Shown here: in pieces, positions 1-64,000 of the stretch | Layout: the number at the start of each line of letters is the position of its first letter | Position numbering within the stretch: the stretch's first letter is position 1 | Assembly: GCA_030913385.1 (NCBI GenBank) | Contig: CP133159.1 | Location: forward strand, 766,584-830,583 | From: Cytophagaceae bacterium ABcell3 | GTDB lineage: Bacteria; Bacteroidota; Bacteroidia; Cytophagales; Cytophagaceae | Length of the DNA: 64,000 nt | Direction: 5' to 3' | Program-made: the position numbers and the translations under genes | The notes under the pieces: model-generated | The model's input: only the letters and a program-made list of their open reading frames with translations | The model's database searches: none | Told to the model about the DNA's origin: nothing

Positions 1-1
1 T

Positions 2-172
2 TCCGGAAACGTTTTGTTTACCTCTCATGACTTTGAATTTGTCAACTCCATCGCTAACAGGATTATCGAAATCACACCAAATGGCATATTGGATAAGCTT
101 ATGAGCTATGAAGACTATGTAAATGATGAATATATCAAGAAACAACGGGAAGAGCTTTACGCCGATGTATAA
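2..172 (+). CDS. ABC-F family ATPase, C-terminal end (partial)
   Basis: The window opens inside this gene; only the last 56 residues are present. They contain TSHDFEFV, the H-loop region of an ABC-F nucleotide-binding domain, followed by NRIIEITPNG and a short tail ending KKQREELYADV. This pattern is typical of the second ATPase domain of soluble ABC-F proteins (Uup/EttA/YbiT group), which act on ribosomes and have no membrane domain. The subgroup cannot be set from the tail alone. A hairpin terminator follows directly. Confidence 0.85.
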   Translation, partial: SGNVLFTSHDFEFVNSIANRIIEITPNGILDKLMSYEDYVNDEYIKKQREELYADV

Positions 173-176
173 TTTT

Positions 177-202
177 AAAGACCTGCTTGCAGGTCTTTTT
201 TT
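177..202 (+). terminator. Rho-independent terminator after ABC-F gene
   Basis: Perfect stem AAGACCTGC / GCAGGTCTT with a 2-nt loop followed by a T tract, 4 nt after the stop codon of the ABC-F gene. Confidence 0.85.
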
Positions 203-361
203 ATGCTATTTCGTTTATGTTGAACATGCTAGCTCAAGTTAAAGGTGGAGGTAAATATTCTATGTGAATTATCATCCGCAAAAAGGGGTTTATGTAAATA
301 AATATTATTTAACATTCGTTTTAGATCTGTGCGGTTAATAAGATTTATCCTAAACAATTGT

Positions 362-369
362 TAAATTTG
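362..369 (+). promoter_or_regulatory. Possible Bacteroidota -7 element for iron operon
   Basis: TAAATTTG fits the TAnnTTTG -7 consensus of Bacteroidota sigma-ABfr promoters and lies about 20 nt before the start codon of the iron-binding lipoprotein. No convincing -33 TTTG and no clear Fur box were seen, so this is a weak call. Confidence 0.3.
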
Positions 370-389
370 GGCTATCAATTCCAAAAACT

Positions 390-1433
390 ATGTCCTCTAC
401 ACTAAAACTTCTTTATAGTTTAATATTAGCAACGGTATTACTATCATCATGCAATTCAGGAACAGATACTCAATCTTCGGATAATGCAGTAAATGTTTAC
501 ACGCATCGACATTATGATGTAGATCAGTTGCTTTTTGAAAAGTTTACAGAAACAACTGGCATTAAAGTTAATGTGGTAAGCGCAAGTGCAGACGAGCTTA
601 TCAAAAAGCTGGAAATGGAAGGCAGTCGTTCACCTGCCGATATACTTATTACTGTTGATGCAGGACGTTTGCAAAGTGCGGCCTCTAAAGGTTTGCTTCA
701 ACCGGTTGATTCTGAAATCTTGAAAAAAAATATTCCTTCTGCTTTTAGGGACATCGACAATAAGTGGTTTGGCTTTACTTATCGAGCGCGGGCACTAGTT
801 TATAATAAGGACAAAGTACAAGCAGAAGAGCTTAGCACTTATGAGGCACTTGCGGAGCAAAAATGGCAAGGTCGGGTACTGACACGTTCTTCTGAAAATG
901 TATACAATCAGTCATTGGTTGCTTCTGTTATTGCAGATAAAGGGTTAGAAGAAACTAGAACATGGGCCGAAGGGCTTACAAGTAACTTTGCCAGAACACC
1001 TAAGGGGAATGATAGAGATCAAATAAAAGCCGTGGCTTCAGGCCTTGGCGATGTGGCTATTGTTAACACTTACTATCTTGGTAAGCTTTTAGAATCTAAA
1101 AACCCTGAAGAAATAGCCGCTGTAGAAAAAACAGGTGTCTTTTTCCCAAATCAGGAAGGGTACGGGACACACATTAATATAAGTGGAGCAGGAGTTGCTG
1201 CCCATGCACCTAATAAAGACAACGCTGTCAAATTTCTGAAATTCCTTTCTAGCGAAACAGCACAACAAATATTTACAGATCAAAATTATGAGTATCCTGT
1301 AAACACAAATGTTCAGTGGTCTACTTTGCTTCAGTCGTGGGGAACATTCAAGGCAGATACCACACATCTGAGTGTGTTAGGAGAAAAAAATCGTGAAGCC
1401 GTCATTCTCATGGATGAAATCGGGTGGAAATAA
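390..1433 (+). CDS. Ferric-iron ABC transporter substrate-binding lipoprotein
   Basis: A 347-residue extracytoplasmic solute-binding protein. The N-terminus is a lipoprotein signal with lipobox LLSSC (Cys21), so the mature protein should be anchored to a membrane. The sequence matches the FbpA/FutA/HitA ferric-binding type (SBP family 1), including a Tyr-Tyr pair in NTYYLGK that coordinates Fe3+ in that family. It is the first gene of an operon with the permease (41-nt overlap) and ATPase, so its role is capture of Fe3+ for import. ATG start chosen because the signal peptide begins there. Substrate is inferred from family; other metals are possible. Confidence 0.9.
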   Translation: MSSTLKLLYSLILATVLLSSCNSGTDTQSSDNAVNVYTHRHYDVDQLLFEKFTETTGIKVNVVSASADELIKKLEMEGSRSPADILITVDAGRLQSAASKGLLQPVDSEILKKNIPSAFRDIDNKWFGFTYRARALVYNKDKVQAEELSTYEALAEQKWQGRVLTRSSENVYNQSLVASVIADKGLEETRTWAEGLTSNFARTPKGNDRDQIKAVASGLGDVAIVNTYYLGKLLESKNPEEIAAVEKTGVFFPNQEGYGTHINISGAGVAAHAPNKDNAVKFLKFLSSETAQQIFTDQNYEYPVNTNVQWSTLLQSWGTFKADTTHLSVLGEKNREAVILMDEIGWK

Positions 1434-3096
1434 TATAACTGGTTTGCTAACTATACTAAGTAATAATTTATACAAACTGCGCAGGTCATTCACTATATGG
1501 ATGGCCTTTGCGCTTTTGATTGTACTGCTTATTGCTACGCCTATCTTGACCATTGCCGTGAGTATCCTTGAAGGGCCTGGCGAAACAATGCAGCATTTAA
1601 GCACTACGGTTTTAAAAGACTATATTGTCAACTCTGTTGCTATCATGGTGGGCACAGGGCTGCTTAGCCTGTTGCTGGGAATAAGTACAGCGTGGTTTGT
1701 CAGCACATGTCAATTTCCAGGTAAAAAAATATTTGAGTGGGCGTTAATCCTTCCTTTGGCCATCCCGACTTATATCATAGCCATTACCTATGCAGGTATT
1801 GCCGATTTTACAGGCTTTTTTCAGACCTCACTGAAGGCAATTACCGGTAGTTATGTTAGCATAGATGTAATGAATATATATGGTGTAATATGGATCATGT
1901 CATTTGTCCTATACCCTTATATATATTTAATCGCAAGAGCATCTTTTACCAGTCAGTCCAGGACGATATTAGAATCGGGGCGGATGTTAGGCGCCGGTTC
2001 TTATGCCACATTCTTTAAATTAGCGCTTCCTGTAACCCGTCCAGCCATAATAGGTGGATTGACTTTGGTGCTAATGGAGGTCCTCAATGATTACGGAGCT
2101 GTTAAGTACTTTGGTGTTTCTACCTTTACAACCGGTATTTTCAGGGCCTGGCTATCGCTGGGTGATTTTAATGCTGCAGTATATCTTTCAGCCATTCTAA
2201 TGCTTTTTATTTTAACTTTAATTTTACTTGAAAGGTATCAACGTGGACAAGCCAAATATGACGATGGCAATGCAACTCCTAAACCATTGCGTCCATACCA
2301 GCTTAAAGGATGGCAAAAAACAGTGGTATTTGTAATATGTTTTACCCCTTTGTTTTTTGGGTTTCTGTTGCCTTTGATACAATTGTTCGTCTGGGCAACA
2401 AGCACGTTCTCTTCAGTCATTAACTGGCAGTTCTTGCAACTTATCATAAACAGTTTCTCCTTGGCGGTAGCCGCTTCTGTCATTTGCTTGCTCGCAGCTA
2501 CCGTATTGATATATTCTGTAAAACTAAATCAATCGCTGGCAATGAAAACCTTGGCCAGGTTTTCGGTGCTGGGTTATTCCATTCCAGGCGCTGTTATTGC
2601 TGTGGGGGTTATGGTGCCACTTCTTTTCTTGGACAAGAGTTTGGTGCCTCTTTTGGAAGACCTAACCGGCTCTGCTTATGGCCTTCTGTTAACTGGAACA
2701 TCTTTTGCTTTGCTTTTCGCTTATTTAGTAAGGTTTTTGGCCGTAGCTTATAACCCTATCGATGCAGGCTTTAAGAAAGTTGGCAACAGTGTCGACGAGG
2801 CCTCTAGGTCTTTGGGTGCTGGACCATTTAAAACGTTAACAAAAATACATCTTCCGCTTATTAAGGGAGCATTGCTGAGTGGTGCATTATTGGTTTTTGT
2901 TGATGTCTTAAAAGAGCTTCCTTTGACATTGATATTGCGGCCTTTTAACTTCAACACCTTGGCGACGAAGACATTTGAATTGGCCGGTGATGAAATGATA
3001 GCCGAATCTGCTATCCCGGCTTTAATTATTATAGCAACAGGGGTTGTTCCTATCATTATATTGAGCAACCTCATTTCCGGAGGAACTAAAAAATGA
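1393..3096 (+). CDS. Ferric-iron ABC transporter permease (fused, two-half)
   Basis: A 567-residue inner-membrane permease made of two homologous halves, each with about six hydrophobic segments, as in FbpB/HitB/FutB. Both halves carry the EAA-type loop that docks on the ATPase: ESGRMLGAGS...ALP in the first and EASRSLGAGP...HLP in the second. The GTG start used here overlaps the lipoprotein gene by 41 nt; an in-frame ATG 21 nt later is an alternative. The stop overlaps the ATPase start by 4 nt (ATGA), indicating translational coupling. Confidence 0.92.
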   Translation: MKPSFSWMKSGGNNITGLLTILSNNLYKLRRSFTIWMAFALLIVLLIATPILTIAVSILEGPGETMQHLSTTVLKDYIVNSVAIMVGTGLLSLLLGISTAWFVSTCQFPGKKIFEWALILPLAIPTYIIAITYAGIADFTGFFQTSLKAITGSYVSIDVMNIYGVIWIMSFVLYPYIYLIARASFTSQSRTILESGRMLGAGSYATFFKLALPVTRPAIIGGLTLVLMEVLNDYGAVKYFGVSTFTTGIFRAWLSLGDFNAAVYLSAILMLFILTLILLERYQRGQAKYDDGNATPKPLRPYQLKGWQKTVVFVICFTPLFFGFLLPLIQLFVWATSTFSSVINWQFLQLIINSFSLAVAASVICLLAATVLIYSVKLNQSLAMKTLARFSVLGYSIPGAVIAVGVMVPLLFLDKSLVPLLEDLTGSAYGLLLTGTSFALLFAYLVRFLAVAYNPIDAGFKKVGNSVDEASRSLGAGPFKTLTKIHLPLIKGALLSGALLVFVDVLKELPLTLILRPFNFNTLATKTFELAGDEMIAESAIPALIIIATGVVPIIILSNLISGGTKK

Positions 3097-4157
3097 ATAT
3101 CCTGCAAATAAATACGCTATCTAAAAAGTATTCCAGCAAAGGCCCTTGGGCGCTGAAGAATATTAACCTGGAAGTGGAAAAGGGCGAGCTTCTTGCCCTT
3201 ATTGGCGAAAGCGGTAGCGGAAAGAGTACCCTTTTGCGGCTGATTGCTGGGTTTGAAGATCCTGATGATGGAGAGATATTTATTAATGACCAATGTGTAG
3301 CTGGAAAAAGAAATTTTATTTCTCCCGAAAAAAGACAAGTCGGCATGGTCTTCCAAGATTATGCCTTATTCCCGCATATGGACATTGCTGAAAATGTAGG
3401 TTTTGGAATTAAACAGCTTTCTGGCAAGGAAAAGAAAGAACGGGTGGGAAAATGTCTTTCACTTGTGGGCTTGAGTGGCTATGAAAAAAGATACCCCCAT
3501 CAACTTTCTGGTGGACAACAGCAACGTATAGCCCTTGCAAGGGCCATGGCTCCCAACCCGGGTCTGATCTTACTGGATGAACCTTTTAGCAATCTCGATG
3601 GTGTCCTGAAGGACCAGGTAAGGGAAGAGATAAGAAATATCATTAAAACATCTGGCACAACGGCAATATTTGTTACCCACGATACGAAAGACGCACTTTC
3701 GACCGCTGATAGAATAGCAATTTTAAAAGACGGTGAAATTCAACAGATTGGTTATCCTGAAGAAGTTTATAACACGCCTGCCAATACTTATGTGGCAAAC
3801 TTTTTTGGCAAAACAAACCTTCTAAATGCCACGCCTGAGGATGGAGGGTTAAAAACACCTGTAGGCTTTATACCTTGTCCATGCCATACCCCAGGTAAAG
3901 TCATTATGGCCATACGCCCGGAAAACATTGATGTTTGCTCCTATTCAGAAAGCCCTTACCGGGGAAGAATCAAGTCGGTAACCTATCTGGGCGATCAAAA
4001 ACAAATCATTATAGAGGTAGAGCATCCCAAAGAGACATGTTGTTTGATGGTTAGGGTACCAGCCGATACTGCAATTCAGGTGAATGAAAAAATTGGATTC
4101 AATATTAAAGAAGAGAAAATAAATATTTTACAGGACCAAAACAGGCTTGCCGATTAA
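3093..4157 (+). CDS. Ferric-iron ABC transporter ATP-binding protein
   Basis: A 354-residue ATPase energising the iron permease. Walker A is GESGSGKST (residues 38-46), the signature is LSGGQQQR, Walker B is LILLDEP, and the H-loop is FVTHD. The C-terminal third is a TOBE-like regulatory domain as in FbpC/PotA-type ATPases. It starts on the ATGA overlap with the permease and ends the operon; a possible shared hairpin terminator overlaps its stop and that of the convergent neighbour. Confidence 0.93.
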   Translation: MNILQINTLSKKYSSKGPWALKNINLEVEKGELLALIGESGSGKSTLLRLIAGFEDPDDGEIFINDQCVAGKRNFISPEKRQVGMVFQDYALFPHMDIAENVGFGIKQLSGKEKKERVGKCLSLVGLSGYEKRYPHQLSGGQQQRIALARAMAPNPGLILLDEPFSNLDGVLKDQVREEIRNIIKTSGTTAIFVTHDTKDALSTADRIAILKDGEIQQIGYPEEVYNTPANTYVANFFGKTNLLNATPEDGGLKTPVGFIPCPCHTPGKVIMAIRPENIDVCSYSESPYRGRIKSVTYLGDQKQIIIEVEHPKETCCLMVRVPADTAIQVNEKIGFNIKEEKINILQDQNRLAD

Positions 4158-4187
4158 GCCTTGTAGTTTGAAATGCCTGTTTTAAGC
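4138..4187. terminator. Possible bidirectional terminator between convergent genes
   Basis: AAAACAGGC and GCCTGTTTT are perfect inverted repeats separated by about 22 nt, overlapping the 3' ends of the iron ATPase gene and the convergent DUF2461 gene. The large loop makes it weaker than a classic terminator. Confidence 0.45.
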
Positions 4188-4832
4188 AATATTCAGCCCT
4201 TGATAGAAAAAGTTGTTAAAAGGCAGCAGCCGTTTGGCTGTGTCAATAAGGGTGGCGTGGAAATTTTCGGAGACAACTTCCTCATCAGAAAACTGTTTGC
4301 CAGCAAAAAAGCTCTTGTATTTAAGCAAATCTGCAAAGGGATGGGTATCATGGTAGGCTTTTGGCATCCGCTTCAGTTTTACCGCTTCCAATTCAAAGTC
4401 CTTAAATGACTTAGCGTTAATGATGTCCAAGAGTGCTTGTCCGTTTTCATCCAGCGTATTTCTGATTTCTGCGAGCTTTGCTGGTTCAGGGGCATAAACA
4501 CCTGCTCCAAAATACGTTTTGCCTGGTTGTATATGGACATAGTATCCAGGGCCGGTAGATTTTCGGCCTTCATATGATATAAAAGCCCCAAAATGAAGTT
4601 TATATGGTGTTTTGTCCTTCGAAAAGCGGATGTCTCTATTAATCCTAAACACACAGTCTTTCGGGCTTTGCAGTGCCACCATAGGGTCAAAGTCGCCTAT
4701 GCCTGCAATGAGAGAGGCTATAAACTGCATGAACATATCTCTACAGCCAGTGTACCTTTCTTTTTGCCCATGAAACCATTCTCTATGGTTGTTTTCTTTG
4801 AGTTCTTCCAGAAAATGCAATATATCCTTCAT
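4182..4832 (-). CDS. DUF2461 family protein
   Basis: A 216-residue protein matching the DUF2461/TIGR02453 family: FLEELKENNHREWFHGQKERY near the N-terminus, FRINRDIRFSKDKTPYK in the middle and GPGYYVHIQPGKTYFGAGVY after it. The function of the family is unknown. It is convergent with the iron operon and probably monocistronic. Length is normal for the family. Confidence 0.88.
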   Translation of the reverse strand: MKDILHFLEELKENNHREWFHGQKERYTGCRDMFMQFIASLIAGIGDFDPMVALQSPKDCVFRINRDIRFSKDKTPYKLHFGAFISYEGRKSTGPGYYVHIQPGKTYFGAGVYAPEPAKLAEIRNTLDENGQALLDIINAKSFKDFELEAVKLKRMPKAYHDTHPFADLLKYKSFFAGKQFSDEEVVSENFHATLIDTAKRLLPFNNFFYQGLNIA

Positions 4833-4963
4833 TGTATCTATTTAGGCCATAGGTTCTTTCAATCTGATAAATCTATCAAAGTAAAATTAGTATTCTACAA
4901 ATAGTAAAACAAAATGCAGGACAGGTTAGTTTTTAGCATGTTTCTTTTACTTACTTTTTTACA

Positions 4964-5497
4964 ATGAGAAATTACTTCTTCATCTTGGCACTGCTTTTCA
5001 TAACAATTACCGGTTGTAAAAAATATGAAGACGGTCCACTGGTAAGCCTTCGTTCACCAGAAACCAGAATTACTGGCAATTGGGCTATAGAGGGATATTA
5101 CATTGATGGTGAAAATGCTGAAATTATAGAGGTTTTTGAGCAGGTGGTGTGCAATGGCAACCAAGAAAGGGTACTGCGTCGAGCTGATAAGCTCTTAAAA
5201 TGGGATTTGATTCTTGAGGAGTCTGGAAAGATGCACATGGAACAGCGTTTTGAAATCAAGGAAACGTCTAACTATTGTGAACCGTCTTATAGAAAGAGAG
5301 AAAGTCATAGGGCTTATACAGGGTCGTGGGAGTTTATCAATGATAAAACTGAACTCAAACTTTCTTTTGATGCTAACGATCGAACAGAAGTTTATACCAT
5401 TAGGGAGTTAAGAAAGAAGAGTTTGTTTGTTGTTGGCGATATTCCCGCTTCTTTTGGCGAGGTGAACCGTGTGGGCTTGTCTTTCCGCAAAGAGTAG
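4964..5497 (+). CDS. Small lipoprotein, lipocalin-like in outline
   Basis: A 177-residue protein with a lipoprotein signal: hydrophobic stretch, then ITGC with Cys18 followed by KKYEDGP. The opening of the mature part, SLRSPETRITGNWAIEGYYIDG, resembles Bacteroidota lipoproteins with lipocalin-like beta-barrels, but no precise function can be named. Its stop codon directly abuts the stop of the convergent DUF2490 gene. Confidence 0.7.
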   Translation: MRNYFFILALLFITITGCKKYEDGPLVSLRSPETRITGNWAIEGYYIDGENAEIIEVFEQVVCNGNQERVLRRADKLLKWDLILEESGKMHMEQRFEIKETSNYCEPSYRKRESHRAYTGSWEFINDKTELKLSFDANDRTEVYTIRELRKKSLFVVGDIPASFGEVNRVGLSFRKE

Positions 5498-6256
5498 CTA
5501 GGGCCTCAAGTCAATGTTGTGGTACAGGGTCATCCTGTAGATATTTCTGTTAAAGAAGGATTCTCCATCCCTCAACTGTTGGTACCAATGAGAATACCCT
5601 AGCTCAAGGTCGAAATGGTCGCTTAGGTTGACAAAAAAAGCAGCCGAAAACCTACTTTGGTCAAATACATTGTATTCTACATTCCTTCCCATGTTAATCA
5701 TTACTTCTTCTGCAATCCTAAAGTGTACACCCCGTGATTGGTTTAACTTAAACAGTCGTCTTTGCAATTGTAACTGATACCTTACCCTCCAATTGAAATT
5801 GTAGCCTGCTAACAACCGCTCATCATCTGCCCTTCGAAAGAACCTTTCCTCCAGCCTGTAGCGGTGCCGAATCTGCCATTCCCCAAGGTCGTTCTTTACC
5901 ACCACTTCCTGAAATGGCCGTAATTCAGGTACAGCAAGCTCAGATAGATTCATTGGTTCATGAGGGTGCTGCATAGCATATACAAAGCCCTGTGACAAGG
6001 AAACATTTTCACTAATATGAAAGAAGGGTTGCGCTCTAAACAAAAAATGGTGCCTCACATTTGGATAGAAATGCCTGCGGTCATCGGCATGAGCTTGCCA
6101 CTCCCATTTGTCAGACAAGAAAATACGGTTGTGGTACCTTAGCCAGTAAAGATCTTGGTGTATTTGTTGCCTGTTAAAACCGTTGTTTTGACCAAACACT
6201 TGGCCACATAACGCTTGCAACAGCAATATGCCTACGGTCAGTAATTTTCCGTTCAT
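5498..6256 (-). CDS. DUF2490 domain protein
   Basis: A 252-residue exported protein with an N-terminal signal peptide (LLTVGILLLQALCGQVFGQ). The mature part is rich in alternating aromatic and charged residues (YWLRYHNRIFLSDKWEWQ, WQIRHRYRLEERF), as in DUF2490 proteins, predicted outer-membrane beta-barrels of Bacteroidota. It ends with the aromatic-rich NIYRMTLYHNIDLRP expected of a barrel C-terminus. Function unknown. Confidence 0.82.
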   Translation of the reverse strand: MNGKLLTVGILLLQALCGQVFGQNNGFNRQQIHQDLYWLRYHNRIFLSDKWEWQAHADDRRHFYPNVRHHFLFRAQPFFHISENVSLSQGFVYAMQHPHEPMNLSELAVPELRPFQEVVVKNDLGEWQIRHRYRLEERFFRRADDERLLAGYNFNWRVRYQLQLQRRLFKLNQSRGVHFRIAEEVMINMGRNVEYNVFDQSRFSAAFFVNLSDHFDLELGYSHWYQQLRDGESFFNRNIYRMTLYHNIDLRP

Positions 6257-6466
6257 TCATTTTACTCCTTTAGAGAATAACTGTTGCATCAGATTCCAGT
6301 TATTAATAAACCCGATTTTTTGCATTACACAAAGCTGTCATAGGTATGGGGACACCGCGAAAACAATATCATTTCTTAAGAAAAAGGCTAAAGTAGCATG
6401 CTTAGCCCTTTCGGGAAAATTCGTAGCAGGGGGTAACGACCAAGTGAACGGACGCATTTTTAATTT

Positions 6467-6835
6467 TAGGATTACCCATTTAAGTCTCTAGGAACTATTA
6501 AGTTTTTTTGTATTTATATTGCTTTAAACGGTCTTCATTAAATGGCTGTATGTGCCATTGTTAGAAAATAAGGCGGCCATTGATGAAATTGCGTTAAGTG
6601 AAGCGGCCAAAAAATTTGCTGTTTAAGCCCGACGCAAGGAGGGTGAGTTTCATCCCGATAGCTATCGGGATAGCGTAATGGTTATAAAGTTTAGCAAATT
6701 TCATCACAGGCCTTGACTTTTTTGCTTACTTTTTTTGTCTAAGAAAAAAAGTAAGGCCCTGCCGGCGAGGCAAAAAGTAACTTAGCGAGCCTAAGTAAGC
6801 TAATAACACTTTGGATGTCTAAATGGGTAACCCTA
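6467..6835. mobile_element. MITE-like element with 8-bp target duplication
   Basis: Terminal inverted repeats begin TAGGATTACCCATTTA on the left and, on the opposite strand, TAGGGTTACCCATTTA on the right. TTTAATTT is present directly outside both ends (6459-6466 and 6836-6843), fitting an 8-bp target duplication. The 369-bp interior has no credible ORF but contains a 12-bp-stem hairpin (CTTACTTTTTTT, loop of 7) at 6725-6755 and a CCCGATAGCTATCGGG palindrome. The right duplication overlaps the stop codon of the beta-barrel gene. The flanking AT-rich target lowers certainty slightly. Confidence 0.65.
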
Positions 6836-6841
6836 TTTAAT

Positions 6842-7510
6842 TTAATGCAAGTATTTCATGCCTACGGAAAGTGTCATTCCATAGTGTGTTATTCTATTAC
6901 CTTGGTGGTGTTTAGGGTTTGCAAAGGAATTGAAACTTGTTTGGTAAGAGAATGACGTAAACAACCAATAATTGTTCATGTATTTATAACCTGCCCCCAG
7001 CTCCGCAAAGCCTGCCAAATCAAAATTTGCCAACTCACTGGTGATATTATGTCTATCAGTGCCAGTGGTTCTTACTTGACCCCATTGAGAGGTAAACCTG
7101 GGTTCGACTAGGGTTGCAGATACCAGAAAAGAGGGGATTAGCCCTACATTTGTAAAAGCATACAGCTTATTTCCTGTATTAAACCCTACTTTTATCGGTA
7201 TTGAAGCGTAATCAATGTTGTATCTTATTAAGTCATGAATCAACATGTTGCCGTTCCAATCCGTTAAGATAATGTCTTCAGTATATCCACGTTGGTTATA
7301 AATGAGATCAACCCCAAGCGAAAAGCGGTCTGTTAATAAGTATTCATAAGTCATTCCAGCAGAAACCCCAGTCCTGAAGTTTGGTTGAGCATCAAGGTCG
7401 CGAAAGTTAACATTTGTATGATTTACACCACCTTTAATCCCAATAAATTGATTCTGTGCGGTCGCTTCTAAAGCAATAGCAACAAGGACACCTAAAAGAA
7501 AATATTTCAC
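6842..7510 (-). CDS. Outer-membrane beta-barrel protein (PorT-like)
   Basis: A 222-residue protein with a signal peptide (YFLLGVLVAIALEATAQ) followed by GIKGGVNHTN, the usual opening of Bacteroidota outer-membrane beta-barrel proteins, and amphipathic strands ending GMTLSVGMKYLH. Its 3' end was reshaped by the MITE, whose target duplication covers the stop codon. It is the last ordinary gene before the cassette array. Substrate or partner unknown. Confidence 0.8.
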   Translation of the reverse strand: MKYFLLGVLVAIALEATAQNQFIGIKGGVNHTNVNFRDLDAQPNFRTGVSAGMTYEYLLTDRFSLGVDLIYNQRGYTEDIILTDWNGNMLIHDLIRYNIDYASIPIKVGFNTGNKLYAFTNVGLIPSFLVSATLVEPRFTSQWGQVRTTGTDRHNITSELANFDLAGFAELGAGYKYMNNYWLFTSFSYQTSFNSFANPKHHQGNRITHYGMTLSVGMKYLH

Positions 7511-7773
7511 TTGTTATTCGTAGAAGCTCTATTTGCCTCCGGCTATTAAATTCTAAAGTTAGTTTAATTTCTTTTTATTTTTATGATTTTTTTGGTTGAG
7601 ATAAAAATATTTTTTGAACTCTGGTTGGTTTTGCTCCTATTTAACATGGATAATGCATTAGATCTGGTTATGAGGGTTAAAAGAATAAAATTCGATAGCT
7701 ATCGGGTACGGTTATCCCGCCTGTGGCGGGATAAAGTTGTGATGCCGGCAACGGCAGGCTTACCTTCGGTAGG

Positions 7774-7824
7774 CAGAGGCGCACGCTGCCAGTTTTTTTA
7801 GTTGGCAGAGCTGTCTAGATTGAT
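7774..7824 (+). repeat. 3'-end remnant of a group II intron at the array's left edge
   Basis: GAGGCGCACGCTGCCAG, the domain VI-like hairpin CTGCCAG/TTGGCAG and a terminal GAT match the 3' ends of the full introns further right. Short palindromes precede it (TCCCGCCTGTGGCGGGA, CTTACCTTCGGTAGG). It is followed by TAGCAGGC, a plausible attC R' remainder, so it marks the last cassette boundary I can see. Confidence 0.6.
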
Positions 7825-7839
7825 TAGCAGGCGTAATTA

Positions 7840-8124
7840 TCAATTTAGTAGCTTTGAACTGTGGTTTACTGTTAGGATTTCAATCAATTCGGAATTTTTA
7901 ATCTCGTAAATTATCCTATATCGTCCCGAAATCAATTCCCTTATTTTATTATCATTAATTTCAGGAACCACTCTCCCCATTTCAGGATATTCTTTTAATA
8001 TTTGGGTTTTATCAAATATCTTTTCAATCGTTAAATCAGCATATCTCGGACTATCTTTCGCTATATATTCAGCAATATCATTTAAATCCTGAATTGCCCT
8101 TTTAATCCATATTATTTGGACCAT
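7840..8124 (-). CDS. RelE/ParE-type toxin
   Basis: A 94-residue protein with the ParE/RelE fold outline: WIKRAIQDLNDIAEYIAKDSPRYA, then YPEMGRVVPE, RELISGRYRIIYEI and a hydrophobic C-terminal strand. Such proteins are either gyrase poisons (ParE) or mRNA interferases (RelE); the sequence does not decide. It overlaps the upstream small gene by 13 nt, forming a typical toxin-antitoxin pair. The pair occupies one cassette bounded on the left by an intron remnant and on the right by an attC-like site. Confidence 0.85.
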   Translation of the reverse strand: MVQIIWIKRAIQDLNDIAEYIAKDSPRYADLTIEKIFDKTQILKEYPEMGRVVPEINDNKIRELISGRYRIIYEIKNSELIEILTVNHSSKLLN

Positions 8125-8294
8125 TTTTTTATCATGCTTTTTGCTTGGTCTTCTGAATATTTCAATCCTTCTTGAGATTGTTTTTGTGCCTCTTCCACTT
8201 TTTGAATTATGATTAATCTATCCACAAGTTCATCTATAGAAAATTCTTCAGGAAGGTCATCAAGAGTTTTTATCAATTTTGTTTTTCTAATCAT
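8112..8294 (-). CDS. Antitoxin partner of RelE/ParE toxin
   Basis: A 60-residue, highly charged protein (IKTLDDLPEEFSIDELVDRLI) preceding and overlapping the toxin gene. Size, order and overlap fit a type II antitoxin. The motif resembles antitoxins of Bacteroidota ParE pairs, but no DNA-binding fold can be assigned by eye. Confidence 0.75.
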   Translation of the reverse strand: MIRKTKLIKTLDDLPEEFSIDELVDRLIIIQKVEEAQKQSQEGLKYSEDQAKSMIKKWSK

Positions 8295-8365
8295 GGCGTT
8301 AAGCTCTTTACCTAATTAAATAACGAAAAATTTAACTTAAAAGCTACTTTCTTTTTCTTTTTATC

Positions 8366-8493
8366 TTTGCTAACGTTGAGCGTAACAGATGCTGGAGATT
8401 TTTAAGTAATTTCCTATCCACCGCTAAAATGTGAAGGTAAAGAGAAACAGCCTGATTAACAATGCTCACCCCCTCTGATATATATTATACTGC
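8366..8493 (-). other. attC-like site, interrupted at R' by a mini-intron
   Basis: Opens GCTAACGTTGAG with the shared inner motif CTATCCACCG. The 3' arm ends at the first base of the 290-bp mini-intron. Pairing of the arms (GTAACAGATGCTGG against a diverged AT-rich 3' arm) is weaker than in other sites. Confidence 0.65.
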
Positions 8494-8783
8494 GCGCGCC
8501 CGGTATGGGCATCTGATATCGAAGATACCATATTATTCCAGAGGGTGCAATGCCTGTCCCGAATACTTTCGGGATCTCCGCCAACTGGCGGACAAATTAG
8601 TGAAGCCTGTTAACAAGTGGTCCTTAATATTGGGATGGTTTACCGTGAGGGGCGGAGCATTAAGAAATTTTCCAGTGGAGATTTTTAGCGATGAGCCGGC
8701 TTGTAGGGGAGGTACGAGACGTTCTTATGTCACCTGAGGCGCACTCTGTCAGTTTTTTTAGCTGGCAGAGCCGTCTACACGAT
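8494..8783 (+). mobile_element. ORF-less mini group II intron, copy 1
   Basis: Starts GCGCGCCCGGTATGGGCATC (introns elsewhere start GTGCGCCC) and ends GCAGAGCCGTCTACACGAT, the same ends as the 1.85-kb introns. The ORF and most of domains II-V are missing; the gap is occupied by a ~60-bp hairpin element. It sits at the R' position of an attC-like site, as do two more copies. It carries a CCCGAATACTTTCGGG palindrome insertion. Confidence 0.75.
8650..8713 (+). repeat. 60-bp hairpin element in mini-intron 1
   Basis: GGGCGGAGCATTAAGAAATT, then CCAGTGGAGATTTTTAGCG and GAGCCGGCTTGTAGGG. Member of the eight-copy family found only inside intron sequence here; it bridges the deletion of the intron ORF. 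Confidence 0.75.
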
Positions 8784-8797
8784 TGTGCGTTCGTGCT

Positions 8798-9268
8798 TTA
8801 TTTCTTTTTCTTCTTCTTTTTTAATAATTCTTCTGCTTTATCTAGAGACAAACAGCATATATTTCCATAAGACTCGTCTCCTCTTTCATATAATTGATAA
8901 ACATTAACAAAGTTGTAGTAAGCAATAATTGCTTTTGGATTATTCTTTGCCGCTATCAAGATATTATATGATGAAGTTCGAAGGTCTTCCCGGATGATAT
9001 CATCTACATAACGCTTTAATTCTTCATCCGAAACAATCGTTTCTTTATCAAGTTTTTCTCTAAACGCTTTCCTTCTTGCTTTGGAATTTTTCGGATCGAT
9101 CAGATTTCGTACAATCCCTTTTTTAAGTGCTGCATAATCCTCCTGAGATTTGGTAGGAAACGCCATCAATGAATTTCCTTTTTCATCGGTAGGGTATAAC
9201 CAAAGATTCCCTTTTAAAGATTTTTTGATTTTTCTTGGTAACCGAAATCGTTTCATAATACTTTCCAT
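8798..9268 (-). CDS. Hypothetical basic protein, downstream of AlbA_2 gene
   Basis: A 156-residue protein, not recognised. It is rich in Lys/Arg near the start (MKRFRLPRKIKKSLKG) and ends in a run of seven lysines encoded by an A/T-rich repeat. It overlaps the end of the upstream AlbA_2-domain gene by 16 nt, so it belongs to the same operon and probably the same cassette. An internal ATG 12 nt downstream (MKRF) is an alternative start. Confidence 0.6.
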   Translation of the reverse strand: MESIMKRFRLPRKIKKSLKGNLWLYPTDEKGNSLMAFPTKSQEDYAALKKGIVRNLIDPKNSKARRKAFREKLDKETIVSDEELKRYVDDIIREDLRTSSYNILIAAKNNPKAIIAYYNFVNVYQLYERGDESYGNICCLSLDKAEELLKKKKKKK

Positions 9269-10464
9269 TTTCCCCTTGTTCCACCAATGCGTTCAATTTT
9301 TGCTTCTTCTTTCAGTTTATCCAGATGGTATTTAACTCCATCTTCGGTTATATCACCCAATGCTTCCGCCAGCTTCTTTCTGCTCATAGACGGATGTTGT
9401 CTGAGTAGTTCAATAATTTTCTCCGAAATGATTTGGGTAGTCATTTGGGTAGTGTTTTGGGTAGTCAATTGGGTAGTTCTATCTTTGGGTTTCAACGGAA
9501 TGATCGTCTTGAAAATGTCATCTTCAATAAATTCCGGTTTTGTTCCCGGAGTATAAATGCCACAATATTTGAAGGTATTCCGAACGCCTGAACCCAGTTC
9601 GTCTACCCGGCCAGTTTCTTTGAAGAACTTGGCGATCACTGGATTTTTAGGATAAGGTGAAAAGTTGGCCGGATCAATCACTCCACCATCATGGGGACGA
9701 TTCCAGTTTTCAGCTAATACCCGGTCTTTTTCAATAATGAGTTTGGCCGGAAAAGCATTGGCAAATTCCCGGTGGACTAGCAGATTTCCGACTACTTCAC
9801 GGAAAATGCGGTCGCGGAGGCTGATGCGTTGTTCACCTTCCTGATAAAATTTGTCCGGTAAATGTTTCCGCACAAAAACCATGAGCCGATCGTAGCTTTC
9901 TATAAGGTTGGTACGAATATCATCCCGGTCATCATAGCGATCTACATTTTCTACCCGGAGAATAGCATCCGTTTTATGGTGAGGCAATACGCTCTGTATG
10001 ACTTCATCTTTTCCGAGCAGCAATACGGCTGCCAGTGTATAACCGTCTTTTCCGGTTTGATGGTCGTGCTTGAACAGTCCGGCTGAACGTAGTAGTTCTT
10101 CATCTGTCATGTCCTACCAGGGATGGTCTGACCGTTCGTTTTTGGCCAATGTGCGGACACAACTGAACAATTCCTGTTTAAAATCGGAAAGTTTCAGGTA
10201 AGGATAAATCCGGCTTTCAGAATAGGTGGCTTGTTTTCGCAGGTACAGTTGGGTGACTTGTTCGGTTTGCCGAGTAATGTCAAAATCCCCGTCCTCATTC
10301 CGGTCGAATATCTTTCCGTTGGTGCTGTATACCTGTGAGCTTTCCGGTACATATACATAAATCACTTTCTTGTCTTCAAAGTCGACCACCTGCGTTGACA
10401 GGTAAAACGGGCTCACACGTAAAAGTTGGGGAGTTTTGGTTTGATTTGTTAATTTTAAGGCAAG

Positions 10465-10851
10465 ATGAAAGAAAACATTATTGCCCCTTTTTTGCCGGAA
10501 GGCATACTAGATTTTTTTGAAATAGAAGCTGTAATAGAGCTATGTGACCTGAACAGCAAAAGATCCTTTTATAAAATCAACCTCATTGAGCAGAACCGGC
10601 TATTAGGAAAACATAATCCTGAAGAGTACGAGTCTAAAGGTTTTTATGAACCTAAAATTGTGCAAGATTTCCCTATAAGGGGAAAAGCCGTTTATCTTGA
10701 ATTTAAGCGACGAAGGTGGAGGCATAAAACATGCAAGAACAAAATAGTTTACAATGACTATTCATTTGTAGCTGAAGGCTCTAAAATCACTCAAGAGCTT
10801 TCAGATTTTTTAAAAGGTACAGGTCGAGACCCGCGAAGATACCATTGGTAA
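10465..10851 (+). CDS. ISAon1-type transposase, N-terminal ORF
   Basis: A 128-residue protein like the separate N-terminal region ORF of ISAon1-family elements (LPEGILDFFEIEAVIE, then FKRRRWRHKTCKNKIVY, probably zinc/DNA binding). It ends in frame 1 while the second ORF reads on in another frame (EDTIGNIGSYYEVKGDLL), overlapping at GATTTTTTAAAAGG, a plausible slippery stretch for programmed frameshifting. The fusion is inference. Confidence 0.8.
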   Translation: MKENIIAPFLPEGILDFFEIEAVIELCDLNSKRSFYKINLIEQNRLLGKHNPEEYESKGFYEPKIVQDFPIRGKAVYLEFKRRRWRHKTCKNKIVYNDYSFVAEGSKITQELSDFLKGTGRDPRRYHW

Positions 10852-10882
10852 CATTGGCAGCTATTATGAGGTCAAAGGGGAT

Positions 10883-11803
10883 TTGTTGAGGAGGCACTAT
10901 AAGAAGAAAAGCAGTGGGTTTAAGCAGTGGGAACAAAAAGAGCATGCAGAAGACTATTTGGTCTTTCCGGACAATATCGGAGAGCATCTCAGTATAGACG
11001 AAGTTGCACTGTCAAAAGGAGAGTTGTACACTTTTATTACCAATAAAAACGGGAGAGGCAAAAGAGGCTCTTTGGTAGCTTCTGTAAAAGGCACATTGTC
11101 GGCAAATATCATACAAGTTCTGGAGAAAATCCCTCTGGAACAAAGGAATAAAGTAAAGGAAGTAACCCTTGACATGGCAAAAAACATGGAGTCATCCGCA
11201 AGAACATGTTTCCCCATGGCAAATTTGGTTACAGACCGCTTTCATGTAGTAAGGCTGGCCCTGGAGGCTCTACAACATATAAGGGTCAATCAAAGATGGG
11301 TTGAACTAGATATGGAAAACAAGGCTATCGAAGCTGCCAAAAAGAATGGCGTTAGGTATAAAGCACCCTTATTGCCCAATGGGGACACCCCAAAGCAACT
11401 TTTGGCCCGCTGCAGGTATGTCTTTGCCAAAAAGAAAGCTGATTGGACTCAAAGCCAAGAGCAGAGAGCCAACATAGCTTTTGAAAATTATCCAGACCTC
11501 AAAAAAGCTTATGACCATGTTCTTGAGTTTAGGCTAATATATGAAAGCAACACAAAAATTTCCGCTGAAAAAAAGTTTAATGAATGGATCAATAAAACTC
11601 ATGAGATGGAAATTAAAGAATTTTTAACGGTAGCAAATACAGTAAGCAACCATATGAGCAATATTCTAAACTTCTTTGACAATAGATCTACCAATGCAAA
11701 TGCGGAATCTTTTAATTCAAAAATAAAGCTCTTCAGGGCAAACTTAAGAGGCGTTGTAGATACCAGGTTTTTCTTGTTCAGGCTCTCTAAGCTTTTTGCT
11801 TAA
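10883..11803 (+). CDS. ISAon1-type transposase, catalytic ORF
   Basis: A 306-residue DDE transposase of the ISL3/ISAon1 type: SIDEVALSKGELYT holds the first Asp, VTLDMAKNM and LVTDRFHVVRLA the second region, and NANAESFNSKIK the catalytic Glu region. The TTG start given is not natural; the open frame extends upstream into the first ORF, supporting frameshift expression. Confidence 0.88.
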   Translation: MLRRHYKKKSSGFKQWEQKEHAEDYLVFPDNIGEHLSIDEVALSKGELYTFITNKNGRGKRGSLVASVKGTLSANIIQVLEKIPLEQRNKVKEVTLDMAKNMESSARTCFPMANLVTDRFHVVRLALEALQHIRVNQRWVELDMENKAIEAAKKNGVRYKAPLLPNGDTPKQLLARCRYVFAKKKADWTQSQEQRANIAFENYPDLKKAYDHVLEFRLIYESNTKISAEKKFNEWINKTHEMEIKEFLTVANTVSNHMSNILNFFDNRSTNANAESFNSKIKLFRANLRGVVDTRFFLFRLSKLFA

Positions 11804-12085
11804 ATCCCCAGAAAAATACGGTGACCCGTAAAACGGTGGACTCAGCTTTTGCGGATTGTTGGCATTGGTAATAATGTTATTGACAATGTCCTGAACACAA
11901 TCTTCTATCACACCCTCAACTGTTCCATCATTCTTCACGCCCAGCAGTAAATACCCGCCTCTGCGATTGAGAAAGGCACAGATAGATTCAAAGGCATCTT
12001 TGTTCAGTTCAAATTGAGAGGTTTTGAACTCGATTTCAATGCCCTCGCCTTTTTGCAATATTTCTTTGAACTTTTCGGGGGTCAT

Positions 12086-12304
12086 TTATAATGATGGTTT
12101 GTCATTGCCTGAAACAAGAAGATCACAAATATCTACTTCTAAGATTTCAGCAATTTTTTTCAATTCTTTTAAATGAGGTTGAGATTTATTGATACACCAA
12201 TTAGAAATGGTATGTTCATTTTTGTTTAGCCGGGTAGCCAACTCTTTTTGACTTACACCTTTTCGTACCAAAACCTCTTTGATCTTGTTGATTCGTTCGT
12301 TCAT
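12086..12304 (-). CDS. XRE-family HTH regulator
   Basis: A 72-residue Cro/CI-type helix-turn-helix protein: VSQKELATRLNKNEHTISNWCINKSQPHLKELKKIAEIL. Its stop is followed immediately by the ATG of the AlbA_2 gene, so they form an operon, and it probably autoregulates it. Confidence 0.85.
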   Translation of the reverse strand: MNERINKIKEVLVRKGVSQKELATRLNKNEHTISNWCINKSQPHLKELKKIAEILEVDICDLLVSGNDKPSL

Positions 12305-12451
12305 ACCGATAAAGGTATAAAATGCAATATTTTTTTACACTAATGAAACTCATTTTATCATAAATGGAAGTTAAATATGATAATCAACATTACATTAATG
12401 TAATTTTATTTTGCGCTTGTATTGTTCGTTCAAATTTAAATTTTTGAAATT

Positions 12452-12652
12452 GTGAGCAGAAGATACACGAAAGATGATTTTGAACAAATTGTATACACAC
12501 AATTAGAAAATCTTAACGCTATGCACGATTTGTTAAGCATCATGAAGCATCAAAATGAGTTACTGAACAGTGCCAATAAAAAGTTGAAGGATGAAATATC
12601 GGAATTTAAGGAGAAACAAGTTCGGTATCCGATCAAAAAGAGAACTTCATAG
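12452..12652 (+). CDS. Small coiled-coil hypothetical protein
   Basis: A 66-residue ORF starting GTG, with a helical, coiled-coil-like pattern (LENLNAMHDLLSIMKHQNELLNSANKKLKDEISEFKEK). Not recognised; it could be the N-terminal stub of a transposase. It is one of few plus-strand ORFs in the array, which lowers confidence. Confidence 0.35.
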   Translation: MSRRYTKDDFEQIVYTQLENLNAMHDLLSIMKHQNELLNSANKKLKDEISEFKEKQVRYPIKKRTS

Positions 12653-12666
12653 CCATGACAAGCAAT

Positions 12667-12894
12667 TTATTCAGTCCATATTTCACATCCATAATATGGA
12701 ATGCCCTGAGTGCGAAGCGGAAGTACTATCTGTTGATCTTCTGGTAACTGATTATGATTCTGTTCTATTACCTGGACCATGAAAAATAGTTGTCCAATCA
12801 TTGTGACAATATAAATTGTTTCGTTTTGAAAGTTACCTTCATAAACAACTTGTCTTAAACGTAGTTGGTTTACATTTAGTAATGGTTGCCACAT
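12667..12894 (-). CDS. Hypothetical cassette protein
   Basis: A 75-residue ORF on the cassette strand with Q-rich C-terminal half (VIEQNHNQLPEDQQIVLPL). It begins 41 nt left of an attC-like site, the position expected for a cassette gene. No family recognised. Confidence 0.4.
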   Translation of the reverse strand: MWQPLLNVNQLRLRQVVYEGNFQNETIYIVTMIGQLFFMVQVIEQNHNQLPEDQQIVLPLRTQGIPYYGCEIWTE

Positions 12895-12934
12895 AATTTA
12901 CATTTTTAAAGTTAGATTGGTTTTACTAGCATGA

Positions 12935-13061
12935 CGCACAACGTTTGGGCTATGATCTGTGGCCGATTTAAAATAGCTTCAATATCCGCCCGAGATAAAG
13001 ATAGTGAAAAGCAGAAAAGTTTCCGTTACCTACACACCGGCCATAGATTATAGCCTCGTGT
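12935..13061 (-). other. attC-like site with mini-intron at R'
   Basis: R'' GCACAAC; arms GGGCTATGATCTGTGGCCG and CGGCCATAGATTATAGCC pair over most of their length. The 3' arm ends CTCGTGT, then the mini-intron; the right exon resumes TACTC, so the uninterrupted core is GTTACTC. Confidence 0.82.
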
Positions 13062-13353
13062 GTGCGCCCGGTATGGGCATCTGGTATCTAAGGTACCATA
13101 TTATTCCAGAGGGCGTAATGCCTGTCCCGAATACTTTCTGGATCTCCGCCAGCTGGCGGACAAGTTGGTGAAGCCTGTTAGCAAGTGGTCCCGATAGCTA
13201 TCGGGATGGCTTACCGTTAGAGGACAGAGCGTAAAGAAAATCTCCGGTGGAGATTTTTAGCGATGAGCCGGCTTGTAGGGTGGGCGAGACGCTCTTATAT
13301 CATCTGAGGCGCACTCTGTCAGTTATTCTGGCTGGCAGAGCCGTCTACACGAT
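13062..13353 (+). mobile_element. ORF-less mini group II intron, copy 2
   Basis: GTGCGCCCGGTATGGGCATC at the left and CCGTCTACACGAT at the right. Structure equals copy 1 and is nearly identical to copy 3, including two palindromes (CCCGAATACTTTCTGG and CCCGATAGCTATCGGG) and the 60-bp hairpin element. Confidence 0.8.
13219..13284 (+). repeat. 60-bp hairpin element in mini-intron 2
   Basis: AGAGCGTAAAGAAAATCTCC, loop, GGAGATTTTTAGCGA, then GAGCCGGCTTGTAGGG. It replaces the intron ORF region. Confidence 0.75.
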
Positions 13354-13372
13354 TACTCAACGTTCACTTCTT

Positions 13373-13696
13373 TTACTCCACAAATGTTTCGCTTATAGCT
13401 TTTTTACATTTTGCAATTTCTCCGGTAGAAAGCATTCCTAAATTTTTTATAATTCTTAATTTGTCAATTGTCCTGATTTGGTCAATTACAACCCATCCTT
13501 CCTGATTATTATGATTCACTTTAATTCTGGTAGGATAACTATGGCTTTTAGTAGTCATAGGAGCTATAACAACTGTTCTTAAATAATCATTTAATTCATC
13601 TGGTGAAATTATTACGCAAGGCCTGGTTTTCTGAATTTCGCTGCCGATGGTGGGGTCAAGATTGACCAGAACAATTGAATATTGCTTCATTTCCAT
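13373..13696 (-). CDS. MazF/PemK-family toxin
   Basis: A 107-residue endoribonuclease-type toxin with the PemK/MazF pattern: YSIVLVNLDPTIGSEIQKTRPCVIISPDELN, then VVIAPMTTKSHSYPTRI and GWVVIDQIRTIDKLRI. MazF toxins cleave specific mRNA sites. It overlaps its antitoxin gene by 10 nt. The pair fills one cassette between two attC-like sites. Confidence 0.93.
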   Translation of the reverse strand: MEMKQYSIVLVNLDPTIGSEIQKTRPCVIISPDELNDYLRTVVIAPMTTKSHSYPTRIKVNHNNQEGWVVIDQIRTIDKLRIIKNLGMLSTGEIAKCKKAISETFVE

Positions 13697-13938
13697 TCAT
13701 CAAAATTTTCATCATCAAATACATCATCTATAATCAATTTGTCCTCACCCCTTTCGGCCATTTTTTTAAAGGCATCCCTCCATCCTTTTCTTGGTTCATC
13801 GATAGGCCTTAAAATAATCTGATTTTCTTCAAGGATTAATTCAACATTGTCCTTGATGTTATATCTATCGAGGATTGCCTTACTGAGCCTAAGTCCTTTT
13901 GAATTCCCAATTTTGATAATTTGTGTTTTCATAGCCAT
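13687..13938 (-). CDS. MazE-family antitoxin (AbrB-like)
   Basis: An 83-residue protein with the SpoVT/AbrB swapped-hairpin N-terminus (TQIIKIGNSKGLRLSKAIL) and an acidic C-terminal tail (DDVFDDENFDEW) that would wrap the toxin. It precedes and overlaps the MazF gene. Confidence 0.9.
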   Translation of the reverse strand: MAMKTQIIKIGNSKGLRLSKAILDRYNIKDNVELILEENQIILRPIDEPRKGWRDAFKKMAERGEDKLIIDDVFDDENFDEWK

Positions 13939-14015
13939 AGTAATTACAAAGTTATTACTTTAACGCAAATATCAAAGAAAAAGTTTTTATTAGGGAGAAT
14001 GCTTTTTTTGAATGT

Positions 14016-14141
14016 TGGGTAACGGTGAGTGTAGCCGATGCTGGGGATTTTAAAGCAGTTTCCTATCCACCGGCAGAAAAGAAGGATAGAGAGAAAACGT
14101 TTGACTTACAAGCCTCAGTCCCAGTATTGGCTACACATTGT
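14016..14141 (-). other. attC-like site with mini-intron at R'
   Basis: Opens GGGTAACGGTGAG; arms GTGTAGCCGATGCTGGGG and CCCAGTATTGGCTACAC. The 3' end reads CACATTGT directly before the intron; group IIC-attC introns are described as inserting at TTGT/T. Confidence 0.87.
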
Positions 14142-14431
14142 GTGCGCCCGGTATGGGCATCTGGTATCGAAGATACCAGATGCCCATACCGGGCGTAATG
14201 CCTGTCCCGAATACTTTCTGGATCTCCGCCAGCTGGCGGACAAGTTGGTGAAGCCTGTTAGCAAGTGGTCCCGATAGCTATCGGGATGGCTTACCGTTAG
14301 AGGACAGAGCGTAAAGAAAATCTCCGGTGGAGATTTTTAGCGACGTGTCGGCTTGTAGGGTGGGCGAGACGCTCTTATATCATCTGAGGCGCACTCTGTC
14401 AGTTTTTAGCTGGCAGAGCCGTCTACACGAT
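14142..14431 (+). mobile_element. ORF-less mini group II intron, copy 3
   Basis: Same ends and architecture as copy 2. Peculiarity: the 5' segment is a perfect palindrome, GCCCGGTATGGGCATCTGG paired with its complement around GAA, whereas the other copies have a diverged right half. The 60-bp element follows at 14299-14364. Confidence 0.8.
14299..14364 (+). repeat. 60-bp hairpin element in mini-intron 3
   Basis: Same as in mini-intron 2 except GACGTGTCGG in place of GATGAGCCGG. Confidence 0.72.
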
Positions 14432-14516
14432 TGGCAGCTGGTGTTTTTGTTCATCGACCTTGCAACTAATGTCTGCCATATTATTTATGACGCAATTGAC
14501 GCAATTATGACGCAAT

Positions 14517-15601
14517 TCAATTTAGCGTGTAAAATGCTCCTGCTCCCTTTTGCCCACTTGGTTTTATCAGCTGTTTATCAATCAATTCTTTTAAGTCTCT
14601 TGTTGCCGTTTCTCTTGAAATCTCATTCAAAGCCTGATAATCGCTGTTGGTGATTTTCCCTTTTTCTTTCGTGTACAGCACTGCTTTTACTTGTCGCTCG
14701 TTTAGGTCAAGCGATTGCAGGTGTTTTTCATTGTAAATATCTTTTCTGAACTCTACCCAAAAACCTGAACTCTTGAAAAAGAATAAGGGTGAAGGAAGTC
14801 CATATTTAAAGCACTGTTCTGTCATTTTAGCAATGCCACGTCCCCAGGGTTCAATATATCCACTTCGAAAAAGTGCATTTGCAATGTCAGGATTAAATGG
14901 CTTTGAAGAGTGCTTGTCCAAAAGTGTTTCAACTGTCCAATTTTCAGGAAGTTGTCCTTCATTCCAAATCATTATTTTATCTTTGTAAACACTGATTTGA
15001 ATAGGAGTCCCGCCTGAATAGTCCTTATGAGCAACAGCATTGAGTAATGCTTCTCTGATTGCATCTTTGGGGTATTCAAAGGTTTCCAAACGGTGAATAC
15101 CTTCATAGCTTATCAATGCTTTGATGTATTTTGTAAAAAGCAATTCAGTTTTCTTCTCAATCTGTTCTAAAAGATTTCCATGAATTTCATCTTGAAACCT
15201 CAAATCGCTGTCAGATTCAAAATAGCCAATTTTAATGTATGCCCCGTAAAGAATTTTTCCGGGTTAGAATGAAATAGCAGAACTGCCGCACGTTTAAGAA
15301 ATTTATCCTCTTTAAGCTGAAGATTATCAATTAGGTGGTCGTTGCTGTCAGATAGAGTTTCTTCATCAATTCTTTGGCTTCTTAAAGCTCGTTTGCGAAA
15401 AAAATCAAATGTCTCTTGTTTGAGGTCCTTTGTTGAAATATTCGGCACTGGAACTCCATCCCATCTTTTACCTTTCTTTTGCAACAAAAATTTGTCAAGC
15501 GCAGCACCTTTTAATTCCTGTTTAGTGCTTCCGCTTCGGTAATGATTTTGACCGGGAAGATTGGATCCGAAAACGGGAGGGGGAGCTTTTGCCCGTACCA
15601 T
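14517..15601 (-). pseudogene. AlbA_2/HATPase_c_4 (RecG-like regulator) gene, 5' end lost
   Basis: C-terminal part of an AlbA_2-type ATP-binding regulator: FEYPKDAIREALLNAVAHKDYSGG, MIWNEGQLPENW and PWGRGIAKMTEQC are the GHKL-like ATPase motifs, then a winged-helix end (REtaTRDLKELI). The N-terminal AlbA_2 domain is gone, replaced by the left edge of an IS91 copy. A frameshift lies at a G4 tract near 15230: with one more G the protein reads FTGAYIKIGYFESDSDLRFQ without break. So this cassette gene is inactive. Confidence 0.82.
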
Positions 15602-16745
15602 ATTTCCATGTGGTGTTCACCTTGCCAGATGCACTGAACGGTTTGGCAATGGGCAAGCCCAAGGAAGTGTATGACACACTGTTTGAGGCCGCCTGGGAAA
15701 CAGTGGCCACTTTTGCCTCAGACCCTCAACACCTGGGGGCAAAGGCAGGTATGGTTTCGATCCTCCATACATGGGGGCAGACCTTGTCCCTGCACCCCCA
15801 CCTGCACTGTATCGTCCCGGGGGGCGGGCTTACAAAACAGGGAAAGTGGAAAGCGGCAAAAGGAAAAAAGAAGTCAGGAAAACGCAAGGCCAAATACCTT
15901 TTTTCCGGTAAAGGCCATGAGCAAGGTGTTTAGGGCAAAATATGTCGAGAAGCTGAAACAAAAGATTCCGGACTTAAATAAAGCCCTAACAAACTCTCTT
16001 TTTGAAAAAGATTGGGTCATATATGCCAAACGTCCATTTGGGCATCCCAAAGCTGTCCTGGAATACCTCGGAAGGTACACCCACAAGATCGCCATAAGCA
16101 ATCACCGCATCAGGGAAGTAGGAAAGGACACCGTCACGTTCGGGTATAAGGATTACCGGCAAGGCGCCAAAAAGCTTGAGATGGAACTTGATGCCATGGA
16201 GTTTATACGAAGGTTCTCTATGCATGTCCTGCCAAGAGGCTTTATGCGCATCAGGCATTATGGCATTTTGAGCAGCTCCTCCAAAAAGACAAGCATTCCG
16301 GAGATATTAGGACAACTGGAAAAAGGTATCACCAAAGCCAAGGAGGTACGAACCCTGGAAACCTACAACCCAAAAGTTTGCCCTTGTTGCAAAGAAGAAG
16401 CGTTGATCCCGATTGGTGTCATAAACAAAAGAGGCCCTCCTGTCTGGAAAAAGTCCCTGGACTATATAACCAATTAAAAACACAGCCACATTGGTGGCAA
16501 TGGGAAAGGTATGCCTATACGGCAACAAAAACAGCTTTAAAAGGTCAAAAAATCGAAAATTGAGGCGGTAGATTTAACTTATAAACCCAAAACTGCGAAA
16601 TCATAATTTGCAAAAAGCTGCATTGGCCCTCAATTCTAACCTACAGAAAACCCCAACCCAGAACAGCAATCCCCATAGCGTTACACCCGGTTTCGTACAA
16701 CACTGGCTTCATTGTGGGCATTACATACCCAACGAAGCCTTAGTT
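15556..16745 (+). mobile_element. IS91-family element, copy 1, 5'-truncated
   Basis: From GGGAAGATTGGATCC onward it is nearly identical to the second copy at 28739-29930, including about 260 bp after the transposase, and the two diverge exactly after TTAGTTGTT. The 5' part of the transposase is missing and the left edge cuts a cassette gene, as in one-ended or deletion-associated IS91 events. Confidence 0.85.
15589..16477 (+). pseudogene. IS91 transposase (Y2-type), truncated and frameshifted
   Basis: Retains LHPHLHCIVPGGG (HUH motif), YLGRYTHKIAISNHRI with the catalytic-type Tyr region, HVLPRGFMRIRHYG and a C-terminal CPCC. The N-terminal zinc finger is lost. The frame breaks at CTTTTTTCC, the same place as in the other copy: skipping one T joins KYLF to PVKAMSKVFRAK. 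Confidence 0.85.
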
Positions 16746-16752
16746 GTTATAC
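16696..16752. other. Short attC-like hairpin at the IS91 right end
   Basis: AACACTGGCTTCATTGTGGG pairs with CCCAACGAAGCC-TTAGTTGTT around a 9-nt loop, giving CAAC...GTTGTT ends. The last GTT is also the core of GTTATAC, the boundary of the next cassette. The same hairpin borders the other IS91 copy. Confidence 0.6.
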
Positions 16753-17625
16753 GGCGTTACTATTTTCTAATTCAACTGATTTTAAAATTCTTCCGTCATT
16801 AAGCTTCCATTCAGTCAATCCATTTGCGCTTCTACCCATTACTATTGCTGCAGCTGCCGACGGGCTAGTAAATAAATAATCCTTACTAAAAAACAATCTT
16901 CCATTGTTTTCTTTTATGATCCCATCATTGATTAAGCTCTCTCTTAAATTCCCCCAGTTCTTAGGGAAAGAGTTAGTGATAGTATTAGCAATTTCAGAAT
17001 CTTTTAAAACAACAAATCCTTCATTAGTTCTTTGTCCTTTAGCATTTGCACCTCTTGCTGCTTCAATCAAAAATGTATTATTTTTTTGTTCTTCAATTGT
17101 TTGATTTACTTTTCTGATTTCTTCAAAAATCTTATACCCTAAAGTATTAACTAACAACCTAATATTTTCAATAAACTCCTCCATTTCAGCTTGATCGGAC
17201 TCTGAAATATTAGGTCTTGTGGGAACATTGGTATTATCTAAATCATATCTGCTTACATCCAATGCAATTTCATACAATCTGCTTTCCAGATATTTTATAT
17301 GTGCTTTATTTAAATTCTCATCTTTACTCACAAAAACAATTGCATCATTCCAGAAATCTTTTGAAGATAAATGTTGAATTAGTCTTTTGTAAATACACTC
17401 AGCTTCCCCTATATATGCTAAATCTTTGTTTTCAGATTTATCAGACCTTCCAAAAAGTATATATATTCCTGTAAACTCTAATTCTGGCCTATCAATTGAG
17501 TCCTTGATTTTTTTTCGAGGTATCCTAAAAGCCTTTCCAGTCCAATTTGACAACTCACATGTCATTCTACCATTGGGCTCTCCATCAATAAGGAATATTT
17601 TGATAGTTTTACCGAATTTTTTCAT
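16747..17625 (-). CDS. GIY-YIG nuclease with DUF4357 domain
   Basis: A 292-residue protein. Residues about 50-115 hold a GIY-YIG nuclease core: GIYILFG, then LAYIGEAECIYKRLIQH, and a Glu in KYLESRLYE. The C-terminal 70 residues match DUF4357 (LFTSPSAAAAIVMGRSANGLTEWKL), a combination common in bacterial accessory genomes. The stop codon lies inside the cassette-boundary core GTTATAC, showing tight packing. Role may be defence or DNA repair; unknown. Confidence 0.85.
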   Translation of the reverse strand: MKKFGKTIKIFLIDGEPNGRMTCELSNWTGKAFRIPRKKIKDSIDRPELEFTGIYILFGRSDKSENKDLAYIGEAECIYKRLIQHLSSKDFWNDAIVFVSKDENLNKAHIKYLESRLYEIALDVSRYDLDNTNVPTRPNISESDQAEMEEFIENIRLLVNTLGYKIFEEIRKVNQTIEEQKNNTFLIEAARGANAKGQRTNEGFVVLKDSEIANTITNSFPKNWGNLRESLINDGIIKENNGRLFFSKDYLFTSPSAAAAIVMGRSANGLTEWKLNDGRILKSVELENSNAV

Positions 17626-17660
17626 TGAATTTATTTAGATCGTACTAATATATCTAATGC

Positions 17661-17792
17661 CGTATAACGTTTATATATACCTTCGTAGGGGGATTTTAAA
17701 GCAGTTCCATGTCCACCGGCAGAAAAGAAAGATAAAGAGAAAACGCCTGACTTACAAGCTTCAGCCCCAGTATTGGTTACATAGTGTTAGGT
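17661..17792 (-). other. attC-like site, chimeric arms
   Basis: R'' TATAAC, R' GTTAGGT. The 5' arm (TATATACCTTCGTAGGGGG) resembles that of the site at 31083, while the 3' arm (CCCCAGTATTGGTTACAT) resembles those at 14016 and 36335, so pairing is poorer than usual. Confidence 0.78.
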
Positions 17793-17801
17793 GCCCGTAC
17801 T

Positions 17802-18449
17802 TTATTTTTTTCTGTATTTAAAGATTTCGTTTTTTATTTCAGCGTTTGCCGAGTCCAATGAAGTAGTCCATTCATAGTATAATTCTTTATTCCTAAAATC
17901 TGAATTTAATTCACAGTAATATGGAAATGTTGCTTCACAAAAGATCTTAATTCTAAATTTATCCTTTTCATCATTAATCATATTTTCTATAATAATGGTC
18001 GGATTGTCATTCATATTATCTTCATAGTAAGCAACAAGATTATTCTCTAAGTCAAAATTTATAGTGAAAAAATAATTCTTAATTTCTTGATGGTTATTTT
18101 TCGGAAATATCCAGTATCCCCAACATGGTGAACCGCAAGAATAGCTAATTCCAATTAAACTGTCATTTTCCCATCGGAATGTTCCTTGTTTCCTAAAATC
18201 ATCTTCTTGATAAACTATTTTTCGCTCATATTCTTCGCCTTTCCATATTAAAGAATCAACTAGGTCAAGTTCTCCATAAATAGTAATTCGTGTTCCCTTC
18301 GGAGTCAAGGTATCAAACAAAATTCTGGTATTTATATCTTGTTGTATTTGCTTCTCAAGTATATTATCCGACTGTTCGGAGTGAGAACAGGCAAAAAGTA
18401 AAGTTAAAATTATTATAACGGTTGCGGTTTCTTTCATCTTGTATGGCAC
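17802..18449 (-). CDS. Cassette lipoprotein, hypothetical
   Basis: A 215-residue protein with a lipoprotein signal: hydrophobic VIIILTLLFAC with Cys21. The mature part has no recognised domain; it contains CGSPCWGYW and several aromatic/acidic stretches. ATG at MKETATV (12 nt downstream) is an alternative start and would sit farther from the attC core. It is the only gene of its cassette. Confidence 0.7.
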   Translation of the reverse strand: MPYKMKETATVIIILTLLFACSHSEQSDNILEKQIQQDINTRILFDTLTPKGTRITIYGELDLVDSLIWKGEEYERKIVYQEDDFRKQGTFRWENDSLIGISYSCGSPCWGYWIFPKNNHQEIKNYFFTINFDLENNLVAYYEDNMNDNPTIIIENMINDEKDKFRIKIFCEATFPYYCELNSDFRNKELYYEWTTSLDSANAEIKNEIFKYRKK

Positions 18450-18579
18450 CTAACGGTTTGCGTGTATGTGCAGTAGCGGATTAGAAGCACTTTCCTGTCC
18501 GTTTAGCACAAAGTTTCTTAAAAGCACAGACCTTCGATTTACCACTTCACCCGCTATTGCCACATACACGCTGTTAGGC
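18446..18579 (-). other. attC-like site
   Basis: R'' GCACCTAAC and R' GTTAGGC. Arms GCGTGTATGTGCAGTAGCGG and CCGCTATTGCCACATACACG are strongly complementary. One of the clearest sites in the window. Confidence 0.9.
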
Positions 18580-18638
18580 AATCGTGCTTCTTTTTCGTCC
18601 GCTTGTTTGTCGGTCGTTTTGGTCGTGCGTTTGGAAAG

Positions 18639-18708
18639 ACACACTCTTTGCCAAGCTTGGGTTTGAGCCTTGGCTGGTGCGGCTTGGCAATGTGTGTGGC
18701 TGTTGAGC
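18639..18708. other. Degenerate attC-like hairpin
   Basis: ACACACTCTTTGCCAAGC pairs with GCTTGGCAATGTGTGT, followed by GTTGAGC. No R'' YAAC is visible on the left, so it may be a decayed or half site. Confidence 0.45.
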
Positions 18709-19432
18709 GTTGGATTATACATCATCAAATTCTTGAATTATGTTTTGAGCTTCAACGGGATTTCCAAAACCTATTATGCTTTCAATAATTGTTGAGAGAC
18801 CCAATCTGTCTTTTGTCTTATATGCCAAGAGATATAGCAATGCTTCAGATGTCAAAAGAATAAATCTTTTAATGTCAGTGTTCCATGTAATTTCATTTAT
18901 AAAGCTATCAAAGTTGGACTTGAAAGAATTGCTCACGATAATGAACCCAATTTTTTTATATCCTTCCTTTTGAAGCTTTGGGCAATAATGATTGATATAT
19001 TCTTTTATTGCTCTGTCATCAACACCTAAACTATATCCGTTTGTATAGGCCTTGGCATCAACAATAAATGCAGTATTCTCTTCTCTTAATCTTAAAATTG
19101 CATCTGGATTTCTACCACTACCTTGACCTAAGATTTCAACTTCAAAATCTAGTTGTTTAAAAATTTCGGCTACAAGTTTTTCATATTCACTCCCTTTAGA
19201 TGAGGCTGACTTGTCTGTCTGATTTCCTAATTCAATTAACTTAGATACTTTGGGTATTAAGTAATCTGATAGCTTGTGGATAATTCGGAGATCATTGTGC
19301 CACCCATTTCGGGCCATGTTGTGCCACCCATTTCGGACGTCATTGTGCCAGTTTATAGCTAGCCCTTGAGCATTGTTTCGGAGATCATTGTGCCACTTTC
19401 CATAATACTTATTAGTCTTGCCATAAAAAGCA

Positions 19433-20983
19433 ATGGCAGGTCAACGATTGGACATTATGGAAATACTTCAAATAATTCAATTAAAGAAAAAAGGAATGAG
19501 CAATCGTCAGATTGCCTCTGCCCTTGGAATTAGCCGCAATACGGTCAATTCCTATTTTAAAACCTTCAAAGAGCACCAGCTCAGCATTGAAGACCTTGAA
19601 GGGCTTACTGAGACTGATTTGGCCGACCTCTTCCCTAAAGCGGACTATAAAGATAGCACTCGCTACGAGCAGCTAATTAAATGCTTTCCTTATTTCCAAA
19701 AAGAGCTTAATAAGCCCGGCTGTACCTTGCAGGTACTTTGGCATGAATATCTCAGTAAACATGCTGATGGTTACCGCTATACACAATTTGTCACTTATTA
19801 CAACCAGTGGAGCAATGCAAAGAATGGTAGTGGAATATTAATACATAAGGCAGCAGAGAAGCTTTATGTGGATTTTGCAGGTAAAAAACTCAGCTATGTT
19901 GACCGAAGCACCGGTGAAGTAAAAGGAGCTGAAGTATTCGTAGCAATCCTTCCCTGCAGTCAATATACCTATGTTCAGGCGGTTGAAAGTCAAAAAAGGG
20001 AAGATTTCATCTCCTGTCTCAATGGATGCTTGCAATGGCTTGGAGGAGTACCTAAAGCTATTGTGTCAGACAACTTGAAAGCGGCAGTTAGCAAAGGGCA
20101 TAAATATGCTCCGGTGATTAATAAAACACTCAAATCACTCGCCTTGCACTATAAATGCGTAATAGACCCCACAAGGCCATATCATCCACAAGATAAAGCC
20201 CTGGTAGAAGGAGCTGTAAAGCTCGTTTATCAAAGGATTTATTACCCTTTATCAAAACACACCTTTTTTAGCCTCAAAGAGCTCAATGATGCCATTGCTG
20301 AACAATTAATTAGCTACAATGACAAATACTGTTTTCAAACCAGTAGGGTGACCCGAAAGCAGCGTTTTCAGGAAATCGAAAAGGAGTTCTTGGCTCCTTT
20401 GCCTTCGTCCCCATACCTGATAAAAAACTATAAAAGAGCTAAGGTTCAGAAGATTGGCCATGTCTTTTTAAGTGAAGACAGAAACTATTACAGTGTTCCT
20501 CACCGGTATATAGGTCAACATGTCGAAGTTCAATATGACGCTTGTAATGTTGAGGTATTCTTCAATAAAGAACGCGTTGCCTCCCATAGAAGAAGTTATA
20601 AGGCAGGCGGGTATAGCACTGTAAAAGAGCATCTACCTTCTAGCCATCAGGCTTATAACGATTGGAATCCGGAGTACTTTATCCAAAAAGCTGAAAAAGT
20701 CGGCAGGTATACCTGTGATTATATTACCAGGTTAATCAGCCAATACAATTATCCTGAGCTAGCCTATAAACAAGCACAAGGCATTTTGTCATTCTTGAAG
20801 GCTTACTCTGCAGAAAGACTAGAAAGTGCTTGTAAACGAGCCTTGCAGTACCATAAGGCCAGCTACAAGACTATTGATCGAATACTGAAAAACAACTTGG
20901 ACCAAGAGGCAAATTTTACCTGCAACCTCCAAAGTAACACGCCTGACCATGATAATATCAGGGGAGCTTCTAACTACATATAA
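19433..20983 (+). CDS. istA: IS21 transposase IstA
   Basis: A 516-residue DDE transposase. The N-terminus has a helix-turn-helix (MSNRQIASALGISRNTVNSYF). The catalytic core includes LYVDFAGKKL (first Asp), VSDNLKAAV (second Asp) and HPQDKALVEGAVK (Glu). Full length for IstA and located upstream of istB. Confidence 0.93.
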   Translation: MAGQRLDIMEILQIIQLKKKGMSNRQIASALGISRNTVNSYFKTFKEHQLSIEDLEGLTETDLADLFPKADYKDSTRYEQLIKCFPYFQKELNKPGCTLQVLWHEYLSKHADGYRYTQFVTYYNQWSNAKNGSGILIHKAAEKLYVDFAGKKLSYVDRSTGEVKGAEVFVAILPCSQYTYVQAVESQKREDFISCLNGCLQWLGGVPKAIVSDNLKAAVSKGHKYAPVINKTLKSLALHYKCVIDPTRPYHPQDKALVEGAVKLVYQRIYYPLSKHTFFSLKELNDAIAEQLISYNDKYCFQTSRVTRKQRFQEIEKEFLAPLPSSPYLIKNYKRAKVQKIGHVFLSEDRNYYSVPHRYIGQHVEVQYDACNVEVFFNKERVASHRRSYKAGGYSTVKEHLPSSHQAYNDWNPEYFIQKAEKVGRYTCDYITRLISQYNYPELAYKQAQGILSFLKAYSAERLESACKRALQYHKASYKTIDRILKNNLDQEANFTCNLQSNTPDHDNIRGASNYI

Positions 20984-21010
20984 ACTATTTAACATCAAAA
21001 CAATACATAA

Positions 21011-21745
21011 ATGAACCAACACAACACAGTAGAAAAACTTCGGCAGATGCAACTTTCGTCTATGGCAACCCTATATCATCAAGCCATAACCGAGAACCTG
21101 TATAAAGACATGAGCACGGATGAATTCATGACCTTGCTTGTTGATAATGAATGGGAAGAACGCCAAAGAAAAAAGATCGCCAGGCTAATCAAACTGGCCG
21201 GTTTTAGAACGGATGCTTCTGCAAACAATATTGATTACCAAAGCAATAGAAGCCTTGATAAAACTTTTTTACAGCGGCTCTTTACCTTAAACTTTATAAA
21301 GAACAAAGAGAACATCATTGCTACAGGCCCTACAGGTGTAGGAAAGAGTTACATCGCCCAAGCTATTGGAAATCATGCTTGTCAAATGTTATATAAAACC
21401 CGCTATTATATAGCCGCAAGGTTCTTTGATCAAGCTAAACTAGCCAAATTAAACGGTACATACATTAAGCTTTTGAATCAGTTGCATAAAACGCCTCTTT
21501 TAATCCTTGATGACTTTGGGCTACATGCAATGGATCAGTTTGATAGACAAATACTTTTAGATCTTATAGAAGAAAGGCATCAGAGAGCTTCTACCATATT
21601 TTGTTCTCAAATACCAGTAAGTAAATGGCATGAACTAATAGGTGAAGGAACCATTGCTGATGCTATTTTAGACCGTGTTGTCTACTCCTCTCACAGGTTA
21701 GACTTGCAAGGTGAATCATTGCGTAAAAAACAAAACTTGAACTAG
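21011..21745 (+). CDS. istB: IS21 helper ATPase IstB
   Basis: A 244-residue AAA+ helper with Walker A GPTGVGKSYIAQAIG and Walker B LLILDDFGLH; RQILLDLIEERHQRASTIFCSQ follows. It assists IstA in target selection. Starts 27 nt after istA. Confidence 0.94.
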   Translation: MNQHNTVEKLRQMQLSSMATLYHQAITENLYKDMSTDEFMTLLVDNEWEERQRKKIARLIKLAGFRTDASANNIDYQSNRSLDKTFLQRLFTLNFIKNKENIIATGPTGVGKSYIAQAIGNHACQMLYKTRYYIAARFFDQAKLAKLNGTYIKLLNQLHKTPLLILDDFGLHAMDQFDRQILLDLIEERHQRASTIFCSQIPVSKWHELIGEGTIADAILDRVVYSSHRLDLQGESLRKKQNLN

Positions 21746-22607
21746 AGAAATTATATTCGTAATCTTGTACTGGAAAGTGGCACTATATCCTCCGAAATAA
21801 CTGGCACCATATCACCGAAATAACCAGCTTGAAAGAAGGATTTATTGTAATAATAGTTTCTTCCTCAATATCCGCTATTTTTGGTTCTTTCTTTTTTGCT
21901 ACTGGTTTGTTGGGATTCCCTTTGAAGTTCCAAAAAGCATGTTCTGCATCCCAATTCGATATTTCCTTTTTGGTGTAATCCTTTAGATGTTTTTTTATCT
22001 CTTGGTTAAGTTGATAGAAATAGTAGTATGATTCTTTTTGGCTAGACTTTTCCTCCCATATCTCGAGTTCAATGTATGCGTTAATCAAAGAAGTATAAAG
22101 TATCGGCCATGATGAATGATCTTGAATCTGCCAGAAGTAGGATAGAAAGTAACCTACTGATCCAGGATTTGGAGCTTTACGTTTGTCTTTTGCCTTATTA
22201 AAGATAGTTAAACAGTAATTCTCAAGAGTGTCAATTTTTTCAAGAGCATTGTTTAAATTGGATGGCTTTAAAATACACTCTTTTAAAATCTTGGTTAGTT
22301 TGTCAATTTGTGTTTCACTGTATTTGACTAATTGATTAAAAAACATTTGACCCTTCGTTGCAGTGAAACCCCAAAGATTGTTTCGTTTGTTAAAACTATC
22401 AATATTCGTTTTGAATTCGAAAATATTTACAGTCCCAACTTGAAACTGCTCTACAATTGATTTTAATTCTACAATTGCTTTAAGTCTGGATTCATCAATA
22501 TTGGGTAATTCGTTACCTTTTGTGTCTAAAACACGTTTTTCAGTTTTGATATAATTATCCCATATCGCCTCAATTTTGTTTACTTTATCTTTATCAATCA
22601 TAATTAC

Positions 22608-24149
22608 TTAATTTATTTGCTTTAGACCGTAGAATTTTACGATATTCTCTTTCAGTTTTTCGGCCAAAAGTTCTGTTTGATCAAAACGGATTTGTTTAAT
22701 GCTCCTTAGATTAAAACCAACTATTTTATCTTGTTCTTCTTGCACAGATTCATCAAGTATTAAAATGAAATTGTTATTGATCTGACCAATTGCTTTATCT
22801 CTACCCATAATGAAACCAATTTCATGATAAACATTAGGACGAGCGTATGTCAAGTTCCCAATGAGCATACCACAATTAGAAATCATATTAAGAATACGTT
22901 CGTTAATATCATATGATGTACCATCTTCAAACCAATCTACTCTTTCAGCCTTTATCTTAATTTTCAGTTTATATTCTGTGTTTATTTCTGTGCAAACCCG
23001 ATCAATAATTCTAAAGTGATTCTCAGTGACAGGTTTTCCGAATGGCATTGATACAAATATCTTTCTGCTTTTTGATTTTATTATCTTGTCAAATACTTTG
23101 GTTAAGTCTTTTGGGTTTAAATAATCAATTTCGGTAATGTGATTAGTGAGAACCCATTGATAGAAACTTGGAATTACAACATCATTGTCTTGTCGAAGTT
23201 GGAAGAACAAAAAAGCAGCGAGTAGGCCATCATTCTTTGAGTTCTTTAAACTACTAGTCTTGCTATAAAGAGCATTTACGTCTGTTAATGCATGTTTAAA
23301 TCTTTTGATTGAATTCTCACTATCAGTTAGGATTTTCTCCTCAATCAAAAACTTGAATAACTTTAAAAAAGTACTTGCATATTCATCTTCTTTCCCTGAT
23401 AATGATTTAAAAGAATTGTGCACGCTATCCAATAAATCAAAGTCTATGTTTCGATACAGTTTTCTTGCGAAATAGTAGTGTTGCCCAAACGAAGCACTTT
23501 CCTTTAAAGTATCATCTGGATATGCCTTGGAGTTTTCAAGAATGAGCCTTGTACTATGTTCTAGTCCAACTGGGATTGACTTTGAATTGATGTTGTGAAA
23601 AATGACTCGACTATAATCTGATTTCTCTGAGGTTCTTCTAAATAGAATAATGCAAAACGGGGTGTTGATGTCCTTAAAATGTGGTTCTGCATTAGTTGCG
23701 CTTATTCTATGGTTCCCATCAATGCGAGTAAATGGTTTGGGATCTTTATTTTTAAACGCTGAATCAGGAACACTAACGGTAACTCTCCTGAAAAAATCGT
23801 ACACTCGAGTGTCTTCTTTTTTCTTGGTTTTATTGGTACTGCATTGAATAGAGAAGTTTTTGAATTTCAGTTTAAAGTTTTCACCTAAACCAAATTTCTC
23901 GTAAAGTTCTTTTACTGAATCATTTTCATCAAGCGAATCAACAAGCTCAGCACCAAGGATAACTTCTGGGAAAAATAAAAACTTGCTATCATTCAAGAAA
24001 TCAACCACTTCTTGTTTATGTGTCTTGATTAAATTTCTTTGGAAGCTTTCATCAAAATCGGAAACATCATGCAATTCTCCCAACTTTGCAAAACCTCTTA
24101 TACAAAGAAAATTACCTAATGATGTATCTAATACTCCTCTTAATTCCAT
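22608..24149 (-). CDS. DGQHR-like protein fused to NDT/TIR-like domain
   Basis: A 513-residue two-domain protein. The N-terminal part resembles DGQHR/DndB-like or ParB-like domains (FTRIDGNHRISATNAEPHF, and a helical region after it). From about residue 365 a nucleoside-2-deoxyribosyltransferase/TIR-like fold begins: RKIFVSMPFGK, then DWFEDG, ILNMISNCGMLIGNLTYARPNVYHEIGFIMGRDKA. Domains of this second type serve as NAD- or nucleotide-hydrolysing effectors in several phage-defence systems; activity here is inferred. It starts 3 nt after the HsdS-like gene and ends 6 nt before the nuclease gene, so the three form one operon. Confidence 0.75.
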   Translation of the reverse strand: MELRGVLDTSLGNFLCIRGFAKLGELHDVSDFDESFQRNLIKTHKQEVVDFLNDSKFLFFPEVILGAELVDSLDENDSVKELYEKFGLGENFKLKFKNFSIQCSTNKTKKKEDTRVYDFFRRVTVSVPDSAFKNKDPKPFTRIDGNHRISATNAEPHFKDINTPFCIILFRRTSEKSDYSRVIFHNINSKSIPVGLEHSTRLILENSKAYPDDTLKESASFGQHYYFARKLYRNIDFDLLDSVHNSFKSLSGKEDEYASTFLKLFKFLIEEKILTDSENSIKRFKHALTDVNALYSKTSSLKNSKNDGLLAAFLFFQLRQDNDVVIPSFYQWVLTNHITEIDYLNPKDLTKVFDKIIKSKSRKIFVSMPFGKPVTENHFRIIDRVCTEINTEYKLKIKIKAERVDWFEDGTSYDINERILNMISNCGMLIGNLTYARPNVYHEIGFIMGRDKAIGQINNNFILILDESVQEEQDKIVGFNLRSIKQIRFDQTELLAEKLKENIVKFYGLKQIN

Positions 24150-24152
24150 AGG

Positions 24153-25472
24153 CTAAGGTTTTAATATCATTTCCTCAACTTGAAGTCTAACATTTTCAAG
24201 AACTGCATTCGCCTCCTGTGCTAAACGTTGTGCTTCATACCTTCTGCGGTTCGCTTCGAGTCCAATTTCTATTTGTTTTTCTATTGGCGGCAGGACAATA
24301 GATTGACCTAAATATTCTCCCATAATCAAGTTACGGATACCATTAGTTTGACTCTGCATGATTTCTGTAATCTTAATATTATGTATGGTTTTCAAAAAGC
24401 AGAATAAATACTCAGGCGAAACCTTGCTTTCATCTACTCTGATTTTGTGAATGAAATTGCTAAAACAAATAGTGTTGTTACTACAGATATCTTCAGTTAA
24501 TAATGCGATTCGACCAACAGGCTGATCAGGGCTACCCCCTGATTTTTCTATGAGTAGGTCATTTGACTGAATGTCCAGTTTCTTAAGTTTGTCATTTTTG
24601 ATTAGTCTGAATTTCACTCTGTCATTCTCTAGTTTGAGGTTATAGAGGTTGTCAAATTCAGTTGCTCTGATAACTAAGCATTTTGAATAATCATCTTCTT
24701 TTACCGTAGAATTTTCATCAAGTCCCCAATCGCCAGCAATTGATTGAATAAGTAATTGCTTTAAAGGGCTTTTTGGAAATTTTGACTTTTCGATTGATTT
24801 GAAAAGATTTTGGGAATGTGTGTCAAATAGTTTTGGGTCAAAGCGTTTTCCTGACACTTTTTGAAACGAAGTAGTAAACATTCTGGCCTCAATGCTGACA
24901 TCCTTCTCAGGTAAAACAATTCCAAGTTCTTTTAAGAGATATTTGTCAATTCCATCAATCAAAGATTTAGCTTCTAAGAGCTTCTTTGATTTTAATGCTC
25001 GAGCATCATTAATAATATTTACAACATCATATATTATATTTTCAGATGGCACAGGGATTAAAAGTTTAGCAAAAACATCGGGGTCTAACCTTCTTCTTCC
25101 TGTTGATCCAGTGGTTTTGCCTTTGACTTGATTATAAACATAATCCGTTAAAAACATGAAGAACAAGTATTGTGGATCAATAGAAGGGGTTTCTACAACG
25201 TAAAACTCTGTTGATGTAAATGCAAATGAATGGCCATGTAGGTCTTTCGCTTCAATATATTTCTTATTGAACACGCTGGGTTCAATTCTCGCAAAAAGAA
25301 TATCATTAGGATAGATAACACTTCTTCCCGCGACTTCTTTGTATGGCCGCATTACAACTTCAACAATTTCATGTGAGTGCTCATCAGTTTGAGGTAAACC
25401 CACATATGGCACAAGCTTATCAGGATCAAACTTTGGTCTAGGTCTTGTTGGATTAACTACTGCAATATCCAA
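24153..25472 (-). CDS. HsdS-like specificity subunit, N-terminus cut by IS
   Basis: A 439-residue protein with the type I restriction specificity layout: two target-recognition regions (ending around LIPVPSENI and IVLPPIEKQIEIG) each followed by a helical spacer (KKLLEAKSLIDGIDKYLLKEL; ANRRRYEAQRLAQEANAVLENV). The TTG start falls in the terminal repeat of the adjacent IS4-like element, and the first native residues DIAVVNPTRPRP are what normally follow ten to twenty residues in HsdS, so the true N-terminus was removed. No hsdM or hsdR is present in the window. Confidence 0.8.
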   Translation of the reverse strand: MDIAVVNPTRPRPKFDPDKLVPYVGLPQTDEHSHEIVEVVMRPYKEVAGRSVIYPNDILFARIEPSVFNKKYIEAKDLHGHSFAFTSTEFYVVETPSIDPQYLFFMFLTDYVYNQVKGKTTGSTGRRRLDPDVFAKLLIPVPSENIIYDVVNIINDARALKSKKLLEAKSLIDGIDKYLLKELGIVLPEKDVSIEARMFTTSFQKVSGKRFDPKLFDTHSQNLFKSIEKSKFPKSPLKQLLIQSIAGDWGLDENSTVKEDDYSKCLVIRATEFDNLYNLKLENDRVKFRLIKNDKLKKLDIQSNDLLIEKSGGSPDQPVGRIALLTEDICSNNTICFSNFIHKIRVDESKVSPEYLFCFLKTIHNIKITEIMQSQTNGIRNLIMGEYLGQSIVLPPIEKQIEIGLEANRRRYEAQRLAQEANAVLENVRLQVEEMILKP

Positions 25473-26939
25473 TGTCGTTTAGTTAAGCTTTTCTTGTTGT
25501 ATTGGTAAGATATTTTTTTGTAAATTGTGAGGGTATATAGGGACTAATAAAAACTCTGACTATAGAGAAGAACTAACCAAACATATCAGCCATGAGATTA
25601 ACTGTAAAGAGTTCATTAGCCGTGTTAAAGACGGCTGTGAAAGGGTATTCTCTAGACAAAGAAAGCTGGATATCAGGAAGTTAATTGTTTTTATCATGTC
25701 TTTTAAGTCAGCATTGCAACGTGATCTTGACAGATTTTACAAAGCAATGTCCAATAGCGATTTTAATATTCGCGAGGTTACTAAAAGCGCCCTTTCTCAG
25801 TCCAGATCCAAGCTAAATCCATGGGCATTTGTTAGGTTGAACGAAATAAGTGTGGATTTTTTCTACAAAAAGGCCTCCTATTACACATGGCATGGCATGC
25901 GTACTCTTGCTGTTGATGGCACCCGTCTTCAACTTCCAAATCATCCCACAGTAAAAGAAGAATTTGGGGAATATATGTTTGGGCCTAAAGCAAGCACTCC
26001 TCGCTCTATGGCAATGGGTTCTATGCTTTATGATGTACTTAATCACATAACTCTCGATGCAGAAATAGCACCTTATGCTTCAAGCGAAAGAGATTTGCTT
26101 GTACAGCACCTTAAAAAAGTTGAAAAGGGCGATTTGCTCCTTCTGGACAGGGGATATCCTTGTTTTTGGTTGTTTTTTCTGCTTAAAGCCAAGGGGGTAG
26201 AGTTTTGCATAAGGCTTGAGAATGAATGGTGGAAAGAAGTTGAAAGTCTGATGGCCAGCCCTGAACAGGAACGCATAGTGAAGTTTCGGCTCCCTAAAAA
26301 AGACCATGGTAAACTGAGTGAATACCCGGAAATTATCAGTCAAGAAATAGACTGCAGGCTTATAAAAGTAAAGCTTGAAACAGGTGAGACAGAAATACTT
26401 TGTACTTCCCTGACAGATTTAAAAAAATACGATATTGAGGAGTTTAAGCGGCTTTATCATTATCGGTGGAATGAGGAAGAGTGCTATAAATTACTGAAAA
26501 GTCGTCTTGATCTGGAATCTTTTTCTGGAAAAACGGCAAAGGCTGTACGTCAGGATTTTCATGCCAAAGTTTTCCTTTTAACACTATGTGCAGCATATTG
26601 CCATCCTATTGAAGCTAAAGTCCTGGCTGAATATGAGGAGGAGCAAAAGGAACAGGAACAAAAGGAAGAGGAACAGAAAGAAGAGAAAGGAAAAAAGAAG
26701 CGAAAATACCGGCAAAAACCTAATAAGACAAATGCTTTAGCAAACTTAATGGACATGCTTATCCCAATTTTCCTTAAAAGAAAATACCGAAAAGCCGTTA
26801 AAGCATTTGATGATATTGTCTCCAGAACCAAAGAAGTTGTAAGGCCAGACAGAAAAGTAGATCGACCTAAAAAAATAAAAAAACCACACTCGATGAACTA
26901 TAAAAAACTGTGACCATTATCACTAACTAAACGACATTG
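25470..26939 (+). mobile_element. IS4-like insertion sequence without target duplication
   Basis: Terminal inverted repeats CAATGTCGTTTAGTTA at both ends. The flanks (…GCAATATC / CTTTGTTAT…) share no duplication, and the neighbours are truncated HsdS and zeta-toxin genes, so a deletion joined the two sides after or during insertion. Confidence 0.87.
25696..26913 (+). CDS. IS4-family transposase
   Basis: A 405-residue DDE transposase. LAVDGTRLQLP carries the first Asp, LLLLDRGYPCFW the second, and YHYRWNEEECYKLLKSRLDLE the YREK signature with catalytic Glu. A lysine/glutamate-rich low-complexity stretch (EEEQKEQEQKEEEQKEEKGKK) lies near the C-terminus. The reading frame may extend upstream of this ATG. 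Confidence 0.92.
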   Translation: MSFKSALQRDLDRFYKAMSNSDFNIREVTKSALSQSRSKLNPWAFVRLNEISVDFFYKKASYYTWHGMRTLAVDGTRLQLPNHPTVKEEFGEYMFGPKASTPRSMAMGSMLYDVLNHITLDAEIAPYASSERDLLVQHLKKVEKGDLLLLDRGYPCFWLFFLLKAKGVEFCIRLENEWWKEVESLMASPEQERIVKFRLPKKDHGKLSEYPEIISQEIDCRLIKVKLETGETEILCTSLTDLKKYDIEEFKRLYHYRWNEEECYKLLKSRLDLESFSGKTAKAVRQDFHAKVFLLTLCAAYCHPIEAKVLAEYEEEQKEQEQKEEEQKEEKGKKKRKYRQKPNKTNALANLMDMLIPIFLKRKYRKAVKAFDDIVSRTKEVVRPDRKVDRPKKIKKPHSMNYKKL

Positions 26940-27349
26940 CCTTTGTTATACCTTCTCCTTATAACTTGCTCAGGAATATTATGTCCTCCCTCTCTAACCC
27001 GTTCTTTTACTCTTTCTATTGCAAGTTCCTGAGAGTTGAGCCAAAAGTACAACAAGGTCACCTCATATCCACTTTCTTTTGCCCGTTTTACAGTATTAAC
27101 GTAACTTCTGGTAGATAAAGTTGTCTCAAAGGCAAAATCAGCTTTAATTCTCATCAAATCATCAATCCTCTCCAACATAATCCTTCCGGCTTCTAAAGAA
27201 ACTTTTTCTGGCTGAAATGGAGAAAGTCCTTTTGCAATTTCATCTGCATTTACAAATTCCTTACAATTAAGTATTTCAGGAAGTATATTATAGGAAGCAG
27301 TTGTTTTTCCTGCTCCGTTACATCCAGAAATTATATAAAGATTTGGCAT
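26927..27349 (-). pseudogene. Zeta-toxin family kinase, C-terminus removed by IS
   Basis: The N-terminal ~135 residues match zeta-toxin-type kinases: Walker A ISGCNGAGKTTAS, NADEIAKGLSPF, FAFETTLSTRSYV and VRERVREGGHNIPEQVIRRRYNKG. Related proteins phosphorylate UDP-sugars. The frame runs into the IS4-like element after about RRRYNKG and stops 3 codons later, losing the tail. No antitoxin is seen beside it; it starts 44 nt left of an attC-like core. Confidence 0.82.
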
Positions 27350-27392
27350 TCAGCTGTTATTTTTGACTAAAGTACGATTTTTTCTGCATAGG

Positions 27393-27519
27393 GCATAACG
27401 TCAGGCTATGAGAGGCCGCAGTTTATGTACGCCAACCTCGAAGCCTTGTAAAGCTTAAATATAACGATTAACAGGGAAAAGTCAACGATCCCTGCGGTCT
27501 CTTATAGCTATTGTTGTAC
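27393..27519 (-). other. attC-like site
   Basis: R'' CATAAC, R' GTTGTAC. Arms GGCTATGAGAGGCCGCAG and CTGCGGTCTCTTATAGCT. Nearly identical in sequence to the two sites at 50183 and 50760. An IS91-recombinase module begins immediately to the right. Confidence 0.9.
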
Positions 27520-27599
27520 TAAACCTACGGTAGTTTTTGAAAGCAGCGAATAAAGGTTAACTTTTTATCAAAGTAAATTTTCACTTTAAATTAATTACC

Positions 27600-28515
27600 A
27601 TGAAAAAAAAAGCCAACCATTATTCAAACCGCATGTTCTAAGGTAGCAGGTTTTCAGGAATTTTATGACAAGTTTCGCAAAAAAATAACTGTCGCCGGGA
27701 AGAGTCAAAGTACCGTCAACAATTACACCCGGCACCTTGCCAAAATTGCCCTCCACTTTGACCAAGTTCCCACAGAAGTAGACCCCGACCAGATCAACGA
27801 CTACCTCTTCCTGGTTAAAGAGCAGCACGAAAGCCCATCGGAAACCTATTTTAAATTTACCGTTTATGCCCTCCGCTATGCTTACCGGATAGAAGGGCTC
27901 AAAGACAAACGCATCGAGCTACCGTCTATCAAAAAGGACAAAAGGCTACCTGTCGTACTGAGCCGTGAAGAAGTAAAACGGCTACTGTGCACTCCAAAGC
28001 TGCTCAAGCACCGGGTCCTTATCGGACTGCTGTATGGCTGTGGGCTGAGATGTTTTGAAGCACGGGGCATCAAACTGCCAGACCTGGACTTTGACCGAAA
28101 AGCGCTCCTTGTACATGGCAAAGGCAACAAAGACCGATATGTCCCCCTCAGCGATATGCTCATCAGAGGCCTAAAAACTTATATTGATGCCGAGCGGCCC
28201 GAAGAATGGCTTTTTAACGGAAAACCCGAAGGCTGTGCAGGTGGAGACTTTGACGGCAGGTATTCACAGCGCGGTGTCCAGTGGGCCATAAGACAGGCTG
28301 CCAAAGATGCAGGCATTGAAAAAGCGGTAAACGTACACACCCTGCGGCATACTTACGCTACGCACCTTTTGGAGGAAGGGCTCAACATCATGACCATTAA
28401 AGACCTCCTCGGCCATGCATGTGTCCAGACAACCATGGTCTACCTCCATGTCGCCCAGTCCGGCAGGCAAAAACCGTTCAGCCCGCTTGACTCTTTATAC
28501 CCCTCTAAGCAATGA
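27600..28515 (+). pseudogene. IS91-linked tyrosine recombinase, frameshifted in A9 tract
   Basis: About 300 residues. All catalytic residues are visible: Arg in GCGLRCFEARG, Lys in HGKGNKDRYVPL, HTLRHTYATHLL, LLGHACVQ and the Tyr in TTMVYLHVAQ. The ATG is followed by nine A's; with eight the frame runs open from MKKKPTIIQTACSK to the stop. No other ATG, GTG or TTG start lies upstream of the catalytic core in that frame. Slippage could restore it. Bacteroidota IS91 elements often carry such a partner. Unrelated in detail to the array-end recombinase. Confidence 0.82.
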
Positions 28516-29662
28516 GGGCGCAACATGAAGTGGCCCATGTCCTGAAAAAAACATTGGCCAAAAGTGGAAAGCCACCCCAACATAAACAGGTGGCAGCTCC
28601 GCACTTTAGGTGCCCTTATGCGCTGCCGTACCAATGCCATGGGCGGGCATATATATGCCTGTAAAGCATGTGGCGTGGAACGGATCAGCTATAACAGTTG
28701 CAGGAACCGTCATTGCCCAAAGTGCCAGGGCAAGAACCGGGAAGATTGGATCCGGAAACGGGAGGCGGAGCTTTTGCCCGTACCATATTTCCATATGGTG
28801 TTCACCTTGCCAGATACACTGAACGGTTTGGCAATGGGCAAGCCTAAGGAAGTGTATGACACACTGTTTGAGGCCGCCTGGGAAACAGTGGCCACTTTTG
28901 CCTCAGACCCTCAACACCTGGGGGCAAAGGCAGGTATGGTTTCGATCCTCCATACATGGGGGCAGACCTTGTCCCTGCACCCCCACCTGCACTGTATCGT
29001 CCCGGGGGGCGGGCTTACAAAACAGGGAAAGTGGAAAGCGGCAAAAGGAAAAAAGAAGTCAGGAAAACGCAAGGCCAAATACCTTTTTTCCGGTAAAGGC
29101 CATGAGCAAGGTGTTTAGGGCAAAATATGTTGAAAAGCTGAAATATAAGATCCCGGATTTAGACAAAGCTTTGGCAAACTCCCTTTTTGAAAAAGATTGG
29201 GTCATATATGCCAAACGTCCATTTGGGCATCCCAAAGCTGTCCTGGAATACCTCGGAAGGTACACCCACAAGATCGCCATAAGCAATCACCGCATCAGGG
29301 AAGTAGGAAAGGACACCGTCACGTTCGGGTATAAGGATTACCGGCAAGGCGCCAAAAAGCTTGAGATGGAACTTGGTGCCATGGAGTTTATACGAAGGTT
29401 CTCTATGCATGTCCTGCCAAGAGGCTTTATGCGCATCAGGCATTATGGCATTTTGAGCAGCTCCTCCAAAAAGACAAGCATTCCGGAAATATTAGGGCAA
29501 CTGGAAAAAGATATCAACAAAGCCCAGGAGGTACGAACCCTGGAAACCTACAACCCAAAAGTTTGCCCTTGTTGCAAAGAAGAAGCGTTGATCCCGATTG
29601 GTGTCATAAACAAAAGAGGCCCTCCTGACTGGAAAAAGTCCCTGGACTATATAACCAATTAA
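28512..29662 (+). pseudogene. IS91-family transposase with two homopolymer frameshifts
   Basis: Starts on the recombinase stop (ATGA). N-terminal zinc-binding region YNSCRNRHCPKCQG, HUH motif LHPHLHC, YLGRYTHKIAISNHRI, and C-terminal CPCC. Two breaks: an A7 tract near 28548 (A6 gives HVLKKHWPKVESHPNINRW) and a T6 tract at the KYLF/PVKAM junction, the latter shared with copy 1. Rolling-circle transposase function would need both to be corrected. Confidence 0.88.
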
Positions 29663-29880
29663 AAAAACAGCCACATAGGTGGCAATGGGAAAGGTATGCC
29701 TATACGTCAATAAAAACAGCTTTAAAAGGTCCAAAAAAAGCAAATTGAGGCAGTAAATTTAACTTATAGACCCAAAACTGCGAAATCTTAATTTGCAAAA
29801 AGCTGCATTGGCCCTCAATTCTAACCTACAGAAAACCCCAACCCAGAACAGCAATCCCCATAGCGTTACCCCCGGTTTCG

Positions 29881-29937
29881 TACAACACTGGCTTCATTGT
29901 GGGCATTACATACCCAACGAAGCCTTAGTTGTTGTGA
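29881..29937. other. Short attC-like hairpin at the IS91 right end
   Basis: Same hairpin as at 16696; here its GTT is the core of GTTGTGA, the boundary of the next cassette. Confidence 0.6.
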
Positions 29938-29946
29938 GCTGTATTA

Positions 29947-31065
29947 TTAATGATTTTTTAGTCTATCAATTTCATTACTAAGAGAAGGTTTAATATTTGG
30001 CCTTTTCTTCAGTTTATCTTTTATTACATTGAAACAATCATCAAAGTTAGATAAATCATTATCTGTAAAAGTAATTGTAGTAATTCCAAAATTTTCAAAA
30101 TACTTGTTTCTTTTAGACATTTTCTTTCCCCACTTCTCTTTTAATTCTTTATTGACCAATACTTGCTTTTCTTTTAACTTCTCCACTGCCATATGACTTG
30201 ATGCTGGGCTTATTTCAAATCCAATAAATTCTTCAGTATGGGGATTTAATATTGTAAAATCTAATCTATGTTCATGATGACGCTCTAGCCCAGCATATCG
30301 GAACTCTGGAATTAAGAAAGGTTCGTTACTTATATCATTTGAAGATTTTAAATATTCAATATATTTTTCACAGATTTGTTGTTCATACTGTGATTTAGAT
30401 AATCTTTTGAGAACGCTAAGATAAAATGTATAGAAATCACTTAGTTCTTTGAATACAGTAGGACTATTAGATGAAGGGTCAATTAAGCCTGTACTCATCA
30501 CATGACCTATAGTCCAGTAATTATATTTAACTCTTCTAATTTCACTTTTGTCATTAGTCCAATCATCTAGCCTTCTCACCGGAGCAATAATTAAACCATA
30601 GGTTAATTGATAACCAAACCAAATTGACCACAGATTTTCATCTGGTTTTAATCTTACCCTTTGGTCTAAATGTTTATAGAAATTTCGCTCTAGAAATTTA
30701 CTAGCATAAGTAAAAACAGTTTCATCCTGAAGTAACCTGACATTCCTAAAAGAAGCCTTTGCATTATAATCCATAGTTGGATTATATTTTAAATGATTTT
30801 TTTTATCCTCATCAAATGCATCATTTAAGCCTTTAATCCATTGTGCAAAAAAATCATCACTACTTGCAAACTGGGTTCGAACACTATCCACATATGTATT
30901 GTTCTTACCACCTACAATCCCGTTAAGCTTATGCATTTCTACATTTTCATTAAGAATAATACTTGCCCTTCTTAATGCATGTGGTAAAATTTCTTTTATT
31001 TCTTTTGTTAGGTCATCTTGAAGGTCTTTAAGCAACCTTTCTTTTTCATTCAATTTTTTTGGCAT
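29947..31065 (-). CDS. Hypothetical cassette protein with possible nuclease core
   Basis: A 372-residue protein, family not recognised. The start MPKKLNEKERL is chosen because the frame's earlier start would lie inside the attC-like site. The N-terminal two thirds is helical. Near the C-terminus HEHRLDFTILNPHTEEFIGF followed by EISPASSHMAVEK has a D...E-x-S arrangement reminiscent of PD-(D/E)XK-type nucleases, which is only suggestive. Sole gene of its cassette, next to IS91 copy 2. Confidence 0.65.
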   Translation of the reverse strand: MPKKLNEKERLLKDLQDDLTKEIKEILPHALRRASIILNENVEMHKLNGIVGGKNNTYVDSVRTQFASSDDFFAQWIKGLNDAFDEDKKNHLKYNPTMDYNAKASFRNVRLLQDETVFTYASKFLERNFYKHLDQRVRLKPDENLWSIWFGYQLTYGLIIAPVRRLDDWTNDKSEIRRVKYNYWTIGHVMSTGLIDPSSNSPTVFKELSDFYTFYLSVLKRLSKSQYEQQICEKYIEYLKSSNDISNEPFLIPEFRYAGLERHHEHRLDFTILNPHTEEFIGFEISPASSHMAVEKLKEKQVLVNKELKEKWGKKMSKRNKYFENFGITTITFTDNDLSNFDDCFNVIKDKLKKRPNIKPSLSNEIDRLKNH

Positions 31066-31082
31066 ATTTTTACTGATATAGC

Positions 31083-31212
31083 TCACAACGTTGATATATG
31101 CCTCGGTGGGGGATTTCAAAGCAGTTAATTATCCACCGATACCAAAGTAAGATAATGAGAAACAGCCTGACTTACAATACCCGCCCCCACTGAGGTATAT
31201 ATACTGTTATGC
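31083..31212 (-). other. attC-like site
   Basis: R'' CTCACAAC, R' GTTATGC. Arms ATATGCCTCGGTGGGGG and CCCCCACTGAGGTATAT. Confidence 0.88.
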
Positions 31213-32106
31213 GGACGGCTTTATTTTCTGTTCGTTATTCATCTTCTCATGATTTGGAATAAAAATATCTACACTTCCAAATGAGAGTTTGTTGAAATAA
31301 TTTGGGTTTTCAATATTATGCGTATTTGTCAAAAGTAATGGCAAAATAGCTACAAGTCCAATTATTACCGTTACACTATGTTTCGGATATTTTGCGATTA
31401 CAAAAAGCAGCAATGCTGCACCAACTGCAAGCCCTATCTTTTCCCCATCAGAAAGTTTTATTGAGGAAATAAGTTCTGCGGTTTTTTGAAAATTTTCATG
31501 TTGAACTTCCTTTTTACTGTTCTCAAATTCTGCTGGCGCAATAAATCCACTGTAAACCCCAAAAAAAATGTCACTACTTGAAATATCGTTGCCAACAATA
31601 AGTGCACGAGGCATTAATAATTTTTTATTTCCGATAATATGAGGCAAAGAACTTTCTCGTTTGTCCTGCTTAGATGTTTCAGTTTTTAGGCTGGGGTATG
31701 TCAAGGAGTTCAAAAAATTTTTTCCCTTAACTGGGTGTGTATGAAATTTTACAGGAAGATAACCTTGTGAAAAAAGTTCGTTTAAGGCTTGATTTAATTG
31801 TATTCTGTCAGACAAATAGGCGTTTGATTTATTTCGGCCATCATTTCTCGGATTATCTTCAATAGCATTTCTAATGTAGCTTACTTTGTCAATAATGAGA
31901 ATAAATTCTTCATTTTTTCTAGTTGGCTTCGCCCATAGAACACCACCTATTTCTTCGTCTGTTTTATAGTTTCTTTTTAAGTCAGACACAATTTCTTCAT
32001 TTACTCGAAATCTGCATGGCGTACTCAAATGAAATAGTTCATCGTCATCAACAGTCCTTGTTTCTAGGAAACCTGCGTTTTTATATTCTATTAGTTTTTG
32101 TTCCAT
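31207..32106 (-). CDS. JAMM/MPN metalloprotease with C-terminal membrane anchor
   Basis: A 299-residue protein. Residues 51-59 EEIGGVLWA provide the Glu, residues 122-125 HTHP the zinc-binding pair and S145-K-Q-D148 the Ser/Asp of a JAMM (Mov34/MPN) motif. JAMM enzymes cleave ubiquitin-like or peptide bonds and occur in bacterial defence and sulfur-carrier pathways. Two hydrophobic segments (GLAVGAALLLFVIA and VTVIIGLVAILPLLL) follow the catalytic domain, suggesting a membrane-anchored enzyme. No E1/E2 or ubiquitin-like partner is next to it. The stop codon overlaps the attC-like core. Confidence 0.7.
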   Translation of the reverse strand: MEQKLIEYKNAGFLETRTVDDDELFHLSTPCRFRVNEEIVSDLKRNYKTDEEIGGVLWAKPTRKNEEFILIIDKVSYIRNAIEDNPRNDGRNKSNAYLSDRIQLNQALNELFSQGYLPVKFHTHPVKGKNFLNSLTYPSLKTETSKQDKRESSLPHIIGNKKLLMPRALIVGNDISSSDIFFGVYSGFIAPAEFENSKKEVQHENFQKTAELISSIKLSDGEKIGLAVGAALLLFVIAKYPKHSVTVIIGLVAILPLLLTNTHNIENPNYFNKLSFGSVDIFIPNHEKMNNEQKIKPSA

Positions 32107-32149
32107 TCTAATTCAGGTATATATTGGGTAGTGTCTTTATTCTAGCTGC

Positions 32150-32282
32150 CGCCTAACGGTTTGCAGCTACAAGAAGTTGGCGATTTCGAAGCACTTCACT
32201 GTCAAACAAGCACAAACTTTGATAGAATCACAAAGCTTGATTTGAACACTGAATCGCCACTTTTGGGTAGCTGCTGTTAGCG
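32150..32282 (-). other. attC-like site
   Basis: R'' GCCTAAC, R' GTTAGCG. Arms GCAGCTACAAGAAGTTGGCGA and TCGCCACTTTTGGGTAGCTGC. Confidence 0.9.
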
Positions 32283-32289
32283 TGTCGTT

Positions 32290-32781
32290 TTATTCTTTTC
32301 TCTTTATAAATTTCAATAAGTCATTTTTATCTTCTGTAAAATTGATTGTCGAAACAAGCTTTTTATCTTCAGTTAAGATTGCGAAATGTGGTTGATGCCC
32401 GGTTTTAGTTAATTCTATCTGTAACTGACTATTCAATTTTCCGATAGTTCTTAACGTGTCTTTGGAAAATTCGCTTTGTTTCCAGAGCTCTTGTTCTGCT
32501 GGTGTCCGGTCATCAACCATTAAAGTAATGAAAATATATTCTTCAAGTATTGCATCCTTAATTTTTGAATTTTCATTTATCATTTCTTCCATTTTTCGAC
32601 AATTGACGCAAGCTATACTGGAAAAATAAAGCAATACGGTCTTGTTTTCCTGTTTTGCTTTTTCAAGTGTTTTATTTAAATCGAAATTTTCATAGCCTAT
32701 AAATGAAATGTTCTTTTCAACACTAGTTTTACAACTTGATAATTACACTGCTAAAGTCAGTATAAATATTGTTTGCTTCAT
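32290..32781 (-). pseudogene. Thioredoxin-like lipoprotein with in-frame stop in signal
   Basis: From ATG the frame reads MKQTIFILTLAV, TAA (32743-32745), then LSSCKTSVEK and a thioredoxin-like domain with FSSIACVNCRKM (CxxC redox pair). The LSSC is a lipobox, so this is a lipoprotein of thiol-disulfide function whose signal peptide is interrupted by one ochre codon, one base from TTA Leu. The remainder is intact to the stop (…LLKFIKRKE). Without read-through the product would lack export. Confidence 0.75.
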
Positions 32782-32797
32782 TGTCTTTTTAAATGCA

Positions 32798-32928
32798 CGC
32801 TAACGTTAAGTATAAAAAACGGGCAGCGGTTTTAAAAGCAGTAACTATCCATGAAACCGCAGCCAGAGAAAAGAACTAAAGGCTCCGCTACCACCAAACC
32901 CGCTGCTCTTTTTTATATATTGTTGTCG
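32798..32928 (-). other. attC-like site
   Basis: R'' GCTAAC, R' GTTGTCG. Arms TATAAAAAACGGGCAGCGG and CCGCTGCTCTTTTTTATAT. Close relative of the site at 51337. Confidence 0.88.
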
Positions 32929-33334
32929 GTAGCTATTTTAACCTTAATCTTTTATTGTTATCTAAATAATGGGTAAACTTGGATTTAAATTCATCATCTT
33001 TATTAAAAATCCCAGGGTATCCATACACAATTTCTTCATAAGGCATACCGTCTTTAGCATATTCCACAAAAAGAGTTGGAATTGCATTATAAGGATCAGG
33101 TTCCATATCGTAGTCTACAATATAGTCATATGGAATTCTAAGGAATGGGTTAATAATAATTTTTTTGTAATTAGCATTATTTATTCTGTCATCTCCGTTC
33201 CTATCTAACAAGTCCCAATTCCCATCTTTGTCTATTATTGCTTCCTGACCCATTGATATTAATTCTAATCCATTGTCATAAAAATCCCAACATTCTCCTT
33301 TAAACGTAAGCCTTCGGGCAAGTGCATGTTGATT

Positions 33335-34789
33335 TTATAATTTTACCCACTTCCCGGGTAGCAGTTCTTCCAGCCTGTTTACCGGGTGATTGTCTATTCT
33401 TTCCAGAACATCTTTCATCCATTCCAATGGGTTTACACCGTTGATTTTGCAGCTTGCCACAAGCGAGTATATTTGGGCGGCTCTCTGGGCAGCATCATGT
33501 GAACCGGCAAACAGATAATTTTTCCTTCCTATGGCTACTGGCCTTATTGAGTTTTCCACCAGATTGTTATCTATCTCCAGCTTGCCATCCTCAAGATATA
33601 TGGAGAGCCTTTCCCATCTGCTCAAGGAGTATTCGAGCGCCTTTCCAATAGGACTCCTAGGGGCAATATTAGGGTACAGGTTTTTCATCCATTCTTCCAG
33701 GTCGTCCAATGTTGTTTTTGCATCAAGCCTTGATTCCTTTCTTTCTTCAAAAGACATCCCGGCCTCCCTTGCTTTACGCTCAATATCATATAACTTCTGA
33801 AATTCTTTCAAGGCATGTTCTGCATTTTCTTTGTCATTGTCCAATGCTTTCTCAAACATCCTTCTGGCATGTGCCATACAATGGAACAATGTTATGCCCT
33901 TGATGTTGGCAAACATATCATATACGTTATACCCGTCACATTGCAGGTATCCCTGAAAACCCTTCAGTATATCTGATGGCCCTTCGCTCCCGCGCCCGGG
34001 ACGATAGTCGAACAGCACCTGTTTCCCGACAGGGTCATAATATACCCAGTAATACCCCCGGTGGATTTTACTTTTTTTATCCTTGTCGAGAACTTTTATG
34101 GGTGTCTCGTCTGCCATCAGGTAACCGGCTTGCAGTGTCCTCTTTTTATGCAGTTCGTATAAGATTTTAAGCTTGTTTACCCCTTGTTTTACCCAGTCTG
34201 ACATTGTGGAAGAAGGAAAATTAAGGCCTTCTCTCTTAAATATCTGTATCTGGCGGTATAAAGGAAGGTGGTCAACATACTTGCTGACAACAAGGAAAGC
34301 GACAAGGCTTGCTCCGGCTATCCCTTTCTCTATCGCCCTGTATGGCAATTCTCCAATGGCAACACCCTCCCCTTCAGGTTTTGCGTATTTCGGGCGTACA
34401 ATTTTGCGCACATGAAACTTTCCGGTGGTATATTCAAGAACCTCTGTCACCTCTTCCCCAATTTTTTTCATGCCTGAGGTATCTTCTTCAGGCTCAACAA
34501 TCTCTTCCACCCTTGGTACATGTGCCGGTATAGGGAGGCGGCCCGGGTGCTTGCGGGCTGTTTCTTTTTTGACACGCTTAAACCTGACGACCTCCTCTTT
34601 TTCAGGGGCAGTTGCCTGCTCTTCACCAAGTCCCAGGTTTAACTGTTCCGGTGCGGACGAAGGCACAAAACGCTCGCTTTTGGTGCCATATATGAGGCGC
34701 TTCAGCTCTTTGAGCTCAAACTTCAAAAGTGCGATCTCGGACATCGCCTCCTCATATTTTTCTTTATAGTCTATACCTTCGGCAAGCAT
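33335..34789 (-). CDS. tnpC: IS66 transposase TnpC
   Basis: A 484-residue DDE transposase: N-terminal coiled coil (EKYEEAMSEIALLKFELKEL), zinc-finger-like linker, catalytic MADETPIKVL (Asp), LQCDGYNVYD (Asp) and KLEIDNNLVENSIRPVAIGRKNYLF with the Glu. Full length. Confidence 0.94.
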   Translation of the reverse strand: MLAEGIDYKEKYEEAMSEIALLKFELKELKRLIYGTKSERFVPSSAPEQLNLGLGEEQATAPEKEEVVRFKRVKKETARKHPGRLPIPAHVPRVEEIVEPEEDTSGMKKIGEEVTEVLEYTTGKFHVRKIVRPKYAKPEGEGVAIGELPYRAIEKGIAGASLVAFLVVSKYVDHLPLYRQIQIFKREGLNFPSSTMSDWVKQGVNKLKILYELHKKRTLQAGYLMADETPIKVLDKDKKSKIHRGYYWVYYDPVGKQVLFDYRPGRGSEGPSDILKGFQGYLQCDGYNVYDMFANIKGITLFHCMAHARRMFEKALDNDKENAEHALKEFQKLYDIERKAREAGMSFEERKESRLDAKTTLDDLEEWMKNLYPNIAPRSPIGKALEYSLSRWERLSIYLEDGKLEIDNNLVENSIRPVAIGRKNYLFAGSHDAAQRAAQIYSLVASCKINGVNPLEWMKDVLERIDNHPVNRLEELLPGKWVKL

Positions 34790-34845
34790 GTTGCAAAGAT
34801 AAATAATATACCTATGTAGGTGGTATTAGGAAAAAAAGAATAAGT

Positions 34846-35205
34846 TTAAAGATTTCCAGGACTTTTATATCTTTTGCGGTGCCTGACCGACTCAAGGGAA
34901 ATCCCTTGTAAGACCAGTTGCAATACCGAGGCGGATATTTCAGATTTGGTCACATTTTTGCAATGGACAGGTATTTCATAAGTCCCTCTTTCAAGGCGTT
35001 TGTGATACATACTGAAACCGTCGCCTTCCCATAAAAGGAGCTTGACATGGTTTCGGTTTCGGTTCAGGAAAATAAAAATGTCCCCGTTCATGGGGTTTTC
35101 GTTAAGTTTGCTCCTTACAATACCTGATAGGCTGTCAAACCCTTTCCGCATGTCGGTTTTGCCCGAATAGAGAAAGTACCTGCACTGGTGAGACAATGAA
35201 AGCAT
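34846..35205 (-). CDS. tnpB: IS66 accessory protein TnpB
   Basis: A 119-residue protein with the IS66 Orf2 signature: FLYSGKTDMRKGFDSLSGIV, GDIFIFLNRNRNHVKLLLWE, GFSMYHKRLERGTY. Needed for IS66 transposition in related elements. Confidence 0.95.
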   Translation of the reverse strand: MLSLSHQCRYFLYSGKTDMRKGFDSLSGIVRSKLNENPMNGDIFIFLNRNRNHVKLLLWEGDGFSMYHKRLERGTYEIPVHCKNVTKSEISASVLQLVLQGISLESVRHRKRYKSPGNL

Positions 35206-35207
35206 GG

Positions 35208-35507
35208 CTAGCTGACTAATTGTTTAACAAATGATGGATCTGCCATGCCGTGGAATATGACCTTGGCACCGGAAGGAAAGACAACTTCCATGTTGCCGGC
35301 CGCAGGGTTAATTTCATCAGGGCTGCTTACTTTCAGAGGGACAAATCCGGTACCGGGCTCCTCTGTTCTATATTTGCCGCACCAATAGATGAATTTTTGA
35401 TAATTGATGTTCTGCCGAAGGCTAAATTCTTTTTTACTGATACCGCTTTGTTGCCAGAGCTGATAAAGCTCACGCATCTGGTCAGATACTTTTGTGTTTG
35501 TTGCCAT
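35208..35507 (-). CDS. tnpA: IS66 accessory protein TnpA
   Basis: A 99-residue small helix-turn-helix-type protein (WQQSGISKKEFSLRQNINYQKF) at the IS66 Orf1 position, 2 nt before tnpB. Confidence 0.88.
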   Translation of the reverse strand: MATNTKVSDQMRELYQLWQQSGISKKEFSLRQNINYQKFIYWCGKYRTEEPGTGFVPLKVSSPDEINPAAGNMEVVFPSGAKVIFHGMADPSFVKQLVS

Positions 35508-36334
35508 TATTTTGCTGTTATAGTTTGTAATGCAAACTTATGGCGTTATTTTTTGGGAATAAAGATGTACTTGGCCGTAGGTATACCTTTAAACCAAGTA
35601 CTCATTTCTCCATATTTCGATTCCTTAGCATCTGGCCATGTATTATCATCTACTGACCTTATTATAATATTGTGATATTTAAATCTTATATATGGCTCAT
35701 AGATGGCTCGTCTCCATAACGGTTTATCTAATTCTTCTAGTAAATCTTTTTTTAATCTTTTCTTTAAGGTAAGATTGCGTTTAACTCTTACTGCATTTGA
35801 TTTGGACTTTAATATTGTTTTGGAGAGATGTTGTTGCTCTAATACAACCCTTATCTGTTCTATTTTCTTTGTTGGAAGTTTATTAATGAACATTAATAAA
35901 TCTTTAAAGTCTATAATATGCTTGCCTTCATCAAAAATAAAATCTTCTTTACTTATAAATTTTTTATATCTTTTTTGTTTATTCCCCAAGATTAACAAAA
36001 ATAGTTCATCATATTTTGCTTCTAACTTGTTTTCAAAAAACTTATTGAGTGTTTCTTGTATTTTAACAGAACTATTAGTAGAGGTAACTTGAACAGCTAT
36101 TTTATTATAATCATCTGCTAAATCTATTGCTGGGTAGTTCTTAAAAGAAGAATTAATATTTGCAAGTTGATAATCAAAAATTGAATTTAAAATCTCACAT
36201 ATAGAAGATTCAGAAAACAAATTAGCATCATATAAACTCAGTGAATTTAAATTTTGGATTTGAACTTGCCACCTTGCAAATTCATTAGATATAGCTTTTA
36301 ACTCAAATTCCCGTTTATTCATATTTTTAGTTAC

Positions 36335-36465
36335 CGACAACGTTCCGTGTAACCGATGCTGGGGATTTTAAAAGCAGTTCCTTATCCACCGGCAGAAAGA
36401 AAGATAGAGAGAAAACGCCTGACTTACAAGCTTCAGCCCCCAGTATTGGTTACACATTGTTCTCG
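36335..36465 (-). other. attC-like site
   Basis: R'' CGACAAC, R' GTTCTCG. Arms GTGTAACCGATGCTGGGG and CCCCAGTATTGGTTACAC, complementary with one small bulge. Confidence 0.9.
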
Positions 36466-36488
36466 GCTGGTTTTATTATTCTTCCAGT

Positions 36489-36809
36489 TCAGGCAATGTC
36501 CATTTTTTGATTTAACAATTCCACGTTAAAGCTGATTTTAGCATTTAGAGCTTTAAATACCTTTATTATTGTTTCAAATCGGGCATCGGTCAAGCTATTT
36601 TCTAATTTTGAAATTTGAGCTTTTTTAACTCCTACAAGTTCTCCTAATTGTTCCTGAGTCAAATTTCTTTCTTTTCTTGCTTTTTTAATCGCTTCCCCAA
36701 TTAAATCAAGTTGTAATTCATACTCAAATGCCTCACGTTTAGGAGTCCCTCTTTCCCCAATATGTTTATCTGTTATCTCTTCAAGGGTATATTTTTTTAT
36801 TTTTTTCAT
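36489..36809 (-). CDS. HigA-like XRE antitoxin
   Basis: A 106-residue protein with a C-terminal Cro/CI helix-turn-helix (RNLTQEQLGELVGVKKAQISKLENS). It follows the toxin gene with a 4-nt overlap; toxin-first order is typical for HigBA-type modules. Confidence 0.88.
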   Translation of the reverse strand: MKKIKKYTLEEITDKHIGERGTPKREAFEYELQLDLIGEAIKKARKERNLTQEQLGELVGVKKAQISKLENSLTDARFETIIKVFKALNAKISFNVELLNQKMDIA

Positions 36810-37153
36810 TTTAAATTATCTTTTTGTTCAAAGTATAATTTTCTAATCCGTTCAGCTTTATCAAGGTCTCCCGAGGGAGTTTTGCCTGTTTTTTTTATAA
36901 GTCCATGCGTTGAAATCACAACAGTGCTGGACTTATCTGACTTATCCCAGAAAGCAAAAAGTCTGTAATATGTCTTCTTATACAATGTTCTGAATTCCCA
37001 GATTTCGCCCGAAAGTTTCTTAAAAAGCTCATTATCATTTATTATTTGAGCTTTCCGGATGTTAAAGATTATCTTTTCCCTTGCTTTATCATCCAAACTA
37101 TCAAGAAATTCCGCAGCCTCTTCCAGAAACTCTACTTTAAATTTCTGTTCCAA
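36806..37153 (-). CDS. HigB-like RelE-superfamily toxin
   Basis: A 115-residue protein of the RelE/HigB (Gp49-like) type: FLEEAAEFLDSLDDKAREKI, LSGEIWEFRTLYKKTYYRLFAFWD and a C-terminal KTPSGDLDKAERIRKLYFEQK. Such toxins cleave ribosome-bound mRNA. The HigBA pair is a single cassette flanked by two attC-like sites. Confidence 0.9.
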   Translation of the reverse strand: MEQKFKVEFLEEAAEFLDSLDDKAREKIIFNIRKAQIINDNELFKKLSGEIWEFRTLYKKTYYRLFAFWDKSDKSSTVVISTHGLIKKTGKTPSGDLDKAERIRKLYFEQKDNLK

Positions 37154-37233
37154 TTATTTAACGTTTGTACGAAGGTAAAAGTTTCTTAATAAGGAAACAA
37201 TTGTTTGGGTGGGATTTTTTTATTCTAACTTGC

Positions 37234-37357
37234 CGAGAACGTGGAGTATAACCGAGGCTGGGCACTTTTGAAGCAGTTCCTATCCGCCGGCAGAAAGAAA
37301 GATAGAGAAAAAAACGTTGAACTACAACGACCGCGCCCAGTCTTGGTTATACAATGT
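37234..37357 (-). other. attC-like site with two tandem introns at R'
   Basis: R'' GAGAAC; arms GTATAACCGAGGCTGGGC and GCCCAGTCTTGGTTATAC. The 3' arm ends ACAATGT, then two introns follow head to tail; the right exon resumes TATGC at 41113, rebuilding GTTATGC. Confidence 0.92.
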
Positions 37358-39206
37358 GTGCGCCCAGTATGGGCATCAGGTATCGAAGATACCATATTAT
37401 TCCAGAGGGTGCAAGTCCCTTACAGGCGAGTTGGTGAAGCCTGTTAGCAAGTGGCAAGGTGGTTTACCGTGAGGTATGCACTGAAGAAAGCCAAACGGCA
37501 AAATCCGGTACTGACGAACAGGTTCGGTATACAGAGGCCAGTCGAGAAGGGTAAGCAAGCACATCTTTGCAAAGCCCCTGACCAACAATTCTCAACTGGT
37601 AGATACCGCAGGAATCGGAGGAAGGAATATGCCCTTACCTGGGGAGGTCTCTCAGATTACGTGTTAATCAGGGAGAAGTCAGTCCCGATAGCTATCGGGA
37701 TCGTAGTAGTTGTTTAGAAACGAGCCGTAAGAGCTACGGAGGTCTCACAGGATGATGAAGGACGAACGCTGAATCGTATCTGAATTCGGTCAGGAATGCG
37801 CCATGGCGGATAGCCTGTCCTTAAACAGACAAAGGAAAACTATGATAGAAAAAGTATTACAGCCTAAAAACCTGACCAGAGCATTGCAAAGAGTAATCAG
37901 CAATAAAGGGGCAGCAGGTATAGACAACATGACGGTAAAGGACCTGAAAGCTTTCGCTGACGAGAACCGCACCGCCATTGCCAGCTCTATACTGAACAGG
38001 ACGTATATACCCAAACCTGTCAAAGGGGTAGAAATACCCAAAGGTAAAGGGAAAACCAGAATGCTTGGAGTCCCGACAGTAACAGACCGGTGGCTGCAAC
38101 AAGCCGTAGGACGTCAGCTGGCTGCAAAATTCGAGCTGGATTTTGAAGAGTCCAGCTATGGTTTCCGGCCAAAGAAGAACCTTCATCAGGCAGTCCGCAA
38201 AGCACTGAAATACATCAATGATGGATATCAGGACATTGTGGACATAGACCTGAAAAGCTTTTTCGATGAGGTAAGCCACTGTAAACTGTTACAGCTTATT
38301 TACAACAAGATGAAATGCCCTGACACCCTGTGGTTGATCCGAAAGTGGTTACGTGTGCCGATCCTGATAGACGGGAAACTCCATAAACGGAGAAAAGGAG
38401 TGCCACAGGGCAGCCCGCTGAGTCCGCTTCTGTCCAATATTTTTCTGGATGAACTGGATAAAGAACTCAAGAAAATGGGCGTCCGGTATGTGCGCTATGC
38501 AGATGATTTCAGTATCTATACAAAATCAAAAGCAGAAGCAAAAAGGATTGGTAACAAGGTTTACCTTTTCCTGAAAGACAAACTGGAACTCCCAATCAAC
38601 AGAGAGAAAAGCGGGATACGCAGGCCTTCAACCTTCACCCTGCTGGGTCATGGTTTTGTACCAACCTATCAGAGAGGAGAAAAAGGCAAATATCAGCTTG
38701 TAGTAAAGAAAGAAAGTTGGGGAAACCTGAAACGCGAACTCAAATGGCTCACCAAAAAGACCAGCCCGTGCAGTCTGGAAAACCGGTTACGAAAGCTTAA
38801 AGAAGTGTGGAAAGGATGGGTGAACAACTACCGTCTGGCAAGTATTCACGGAAAACTGAAAGCACTTGATGAATGGTTGAGAAACCGGTTGAGATACTGC
38901 ATATGGCATGACTGGAAGAAGCCGGAGAGGAAACGAAAGAACCTTATCAGACTGGGAGTTGAACAAGGGATGGCATATGCCTGGAGCAGGACGAGAATGG
39001 GAGGCTGGGCTGTAGCTCAAAGTCCTATTCTTAAAACTACTATTACCTTGTCAAGGCTCAGAAGAAGAGGCTACGAGTCAATGTTGGATTATTACCTGAA
39101 ATACCGTCCCCAGATTCAGTGAACCGCCGTATACGAGACCCGTACGTACGGTGGTGTGAGAGGCGCACTCTGCCAGTTTTCTAGCTGGCAGAGCCGTCTA
39201 CTCGAT
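37358..39206 (+). mobile_element. Group II intron (IIC-attC type), intact copy
   Basis: Starts GTGCGCCCAGTATGGGC (GUGYG-type 5' end) and ends CTACTCGAT. A domain V-like hairpin, CCGTATACGAGACCCGTACG, and a domain VI-like CTCTGCCAG/CTGGCAGAG stem precede the 3' end. Carries a full RT-maturase ORF. Inserted at the R' core of an attC-like site. 1849 bp. Confidence 0.9.
37803..39122 (+). CDS. ltrA: Group II intron reverse transcriptase/maturase
   Basis: A 439-residue RT: early motif AAGIDNMTV, SSYGFRPKKN, DIDLKSFFDEV, GVPQGSPLSPLLSNIFLDELD and the active-site VRYADDFSIY. A maturase (GIIM) domain follows (WKGWVNNYRLASIHGKLKALDEWLR, RRRGYESMLDYYLKYRP). No HNH endonuclease is present, as in class C introns, which use hairpin DNA targets and nicked or replicating DNA. 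Confidence 0.95.
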   Translation: MADSLSLNRQRKTMIEKVLQPKNLTRALQRVISNKGAAGIDNMTVKDLKAFADENRTAIASSILNRTYIPKPVKGVEIPKGKGKTRMLGVPTVTDRWLQQAVGRQLAAKFELDFEESSYGFRPKKNLHQAVRKALKYINDGYQDIVDIDLKSFFDEVSHCKLLQLIYNKMKCPDTLWLIRKWLRVPILIDGKLHKRRKGVPQGSPLSPLLSNIFLDELDKELKKMGVRYVRYADDFSIYTKSKAEAKRIGNKVYLFLKDKLELPINREKSGIRRPSTFTLLGHGFVPTYQRGEKGKYQLVVKKESWGNLKRELKWLTKKTSPCSLENRLRKLKEVWKGWVNNYRLASIHGKLKALDEWLRNRLRYCIWHDWKKPERKRKNLIRLGVEQGMAYAWSRTRMGGWAVAQSPILKTTITLSRLRRRGYESMLDYYLKYRPQIQ

Positions 39207-39651
39207 GTGCGCCCAGTATGGGCATCAGGTATCGAAGATACCATATTATTCCAGAGGGTGCAAGTCCCTTACAGGCGAGTTGGTGAAGCCTGTTAGCAAG
39301 TGGCAAGGTGGTTTACCGTGAGGTATGCACTGAAGAAAGCCAAACGGCAAAATCCGGTACTGACGAACAGGTTCGGTATACAGAGGCCAGTCGAGAAGGG
39401 TAAGCAAGCACATCTTTGCAAAGCCCCTGACCAACAATTCTCAACTGGTAGATACCGCAGGAATCGGAGGAAGGAATATGCCCTTACCTGGGGAGGTCTC
39501 TCAGATTACGTGTTAATCAGGGAGAAGTCAGTCCCGATAGCTATCGGGATCGTAGTAGTTGTTTAGAAACGAGCCGTAAGAGCTACGGAGGTCTCACAGG
39601 ATGATGAAGGACGAACGCTGAATCGTATCTGAATTCGGTCAGGAATGCGCC

Positions 39652-40848
39652 ATGGCGGATAGCCTGTCCTTAAACAGACAAAGGAAAACTATGATAGAAA
39701 AAGTATTACAGCCTAAAAACCTGACCAGAGCATTGCAAAGAGTAATCAGCAATAAAGGGGCAGCAGGTATAGACAACATGACGGTAAAGGACCTGAAAGC
39801 TTTCGCTGACGAGAACCGCACCGCCATTGCCAGCTCTATACTGAACAGGACGTATATACCCAAACCTGTCAAAGGGGTAGAAATACCCAAAGGTAAAGGG
39901 AAAACCAGAATGCTTGGAGTCCCGACAGTAACAGACCGGTGGCTGCAACAAGCCGTAGGACGTCAGCTGGCTGCAAAATTCGAGCTGGATTTTGAAGAGT
40001 CCAGCTATGGTTTCCGGCCAAAGAAGAACCTTCATCAGGCAGTCCGCAAAGCACTGAAATACATCAATGATGGATATCAGGACATTGTGGACATAGACCT
40101 GAAAAGCTTTTTCGATGAGGTAAGCCACTGTAAACTGTTACAGCTTATTTACAACAAGATGAAATGCCCTGACACCCTGTGGTTGATCCGAAAGTGGTTA
40201 CGTGTGCCGATCCTGATAGACGGGAAACTCCATAAACGGAGAAAAGGGGTGCCACAGGGCAGCCCGCTGAGTCCGCTTCTGTCCAATATTTTTCTGGATG
40301 AACTGGATAAAGAACTCAAGAAAATGGGCGTCCGGTATGTGCGCTATGCAGATGATTTCAGTATTTACACAAAATCAAAAGCAGAAGCAAAAAGGATTGG
40401 TAACAAGGTTTACCTTTTCCTGAAAGACAAACTGGAACTCCCAATCAACAGAGAGAAAAGCGGGATACGCAGGCCTTCAACCTTCACCCTGCTGGGTCAT
40501 GGTTTTGTACCAACCTATCAGAGAGGAGAAAAAGGCAAATATCAGCTTGTAGTAAAGAAAGAAAGTTGGGGAAACCTGAAACGCGAACTCAAATGGCTCA
40601 CCAAAAAGACCAAACCGTGCAGTCTGGAAAACCGGTTACGAAAGCTTAAAGAAGTGTGGAAAGGATGGGTGAACAACTACCGTCTGGCAAGTATTCACGG
40701 AAAACTGAAAGCACTTGATGAATGGTTGAGAAACCGGTTGAGATACTGCATATGGTATGACTGGAAGAAGCCGGAGAGGAAACGAAAGAACCTTATCAGA
40801 CTGGGAGTTGAACAAGGGATGGCATATGCCTGGAAGGGCGGAACGTGA
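39652..40848 (+). pseudogene. Group II intron RT/maturase, C-terminus disrupted
   Basis: A 398-residue reading frame identical to the first maturase apart from a few residues (TKKTKPC, WYDWKK). It ends AYAWKGGT at the hairpin element; MGGWAVAQSPILKTT and the remaining C-terminus follow after the insertion. The RT domain and YADD are intact, but the C-terminal DNA/RNA-binding end is lost. Confidence 0.88.
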
Positions 40849-40900
40849 AGAAAATCTCCTGTGGAGATTTTTAGTGACGAGCCAGCCTGCAGGGAGGGTA
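40834..40900 (+). repeat. 60-bp hairpin element in intron 2
   Basis: GGCGGAACGTGAAGAAAATC, CTGTGGAGATTTTTAGTGAC, GAGCCAGCCTGCAGGG. In intron 1 the same position holds AGCAGGACGA. Confidence 0.85.
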
Positions 40901-41133
40901 GAATGGGAGGCTGGGCTGTAGCTCAAAGTCCTATTCTTAAAACTACTATTACCTTGTCAAGGCTCAGAAGAAGAGGCTACGAGTCAATGTTGGATTATTA
41001 CCTGAAATACCGTCCCCAGATTCAGTGAACCGCCGTATACGAGACCCGTACGTACGGTGGTGTGAGAGGCGCACTCTGCCAGTTTTCTAGCTGGCAGAGC
41101 CATCTACTCGATTATGCACTGGCTTTCTTGTCT

Positions 41134-41685
41134 TTACAGCCATTTTCCGATAATTATTTTAACGCCAAAATGGTTTCCCCACGTTGTTTGTCCATTGTCA
41201 TAAGCGAAATAAGTTCCGCCTAATTGAAGTCCAAATGTCATAGCAAAATTATTGTCAAACAGCAAGTTGTATCCAGGTTCTATCCAAAGTCCTAGGTTAT
41301 TATGTTCTTCAATTCTATTTCTAGTCACACTCAAAATTGGCGCAACAAAAAATCCCTTGGAGATTTCGTTTTGAGTTTCCTTCTGTTTAAAAAATATGGG
41401 CAAACCTGTCTCAAACCCAAAGTGACTGATTTCGTTTCCACTGTTTCTTATTCCAAGATTTACTATTGAAGAAAATCTGATGTCAAGTCTCTTTGTCAGA
41501 GTTCTTTGATAAACAAGTGGAAAAATATTTATGTCCAATTCTCCTTTGTCATAGAATGGTTCAACTGTCACGCTTGGGTTTAAGCCGATGAAGTTAAGTT
41601 TTTTGTCTTCTTGGGCAAAAAGTGGGGTCTTACAAACTATTAAGAATGTCGTTAGAATTATTATTTGCTTTGTTACTCTTTTCAT
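41134..41685 (-). CDS. Outer-membrane-type beta-barrel cassette protein
   Basis: A 183-residue exported protein. Start MKRVTKQIIILTTFL chosen because it begins a clear signal peptide ending TPLFAQ; the longer frame runs into the attC-like site. The mature part alternates strands (DINIFPLVYQRTLTKRLDIRF, GLWIEPGYNLLFDNNFAMTF, WGNHFGVKIIIGKWL) like small outer-membrane barrels. Function unknown. Its cassette lies between an intron-filled site and the next attC-like site. Confidence 0.72.
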   Translation of the reverse strand: MKRVTKQIIILTTFLIVCKTPLFAQEDKKLNFIGLNPSVTVEPFYDKGELDINIFPLVYQRTLTKRLDIRFSSIVNLGIRNSGNEISHFGFETGLPIFFKQKETQNEISKGFFVAPILSVTRNRIEEHNNLGLWIEPGYNLLFDNNFAMTFGLQLGGTYFAYDNGQTTWGNHFGVKIIIGKWL

Positions 41686-41714
41686 TGTCACGTCTTTTTG
41701 TCTCTTAAGCTGGT

Positions 41715-41871
41715 GCATAACGTTATTATAAGAAAAGTGCCGGGATTTAAAGAGCGTTCCTATCCTCCGGTAGCACGCCAGCACGCCTTATAAAAATAAT
41801 AAAATTGTGCGGGTTTTATAGATCTGCTCTCAACTCTTATTCTGAAGCCAGGCATTTTTTTTATAAATTGA
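41715..41871 (-). other. attC-like site with intron 3 at R'
   Basis: R'' GCATAAC; arms TTATAAGAAAAGTGCCGGG and CCAGGCATTTTTTTTATAA. Longer inner part (CACGCCTTATAAAAATAATA) shared with the site at 52124. The core beside the intron (TTGA / TCCATGC) is diverged from GTT. Confidence 0.75.
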
Positions 41872-42327
41872 GTGCGCCCAGTATGGGCATCTGGTATCGA
41901 AGATACCAGATTATTCCAGAGGGTGCAATGCCTGTCCCGAATCTTCTTCGGGATCCCTTACAGGCGAGTTGGTGAAGGCTGTTAGCAAGTGGCAAAGCCT
42001 GTCCCGAAAGCCTTCGGGAGTGGTTTACCGTGAGGTATGCACTGAAGAACTGCGAAGCATCTCATGAACACCTTATAAAATAAACACCCGTGAATAAAGC
42101 CAAACGGCAAAATCCGGTACTGCGGCCATACACGGGAGTGTATGGAGCGAGACATGCGGGCTGGGATTCGGTATACAGAGGCCGGTTGAGGAGGGTAAGC
42201 AAGCACGACCTGTCCCGAACGCTTTCGGGATCTTTGTAACGCCCCTGACCAACAATTCTCAACTGGTAGATACCGCAGGGGGCCGAATACGGGAGTATGA
42301 GGAGCCAGCAGGCGGGGAGCTACCTGT

Positions 42328-42392
42328 AGGGCTGAGCGTTAAGAAAACTTCCAGTGGAAGTTTTTAGCGAAGAGCCAGCTTGCAGGGCAGGG
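42328..42392 (+). repeat. 60-bp hairpin element in intron 3 (a)
   Basis: GGGCTGAGCGTTAAGAAAAC, TTCCAGTGGAAGTTTTTAGC, GAGCCAGCTTGCAGGG. Lies where intron 1 has about 50 bp of unrelated leader sequence. Confidence 0.82.
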
Positions 42393-42776
42393 CAGGCTAC
42401 GTGATAGCCAGTGAGAAGTCAGTCCCGATAGCTATCGGGATCGTAGTAGTCACCGGAACACGAGCCGGCACCGGAAGGATAAAGCCGGAGGTCTCATAAA
42501 AGTGATGAAGGACGAACGCTGAATCGTATCTGAATTCGGTCAGGAATGCGCCATGGCGGATAGCCTGTCCTTAAACAGACAAAGGAAATTATGATAGAAA
42601 AAGTATTACATCCTAAAAACCTGACCAGAGCATTGCAGAGAGTAATCAGCAATAAAGGGGCAGCAGGTATAGACAACATGACGGTAAAGGACCTGAAAGC
42701 TTTCGCTGACGAGAACCGCACCGCCATTGCCAGCTCTATACTGAACAGGACGTATATACCCAAACCTGTCAAAGGG

Positions 42777-42840
42777 AGGGTTGAGCGTTAAGAAACTTTC
42801 CTGAGGAAAGTTTTAGCGAAGAGCCAGCCTGCAGGGAAGG
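42777..42840 (+). repeat. 60-bp hairpin element in intron 3 (b)
   Basis: Interrupts the RT ORF after PKPVKG; intron 1 has GTAGAA at this point between CAAAGGG and ATACCC. Confidence 0.85.
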
Positions 42841-43020
42841 ATACCCAAAGGTAAAGGGAAAACCAGAATGCTTGGAGTCCCGACAGTAACAGACCGGTGG
42901 CTGCAACAAGCCGTAGGACGTCAGCTGGCTGCAAAATTCGAACTGGATTTTGAAGAGTCCAGCTATGGTTTCCGGCCAAAGAAGAACCTGCATCAGGCAG
43001 TCTGCAAAGCACTGAAATAT

Positions 43021-43085
43021 AGGGCTGAGCGTGAAGAAAACTTCCTGTGGAAGTTTTTAGCGAGGAGCCAGCCTGCAGGGGGAGG
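43021..43085 (+). repeat. 60-bp hairpin element in intron 3 (c)
   Basis: Sits exactly at the junction of the ~490-bp deletion of the RT core: left flank GCACTGAAATA, right flank AGCTTGTAGTAAAG. Confidence 0.87.
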
Positions 43086-43385
43086 AGCTTGTAGTAAAGA
43101 AAGAAAGTTGGGGAAACCTGAAACGCGAACTCAAATGGCTCACCAAAAAGACCAGCCCGTGCAGTCTGGGAAACCGGTTACGAAAGCTTAAAGAAGTGTG
43201 GAAAGGTTGGGTGAACAACTACCGGTTGGCAAGTATTCACGGAAAACTGAAAGCTCTTGATGAATGGTTGAGAAACCGGCTGAGATACTGCATATGGTCC
43301 CGATAACTATCGGGAGAAAAAGCCGGAGAGAAAACGAAAGAACCTTATCAGACTGGGAGTTGAACAAGGGATGGCATATGCCTGG

Positions 43386-43452
43386 AAGGGCGGAACGTGA
43401 AGAAAATCTCCTGTGGAGATTTTTAGTGACGAGCCAGCCTGCAGGGAGGGTA
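43386..43452 (+). repeat. 60-bp hairpin element in intron 3 (d)
   Basis: Same sequence and position as the element in intron 2, so the two copies share this insertion by descent or conversion. Confidence 0.87.
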
Positions 43453-43674
43453 GAATGGGAGGCTGGGCTGTAGCTCAAAGTCCTATTCTTAAAACCACTA
43501 TTACCTTGTCAAAGCTCAGAAGAAGAGGCTACGAGTCAATGTTAGATTATTACCTGAAATACCGTCCCCAGATTCAGTGAACCGCCGTATACGAGACCCG
43601 TACGTACGGTGGTGTGAGAGGCGCACTCTGCCAGTTTTCTAGCTGGCAGAGCCGTCTACTCGATTCCATGCTGG

Positions 43675-44547
43675 CTATTTTATTTCCGATAACCTTGTTA
43701 CTTTGTTATTTACAAGAACTTCAGGATTTACTATTCTTGATTTAGTCTTAATATCGTTATTACCTAATCCTTTAAGAGTTAATTCCCCGATATGCTTCTT
43801 CAAGTTCATGATCTTTTCAATTTTTTCAATCAAATAAAAATCATCTTCATAAAAATCGCTTATCTCAATTGTTCCCTCTCTTAGGCAGTTTTTAATAATT
43901 TGCTTCATTACTGTATTGATCAGCTTACTCTCTTCTCCTCCAAAATATGCGGTATTTAGATAATTATACTTTGACTGAAACCATTTTCCATATTCTTCAG
44001 ATTTAAGCACAACTCTATTTTCATGAGTTATCAGTCCATCCAAAAACCAATCAATTTCATTTGTTGATATTTTACCAATCTGAAATAAGTCTCTCAAGGT
44101 ATAATCGATCCTATCTGCGGATAAATATGGCAATGGATACTCTAAGATATGGTATTGCTCAATTTTTGAGAATTGATTCATTGTAAATCCATACTTTTCA
44201 AGAATTAAAAACAGTTCCCGATTTTGTAAAACCTCTTCATACCTTCTCTCATGAAAATCTTCTTCTTCAATTTCTAAAACATAGTCAATCAGATGAGAAA
44301 AAGCTGTATGTGAAATATCATGAAGTAATCCTGCAATTTGTTCTTCGATATTCCCTCCTAACCTTTTAATTAGAAGCATTACTCCTACGGAATGCTCAAA
44401 TCTTGTGTGATTTATTTTATTATTAACTAAAAATAGAGCCCCTCCTTGATGAATTTTCCTGAGTCTCTGGAAAACACCCGTTGAAATAAGTTCTTCAATA
44501 ACTCCTGAAAGTTCACATTTTCCATATAGTTTATCGGTATACTTCAT
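43675..44547 (-). CDS. HD-domain phosphohydrolase
   Basis: A 290-residue protein with HD-superfamily motifs: NHTRFEHSVGVMLL (His), LLHDISHTAFSH (HD pair), and YLSADRIDYTLRD (distal Asp). The layout is that of SAMHD1/dNTPase-like HD hydrolases (QRLRKIHQGG at the start is the substrate-loop region). Candidate dNTP or nucleotide hydrolase; such enzymes also act in phage defence, which is inference here. Single gene in its cassette. Confidence 0.83.
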   Translation of the reverse strand: MKYTDKLYGKCELSGVIEELISTGVFQRLRKIHQGGALFLVNNKINHTRFEHSVGVMLLIKRLGGNIEEQIAGLLHDISHTAFSHLIDYVLEIEEEDFHERRYEEVLQNRELFLILEKYGFTMNQFSKIEQYHILEYPLPYLSADRIDYTLRDLFQIGKISTNEIDWFLDGLITHENRVVLKSEEYGKWFQSKYNYLNTAYFGGEESKLINTVMKQIIKNCLREGTIEISDFYEDDFYLIEKIEKIMNLKKHIGELTLKGLGNNDIKTKSRIVNPEVLVNNKVTRLSEIK

Positions 44548-44561
44548 TTTCTTTAGCTTGC

Positions 44562-44693
44562 ATGGAACGTTTTGGCGCTTGGCGAAGAAGCGGATTTCGA
44601 AGCACTAAACTGTCTGCCAGCACTGAACTTGATACGAAGTACAAAGCTTCATTTAAACACTGAACCCGCTTTTTTGCCAAACGCCTGTTGGTG
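44562..44693 (-). other. attC-like site
   Basis: R'' ATGGAAC, R' GTTGGTG. Arms GGCGCTTGGCGAAGAAGCGG and CCCGCTTTTTTGCCAAACGCC. Confidence 0.87.
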
Positions 44694-44719
44694 GCTGGTT
44701 TTATGTCCGCAATATAGTC

Positions 44720-45943
44720 TCAATGATTTTCAAGAATCTTGTCAGCTTTTATTGTGCCAAATATTTTGTCATCAATTTTCATCTGAAAGAATTCAATGTC
44801 TTTTTCTTCTCTAATCTCTTCCGTTTTTTCACCTGTCCATTGGTGTTTATAAGTTATGCATTTTCTGTCTTTCAGTATGCTTTTTATTGTTTGCTTGTCT
44901 TTGTCAGAACATTTTACGCTAAAATAGACGGCTTCGATGCAATTTGATATTGGCAAAGAAATGTGAGAATCACGGTTTGTCGGATTGTAATATAAAAGTC
45001 GCAGTTCATTTTCATACTTCCAAGCTTCTCCTTTTACAAAAAACGCATCCTTCGTGTTTATAGAATTTTGTTGGGAATATTTTTTCAAATCTGAAGTGTA
45101 CTCGACATCTTTGAAGTAAGCCACATAGTTTTTATTATCATTGCCTGTGGTTGTTACATGACTAGGAAAATTATATTTTATACAAATCCCATTATGTGAA
45201 TCGGCATAATGAGACCACATTAATTCATTAAGATATTCCTCTTCATCTCTTTCATTCTTTTTGTCATCTCTTATCAAATCGTCTCCATTTTCATTGGGAT
45301 ATGGTAGTTTTTCGTTTTTTACAAAACACGCCACCTTTACACCACTTAAATATGCTTCTCTTATAAATTTTGAAACCTCATCCTCGTTATTCATTAATTC
45401 GATTATAGGACAATCAAAAATATCGTTGAAAGTTGTGGGTGAAGAAAGATTTAATGTATCATTAATTAATGATTGGAAAAGAAATTTAGAACAATTACGA
45501 AATGAATAGCAAGTCAAACTGCTGTAACTTGTATGATTAGAAAGGGTTAATTGATAGTATATGTATTTTTTGAATGCATCGATAGCCATATTATTGTACA
45601 ACTGCCCCAATTTGTGCCAACATAATCCAAGATTACCATAAAGAGCTAATTTTATCTCGAACATATACTGCACTTTGCTTACATATTCTTCTATCTCTTT
45701 AATTAAAGTGTCAATAGTACCTTCTGTGATAGGATTTATATCGGCAAGAGCAGCTGAAAAAATGACAAGAACATTTCCATATTCTCTTTCTCCATCTTTA
45801 CCACCTACCATATAACCAACGACATTCTTCCAAGTAGAATAATTATTCAAAAAATCATCTACAGCTTGTTGAGCATTAGAGTCTGTTATCTTTTCGTTGT
45901 AATTATTAAAGTATGTTTGAATATTATTCATTTCTGTTTGCAT
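44720..45943 (-). CDS. DUF2971 domain protein
   Basis: A 407-residue protein. The C-terminal half matches DUF2971: LSSPTTFNDIFDCP, LNELMWSHYADSHNGICIKY, AFFVKGEAWKYENELRLLY and a final KHQ region. The N-terminal 150 residues are helical with TPR-like character. Function unknown; DUF2971 proteins are frequent cassette or island cargo. Starts MQTEMNN, with MNNIQTY as an alternative. Confidence 0.85.
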   Translation of the reverse strand: MQTEMNNIQTYFNNYNEKITDSNAQQAVDDFLNNYSTWKNVVGYMVGGKDGEREYGNVLVIFSAALADINPITEGTIDTLIKEIEEYVSKVQYMFEIKLALYGNLGLCWHKLGQLYNNMAIDAFKKYIYYQLTLSNHTSYSSLTCYSFRNCSKFLFQSLINDTLNLSSPTTFNDIFDCPIIELMNNEDEVSKFIREAYLSGVKVACFVKNEKLPYPNENGDDLIRDDKKNERDEEEYLNELMWSHYADSHNGICIKYNFPSHVTTTGNDNKNYVAYFKDVEYTSDLKKYSQQNSINTKDAFFVKGEAWKYENELRLLYYNPTNRDSHISLPISNCIEAVYFSVKCSDKDKQTIKSILKDRKCITYKHQWTGEKTEEIREEKDIEFFQMKIDDKIFGTIKADKILENH

Positions 45944-45995
45944 TAGCAGTCATTTTTATAGTTTGTTTTGTCGGTGTGGGTCGTCCGTAAACTTG

Positions 45996-46128
45996 CCACC
46001 AACGTGAGCATATGGCATGGCCAGCAGATTTTAAAGCAGTAAACTATCCACCGCAACAGAAGATAGATTAAAACCCTGAAGTATCGGCTTCTACTGAACC
46101 TGCTGGTCTGCTATATGCATTGTTGGTG
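45996..46128 (-). other. attC-like site
   Basis: R'' CCACCAAC, R' GTTGGTG. Arms GCATATGGCATGGCCAGCAG and CTGCTGGTCTGCTATATGC. Near twin of the site at 49279. Confidence 0.9.
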
Positions 46129-46233
46129 GCTGTTTACTTTATTATATTTCTCTTGTATACCTACGGCCAAGTACATCTTTATTCCCAAAAAATAACGCCA
46201 TAAGTTTGCATTACAAACTATAACAGCAAAATA

Positions 46234-46533
46234 ATGGCAACAAACACAAAAGTATCTGACCAGATGCGTGAGCTTTATCAGCTCTGGCAACAAAGCGGTA
46301 TCAGTAAAAAAGAATTTAGCCTTCGGCAGAACATCAATTATCAAAAATTCATCTATTGGTGCGGCAAATATAGAACAGAGGAGCCCGGTACCGGATTTGT
46401 CCCTCTGAAAGTAAGCAGCCCTGATGAAATTAACCCTGCGGCCGGCAACATGGAAGTTGTCTTTCCTTCCGGTGCCAAGGTCATATTCCACGGCATGGCA
46501 GATCCATCATTTGTTAAACAATTAGTCAGCTAG
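46234..46533 (+). CDS. tnpA: IS66 accessory protein TnpA
   Basis: Identical to the TnpA of copy 1 (99 residues). Confidence 0.88.
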   Translation: MATNTKVSDQMRELYQLWQQSGISKKEFSLRQNINYQKFIYWCGKYRTEEPGTGFVPLKVSSPDEINPAAGNMEVVFPSGAKVIFHGMADPSFVKQLVS

Positions 46534-46535
46534 CC

Positions 46536-46895
46536 ATGCTTTCATTGTCTCACCAGTGCAGGTACTTTCTCTATTCGGGCAAAACCGACATGCGGAAAGG
46601 GTTTGACAGCCTATCAGGTATTGTAAGGAGCAAACTTAACGAAAACCCCATGAACGGGGACATTTTTATTTTCCTGAACCGAAACCGAAACCATGTCAAG
46701 CTCCTTTTATGGGAAGGCGACGGTTTCAGTATGTATCACAAACGCCTTGAAAGAGGGACTTATGAAATACCTGTCCATTGCAAAAATGTGACCAAATCTG
46801 AAATATCCGCCTCGGTATTGCAACTGGTCTTACAAGGGATTTCCCTTGAGTCGGTCAGGCACCGCAAAAGATATAAAAGTCCTGGAAATCTTTAA
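46536..46895 (+). CDS. tnpB: IS66 accessory protein TnpB
   Basis: Identical to the TnpB of copy 1 (119 residues). Confidence 0.95.
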   Translation: MLSLSHQCRYFLYSGKTDMRKGFDSLSGIVRSKLNENPMNGDIFIFLNRNRNHVKLLLWEGDGFSMYHKRLERGTYEIPVHCKNVTKSEISASVLQLVLQGISLESVRHRKRYKSPGNL

Positions 46896-46951
46896 ACTTA
46901 TTCTTTTTTTCCTAATACCACCTACATAGGTATATTATTTATCTTTGCAAC

Positions 46952-48406
46952 ATGCTTGCCGAAGGTATAGACTATAAAGAAAAATATGAGGAGGCGATGT
47001 CCGAGATCGCACTTTTGAAGTTTGAGCTCAAAGAGCTGAAGCGCCTCATATATGGCACCAAAAGCGAGCGTTTTGTGCCTTCGTCCGCACCGGAACAGTT
47101 AAACCTGGGACTTGGTGAAGAGCAGGCAACTGCCCCTGAAAAAGAGGAGGTCGTCAGGTTTAAGCGTGTCAAAAAAGAAACAGCCCGCAAGCACCCGGGC
47201 CGCCTCCCTATACCGGCACATGTACCAAGGGTGGAAGAGGTTGTTGAGCCTGAAGAAGATACCTCAGGCATGAAAAAAATTGGGGAAGAGGTGACAGAGG
47301 TTCTTGAATATACCACCGGAAAGTTTCATGTGCGCAAAATTGTACGCCCGAAATACGCAAAACCTGAAGGGGAGGGTGTTGCCATTGGAGAATTGCCATA
47401 CAGGGCGATAGAGAAAGGGATAGCCGGAGCAAGCCTTGTCGCTTTCCTTGTTGTCAGCAAGTATGTTGACCACCTTCCTTTATACCGCCAGATACAGATA
47501 TTTAAGAGAGAAGGCCTTAATTTTCCTTCTTCCACAATGTCAGACTGGGTAAAACAAGGGGTAAACAAGCTTAAAATCTTATACGAACTGCATAAAAAGA
47601 GGACACTGCAAGCCGGTTACCTGATGGCAGACGAGACACCCATAAAAGTTCTCGACAAGGATAAAAAAAGTAAAATCCACCGGGGGTATTACTGGGTATA
47701 TTATGACCCTGTCGGGAAACAGGTGCTGTTCGACTATCGTCCCGGGCGCGGGAGCGAAGGGCCATCAGATATACTGAAGGGTTTTCAGGGATACCTGCAA
47801 TGTGACGGGTATAACGTATATGATATGTTTGCCAACATCAAGGGCATAACATTGTTCCATTGTATGGCACATGCCAGAAGGATGTTTGAGAAAGCATTGG
47901 ACAATGACAAAGAAAATGCAGAACATGCCTTGAAAGAATTTCAGAAGTTATATGATATTGAGCGTAAAGCAAGGGAGGCCGGGATGTCTTTTGAAGAAAG
48001 AAAGGAATCAAGGCTTGATGCAAAAACAACATTGGACGACCTGGAAGAATGGATGAAAAACCTGTACCCTAATATTGCCCCTAGGAGTCCTATTGGAAAG
48101 GCGCTCGAATACTCCTTGAGCAGATGGGAAAGGCTCTCCATATATCTTGAGGATGGCAAGCTGGAGATAGATAACAATCTGGTGGAAAACTCAATAAGGC
48201 CAGTAGCCATAGGAAGGAAAAATTATCTGTTTGCCGGTTCACATGATGCTGCCCAGAGAGCCGCCCAAATATACTCGCTTGTGGCAAGCTGCAAAATCAA
48301 CGGTGTAAACCCATTGGAATGGATGAAAGATGTTCTGGAAAGAATAGACAATCACCCGGTAAACAGGCTGGAAGAACTGCTACCCGGGAAGTGGGTAAAA
48401 TTATAA
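46952..48406 (+). CDS. tnpC: IS66 transposase TnpC
   Basis: 484 residues, full length, same catalytic motifs as copy 1; differs at one visible residue. Confidence 0.94.
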   Translation: MLAEGIDYKEKYEEAMSEIALLKFELKELKRLIYGTKSERFVPSSAPEQLNLGLGEEQATAPEKEEVVRFKRVKKETARKHPGRLPIPAHVPRVEEVVEPEEDTSGMKKIGEEVTEVLEYTTGKFHVRKIVRPKYAKPEGEGVAIGELPYRAIEKGIAGASLVAFLVVSKYVDHLPLYRQIQIFKREGLNFPSSTMSDWVKQGVNKLKILYELHKKRTLQAGYLMADETPIKVLDKDKKSKIHRGYYWVYYDPVGKQVLFDYRPGRGSEGPSDILKGFQGYLQCDGYNVYDMFANIKGITLFHCMAHARRMFEKALDNDKENAEHALKEFQKLYDIERKAREAGMSFEERKESRLDAKTTLDDLEEWMKNLYPNIAPRSPIGKALEYSLSRWERLSIYLEDGKLEIDNNLVENSIRPVAIGRKNYLFAGSHDAAQRAAQIYSLVASCKINGVNPLEWMKDVLERIDNHPVNRLEELLPGKWVKL

Positions 48407-49183
48407 AATCAACATGCACTTGCCCGAAGGCTTACTTTCTCTTAATGTGTGATAGCCGATAAAACTGTAGCACATAATGTCACCCGTTAGTGCTCCGAAT
48501 TTATCAACCAAACGTTCTAATGCCTTCCATTCACAATGGTGACCATTTACTAATGGAAAATCCCTATCTGCGAATTCAAACCACCTTTCTGTTCCTCCTG
48601 GCATATTCAGGCAAAACGTATAAGAAACACAATAATCTGTTTCATCAATTGCTATTTCATTGTAATTTGGAATCTGCTTTTGATAATTTCTCCATTTATT
48701 TTGCCATAACTCACTATTTATTAAATTATGCTTAAAAAGAACCTCTAACCCACATTTTCTTATCATAAAATCAAAAATCCAATCAGGACTGAACTTGTAA
48801 ACACGTCCACCTAATGGAGTACTTTCATATACTTCTCGTTCATACAAGCCTTTTTCCTTTAATTTTTTAATTTGCAAATCACTTAATTCATCATATGGAA
48901 CTGTCCTAACAAGATTTTCTGTCAGTTGATAGTCCATTTGAAACAGCATCATAGTAAGGTCTTCCTTTTGTTTATCATTCTCGCCGTCAGACTCTTCTGA
49001 AATAATATCTTTAATAGGAATATTATAAGCACAGGAAATCCTCTTAACAATTTCAATAGTCATCTGTGTTTTACCTTGTTCTAACTTAGTGTAAGTTGAA
49101 CGAGCCATATGAAGACGTTCAGCTATAGCTTTTTGCGTAAAACCATTTTCTTTTCTTAGCTGTTTTAATTTGGATAGAATCAT
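48401..49183 (-). CDS. XRE-HTH protein with unknown C-terminal domain, 3' end altered by IS66
   Basis: A 260-residue protein. The N-terminus is a Cro/CI helix-turn-helix (NGFTQKAIAERLHMARSTYTKLEQGKT); the rest is unrecognised with aromatic-rich stretches (GGTERWFEFADRDFP). IS66 copy 2 entered the last codons: without it the protein would end ...YHTLREI; with it the end is ...YHTLRESKPSGKCMLIL. Function is probably kept. Sole gene of its cassette. Confidence 0.78.
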   Translation of the reverse strand: MILSKLKQLRKENGFTQKAIAERLHMARSTYTKLEQGKTQMTIEIVKRISCAYNIPIKDIISEESDGENDKQKEDLTMMLFQMDYQLTENLVRTVPYDELSDLQIKKLKEKGLYEREVYESTPLGGRVYKFSPDWIFDFMIRKCGLEVLFKHNLINSELWQNKWRNYQKQIPNYNEIAIDETDYCVSYTFCLNMPGGTERWFEFADRDFPLVNGHHCEWKALERLVDKFGALTGDIMCYSFIGYHTLRESKPSGKCMLIL

Positions 49184-49278
49184 AATTATTAATTTTCAGC
49201 TAATTTGTAAAAAAGCCTTATCTCATTCCAAATATGTTCTTTTTTTTCACTTTTTTGAAGAGTTGGAGTTTCAAATAG

Positions 49279-49410
49279 CCACCAACGTGAGCATATGGCA
49301 TGGCCAGCAGGTTTTAAAGCACTAAACTATCCACCGAAACTGAAGATAGATAAAGCTGTAAAGTTTCGGAAACCACAGAACCTGCTGGTCTGCTATATGC
49401 ATTGTTAGCA
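49279..49410 (-). other. attC-like site
   Basis: R'' CCACCAAC, R' GTTAGCA. Arms as in the site at 45996, with the inner loop diverged. Confidence 0.9.
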
Positions 49411-49420
49411 GCAGGTTTTA

Positions 49421-50170
49421 TTATTTTTCTAAATTAAATACTCCTTTTATTTCAAAACCAGTTAATTTATTATCAAAAATGGCCTGTCCAAGTTTATTCG
49501 TAATGTAAGGGTTGCAGTCACTATTTGAAATTTTAAATATGTCCGGAAAACGTGCTTCACCCTTCCATATCCCCCATTTTAATCCTACACTCCACCATTT
49601 TTTAGTATTCGGGTACTCTCCATTTTTTACTAAATTCTGCTTTATTTCAAAATCCTCTTTATTTGCAATGTCAATATCAAATTCAAAACCGCCTAATATA
49701 TTAGAAACATAGAAACTAGAATGTGCAAAGTCTAAGTTGTCTTGTAAATCTGTTACAAAATGTAGAACACCATATTCATGTGGAATATCTTTATGATAAA
49801 CTGTAGCTGGATAGATTTTATGTTGTCCTAAATCAAATTTTTGAAAAACATTTACCGCATTTTTACTTAAAATGTACGCATGTGCGGAAAAAGCAGCCGT
49901 ACTGATTAAATCTGTTAATTTTGATGTTTTATAAATTTCAATCCTTTCAAAAATTAAAGAATTAGAGGGTAGAAAATGAAATTCTAATTGGTGCGCAAAA
50001 TCTAAATTAATGTAACTCGTTTGAGGAAAATTCCTACCAATGTTTTTTGTATTTGTTGAGTGATTTAATTGAAAAAAAGCTTCGGAAAGTGGATTACCTA
50101 AGAAAGCTTTTTGTTGGTTTTCCTTCATTAAATCAGCAACATGCTCATATATGTTCTTACCTTCTTTCAT
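49421..50170 (-). CDS. Hypothetical cassette protein, possibly immunity-like
   Basis: A 249-residue acidic/aromatic protein, not firmly recognised. The end (LGQAIFDNKLTGFEIKGVFNL) and general outline resemble DUF1629/Imm11-type immunity proteins, in which a similar terminal helix-strand occurs, but this is weak. No toxin is next to it. It starts 18 nt left of an attC-like core. Confidence 0.6.
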   Translation of the reverse strand: MKEGKNIYEHVADLMKENQQKAFLGNPLSEAFFQLNHSTNTKNIGRNFPQTSYINLDFAHQLEFHFLPSNSLIFERIEIYKTSKLTDLISTAAFSAHAYILSKNAVNVFQKFDLGQHKIYPATVYHKDIPHEYGVLHFVTDLQDNLDFAHSSFYVSNILGGFEFDIDIANKEDFEIKQNLVKNGEYPNTKKWWSVGLKWGIWKGEARFPDIFKISNSDCNPYITNKLGQAIFDNKLTGFEIKGVFNLEK

Positions 50171-50182
50171 TTTATTAACTTG

Positions 50183-50312
50183 CTGCTAACGTCAGGCTAT
50201 GAGAGGCCGCAGTTTATGTGCGCCAACCCTTGAAGCCTTGTAAAGCTTAAATATAACGAATAACAGAGAAATATCAACGATTACCTGCGGTCTCTTATAG
50301 CTATTGTTGGGG
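50183..50312 (-). other. attC-like site (first of duplicated cassette)
   Basis: R'' GCTAAC, R' GTTGGGG. Arms GGCTATGAGAGGCCGCAG and CTGCGGTCTCTTATAGCT. Confidence 0.9.
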
Positions 50313-50576
50313 GCTGTAGTATATTGATAAAGCTCTTCAGCTGGTGGCTACCGGTGTTTTAACAGCTTTCTTTCCGGTTGGTTAATACCTGACGGCATGA
50401 GCATCTTCGAATCACAGCTTTTGCGGTTCTGTTTAGTTACTCTTGTTCAACCTCTTATCTTTACAAACAAGAACCCGTTCGGGGCAGGCAGTTAAACGAA
50501 GAAAAGGTATTAGGTTTAAGCCATTCGCCTGTTAAAAAGATATCTCTTTATTTTTTAACTTTTAACAGCTTTCCTA

Positions 50577-50759
50577 TTGGCGGTGCAGTATCATATTAAT
50601 GAGCAGCTGCGTTTTGCCGCGACGGAAGAAAATCCGTTCCGGCGCCGTAACTATAAGTTAGTAAAGGAATCGTATTTTATCCTGCGACAGCTTACCAACT
50701 TGCCCCCGTTATTGGAACATGGTTTTATAGCAGATATGGTTGAGATTCGTAATCTATAG
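50577..50759 (+). CDS. Small ORF in duplicated cassette (copy 1)
   Basis: A 60-residue ORF starting TTG, basic and aromatic (NPFRRRNYKLVKESYFILRQL). It runs against the cassette direction and ends 2 nt before the next core. No family recognised; the rest of the 450-bp body has no clear gene, so this may be a gene-poor cassette. Confidence 0.3.
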   Translation: MAVQYHINEQLRFAATEENPFRRRNYKLVKESYFILRQLTNLPPLLEHGFIADMVEIRNL

Positions 50760-50889
50760 CCCCCAACGTCAGGCTATGAGAGGCCGCAGTTTATGTGCGC
50801 CAACCCTTGAAGCCTTGTAAAGCTTAAATATAACGAATAACAGAGAAATATCAACGATTACCTGCGGTCTCTTATAGCTATTGTTGGGG
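50760..50889 (-). other. attC-like site (second of duplicated cassette)
   Basis: Copy of the preceding site at a distance of 577 bp; R'' CCCAAC, R' GTTGGGG. Confidence 0.9.
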
Positions 50890-51153
50890 GCTGTAGTATA
50901 TTGATAAAGCTCTTCAGCTGGTGGCTACCGGTGTTTTAACAGCTTTCTTTCCGGTTGGTTAATACCTGACGGCATGAGCATCTTCGAATCACAGCTTTTG
51001 CGGTTCTGTTTAGTTACTCTTGTTCAACCTCTTATCTTTACAAACAAGAACCCGTTCGGGGCAGGCAGTTAAACGAAGAAAAGGTATTAGGTTTAAGCCA
51101 TTCGCCTGTTAAAAAGATATCTCTTTATTTTTTAACTTTTAACAGCTTTCCTA

Positions 51154-51336
51154 TTGGCGGTGCAGTATCATATTAATGAGCAGCTGCGTTTTGCCGCGAC
51201 GGAAGAAAATCCGTTCCGGCGCCGTAACTATAAGTTAGTAAAGGAATCGTATTTTATCCTGCGACAGCTTACCAACTTGCCCCCGTTATTGGAACATGGT
51301 TTTATAGCAGATATGGTTGAGATTCGTAATCTATAG
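51154..51336 (+). CDS. Small ORF in duplicated cassette (copy 2)
   Basis: Same 60-residue ORF as in the first unit. Confidence 0.3.
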   Translation: MAVQYHINEQLRFAATEENPFRRRNYKLVKESYFILRQLTNLPPLLEHGFIADMVEIRNL

Positions 51337-51470
51337 CCCCCAACGTTTAGTATAAAAAACGGGCAGCGGTTTTAAGAGCAGTAAAGTATCCCCCGAAACC
51401 GCAGGAAGCGAAAAGAACTGAAGGCTCCGCTACCGCTGAACCCGCTGCTCTTTTTTATATAATGTTAGCG
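51337..51470 (-). other. attC-like site
   Basis: R'' CCCAAC, R' GTTAGCG. Arms GTATAAAAAACGGGCAGCGG and CCCGCTGCTCTTTTTTATAT. Confidence 0.9.
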
Positions 51471-51488
51471 GCTGGGGTATATTTTTTT

Positions 51489-52062
51489 TTAGTTTATTGT
51501 TCTTGGAGGAGTCAAAGTCAATGCTTGATTTAAGTTTTCTATTATACTAGTCTTTTGTGTAGGCTGAAATAATACCGTAAATCGAGTGGCTTCTTGACTA
51601 GTAAATACACCATGAATACGCAAAAGAAACTCTCTCCAATAACGTTTGTAATCGCTGGTAAATAACTCGTTTGTATGATTAAGTTGAGCTTTTAAAAAAA
51701 AACAAAAATTCGTCAAATTTTCTTTGGGCTTCATCATCAAAAAGTCCTAATGCTAGAATTTCGAAGTAATTGCAAAATGAGTTGAAACAAAATTGATGTG
51801 CTAAATTTAGAGAAACAGAATATTTTCTCGGTAAGTTTTCTTCAGCCAGAGTTTGAAATCTTTCACTCCAAATATTGAATTGCTGTCCTCTTATTTCAAT
51901 TGTTGGTGTAAATGTTTCAATGCGAATTAAATTTTCATTTGGTTCAGGGTACTGCTCAGTAAATTCTATAACTAACCAGTCATTTAAATGATTCTGAAAT
52001 GTTAATCCCAATGAAGGAATAATGTCATTTGATACTGAAAGAAGTTGGCCTCTAATACTCAT
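51489..52062 (-). pseudogene. Hypothetical cassette protein, frameshifted in a T9 tract
   Basis: Two ORFs of 127 and 83 residues. On the coding strand a run of nine T's breaks the frame; with eight the protein continues KFDEFLFFLKAQLNHTNELF to the end, about 190 residues. No family recognised. Could be a true null, a slippage-regulated gene or a read error. Confidence 0.65.
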
Positions 52063-52123
52063 ATTATATGTGGTAAAAATTTGATGTTTTCAATTGGTTA
52101 AAGTCCAGTTTACTCATGCCTTG

Positions 52124-52289
52124 CCGCTAACGGTTATGGTTGTAGACGGTGCAGGACTTGAATGAGCATTACTATCCTCCTACACAAAAGCCAGCACGCC
52201 TTATAAAAACAATAAAAAAGTGCGAGTTTTAAAGCTTCACACTCGACTATTCCACTACACCCTGCACTGGCTACAACCTATTGTTAGGC
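52124..52289 (-). other. attC-like site nearest the recombinase
   Basis: R'' GCCGCTAAC, R' GTTAGGC. Arms GGTTGTAGACGGTGCAGG and CCTGCACTGGCTACAACC; the longest site seen, about 165 bp, with inner sequence shared with the site at 41715. Confidence 0.9.
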
Positions 52290-52318
52290 GTTCGGCTCTT
52301 ATAATTTCACCATTTTAC

Positions 52319-52894
52319 TTATGGAAGTAACCAAAATCGCCATCCATTCCAATATTGCTTGTAGTAATAATTAAATTCTTTATACTCAACATTTGGTTCA
52401 AGTCCGATTTTAATTAGTTCGTTTTTATAATCATCTATTAGCTCAAATGTTCTCACTTTATTTTTATCCAAGTCATAGAGGAAGTATCCACCATTATAAT
52501 TTTCATAATGGCTTCCAGTAATTCCGTAAACAAAGTCGTCCGTAATATAAAATTTATTAATATCCAAAGCATAAACTCCGTTCTCTACATCTTGAATATA
52601 AGCTTGAATCCCATCTATTTCTTGAATGCTCCTAAAGTGGCCTATTGGAATTCTTGCACTGTCCCCAAATCCGTGCTTTCCAAAGTGCGAAAACATGAAC
52701 CAAAAAAGTCCTCCAGAAATAATGAAACCACTTATAAACCAAAATTTAAATTTCTTCCTTGTAATTCTATCGAACCAGCTGTTTGGTTGAAATTTGGCAA
52801 TCAATTTAAATATCAAAAGAGTTAAGGTTGCATATATAATTGCAAGGATGGTAATCTTGAAAAGTGTAATTATTAAATGAATTAATGATACCAT
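52319..52894 (-). CDS. Membrane protein, first cassette after recombinase
   Basis: A 191-residue protein with two N-terminal transmembrane segments (LIITLFKITILAIIYATLTL and FWFISGFIISGGLFWFMF) and a soluble domain rich in Tyr/Asp (HYENYNGGYFLYDLDKNKV). Not recognised. Its position next to the recombinase means it is the most recently inserted cassette if insertion is polar. Confidence 0.7.
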   Translation of the reverse strand: MVSLIHLIITLFKITILAIIYATLTLLIFKLIAKFQPNSWFDRITRKKFKFWFISGFIISGGLFWFMFSHFGKHGFGDSARIPIGHFRSIQEIDGIQAYIQDVENGVYALDINKFYITDDFVYGITGSHYENYNGGYFLYDLDKNKVRTFELIDDYKNELIKIGLEPNVEYKEFNYYYKQYWNGWRFWLLP

Positions 52895-52918
52895 ATTTGT
52901 TGTACCTTTTATAAGCTG

Positions 52919-52956
52919 ACGCCTAACTTGCGGATAGGCGCATGTTATTGCGCCTA
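52919..52956 (-). other. attI-like junction and hairpin after the recombinase gene
   Basis: Read on the minus strand: TAGGCGCAATAACATGCGCCTA hairpin, then CCGCAAGTTAGGCGTC. The GTTAGGC core matches the R' of the first attC-like site (also GTTAGGC), and no second arm is present, as expected for an attI-type primary site. The hairpin could also end transcription of the recombinase gene. Confidence 0.6.
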
Positions 52957-53975
52957 TTTCCCTTTTGGTTTCCTTTTAGTCTTCAATATATGCTTTAAGT
53001 TCGATAAATTCAAATCATCTGCCGGGCTTTTTATACCTTTAATGTACCTTATACTTACGTGGGTGTATATCTCACTTTACTACTGTTGTGGCCCAATAAT
53101 TCCTGAATGTACCTTATATCTGTTCCATTTTCTAACAGATGGGTGGCAAATGAGTGTCTCAACCAATGCAAGGTAGCATCTTGAGGAAGTCCTGCGTCCA
53201 GGCAGGCGTTTTTAAAGACCGATTGTAGGCTCTTTTTTGAATATTGCCCTCCGAACTGCCCTTCAAAAAGATAGTGTGATGGTTTGTAGGCTTTATAGTA
53301 AGCTCTAAGCAGGTCCAGGTTTTGTTTAGAAAGTAAAGTAATACGATCTTTTGCCCCTTTGCCCTTTTCTATCATCAGATACCCTTGTTCTTTATTTATG
53401 TCACAGATTTTTAAGTTTAGCAACTCACCTGCCCGCAAACCGGAAGCATATACCAGTGTAAGCATACAAAGATGTTTTATATTCTTACACTTAGAAAAAA
53501 TCCTCTGTATCTCTTCTTTAGAAAATGTTTTCGGTAATCTTTTTTCTTTTTGTGGACTTGTTACGGCCAAACATACATCTGTTCTTTTCAGAACTTCTCT
53601 ATAATAAAAATTGATGGCGTTAATCATCACATGAATACTAGATGTTCCATACTTCCTAGCTGTACTACAAGCTAATACATAGCTGTTTATTTCTTCAAAG
53701 TGTAGATCGTCGACTTTTTTGCTTTTATTTTGCCAGTAAAAACAAAACCTGTAAAAGTTATTATAGTAAGAACTAATGGTTTTATCGCTATAATTATTGG
53801 CCTTCAATGTTTTAAGATAATCCTCAGGAATATGTATTCGATCTTTGTACGATTGAGTCCAAAGTTGCTCTTTAAGTATTAGACTTTGTATGGACATATT
53901 TTGGTGTATGAAAAAATAAACCGTTCCTTGCACACACCTTAGCAGGCGGTAAAGTAGTTTTTCGTCCGCAAGCAT
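52954..53975 (-). pseudogene. Tyrosine recombinase at array end, frameshifted before catalytic Tyr
   Basis: A Xer/phage-integrase-type recombinase. Visible: SAM-like N-terminal domain (YSDKTISSYYNNFYRFCFYW), Arg181 (ASGLRAGELL), Lys206 (EKGKGAKDR), His270/Arg273 (HWLRHSFATHLL), His296 (LLGHNSSK). The frame then shifts: after NSSK a net 4 nt seem missing, and EIYTHVSIRYIKGIKSPADD, with the nucleophilic Tyr, continues in another frame to a stop at 52954. It lacks the extra ~20-residue patch of integron IntI between the Lys hairpin and the HxxR box. It is on the cassette strand, its 3' end facing the array. The start is 3 nt after the upstream gene. Confidence 0.85.
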
Positions 53976-53978
53976 ATA

Positions 53979-54428
53979 TTATGCACTCATCTTCCGATGA
54001 TACTTAACAAAATCAATGTTTTTTAAGTACTTCTTTAACTCCATAATTCTGTCTGAGGTTAACATATACATAAGCTGCCCCTCAATTTCAGCTTTTCTTA
54101 CAGTCGCTTTAAAAAAAGGTCGAATGGTGGGAATCTCAAAGTATTCGTCTCTGATACAAGAGCCATCATGTTGATTTGCTTTGCTAACAGCCTCTTTTTT
54201 CAAATACACCCTATCTAAAACTATTCTATTTCCAAAATTAAGTTCTATAGAGTCCGGGTAAAGCTCATCTGCAGGAGAAATAAGGCACTTTAAATCATGA
54301 TTATAGGCTATGCCGTCTAAAGAAAGGATTTCTTTAAAAAGTTTAGCATCTCTTTTAAAGTGGTAAGTATAGTACGGATGCCCATTTAGAATAACCTTGT
54401 TTTGTTTAATCGTAGTCCTGGTAAACAT
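53979..54428 (-). CDS. Recombinase-linked hypothetical protein
   Basis: A 149-residue protein directly upstream of and probably cotranslated with the recombinase. Not firmly recognised. HPYYTYHFKRDAKLFKEILSL and AYNHDLKCLISPADE loosely resemble the small N-terminal module found in some Bacteroidota integrases, in which a basic residue is followed by hydrophobic strands, so it could be a detached accessory domain. This is inference only. Its promoter would lie in the TATNCGT-box region it shares with the divergent zinc-ribbon gene. Confidence 0.7.
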   Translation of the reverse strand: MFTRTTIKQNKVILNGHPYYTYHFKRDAKLFKEILSLDGIAYNHDLKCLISPADELYPDSIELNFGNRIVLDRVYLKKEAVSKANQHDGSCIRDEYFEIPTIRPFFKATVRKAEIEGQLMYMLTSDRIMELKKYLKNIDFVKYHRKMSA

Positions 54429-54478
54429 AATCTTCTTATTATTTGATTAAAACATGAATATCAGGACTTTTACTTGAT

Positions 54479-54527
54479 TATCCGTGTTATTATCCGTATA
54501 TATACGTTTGTATTCGTATCTATACGT
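54479..54527. promoter_or_regulatory. Five TATNCGT boxes with 10-bp spacing
   Basis: TATCCGT at 54479 and 54491, then TATACGT 54501, TATTCGT 54511, TATACGT 54521: start-to-start distances 12, 10, 10, 10. They fill the gap between the divergent recombinase operon and zinc-ribbon gene; the last box ends 8 nt before the ATG of the latter. One helical turn spacing suggests cooperative binding on one DNA face. Confidence 0.6.
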
Positions 54528-54535
54528 ATAATAAT

Positions 54536-54916
54536 ATGGAAGATAAAGTTTGTCTGCAGTGTAATCAAAAATTTACAGGGAGACTTGATAAAAAGTTTTG
54601 TACAGATCAGTGCAGGGCATCATACCACAACAGCGAAAGACGCAACCACGAAAAAACCATAGTTGAGACCAACCAAGTACTGAGAAGAAACAGAACGATC
54701 CTCAAAAAATTAAACCCTATTGGAAAAACTACTGTACGAATCCAGCATTTGAAAGAATATGACTTTGACTTCGGCTTTTTTACTAATATTTACAAAACCT
54801 CTTCAGGAAACATCTACTACTGCTGCTATGAATATGCTTATATGCTCCTTGAGGGCAAAGAAAAGGCTGTAATCATCAACCGCCAAAACTACATGAACAA
54901 CTGGACACCGGTATAA
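54536..54916 (+). CDS. Zinc-ribbon protein (DUF2116-like N-terminus)
   Basis: A 126-residue protein. CLQCNQKF and FCTDQCRASYHN form a four-cysteine zinc ribbon; the rest (RRNRTILKKLNPIGKTTV, DFDFGFFTNIYKTSSGNIYYCCYEYAYMLLE) matches a small protein widespread in Bacteroidota, of unknown function, often near mobile regions. Divergent from the recombinase operon with 107 bp between. Confidence 0.82.
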   Translation: MEDKVCLQCNQKFTGRLDKKFCTDQCRASYHNSERRNHEKTIVETNQVLRRNRTILKKLNPIGKTTVRIQHLKEYDFDFGFFTNIYKTSSGNIYYCCYEYAYMLLEGKEKAVIINRQNYMNNWTPV

Positions 54917-55265
54917 AAAATGGCTAGGCAAAAAAGCTTTACAAAGGTTTCTAAGGGAACCTTGTATTGTCTGAATCGGGACTTTCTTCCTGGCACCCTG
55001 GTGTAGCGAAGGTACTGCCAGACAACACCTCTTACCTTTAGATAGGGCTCAGACTGACCGCATTCGCCCATAAGCAAACAGATGCTTCGTGCCTCAGCAT
55101 GACAACTATTCTCCTGTTATTCCTTTAGGAATCTTTTCATGTCATGGGAGGAGGAAAAAGCTCTTTTACTACTGAGGTAAAAAGTAGCAGAAAAATTAAC
55201 TTCAGCCTTTACCGAGGCCAACCAGCTTAATCCTTCTTTACTGCTAGAGTCAAACAAGTTCCTCA
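54917..55265. other. Intergenic stretch without recognised feature
   Basis: About 350 bp with no supported ORF, RNA gene or repeat. It lies between the zinc-ribbon gene and the tandem repeats. Confidence 0.5.
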
Positions 55266-56395
55266 GGAGGGCGATGTTGTTTAGAATCCCGAAAAGGGAA
55301 ATGGTATCACTTTTTCACCTATTAAAGTGTTTCCTATTGCGCCCCTTCGGTGCTTTAGGTAGGTTGTTGTCTAGCACAATGGGCTGTTACCCATTGTTTT
55401 ATATTTCGCACCGTTGGTGCTAATTGCCTATAAATACAAGATGCGTTTTTTTGCTGTAGACCCTAGATGTTGCCCGTCATTTATTAACGGAAATGCTGGG
55501 TATACTCCTATGTCGGAAGCTTGTTGGTGAAAACACCAACAAGTGGGGGGGTGAGGTTGGTTAGAAGCCCGAAAAGGGAAATAGTATCAATTTTTCACCT
55601 ATTAAAGTGTTTCCTATTGCGCCCCTTTGGGGCTTTAGGCAGGTTGTGGTCTAGCACAATGGGTTGTTACCCATTGTTTTATATTTCGCACCGTTGGTGC
55701 TAATTTCCTATAAATACAAGATGCGTTTTTTTGCTGTAGACCCTAGATGTTGCCCGTCATTTATAAATTGAAATGCTGGGGGTACTCCTATGTCGGAAGC
55801 ATGTTGGTGAAAACACCAACAAGTGGGGAGGGTGATGTTATTTAGAATTCCGAAAAGGGAAATAGTATCACTTTTTCACCTATTAAAGTGTTTCCTATTG
55901 CGCCCCTTCGGTGCTTTAGGTAGGTTGTTGTCTAGCACAATGGGCTGTTACCCATTGTTTTATATTTCGCACCGTTGGTGCTAATTGCCTATAAATACAA
56001 GATGCGTTTTTTTGCTGTAGACCCTAGATGTTGCCCGTCATTTATTAACGGAAATGCTGGGTATACTCCTATGTCGGAAGCATGTTGGTGAAAACACCAA
56101 CAAGTGGGGAGGGTGATGTTATTTAGAAGCCCGAAAAGGGAAATAGTATCAATTTTTCACCTATTAAAGTGTTTCCTATTGCGCCCCTTTGGGGCTTTAG
56201 GCAGGTTGTGGTCTAGCACAATGGGTTGTTACCCATTGTTTTATATTTCGCACCGTTGGTGCTAATTTCCTATAAATACAAGATGCGTTTTTTTGCTGTA
56301 GACCCTAGATGTTGCCCGTCATTTATTAACTGAAATGTTTGAAGTAGCCTTATGCCGGAAGCTGGTTGGTGAAAACACCAACAAGTGGGGAAAAC
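55266..56395. repeat. Four tandem ~281-bp hairpin-rich repeats (ABAB)
   Basis: Units start at about 55266, 55548, 55829 and 56110 (CCCGAAAAGGG at 55288, 55568, 55849, 56130). Each has CCCGAAAAGGG, ACAATGGG-loop-CCCATTGT, GCACCGTTGGTGC and GTTGGTGAAAACACCAAC. Units 1 and 3 share CTTCGGTGC and TAATTGCCT; units 2 and 4 share TTTGGGGCT and TAATTTCCT, so a two-unit block was duplicated. No convincing coding capacity. Confidence 0.92.
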
Positions 56396-56515
56396 CAGAA
56401 GTAATGCCCGAAAATTTAATACAAGCTATAAGATTTCAATATCTTAGGTCGAAGATACGCTATAATCGTTGACCAGGTTGTAATCAACTTGCTGATTTCA
56501 TTCTTAATAAAAAAG

Positions 56516-57210
56516 CTACTTCTTTTTCTTTTTGCTATTCATCTCAATTAATTTGGGAAGTGTTTTTTCGAGAAAATTGTTGAAGCTATTTATCCCAACA
56601 ACTTCAATAATAGCTTCTGCTAAAAGATATACCTTTGATTGCATTGTGCCGGGGAAATAATGGTTCTGATTAAAATCAATTTTTCTTGCATTGCTTATCG
56701 CATCTAAGACAAAAGGAATAAACCTTAACGGGTGATATCCCCCTGGATACATTGAAGAAATTCTTTCTTCAAAGTGGCACATGAAGCAGTATTATGGTTC
56801 GGGAAGTTAGCTTTTTTGTGTAAATATAGCCATACCTCAAAGCATGGGTTGCTTAAAACTACGTGCCAATTAGGAAATTGCTCACAATAGTTCGATATTT
56901 CTCTGATTTGTTGATTACTCCATCGGTCAACATCCATTACGAAATATAGGTCGTCTTCATCAGTAAGCCCCTCTTTCTCTATATACTTAATCGCTCTGTC
57001 CAGAACCCATTTAGGGGCTGATTTATGTGAGAAATCATCTATTTTGTTATCTTCAATTATATCTACAGCAATCCTTCGTGATAAATATGGAAAAACTTTG
57101 AAGTACTCAGGTTCTCTTTTGTAGCCCTCACATGCAATAGCAAAAAGCTTATAATCCCTCATTAATTCTTGGGGGATATCTCTTTTATAGCCTCTCTTCT
57201 TCCGCTTCAT
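56516..57210 (-). pseudogene. RloB-like protein, frameshifted at a G5 tract
   Basis: The first ORF (161 residues: RDYKLFAIACEGYKREPEYF, YFVMDVDRWSNQQIREI, HVVLSNPCFEVWLYLHKK, CATLKKEFLQCIQG) has the RloB pattern, a Toprim-like fold with VMDVDR and NPCFEVW. It breaks at GGGGG near 56739; with six G's it continues GGYHPLRFIPFVLDAISNARK to the end, about 230 residues. Partner of the upstream ATPase, overlapping it by 26 nt. Whether it is a true null or a slippage switch is open. Confidence 0.8.
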
Positions 57211-58540
57211 AAGATTTCCAATTTAGGTGTTCTAATGGAGTAAGAAAGGGAATTGCTCCAAACCTACCTTTTAAATAGCCTTTTTTAATATCCAAGTCGT
57301 ATCTTGGTTTAAAGTCACTTAGGGAGTAGAGTTGGCTGGCACCAGTGTTGGTGTCTTTTTCTGCAAACCATATTTCATCTTGTCTGAAAATATTTAAATC
57401 GAGCAGGTTAGATTCATGCGTAGTGAAAATGAGCTGTCCCTTAGTCCTTTCATCTGACATAATTTTTGTCAAAAGAGCTTTTAATAGAGCAGGGTGTAAG
57501 CTTTGGTCAATCTCATCTATAACGTATGTAGCTTGAGTATTTAAAATACCATCAAAAGCAGGAATGAAGTCAAGTAACCTTTGTGTGCCATCTGATTCTT
57601 CTGATAAATCAAAATTAAATACTTCGCCTAGAGTATTTGTGTGTTGGGCAATTGTTTTTTTAATTAGATATTTCCCGTTCTCTTTAACAGCCAAAACACC
57701 ACCTTCCTGTGTATTGAGCAGTAAGTCTTTTCCACTTTCTAAGACGTTTATTATCTCTTTTTTTAAATCATCATCTTTATCTCCAAAAAATTTGTCTAAA
57801 GATATTCCCTCTACACTTAATTCCGTTACGCCTGTATCAAAGGCTTTTAATAGATCATTAGTAAAAAGCTTAAATCTTTTTGAGGAGTTCAATTTAGGGA
57901 CTAGCCCTTGAAATCTACTGCCAGGATGAATTACGATTAACGAATGCTCTATTGCTTCCTTAAATGTGGTGATTTCGGGTATTTTTAACTCTTCGGACTT
58001 GCCTAAAAGCAATTCGCTTGGCTTTAAAAGGCTTTCTTCCATTAACTCTATTAAAAGTTTTTGCTTTTGGGTTTTTTTGTACTTTGCAGCCACCCGAATG
58101 ATCACTTTGCCTGAGTCTGATACTTCACGCTCGAATATCATTTTGTCATCTGCTGTAACTCTTGCCTCGTAAAGCCACTCCTGAAAGACTATGTTGTTAT
58201 TAAAACTGACTCCGTAGGAAAGGATTGTATCATCAATAACAAATTCAGCCTCAAAAGAAACATTGCTTTTAAGGTTGCTTTTGTTGAGCTTAAACTTTTT
58301 GTCATTTATTGATTTAAAGATTCCACCTTCTTTTATTGCTTCTTGTAAAAACTCTATTGCTTTGACAAGATTTGACTTTCCTGCACCATTAGCTCCATAT
58401 ATAGCTGCCGCTTTAAGCAAGTTGACCTTCCCAACATTGTAAACGTGGTGTTTATGGGTCTTATAAGAACCTGCGAGCATGTTAAACTCTGTTTCTTCCC
58501 CAAATGACAGAAAATTATTGGTTACGAACCTTAAAAGCAT
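57185..58540 (-). CDS. RloA-like AAA ATPase (AAA_21)
   Basis: A 451-residue ATPase of the OLD/SMC-like AAA_21 group: opening FVTNNFLSFGEETEFNML, Walker A YGANGAGKSNLVKAIEF, signature-like region EESDGTQRLLDF, Walker B TYVIDEIDQSLHP and H-loop FTTHESNLLDL. Together with the following RloB-like gene it forms an RloA/RloB-type pair, associated with restriction loci and abortive infection in other bacteria. Confidence 0.88.
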   Translation of the reverse strand: MLLRFVTNNFLSFGEETEFNMLAGSYKTHKHHVYNVGKVNLLKAAAIYGANGAGKSNLVKAIEFLQEAIKEGGIFKSINDKKFKLNKSNLKSNVSFEAEFVIDDTILSYGVSFNNNIVFQEWLYEARVTADDKMIFEREVSDSGKVIIRVAAKYKKTQKQKLLIELMEESLLKPSELLLGKSEELKIPEITTFKEAIEHSLIVIHPGSRFQGLVPKLNSSKRFKLFTNDLLKAFDTGVTELSVEGISLDKFFGDKDDDLKKEIINVLESGKDLLLNTQEGGVLAVKENGKYLIKKTIAQHTNTLGEVFNFDLSEESDGTQRLLDFIPAFDGILNTQATYVIDEIDQSLHPALLKALLTKIMSDERTKGQLIFTTHESNLLDLNIFRQDEIWFAEKDTNTGASQLYSLSDFKPRYDLDIKKGYLKGRFGAIPFLTPLEHLNWKSYEAEEERL

Positions 58541-58676
58541 TTGCTATAGATTTTTTAAAAACGATTGTTTCTCTTTTATAAAGCTCAATATGTTAAATTT
58601 TGTTAAAATAATATAGCTTTAAGTGGTTTTTTCACATGGTGTTTAAGTTCTGGTGTTGAATCTTGCTGAAAATACC

Positions 58677-58905
58677 AATAAGTGGGGAGCAAAATTCATG
58701 TTATTTAGAATCCCGAAAGGAAAATGATATCACATTTTTCACTTAAAGTGTTTTCTATTGCGCACCGGTGGTGCTAATTGCCTATAAATACAAAATAGTG
58801 TTTTTTTGCTGCAGGACCTAGGTGTTGTCCAACATTTATTAACTGAAATGTTTTAGGGAATCCTATACCGGAAGCTTGTTGGTGAAAACACCAACAAGTG
58901 GTGGA
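58677..58905. repeat. Diverged single copy of the 281-bp repeat
   Basis: Shares TTATTTAGAATCCCGAAAGG, GTGGTGCTAATTGCC, TTTTTTTGCTG and the final GTTGGTGAAAACACCAACAA hairpin with the tandem units, but lacks about 50 bp. Together with the tandem block it brackets the RloAB genes. Confidence 0.8.
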
Positions 58906-58952
58906 TTGGAAATATACCCTAGTGCTATGGGGTATCATAAGTATGGGAAAAG

Positions 58953-58984
58953 AAAAAAGCAGGGCCTCTGAAAGACCCTGCTTT
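58953..58984 (-). terminator. Terminator of the beta-oxidation operon
   Basis: On the minus strand AAAGCAGGGTC, short loop, then GGCCCTGCTTTTTT: an 8-bp GC-rich stem with T tract, about 55 nt after the acyl-CoA dehydrogenase stop. Confidence 0.85.
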
Positions 58985-59039
58985 GAAACAAGAAAACCTT
59001 TGTCTCAAAATTTAATTAATGAGGTATAATCTAAAAAGT

Positions 59040-60818
59040 TTAGAAGCAATAGTTGCCCGCATCGGTAAGTTTGGCAGCGATTCTTCTTCTAGCTTCTTTG
59101 GTATTAAATGGCGCAATTTTGGTAAAGCGTTTAAGCCCCATCAGCATCATGCGCTGTTCGTCTCCTTCTGCCATGGCGTTAATTACATTTTTACCGGCAA
59201 AGTTTACTTTATCAGCTACATCGTTAATATATACTTTGGTAATATCTATTTGTCCTTGAGCGGCTTCTTGGCCTTTTTGAAGAATGATCTTTTCTGTTCT
59301 TAATAGCGCTGACTCTGCCATATAAATTAAGATGGAAATATCTGCCAAGTTCAAAAGTATCTCTTGTTCATGTGCCAATTTGTCCATATACTTTTGCGCA
59401 GCGGCACCGGCAGTCATTAGCAACGCTTTTTTGAAGTTTTCAATGGCTTTGGTTTGTACAGAAAACAATGTTTCTTCTTCACTGCCAAACTCAGGGATAC
59501 CTGTCAGTTCTTTTTGAACAGCCATGGCTGGTGACATGAGGTCAAGCTCTCCTTTCATGGCTTTTTTCAAGAGCATGTCTAAAATCAACATTCTGTTAAT
59601 CTCATTGGTGCCTTCAAAGATCCTGTTGATACGGGAGTCTCTGTAAGCCCTGTCCATTGGATAATCAGCCGAAAAGCCATAACCCCCATAGATTTGGACG
59701 CCTTCGTCTGACACATAGTCAAGCACCTCAGAACCGGCCACTTTTAGTATGGCACATTCTATTGCATAATCTTGGGCAGCTCCTAACAATGCTTGTTCAT
59801 AAGACTTGCCTTCTGCCTGAAGCTCTTCTTCTTTTTTTTGAATATCTGCACCTGCCCTGTATAAAGCAGACTCACAAGCATAAATCTGGATGGCTTGTTC
59901 GGCAAGCTTATGCTTAATGGCACCAAAGTTTGCAATTGGTTGCTTAAATTGGTTCCTTTCAAGGGCATACTGAACCGAAAGACTTGCAGCCCTTTTGGCG
60001 CCCCCAAGTGCTGCGGCACACAGTTTTATCCTTCCTATGTTCAATATGTTAAAGGCAATCAAGTGACCTTTGCCAATTTCTCCAAGCACATTTTCCACAG
60101 GTACTTTACAGTCGTTAAAGAATACTTGGCGGGTAGACGATCCTTTGATACCCATTTTGTGTTCCTCATTTCCTAAAGTAACACCTTCTCCCTTGTCTAC
60201 AATGAAGCCTGTAAACTTGTCTCCATCGATTTGGGCAAACACTATAAAGACATCAGCGAAACCACCATTGGTGATCCACATTTTTTGGCCGTTAAGAACA
60301 TAGTGTTTGCCGTCCTCTGTAAGTTCAGCTTTGGTTTTGGCAGCTAATGCATCAGATCCGGAACCTGGCTCTGTAAGACAGTATGCAGCTTTCAGTTCAC
60401 CTGATGCTAATTTTGGAAGGTATTTTTTCTTTTGCTCTTCATTGCCGAAATATACAATTGGAAGTGTACCAATACCGGTATGGGCTGCTTGAGCAACTGC
60501 AAATGAGTGTCCGCCACCTACAATTTCGGTAAGCAGTAGTGAGGTATTAAAGTCCTTTCCAAAGCCTTCGTACTGCTCAGGGATAGAAGTTGCCAAAAGT
60601 CCCAGTTCACCAGCTTTTTCCAAAAGCTTTTCCATGAGCCCTTCTTCTTGGGCGTCGATCCGGTCAAGATTAGGCAGGACTTCGGTAGCCAGAAAGTCTT
60701 TGGCCATATCGCCCATCATTTTTTGTTCTTCATCAAATTCTTCAGGAATAAAAATATCTGCAGCCGAAGTCTGCTGGATGATATATGCGCCGCCTTTATT
60801 AATCTTTGTAGTAGCCAT
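59040..60818 (-). CDS. fadE: Acyl-CoA dehydrogenase (FadE-like)
   Basis: A 592-residue FAD enzyme for the first step of beta-oxidation. The ACAD core is clear: CLTEPGSGSDALAAKT, MWITNGGFADVF, FGAIKHKLAEQAIQ, VQIYGGYGFSADYPMDRAYRDSRINRIFEGTNEINRMLI, the last containing the catalytic Glu. A C-terminal extension of about 180 residues is typical of the long Bacteroidota and FadE (YusJ)-like form. Last gene of the operon, 110 nt after fadA. Confidence 0.93.
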   Translation of the reverse strand: MATTKINKGGAYIIQQTSAADIFIPEEFDEEQKMMGDMAKDFLATEVLPNLDRIDAQEEGLMEKLLEKAGELGLLATSIPEQYEGFGKDFNTSLLLTEIVGGGHSFAVAQAAHTGIGTLPIVYFGNEEQKKKYLPKLASGELKAAYCLTEPGSGSDALAAKTKAELTEDGKHYVLNGQKMWITNGGFADVFIVFAQIDGDKFTGFIVDKGEGVTLGNEEHKMGIKGSSTRQVFFNDCKVPVENVLGEIGKGHLIAFNILNIGRIKLCAAALGGAKRAASLSVQYALERNQFKQPIANFGAIKHKLAEQAIQIYACESALYRAGADIQKKEEELQAEGKSYEQALLGAAQDYAIECAILKVAGSEVLDYVSDEGVQIYGGYGFSADYPMDRAYRDSRINRIFEGTNEINRMLILDMLLKKAMKGELDLMSPAMAVQKELTGIPEFGSEEETLFSVQTKAIENFKKALLMTAGAAAQKYMDKLAHEQEILLNLADISILIYMAESALLRTEKIILQKGQEAAQGQIDITKVYINDVADKVNFAGKNVINAMAEGDEQRMMLMGLKRFTKIAPFNTKEARRRIAAKLTDAGNYCF

Positions 60819-60928
60819 AATTTTTAACAGTTAATAAATTGGTAAATACTTTATAAGCCTTTCAGCCTTAATAATATGTGAAAAAAAATTAAAGTAAAAG
60901 ATAAAATGCAATATATGCCTCAAATCAG

Positions 60929-62104
60929 TTACAACATTTCAAAAATTCCGGCAGCCCCTTGGCCTGTACCTACACACATAGTTACCATACCGTATTTTTT
61001 ATTCTGCCTTTTCAGTTCATTGAAAATCTGTACAGACAACTTAGCGCCAGTACATCCTAATGGGTGTCCAAGTGCAATGGCTCCACCATTGACATTCACT
61101 TTTTCGATATCCAAGCCAAGTTCACGAACAATAGCTACGGACTGAGAAGCAAAGGCTTCGTTCAGTTCGATCAGGTCTATCTGGTCTTGCTTCATGTTTG
61201 CCATTTTTAATGCCTTAGGGATAGCGTCAACAGGGCCTATGCCCATTATGCGAGGTTCTACCCCAGCTACTGCATAGCTTACCATTCTGGCAATAGGTTT
61301 CAGGTTGAGTTCCTTCACCATTTTCTCGGACATGATCATGACAAAAGCGGCCCCATCAGACGTTTGTGAGGAATTTCCAGCAGTTACAGAACCGCCGGCT
61401 GCGAAAACTGGTCTTAATCTTGCCAATGCTTCTGTGTTGGTGTCTGGTCTTGGCCCTTCATCGGTATCTACGACATACTCTCTGGTTTTACGTTTTTCAT
61501 TGTCGTCCAGGTAAACCTCTTTGACAGTTACGGGTGCTATATCGTCTTTGAATTTGCCATCTTTTATGGCTGCTATAGCCCTCATGTGCGAACGGTAGGC
61601 AAAAGCATCTTGATCTTCGCGGCTAACTTTAAATTCGTTGGCTACTGCTTCGGCAGTAAGTCCCATTCCCCAGTAGTAGTCAGGGTTCTGTTTGGCCACT
61701 TCATAATTCGGTACAATTTTCCAGCCTCCAAAAGGAATAGGGCTCATTGTTTCGACACCTCCTGCAATAATGCAATCGGCAAAACCAGCCTTGATTTTGG
61801 CATCGGCAATAGCTATCGTTTCAAGGCCAGACGCACAGTAACGGTTAACCGTCATTCCTGGCACCTTTACGGTATCAAGCCCCATCAATGAAACCAGTCG
61901 TGCAATGTTTAGCCCTTGTTCGGCCTCTGGTGTAGCGTTCCCGACTATTACATCATTTATCCTTTCTTTGTCTAAGCCTGGAACTGAAGCGACCAAATGT
62001 CTTACCACCTCTGCCGCTAAATCGTCAGGACGGGTAAATTTAAAAGCTCCTCTTGGTGCTTTGCCTACCGCTGATCTATATGCTGCTACTATATATGAAT
62101 CCAT
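60929..62104 (-). CDS. fadA: Acetyl-CoA acyltransferase (thiolase)
   Basis: A 391-residue thiolase performing the last step of beta-oxidation. Nucleophilic Cys in [12 protein letters not shown], His in [16 protein letters not shown] and the second Cys in [15 protein letters not shown]. Sits between the fadN- and fadE-type genes. Confidence 0.95.
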
Positions 62105-62161
62105 TGTATTAAATTTTTAGGTTGTGGTATTGATTTAAAAAATACTGTGTCTCTCCGGCAC

Positions 62162-64000
62162 TTAATTTCTCAAAGGTTTTCCTGTATTCAATATGCTTTG
62201 AATCCTTTCTAGGGTCTTTCGCTCTCCTGTTAGGGAAAGGAAAGCCTCTCTTTCCAGGTCAAGAAGATAGTTTTCAGAAACTAAGGTTGGTTGAGACAAA
62301 TCTCCTCCACACATTATGTAAGCAAGTTTCTCGGAAATAAGCTGGTCGTGTTTGGATATGTATCTACCAGATACCATAGAGTTAGCCCCCGCAAGAAACA
62401 TTCCCAGTCCGGTACGGCCTAACACTTTTATGTCTTTTCGCTCTACAGGTTGTGTATAACCTTTTTCCGCCAGTTCGATGACACTGGTTTTAGCATCTTT
62501 AATTAACCTGCTACGGTTCACTGTAATTCCGTCTCCGGGACGTAAATAGTGCATGGCTTTGGCCTCATGTGCAGAAGTAGCGACTTTGGCCATACCAATA
62601 TTTAAATAAGCATTTTTCAGGGTATTTAATTGCAGGTCACCTTCTTCATAAGCATCAGATACCCTCAGAGTCATTTCTTTGGTACCCCCACCAGCAGGGA
62701 TGAGCCCGACACCAAATTCTACCAGTCCTATATAAGTTTCAGCATGTGCTTGGACGCGGTCCGCATGTAGTGTCAGCTCACAGCCACCTCCTAAGGCCAT
62801 TCCATGAGGTGCCACCACCACAGGTACAGAAGAATAGCGCGCCCTCATCATGGTTTTTTGGAAGGTCCGGATCATAAAGTCTATTTCGTCATACTCCTGC
62901 TCTATGGCATACATAAATACCAGTGCCAGGTTAGCCCCAGCAGAGAAGTTAGGCCCTTCATTTCCTATGACCAGTCCTCGGAAGTCTTTCTCAGCTATGC
63001 TTATGGCTTTATTGATGCCTTCGATAACTTCACCTCCAAGGGTGTTCATTTTGGTATGGAACTCTAGGTTCAATACCCCGTCTCCAATGTCAAATAGCGT
63101 GACTCCAGAGTTCTTCCAAACGATCTTATCTTCAGACGGTCTAAGGTTTTCCAGGATAATCAGGGATTCGCCACCTGGAATTAACTTATATTGTTTTTCT
63201 GCTATGTCATAATACTTTTTCTTGCCGTTTTCTATTTTGTAGAAAGACTTATGGCCAGCGGCTAGCATATCGTATACCCACTGCGCAGGCTTTTTGCCGA
63301 GGTCTTCCAACATTTTAACCGTTCTTTCTACACCAGCATAATCCCAAGACTGGAAAGGGCCATGGTCCCAGCCAAATCCAGCTTTCATGGCATCGTCTAT
63401 ACGATAGAGCTCATCAGAAATCTCTGGTATGCGATGGGAAATGTAGTGGAAGATGGCTCCATAGGTTTTTCTGTAAAACTCTCCGGCCTTATCTTTCCCG
63501 CTAAGGAAAACCTTGTACCTGTCTTTTACCTGTTCTATAGGCTTGGTTTGTTCCAGCGTAGCAAATTTCACCTTTTTCTGTTCCCCATATTCCATCGTTT
63601 TAAGGTCCAGTGAAAGGATTTTTGTTTTACCCTCAGGTGTTTTAGTTTTTTTGTAAAAGCCGCTTCCGGTTTTGTCGCCAAGCCAGTTGTTTTCAACCAT
63701 CTTATCTAGGTACTCAGGAATTGCGTAAGAATCCCTCGATTCGTCATGTGTAAGGGCTTGGTTCAGGTTTCTGGAAACATTTACCAGTGTGTCCAGTCCA
63801 ACAACATCTGTCGTTCTAAGTGTCGCAGACTTTGGCCTTCCTGTCACAGGGCCAGAGAGCTTGTCTACTTCTTCTACCGTCAAATCCAGCTCTTGCATGG
63901 CTTTAAGCACTTCCATGATGGCAAATATGCCTATTCTGTTGGCAATAAAGGCTGGAGTGTCTTTACATAAAACCGCAGTTTTACCCAGGTACAAGTCTCC
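62162..64000 (-). CDS. fadN: 3-hydroxyacyl-CoA dehydrogenase/enoyl-CoA hydratase (FadN-like, partial)
   Basis: The N-terminus lies beyond the window; the frame is open to the last base (GDLYLGKTAV...). The visible 613 residues start in the hydroxyacyl-CoA dehydrogenase part (DTPAFIANRIGIFAI, VDKLSGPVTGRPKSATLRTTD) and end with a crotonase domain (GNEGPNFSAGANLALVF, GMALGGGCELTLHADRVQ). Dehydrogenase first and hydratase second is the order of Bacillus FadN, opposite to E. coli FadB, and the gene order fadN-fadA-fadE is also that of the Bacillus operon. Confidence 0.92.
   Translation of the reverse strand, partial: GDLYLGKTAVLCKDTPAFIANRIGIFAIMEVLKAMQELDLTVEEVDKLSGPVTGRPKSATLRTTDVVGLDTLVNVSRNLNQALTHDESRDSYAIPEYLDKMVENNWLGDKTGSGFYKKTKTPEGKTKILSLDLKTMEYGEQKKVKFATLEQTKPIEQVKDRYKVFLSGKDKAGEFYRKTYGAIFHYISHRIPEISDELYRIDDAMKAGFGWDHGPFQSWDYAGVERTVKMLEDLGKKPAQWVYDMLAAGHKSFYKIENGKKKYYDIAEKQYKLIPGGESLIILENLRPSEDKIVWKNSGVTLFDIGDGVLNLEFHTKMNTLGGEVIEGINKAISIAEKDFRGLVIGNEGPNFSAGANLALVFMYAIEQEYDEIDFMIRTFQKTMMRARYSSVPVVVAPHGMALGGGCELTLHADRVQAHAETYIGLVEFGVGLIPAGGGTKEMTLRVSDAYEEGDLQLNTLKNAYLNIGMAKVATSAHEAKAMHYLRPGDGITVNRSRLIKDAKTSVIELAEKGYTQPVERKDIKVLGRTGLGMFLAGANSMVSGRYISKHDQLISEKLAYIMCGGDLSQPTLVSENYLLDLEREAFLSLTGERKTLERIQSILNTGKPLRN

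Follow-up and report, generated by a model that had tools for sequence, protein, structure and literature searches.

Tandem group IIC introns at an attC-like hairpin site in a Bacteroidota cassette array

Results

The DNA analysed here (the window) is a stretch of 64,000 nucleotides from the 5.115-Mb, single-contig genome of Cytophagaceae bacterium ABcell3. On its + strand two group II introns of 1849 and 1906 nt stand head to tail between a left exon ending ...ATACAATGT and a right exon opening with TATGC. The left exon (37234..37357, + strand) is an attC-like hairpin site with its left arm starting at about GAGAACG and its right arm ending ...GGTTATACAATGT; its hairpin score is 26 (controls median 13), and the joined site folds with a z of -3.2 (DNA parameters). 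Intron copy 1 (37358..39206, + strand) is apparently intact, with ends GTGCGCCC...CTCGAT, and copy 2 (39207..41112, + strand) follows with zero bases between the two (39206/39207). The right exon TATGCACTGG... (41113..41125, + strand) is the start of the next cassette, whose other end near 41715 carries the inverted repeat GTGCATAAC. Joining GGTTATACAATGT to TATGCACTGG rebuilds an empty site, ...ACAATGT|TATGC. The cassette to the left of the introns (36489..37153, - strand), with HTH_3 antitoxin-like and Gp49-like genes, is antisense to them. The initial annotation placed the insertion point within an attC R' core; the GTTATGC box is indeed split exactly, but read along the cassette genes (- strand) it is R'' (GCATA^AC), not R'.

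Copies 1 and 2 are identical over their first 1041 nt, and copy 2 departs from copy 1 in a few substitutions and in a palindrome of 57 nt inserted after copy-1 position 1627. Both match RF02001 at 112.7 bits (cut-off 32). Matches to RF00029 (D5-D6; cut-off 40) at 40.1 bits in copy 1, 40.7 in copy 2 and 40.1 in a decayed third copy identify the catalytic D5 and branch-point D6 expected of group IIC. With exact junctions and both RNA models matched in each copy, the reading of the locus as a tandem of two near-identical introns of 1.85-1.9 kb is borne out. Copy 1 encodes a reverse transcriptase (RT)/maturase of 439 aa (37803..39122, + strand; TIGR04416 356 bits, cut-off 300) in which Pfam shows RVT_1 and GIIM only and no endonuclease domain, as had been proposed. 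The RT frame of copy 2 (39652..40848, + strand) ends at 398 aa because of the palindromic insert, and only copy 1 of the tandem retains the full 439-aa frame.

The solved structures nearest to this RT by phmmer were 7uim, 6ar1, 5hhl and 5hhj (316-237 bits), which we take to be class C, followed by LtrA (138 bits) and 6me0 (106 bits). Trees were built from 38, 41 and 25 RTs, the second omitting L184 (partial) and L112, the third L187, L188, L205 and some of the Bacteroidota rows. With few references in each, the window RTs and the class-C-like RTs stood apart from other RTs in the 38-RT tree (support 85/70) and in the 25-RT tree (90/75), the split being unresolved in the 41-RT tree. RT phylogeny had been suggested as a check on class C, and in these trees of class-C-like and other RTs, with their few reference RTs, the window RTs were not placed outside that class. 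RT tree, RNA models and target site (below) agree, which supports assignment of the introns to group IIC.

The window RTs belong to a mostly Bacteroidota clade (support 100/98 to 100/99), in which the rows labelled otherwise are MAGs named Marinimicrobia, Actinomycetota, Williamsia and Scytonema. Four class 1 integron introns, which we take to be S.ma.I2-type group IIC-attC, lie antisense to the cassettes, three adjoining intI1 (L182, L183, L201) and one amid resistance cassettes (L206); their RTs clustered with those of terminator-inserted introns from the window's own genome and with other RTs. Forcing the Bacteroidota and class 1 integron RTs into one clade cost 19.2 log units (p-AU 0.0245, with only two distinct reference sub-lineages). 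Because the group was defined after the first tree had been seen and long branches are present, this value is moderate evidence that the lineage forms a mostly Bacteroidota clade of its own, distinct from the class 1 integron IIC-attC RTs. Membership in the known IIC-attC clade, implied by the initial reading, was not upheld: the clade is separate (100/99) and the union was rejected.

Target sites were compared across 78 RT loci of other genomes, of which 67 yielded a left intron end and 64 a right one; three of the left ends lay too close to a contig end for 6 nt to be read, and five lacked the 190 nt upstream needed for the hairpin test. The left exon ended in TGT at 60 of the 64 readable sites, and in full TTGT at 18/64, weaker than the published TTGT/T. 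Right exons began with T in 64/64 (partly built into the search pattern), with TR in 58/64 and with TRRRY in 5/64. The hairpin score measured how well the final 30 nt of the left exon matched, as reverse complement, the 154 nt upstream. Its median reached 22 for 62 joined sites, as against 13 for 620 control TGTT sites taken from the same loci (p 6e-27), and scores of at least 22 were reached by 33/62 intron sites as against 2/620 controls. Eight of the lowest intron-site scores were 10-14, and some of these sites resemble short terminator-type hairpins. The longest ORF was antisense to the intron on the right side in 56/62 cases and on the left in 41/55. Insertion at TGT|T past a hairpin, antisense to the cassettes, therefore extends from the window to its relatives, and strand-preferring targeting of a folded hairpin is supported. 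Published IIC-attC introns are described, in the portion of PMC7923331 available to us, as using the bottom strand at R'' with TTGT/T, opposite to the cassettes.

In the window's own genome, two IIC introns that are nearly identical to each other and belong to a different lineage (L001 at genome position 1987341 and L002 at 2974830; G000 in our numbering) lie right behind terminator-like hairpins with T-runs. The possibility that most copies lie at non-hairpin sites, named at the outset as a ground for rejection, is contradicted for the present lineage (62 sites against 620 controls). Since IIC introns also use terminators, an insertion does not prove attC; the earlier claim that the introns confirm the folding of these palindromes as attC was not supported. 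What they indicate is a hairpin able to fold, with one strand favoured.

The array of attC-like hairpin sites spans 18574..52284 (+ strand), and the window holds 16 strong TGT|T sites on the + strand and one on the - strand. No match above the TIGR02249 cut-off for IntI was present in the window's genome, and IntI exceeded it in 84/296 sampled genomes of the phylum and in 1/73 of the window's class (counted by reading the listing). Set against the consensus R'' RYYYAAC / R' GTTRRRY, GTT is the rule. Given that only 5/64 right exons read TRRRY and that IntI is missing above cut-off, the site of the tandem is attC-like rather than a proven attC. Toxin-antitoxin-like genes in cassettes of the window comprise RelE/StbE, PemK/MazF and Gp49 plus HTH_3 (7840-8124, 13373-13696, 36489-37153). 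Two sets of three ORFs, equal in size (484, 119 and 99 aa) and facing opposite ways, at 33335-35507 and 46234-48406, are probably two copies of an insertion sequence.

The hairpin array is bordered at its end by a broken gene for an Xer-like tyrosine recombinase (52957..54428, - strand), which contains a stop and goes out of frame ahead of the catalytic tyrosine; a copy at genome positions 4841868-4843343, 97% identical and intact, is near another intron relic. This enzyme is without the IntI insert. Homologues occur in 9/78 intron loci, each time downstream of the intron and on the - strand, where under one would be expected by chance (a hand estimate from some 27 close members in 59 related genomes); L066 and L095 carry a different recombinase on the + strand. 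In 16 regions around the best recombinase homologues, a few of them overlapping as neighbouring hits, 51 strong sites lay opposite to the gene strand and 16 on the same strand, with at least three strong sites in six regions and at most two in ten. The strand excess was weaker (42 vs 22 strong sites) in 50 intron loci of at least 5 kb with both ends found. One-way hairpin arrays with a linked Xer-like recombinase are suggestive of an integron-like system. A second tyrosine recombinase family, with three similar copies (window 27604-28512; genome positions 4771056 and 4821213), groups separately from the array-linked enzyme in a recombinase tree from which three partial rows were left out.

Alternatively, the hairpins could be ordinary integron attC sites belonging to a CALIN, an array whose IntI has been lost. 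Such an origin would fit the one-way array, the R-box inverted repeats and the IIC introns antisense to the cassettes, and CALINs can carry IIC-attC introns according to the available part of PMC7923331. It sits less well with the scarcity of TRRRY among right exons and of IntI in the class, and with arrays linked instead to a recombinase without the IntI insert, so we consider it a minority possibility, albeit a serious one. As far as PMC9024848 was accessible, it records one complete integron from Bacteroidetes proper (Salinibacter ruber) and, before that, In0 elements.

The third intron copy (41872..43664, + strand) occupies a site next to the tandem, only 760 bp away. It has several palindromic inserts of 20-67 nt and deletions of 321 and 85 nt, with D5-D6 kept, and it has in common with copy 2 the 57-nt insert at the same place and one substitution. 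This shared insert argues against plain duplication of copy 1, and the 1041-nt identity of copies 1 and 2 argues against old independent insertions. Repeated targeting of one exon, the origin first proposed for the tandem, is plausible, with the qualification that conversion between copies may have contributed. Could the tandem be due to recombination by itself, two copies (one being, for example, copy 3) having undergone unequal exchange or gene conversion, with no second retrohoming? The long identity of copies 1 and 2 and the insert common to copies 2 and 3 would be expected of such exchange, but simple duplication would give equal copies, and here one of the pair alone bears the insert; both outer exons are, moreover, intact and exact. 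We regard this origin as the less probable one. Tandems are rare. A search for the junction pattern in 395 class genomes gave one real case, the window's own (the flanks of a further pattern match, in G501, show a chance match), and a second natural tandem, L079, came from a Bacteroidales MAG, its flanking 3' ends identical at 135/141 positions. Circularly permuted introns were weighed as a product of tandems; PMC8637638, in the part available, is silent on that link.

Three miniature copies, all on the + strand, retain the 5' end and D6 of the intron in about 290 nt and have lost D2-D5: 8494..8783 (290 nt), whose left flank shows no hairpin by score, 13062..13353 (292 nt) and 14142..14431 (290 nt), the last 94% identical to its neighbour at 13062 with different exons on both sides. 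At 14142-14200 the 5' hairpin is a perfect 23 bp, as against an imperfect one in the 13062 copy, which resembles templated palindrome correction. Hairpin scores were 24 at the site of copy 3, 26 and 24 at two miniatures and 10 at 8494, and joined-site z values (DNA parameters) ran from the -3.2 of the tandem through -2.5 (13062), -1.2 (14142) and 0.1 (copy 3) to 1.5 (8494), so folding energy alone does not separate all sites.

The miniatures (L115-L117) had no RF00029 match up to E 1, and a search by eye with one fold for a substitute found nothing D5-like; lacking D5, they would be unable to catalyse their own splicing. Four further relics (66056, 68595, 2784601 and 2786253) carry the altered D5 block of the miniatures, which is thus common to seven copies at seven places, suggesting that this form spread after the D5 change, by trans-mobility or by conversion. 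Shrunken copies without the catalytic core seem, from these comparisons, to have spread. We give about even odds to the view that the miniatures are not mobile and that gene conversion brought independent full introns to a single deleted form. The loss of D5 speaks for this, as do the ends of about 170 and 47 nt that miniatures share with other copies; such ends are, however, short for conversion, the altered block stands at seven places, and a Maribacter genome holds ORF-less introns at several sites. A DNA search of 118 genomes, the window's included, with a miniature as query found miniature introns in that genome only, the remaining matches being just palindromes and intron ends.

The Maribacter introns (L053) measure 575, 629, 630 and 660 nt and occupy four sites with different left exons; two of them are 97% identical yet have different exons. 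Three of these four, and the full-length intron of the same genome, carry a palindrome inside D5. As such introns stand at several sites, D5 inserts need not prevent spread. Small palindromes such as TCCCGAAACTTCGGGA split D5 repeatedly (3' ends of L050, L053, L059, L063 and L091; genome positions 4692915-4693055), also in copies with intact RT. A palindromic element of about 60 nt, GAGGGCNGAGCGTTAAGAAA...TTTTAGCGANGAGCCAGCNTGCAGGG, whose stem varies together with its partner, is found both in introns and in apparent coding regions (window 40833-40890, 42343-42410, 42777-42835 and 43020-43080; genome positions 339708, 340019, 886442, 4625902 and 4626367). It had 16 matches in the genome, against 0 for a reversed control, and relatives carry it too.

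Discussion

In summary, we put at roughly 0.8 the probability of the following account: the introns are mobile, belong to a group IIC lineage from Bacteroidota and target the recombination hairpins of cassette arrays; the tandem formed by a further insertion into one 5' exon; and the array is a landing strip where copies decay and shrink. The intron RNA domains, the endonuclease-less RT and the TGT|T junction past a hairpin, mostly antisense to cassette genes, are seen directly in many genomes; splicing and mobility are predicted from sequence. The initial account of the tandem, in which copy 3 and the miniatures went unnoted, was real and for the most part rightly read, subject to the corrections given above.

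By the mechanism that we favour, spliced RNA with its RT would reverse-splice into the folded, single-stranded bottom strand of the site, recognised by a short IBS1 pairing plus the hairpin and by one IBS3 base. As there is no endonuclease, cDNA synthesis would be primed from the replication fork. For the tandem, the likeliest origin is insertion of a second intron into the same 5' exon, the hairpin and TGT remaining intact beside the first; copy 2 may have acquired its mark afterwards by exchange with the decayed copy 3, and copies in the array would go on to decay and shrink.

Like the class 1 integron IIC-attC introns, those described here have an endonuclease-less class-C RT, insert at TGT|T past a folded hairpin and antisense to cassettes, and are similar in D5 and at the 3' terminus (CTACNCGAT|T). 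Unlike them, they form a separate RT clade (p-AU 0.0245, moderate evidence as set out above), have the full TTGT at only 18/64 sites and live in arrays without IntI. The terminator-inserting introns of the same genome (L001, L002) share with them a class-C-like RT, RF02001 and a hairpin upstream of the insertion point, but sit after terminator T-runs and have their RT in another clade. Literature searches had no match for group II introns with attC in Bacteroidetes or for ORF-less or non-autonomous ones; for integrons in Flavobacteri/Bacteroidota and CALINs, no title among the matches listed dealt, for Bacteroidia, with introns or with Xer-like recombinases alongside attC-like arrays.

The part of PMC4424553 available to us describes ORF-less bacterial group II introns as non-autonomous copies in genomes holding a related RT, and group III introns of Euglena chloroplasts as short, composed of part of D1 and D6 with no D5, and spliced from genes. 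Compared with the former, as that source presents them, several copies here occupy several hairpin sites, and those in the window's genome also lack D5. The miniatures share with group III introns, so described, their shortness and their make-up of part of D1 and D6 without D5; they are longer (290 nt) and known from sequence alone, whereas group III introns are spliced from genes.

Going further, we tentatively suggest, as a reading that we hold less likely than its negation, that Bacteroidia possess an undescribed integron-like cassette system. An Xer-like recombinase without the IntI insert, co-oriented with the one-way hairpin arrays, would run it, and an IIC intron lineage specialised on it would live there. 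The introns of this lineage would shed the RT and even D5 yet keep spreading, the catalytic parts being provided in trans, as bacterial analogues of MITEs or group III introns.

Looking forward, the value of the finding lies in a separate lineage, in its shrunken copies and in a pointer to an IntI-less cassette system. A second lineage with attC-type targeting outside the IIC-attC clade would imply either more than one origin of the habit or a greater age than has been supposed. Trans-acting movement of group II introns is a proposed step toward spliceosomal introns, and the miniature and ORF-less copies make movement in trans without RT or D5 testable. The introns may also serve as pointers to IntI-less cassette arrays that integron searches may miss.

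Follow-up and report, generated by a model that had tools for sequence, protein, structure and literature searches.

A hairpin element of about 60 nt that interrupts group II introns and other sequences across Bacteroidia with small losses of target

Why copies of one ~60-bp hairpin should lie at the deletion junctions of group II introns is the question raised by the DNA analysed here, a 64,000-nt window (positions 766584–830583) of the single-contig 5.115-Mb chromosome of Cytophagaceae bacterium ABcell3. The window contains three long introns and three mini-introns, all on the + strand, which we take to be of group IIC type from their sequence features, Rfam itself assigning them to group II only. 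Intron 1 (37358–39206) is intact, matches Rfam RF02001 and RF00029, and encodes a 439-aa reverse transcriptase (RT)/maturase with Pfam RVT_1 and GIIM domains; it served as the element-free reference for flank mapping. Intron 2 (39207–41112) follows immediately and is 99% identical to intron 1. Its RT is cut to 398 aa by one element (40835–40894), inside which the stop codon lies. The site of this element, at the RT C terminus (site F), has had 9 bp (AGCAGGACG) replaced and is also occupied in loci L199 and L203 of other genomes. Intron 3 (41872–43664) is degenerate and contains further small inserts and four elements: one in the ribozyme region 3′ of CTACC (site E, 42328–42387), one in the RT replacing GTAGAA (site H, 42777–42836), one where 482 bp of RT are missing (43021–43080), and one at site F (43387–43446), identical to that of intron 2 and again replacing AGCAGGACG. 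The mini-introns (8492–8783, 13062–13353, and 14142–14431) each carry one element (8649–8708, 13221–13280, and 14301–14360, respectively) and have lost ~1.66 kb, including the open reading frame.

Each of these eight copies, whose cores start at the first positions given, is on the + strand, aligns across ~60 nt and is found by a covariance model with E ≤ 2e-16. A pattern scan of the window gave 10 matches compared with 2.4 expected, a count reached in 0 of 100 shuffles. The eight hairpins reported by a first-pass annotation are thus real, and the losses that it had placed at 42777 (GTAGAA, 6 bp), at 43021 (put there at ~490 bp), and in the mini-introns (the whole reading frame) were all recovered on alignment.

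The element is ~60–66 nt in length and can be written AGGRC-n-GAGC-GTTAAGAAA-stem-loop-stem-TTTTTA-GCGA-n-GnGCCAG-nn-TGNAGGG-nRGG. Alignment of 35 diverse copies gave an imperfect hairpin with two helices around an internal loop. AGGRCnGAGC forms its 5′ foot, the apical helix has 9 pairs and a loop of 3–5 nt, and the basal helix contains a tandem G.A step in most copies, with normal pairs in its place in L109 and L113; TGNAG sits 3′ of the hairpin and is variable. Across the 35 copies covariation was 0.558, compared with 0.137 ± 0.015 after shuffling, 82% of cells were paired, compared with 38–43% when slid by one, and changes on both sides of a pair were seen in 132 cells. The stems of related copies differ in sequence yet are compensated. 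At site F in particular, what appears to be one and the same insertion differs in stem sequence among lineages and families with pairing kept, which is not expected from plain decay of a dead insertion; selection may have continued there, other copies may have converted the resident one, or one copy may have been exchanged for another.

A first covariance model (R1), built from the eight window copies and run on the whole chromosome, identified at least 18 copies. Besides the eight, five are found in degraded introns or intron-like remnants (chromosome positions 66121, 68660, 72867, 2784592, and 4844752), and the other five lie in RHS-type genes and not in introns (339699, 340010, 886433, 4625866, and 4626331), an assignment checked by family search with pieces of the RHS core taken from this genome and its relatives. 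The RHS copies have a different stem, TGATTT..AAATCA. The view that all copies lie inside intron sequence therefore holds for the window, where all eight are in group II introns or mini-introns, and fails genome-wide. The R1 model also found copies in 9 further genomes of the order. A second model (R2) was used for the order and class surveys and placed the family in at least 58 of 390 genomes of the order, mostly from one family and with several to many copies each, and in at least 27 of 395 genomes of the class, genome and copy counts being lower bounds with few candidates scored per genome. Carriers across Bacteroidia include Algoriphagus, Belliella, Anditalea, Lunatimonas, Aquiflexum, Litoribacter, and Flavobacterium, and 138 distinct sites were tabulated.

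Related copies were found in group II introns, RHS genes, CRISPR repeats, tRNA-gene fragments, and intergenic DNA, so the element is not specific to introns; all but the last of these are repeated or dispensable hosts that are used recurrently, and the copies of genome G049 appear to be mostly intergenic. CRISPR repeats are interrupted between CCACTAAAACAAGG and ATTAAGAC in L194 (six copies), L212, L198, and L096 (two each, those of L096 with an extra palindrome), and a second repeat type is interrupted in L173 and L178. One CRISPR repeat position has been struck identically in several genera by copies with differing stems. Other copies follow fragments of tRNA-Arg, tRNA-Ser, and tRNA-Glu genes. 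No Rfam 15 family matches the element, and at permissive E-values Rfam returned introns, tRNAs, CRISPR repeats, and weak chance matches near the copies, nothing else. Neither was a description of such a repeat found in the literature searched on Algoriphagus, Cyclobacteriaceae, or group II introns, and a hairpin family spanning a bacterial class apparently has not been described so far. Viral spread was considered and rejected, the exact consensus pattern having 0 matches in viral contigs. It was also observed that the CRISPR arrays of L194, L212, and L096 hold other palindromes inside repeats besides the element, with two element stem types in L194. In L099, L108, L223, and L224, from two unrelated families, the element lies downstream of tRNA-Glu after duplicated tRNA-Glu 3′ ends, which together with the element form a tandem array in L224.

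Comparison with some 15 uninterrupted counterparts, many of them only 75–95% identical, showed what a single insertion does: in most cases ~6–12 bp of purine-rich target are replaced, and no target is duplicated. Such small losses were seen at 40835 and 42777 in the window, in RHS genes (L183, L200, L201, and L202), in RT genes (L199, L203, and L213), and in an intergenic inverted repeat (L205 and L209). The replaced bases include GAATCAA and GAAAGGTC in RHS genes, GGACAGGG 5′ of an RT start, and ~12 bp of the intergenic repeat; one RHS site may have lost only 2–5 bp. The net gain in length was 57 at site F and 58 at site H. Bases just 5′ of the element are purine-rich, typically RAGG, as are those replaced (about RAGG/GRAR across the junction), and among 20 sites G was found at −1 in 14, G at −2 in 10, and A at −3 in 12, with an uncertainty of a few bases at the junctions, since element ends and targets alike are G/A-rich. 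Recurrence of the element at sites F, A, G, D, and E across genera is explained in part by the host intron having been inherited or transferred, without fresh insertion. The suggestion of the first-pass annotation that a small mobile element is inserted at the cost of target bases is supported by these counterparts, and the clean duplications without lost sequence that the annotation had associated with an ordinary MITE were seen at none of them. Insertion precisely at the Cas6 cut was also considered. The repeat read as CAAGG/ATTAAGAC fits, taking the handle at its usual position; the repeat read as CAGGAATT/GAAA is ~3 nt off, and the claim was dropped.

The large deletions have a different signature. 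When element flanks were mapped on intron 1 coordinates, the element at 43021 was found to join 855 to 1338, with 482 bp lost. Its left flank is that of site A (853/864, left/right), which is occupied in L203 and L213 (genomes G205 and G336), and its right flank is that of site B (1329/1343), occupied in L199 (genome G282). Similarly, the mini-intron element at 8649 joins 115 to 1775, that is, the left side of site C (116/127, occupied in L213 of G336) to the right side of site D in D5, where the intron resumes at 1774 in L208 (genome G285); its right flank also matches that of the site D copy in L061. The C/D junction is common to all three mini-introns. Other combinations, with flanks assigned by inspection, were seen in L191 (site E to site F) and at L208:2543 (site E to site D). 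Because each deletion has the left flank of one site and the right flank of another, both sites being intact in other genera, the 482-bp and 1.66-kb deletions would be products of recombination between two resident copies in the same orientation, not insertion events. With all intron copies in one orientation, recombination of any two gives a deletion that leaves one copy, so that the large-deletion junctions would need no special process, the recombination being read from the junctions rather than observed. Introns may be eroded by such repeats in this manner, two insertions and one recombination being enough to eliminate an entire reverse transcriptase.

The most probable explanation is that the element is a non-autonomous, REP/MITE-like hairpin spreading through Bacteroidia, with small replacements on insertion and large deletions by recombination between copies, transposition being deduced from sequence comparison and not from direct observation. 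The mobile form, whether ssDNA or cDNA, would most likely be a single-stranded hairpin and be recognised through its fold. Its G/A-rich ends (AGG.. and ..AGGGnRGG) may join the purine-rich target via short annealing, the few target bases between the annealed ends being traded out, and at a later stage two resident copies in the same orientation would recombine, deleting the intervening DNA and leaving one chimeric copy. That the element instead brings the large loss with it on insertion, or serves to fill a break or a point of template switching in intron reverse transcription, as the first-pass annotation had also proposed, is highly improbable. An element does lie at every large deletion junction examined in the window, but the junction halves match two insertion sites present separately, with small losses, in other genera, and non-intron copies show small losses only; the A/B and C/D site pairs largely refute this reading. 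What stands of the claim that each element replaces missing sequence is the 6–12 bp exchanged on insertion, the large losses being attributable to later deletion between two copies. A REP mobilised in trans by a RAYT/Y1 (HUH) transposase, with an ssDNA hairpin cut at its foot and pasted after a short target, appears somewhat unlikely. The bulged-hairpin fold and conserved flanking bases are similar to RAYT substrates, the chromosome has six Y1_Tnp matches, and IS200/IS605 elements likewise insert in one orientation next to a short motif. However, in the search suggested by the first-pass annotation, none of the six genes has the element nearby, 36 Y1 loci from this genome and the carriers are free of it for ~1.5 kb on each side, and Y1 matches are absent from two of 9 other carriers searched (G045 and G060). 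Moreover, the hairpin has no conserved GTAG head, and target bases are lost, a feature not known from IS200/IS605 insertions.

Orientation bears on RNA-mediated spread, in which transcribed copies would be reverse-transcribed, for example by a group II intron RT, and placed in transcripts or displaced strands. All 28 intron copies are sense, as are 26 RHS copies and every copy internal to an RHS gene, the two scored as antisense (L211:2946 and L200:2664) being placed by their flanks in a nearby intergenic repeat outside the gene. In CRISPR arrays the copies are on the strand where the repeat terminates in ATTAAGAC, and yeast GC clusters are suspected of the same route (PMC4478555). Sense orientation as proof of RNA-level insertion is nonetheless weakened by the hosts themselves, in which 59–85% of purine-rich runs are on the sense strand; this target preference explains much of the sense bias, perhaps not all. 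Copies adjoining tRNA-Glu and tRNA-Ser run antisense to the tRNA, and this speaks for the target-motif reading. Of the carriers, 14 of 40 have a group II maturase domain, compared with 6 of 40 non-carriers; none could be detected in the remaining 26 carriers, and dependence on this enzyme was rejected; these carriers, together with the copies outside introns, also count against the filling of template-switch points. Since neither a Y1 gene nor a group II maturase occurs in all carriers, neither is required in present-day carriers. RNA-mediated spread is thus considered unlikely. It is quite doubtful that the element moves as structured RNA or cDNA, enters transcribed sequence in sense with a few nt replaced, and retains its fold through selection at the site, the hairpin being still in use, whether copied, removed, or bypassed in host RNA; were such a reading true, this would be a bacterial retro-element of ~60 nt without a gene of its own. 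A functional RNA part kept in place, with the insert tolerated via ribosome bypass or RNA removal like mitochondrial byps, is very unlikely: it would suit the stems at site F, which stay paired in different families, and some RHS copies that are read through in frame, but the net gain in length is not always divisible by three, the RT of intron 2 stops inside the element, excision could not restore the replaced bases, and copies also occur in D5 and beside tRNA fragments.

The preferred reading, a hairpin of REP/MITE type, places the element closest to the CGTC-tagged REPs and the GC clusters of yeast mitochondria. CGTC REPs, which include the Rickettsia palindromic elements, have no known transposase, and how palindromic repeats spread without one is an open question (PMC3733652). 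Like them, the element is a short imperfect hairpin with many stem subtypes, is found within genes as well as outside them in Bacteroidetes, and has no associated transposase gene as far as Y1 transposases are concerned. It is nevertheless not a CGTC REP, because the tag is not conserved and the stem plan is different: in place of an unpaired terminal CGTC, it has CNTC on the reverse strand, where the N pairs and covaries (columns 10/50), its two helices around an internal loop and its 60–66 nt exceed an 8–9-bp stem with a 4–5-bp loop, and it has a conserved 3′ tail (GCCAGnnTGnAGGG) instead of CCA. With GTAG REPs and REPINs (PMC2817692, PMC3116915) the element shares a dispersed hairpin with conserved flanking bases, and some copies form close inverted pairs (e.g. 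L204 and L209), but it has no GTAG-type tetranucleotide at its 5′ foot and no adjoining RAYT. Yeast GC clusters (PMC4478555) are likewise small mobile hairpins of constrained structure, with altered bases adjoining the insertion and exchange between homologous copies; they are organellar, leave AG target footprints, and differ in sequence, whereas here 6–12 bp are replaced at purine-rich sites of bacterial chromosomes. Bacterial MITEs are also short, non-autonomous, and multicopy, but the lack of target duplication sets the element apart from a typical MITE. A family that spans a bacterial class, has CRISPR repeats, RHS genes, and group II introns among its targets, and leaves so rare a footprint, with many sites that have uninterrupted counterparts, culturable hosts (Algoriphagus and Belliella), and clear subtypes, makes the spread of transposase-less repeats testable.

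Several smaller features accompany the introns of the window. Between ~8000 and 46100, introns and mini-introns lie between small genes, inside palindromic spacers resembling integron attC sites (ATAACCGAGGCTGGGC..GCCCAGTCTTGGTTAT), and this region resembles an integron cassette array; a tyrosine recombinase is encoded at 53055–53975. The mini-introns have no normal D5 and occupy three distinct attC-like contexts, and two of them share 98% identity over 217 nt; movement in trans and conversion of introns already at those sites are the two alternatives. Intron 3 holds further small palindromes (41919–42231 and 43300–43317) of two types. Three are of the CCTGTCCCGAA..TTCGGGA type, with ~1 base of the intron lost at each, and the CCCGATAGCTATCGGGA type has dozens of chromosomal copies. 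Relatives of an insert of ~48 bp at 42045–42095 (GCGAAGCATCTCATGAACACC..GTGAAT) occur in an intron from another genus (L203, 2505–2555 and 1535–1595), and this insert would represent a separate small element family. Hairpin inserts are also found at 42124–42168 (ATACAC-GGGA-GTGTAT) and 42279–42323 (GAATAC-GGGA-GTATGA), and the 3′ portion of the latter (GAGCCAGCAGGCGGGGAG) is similar to the tail of the main element.
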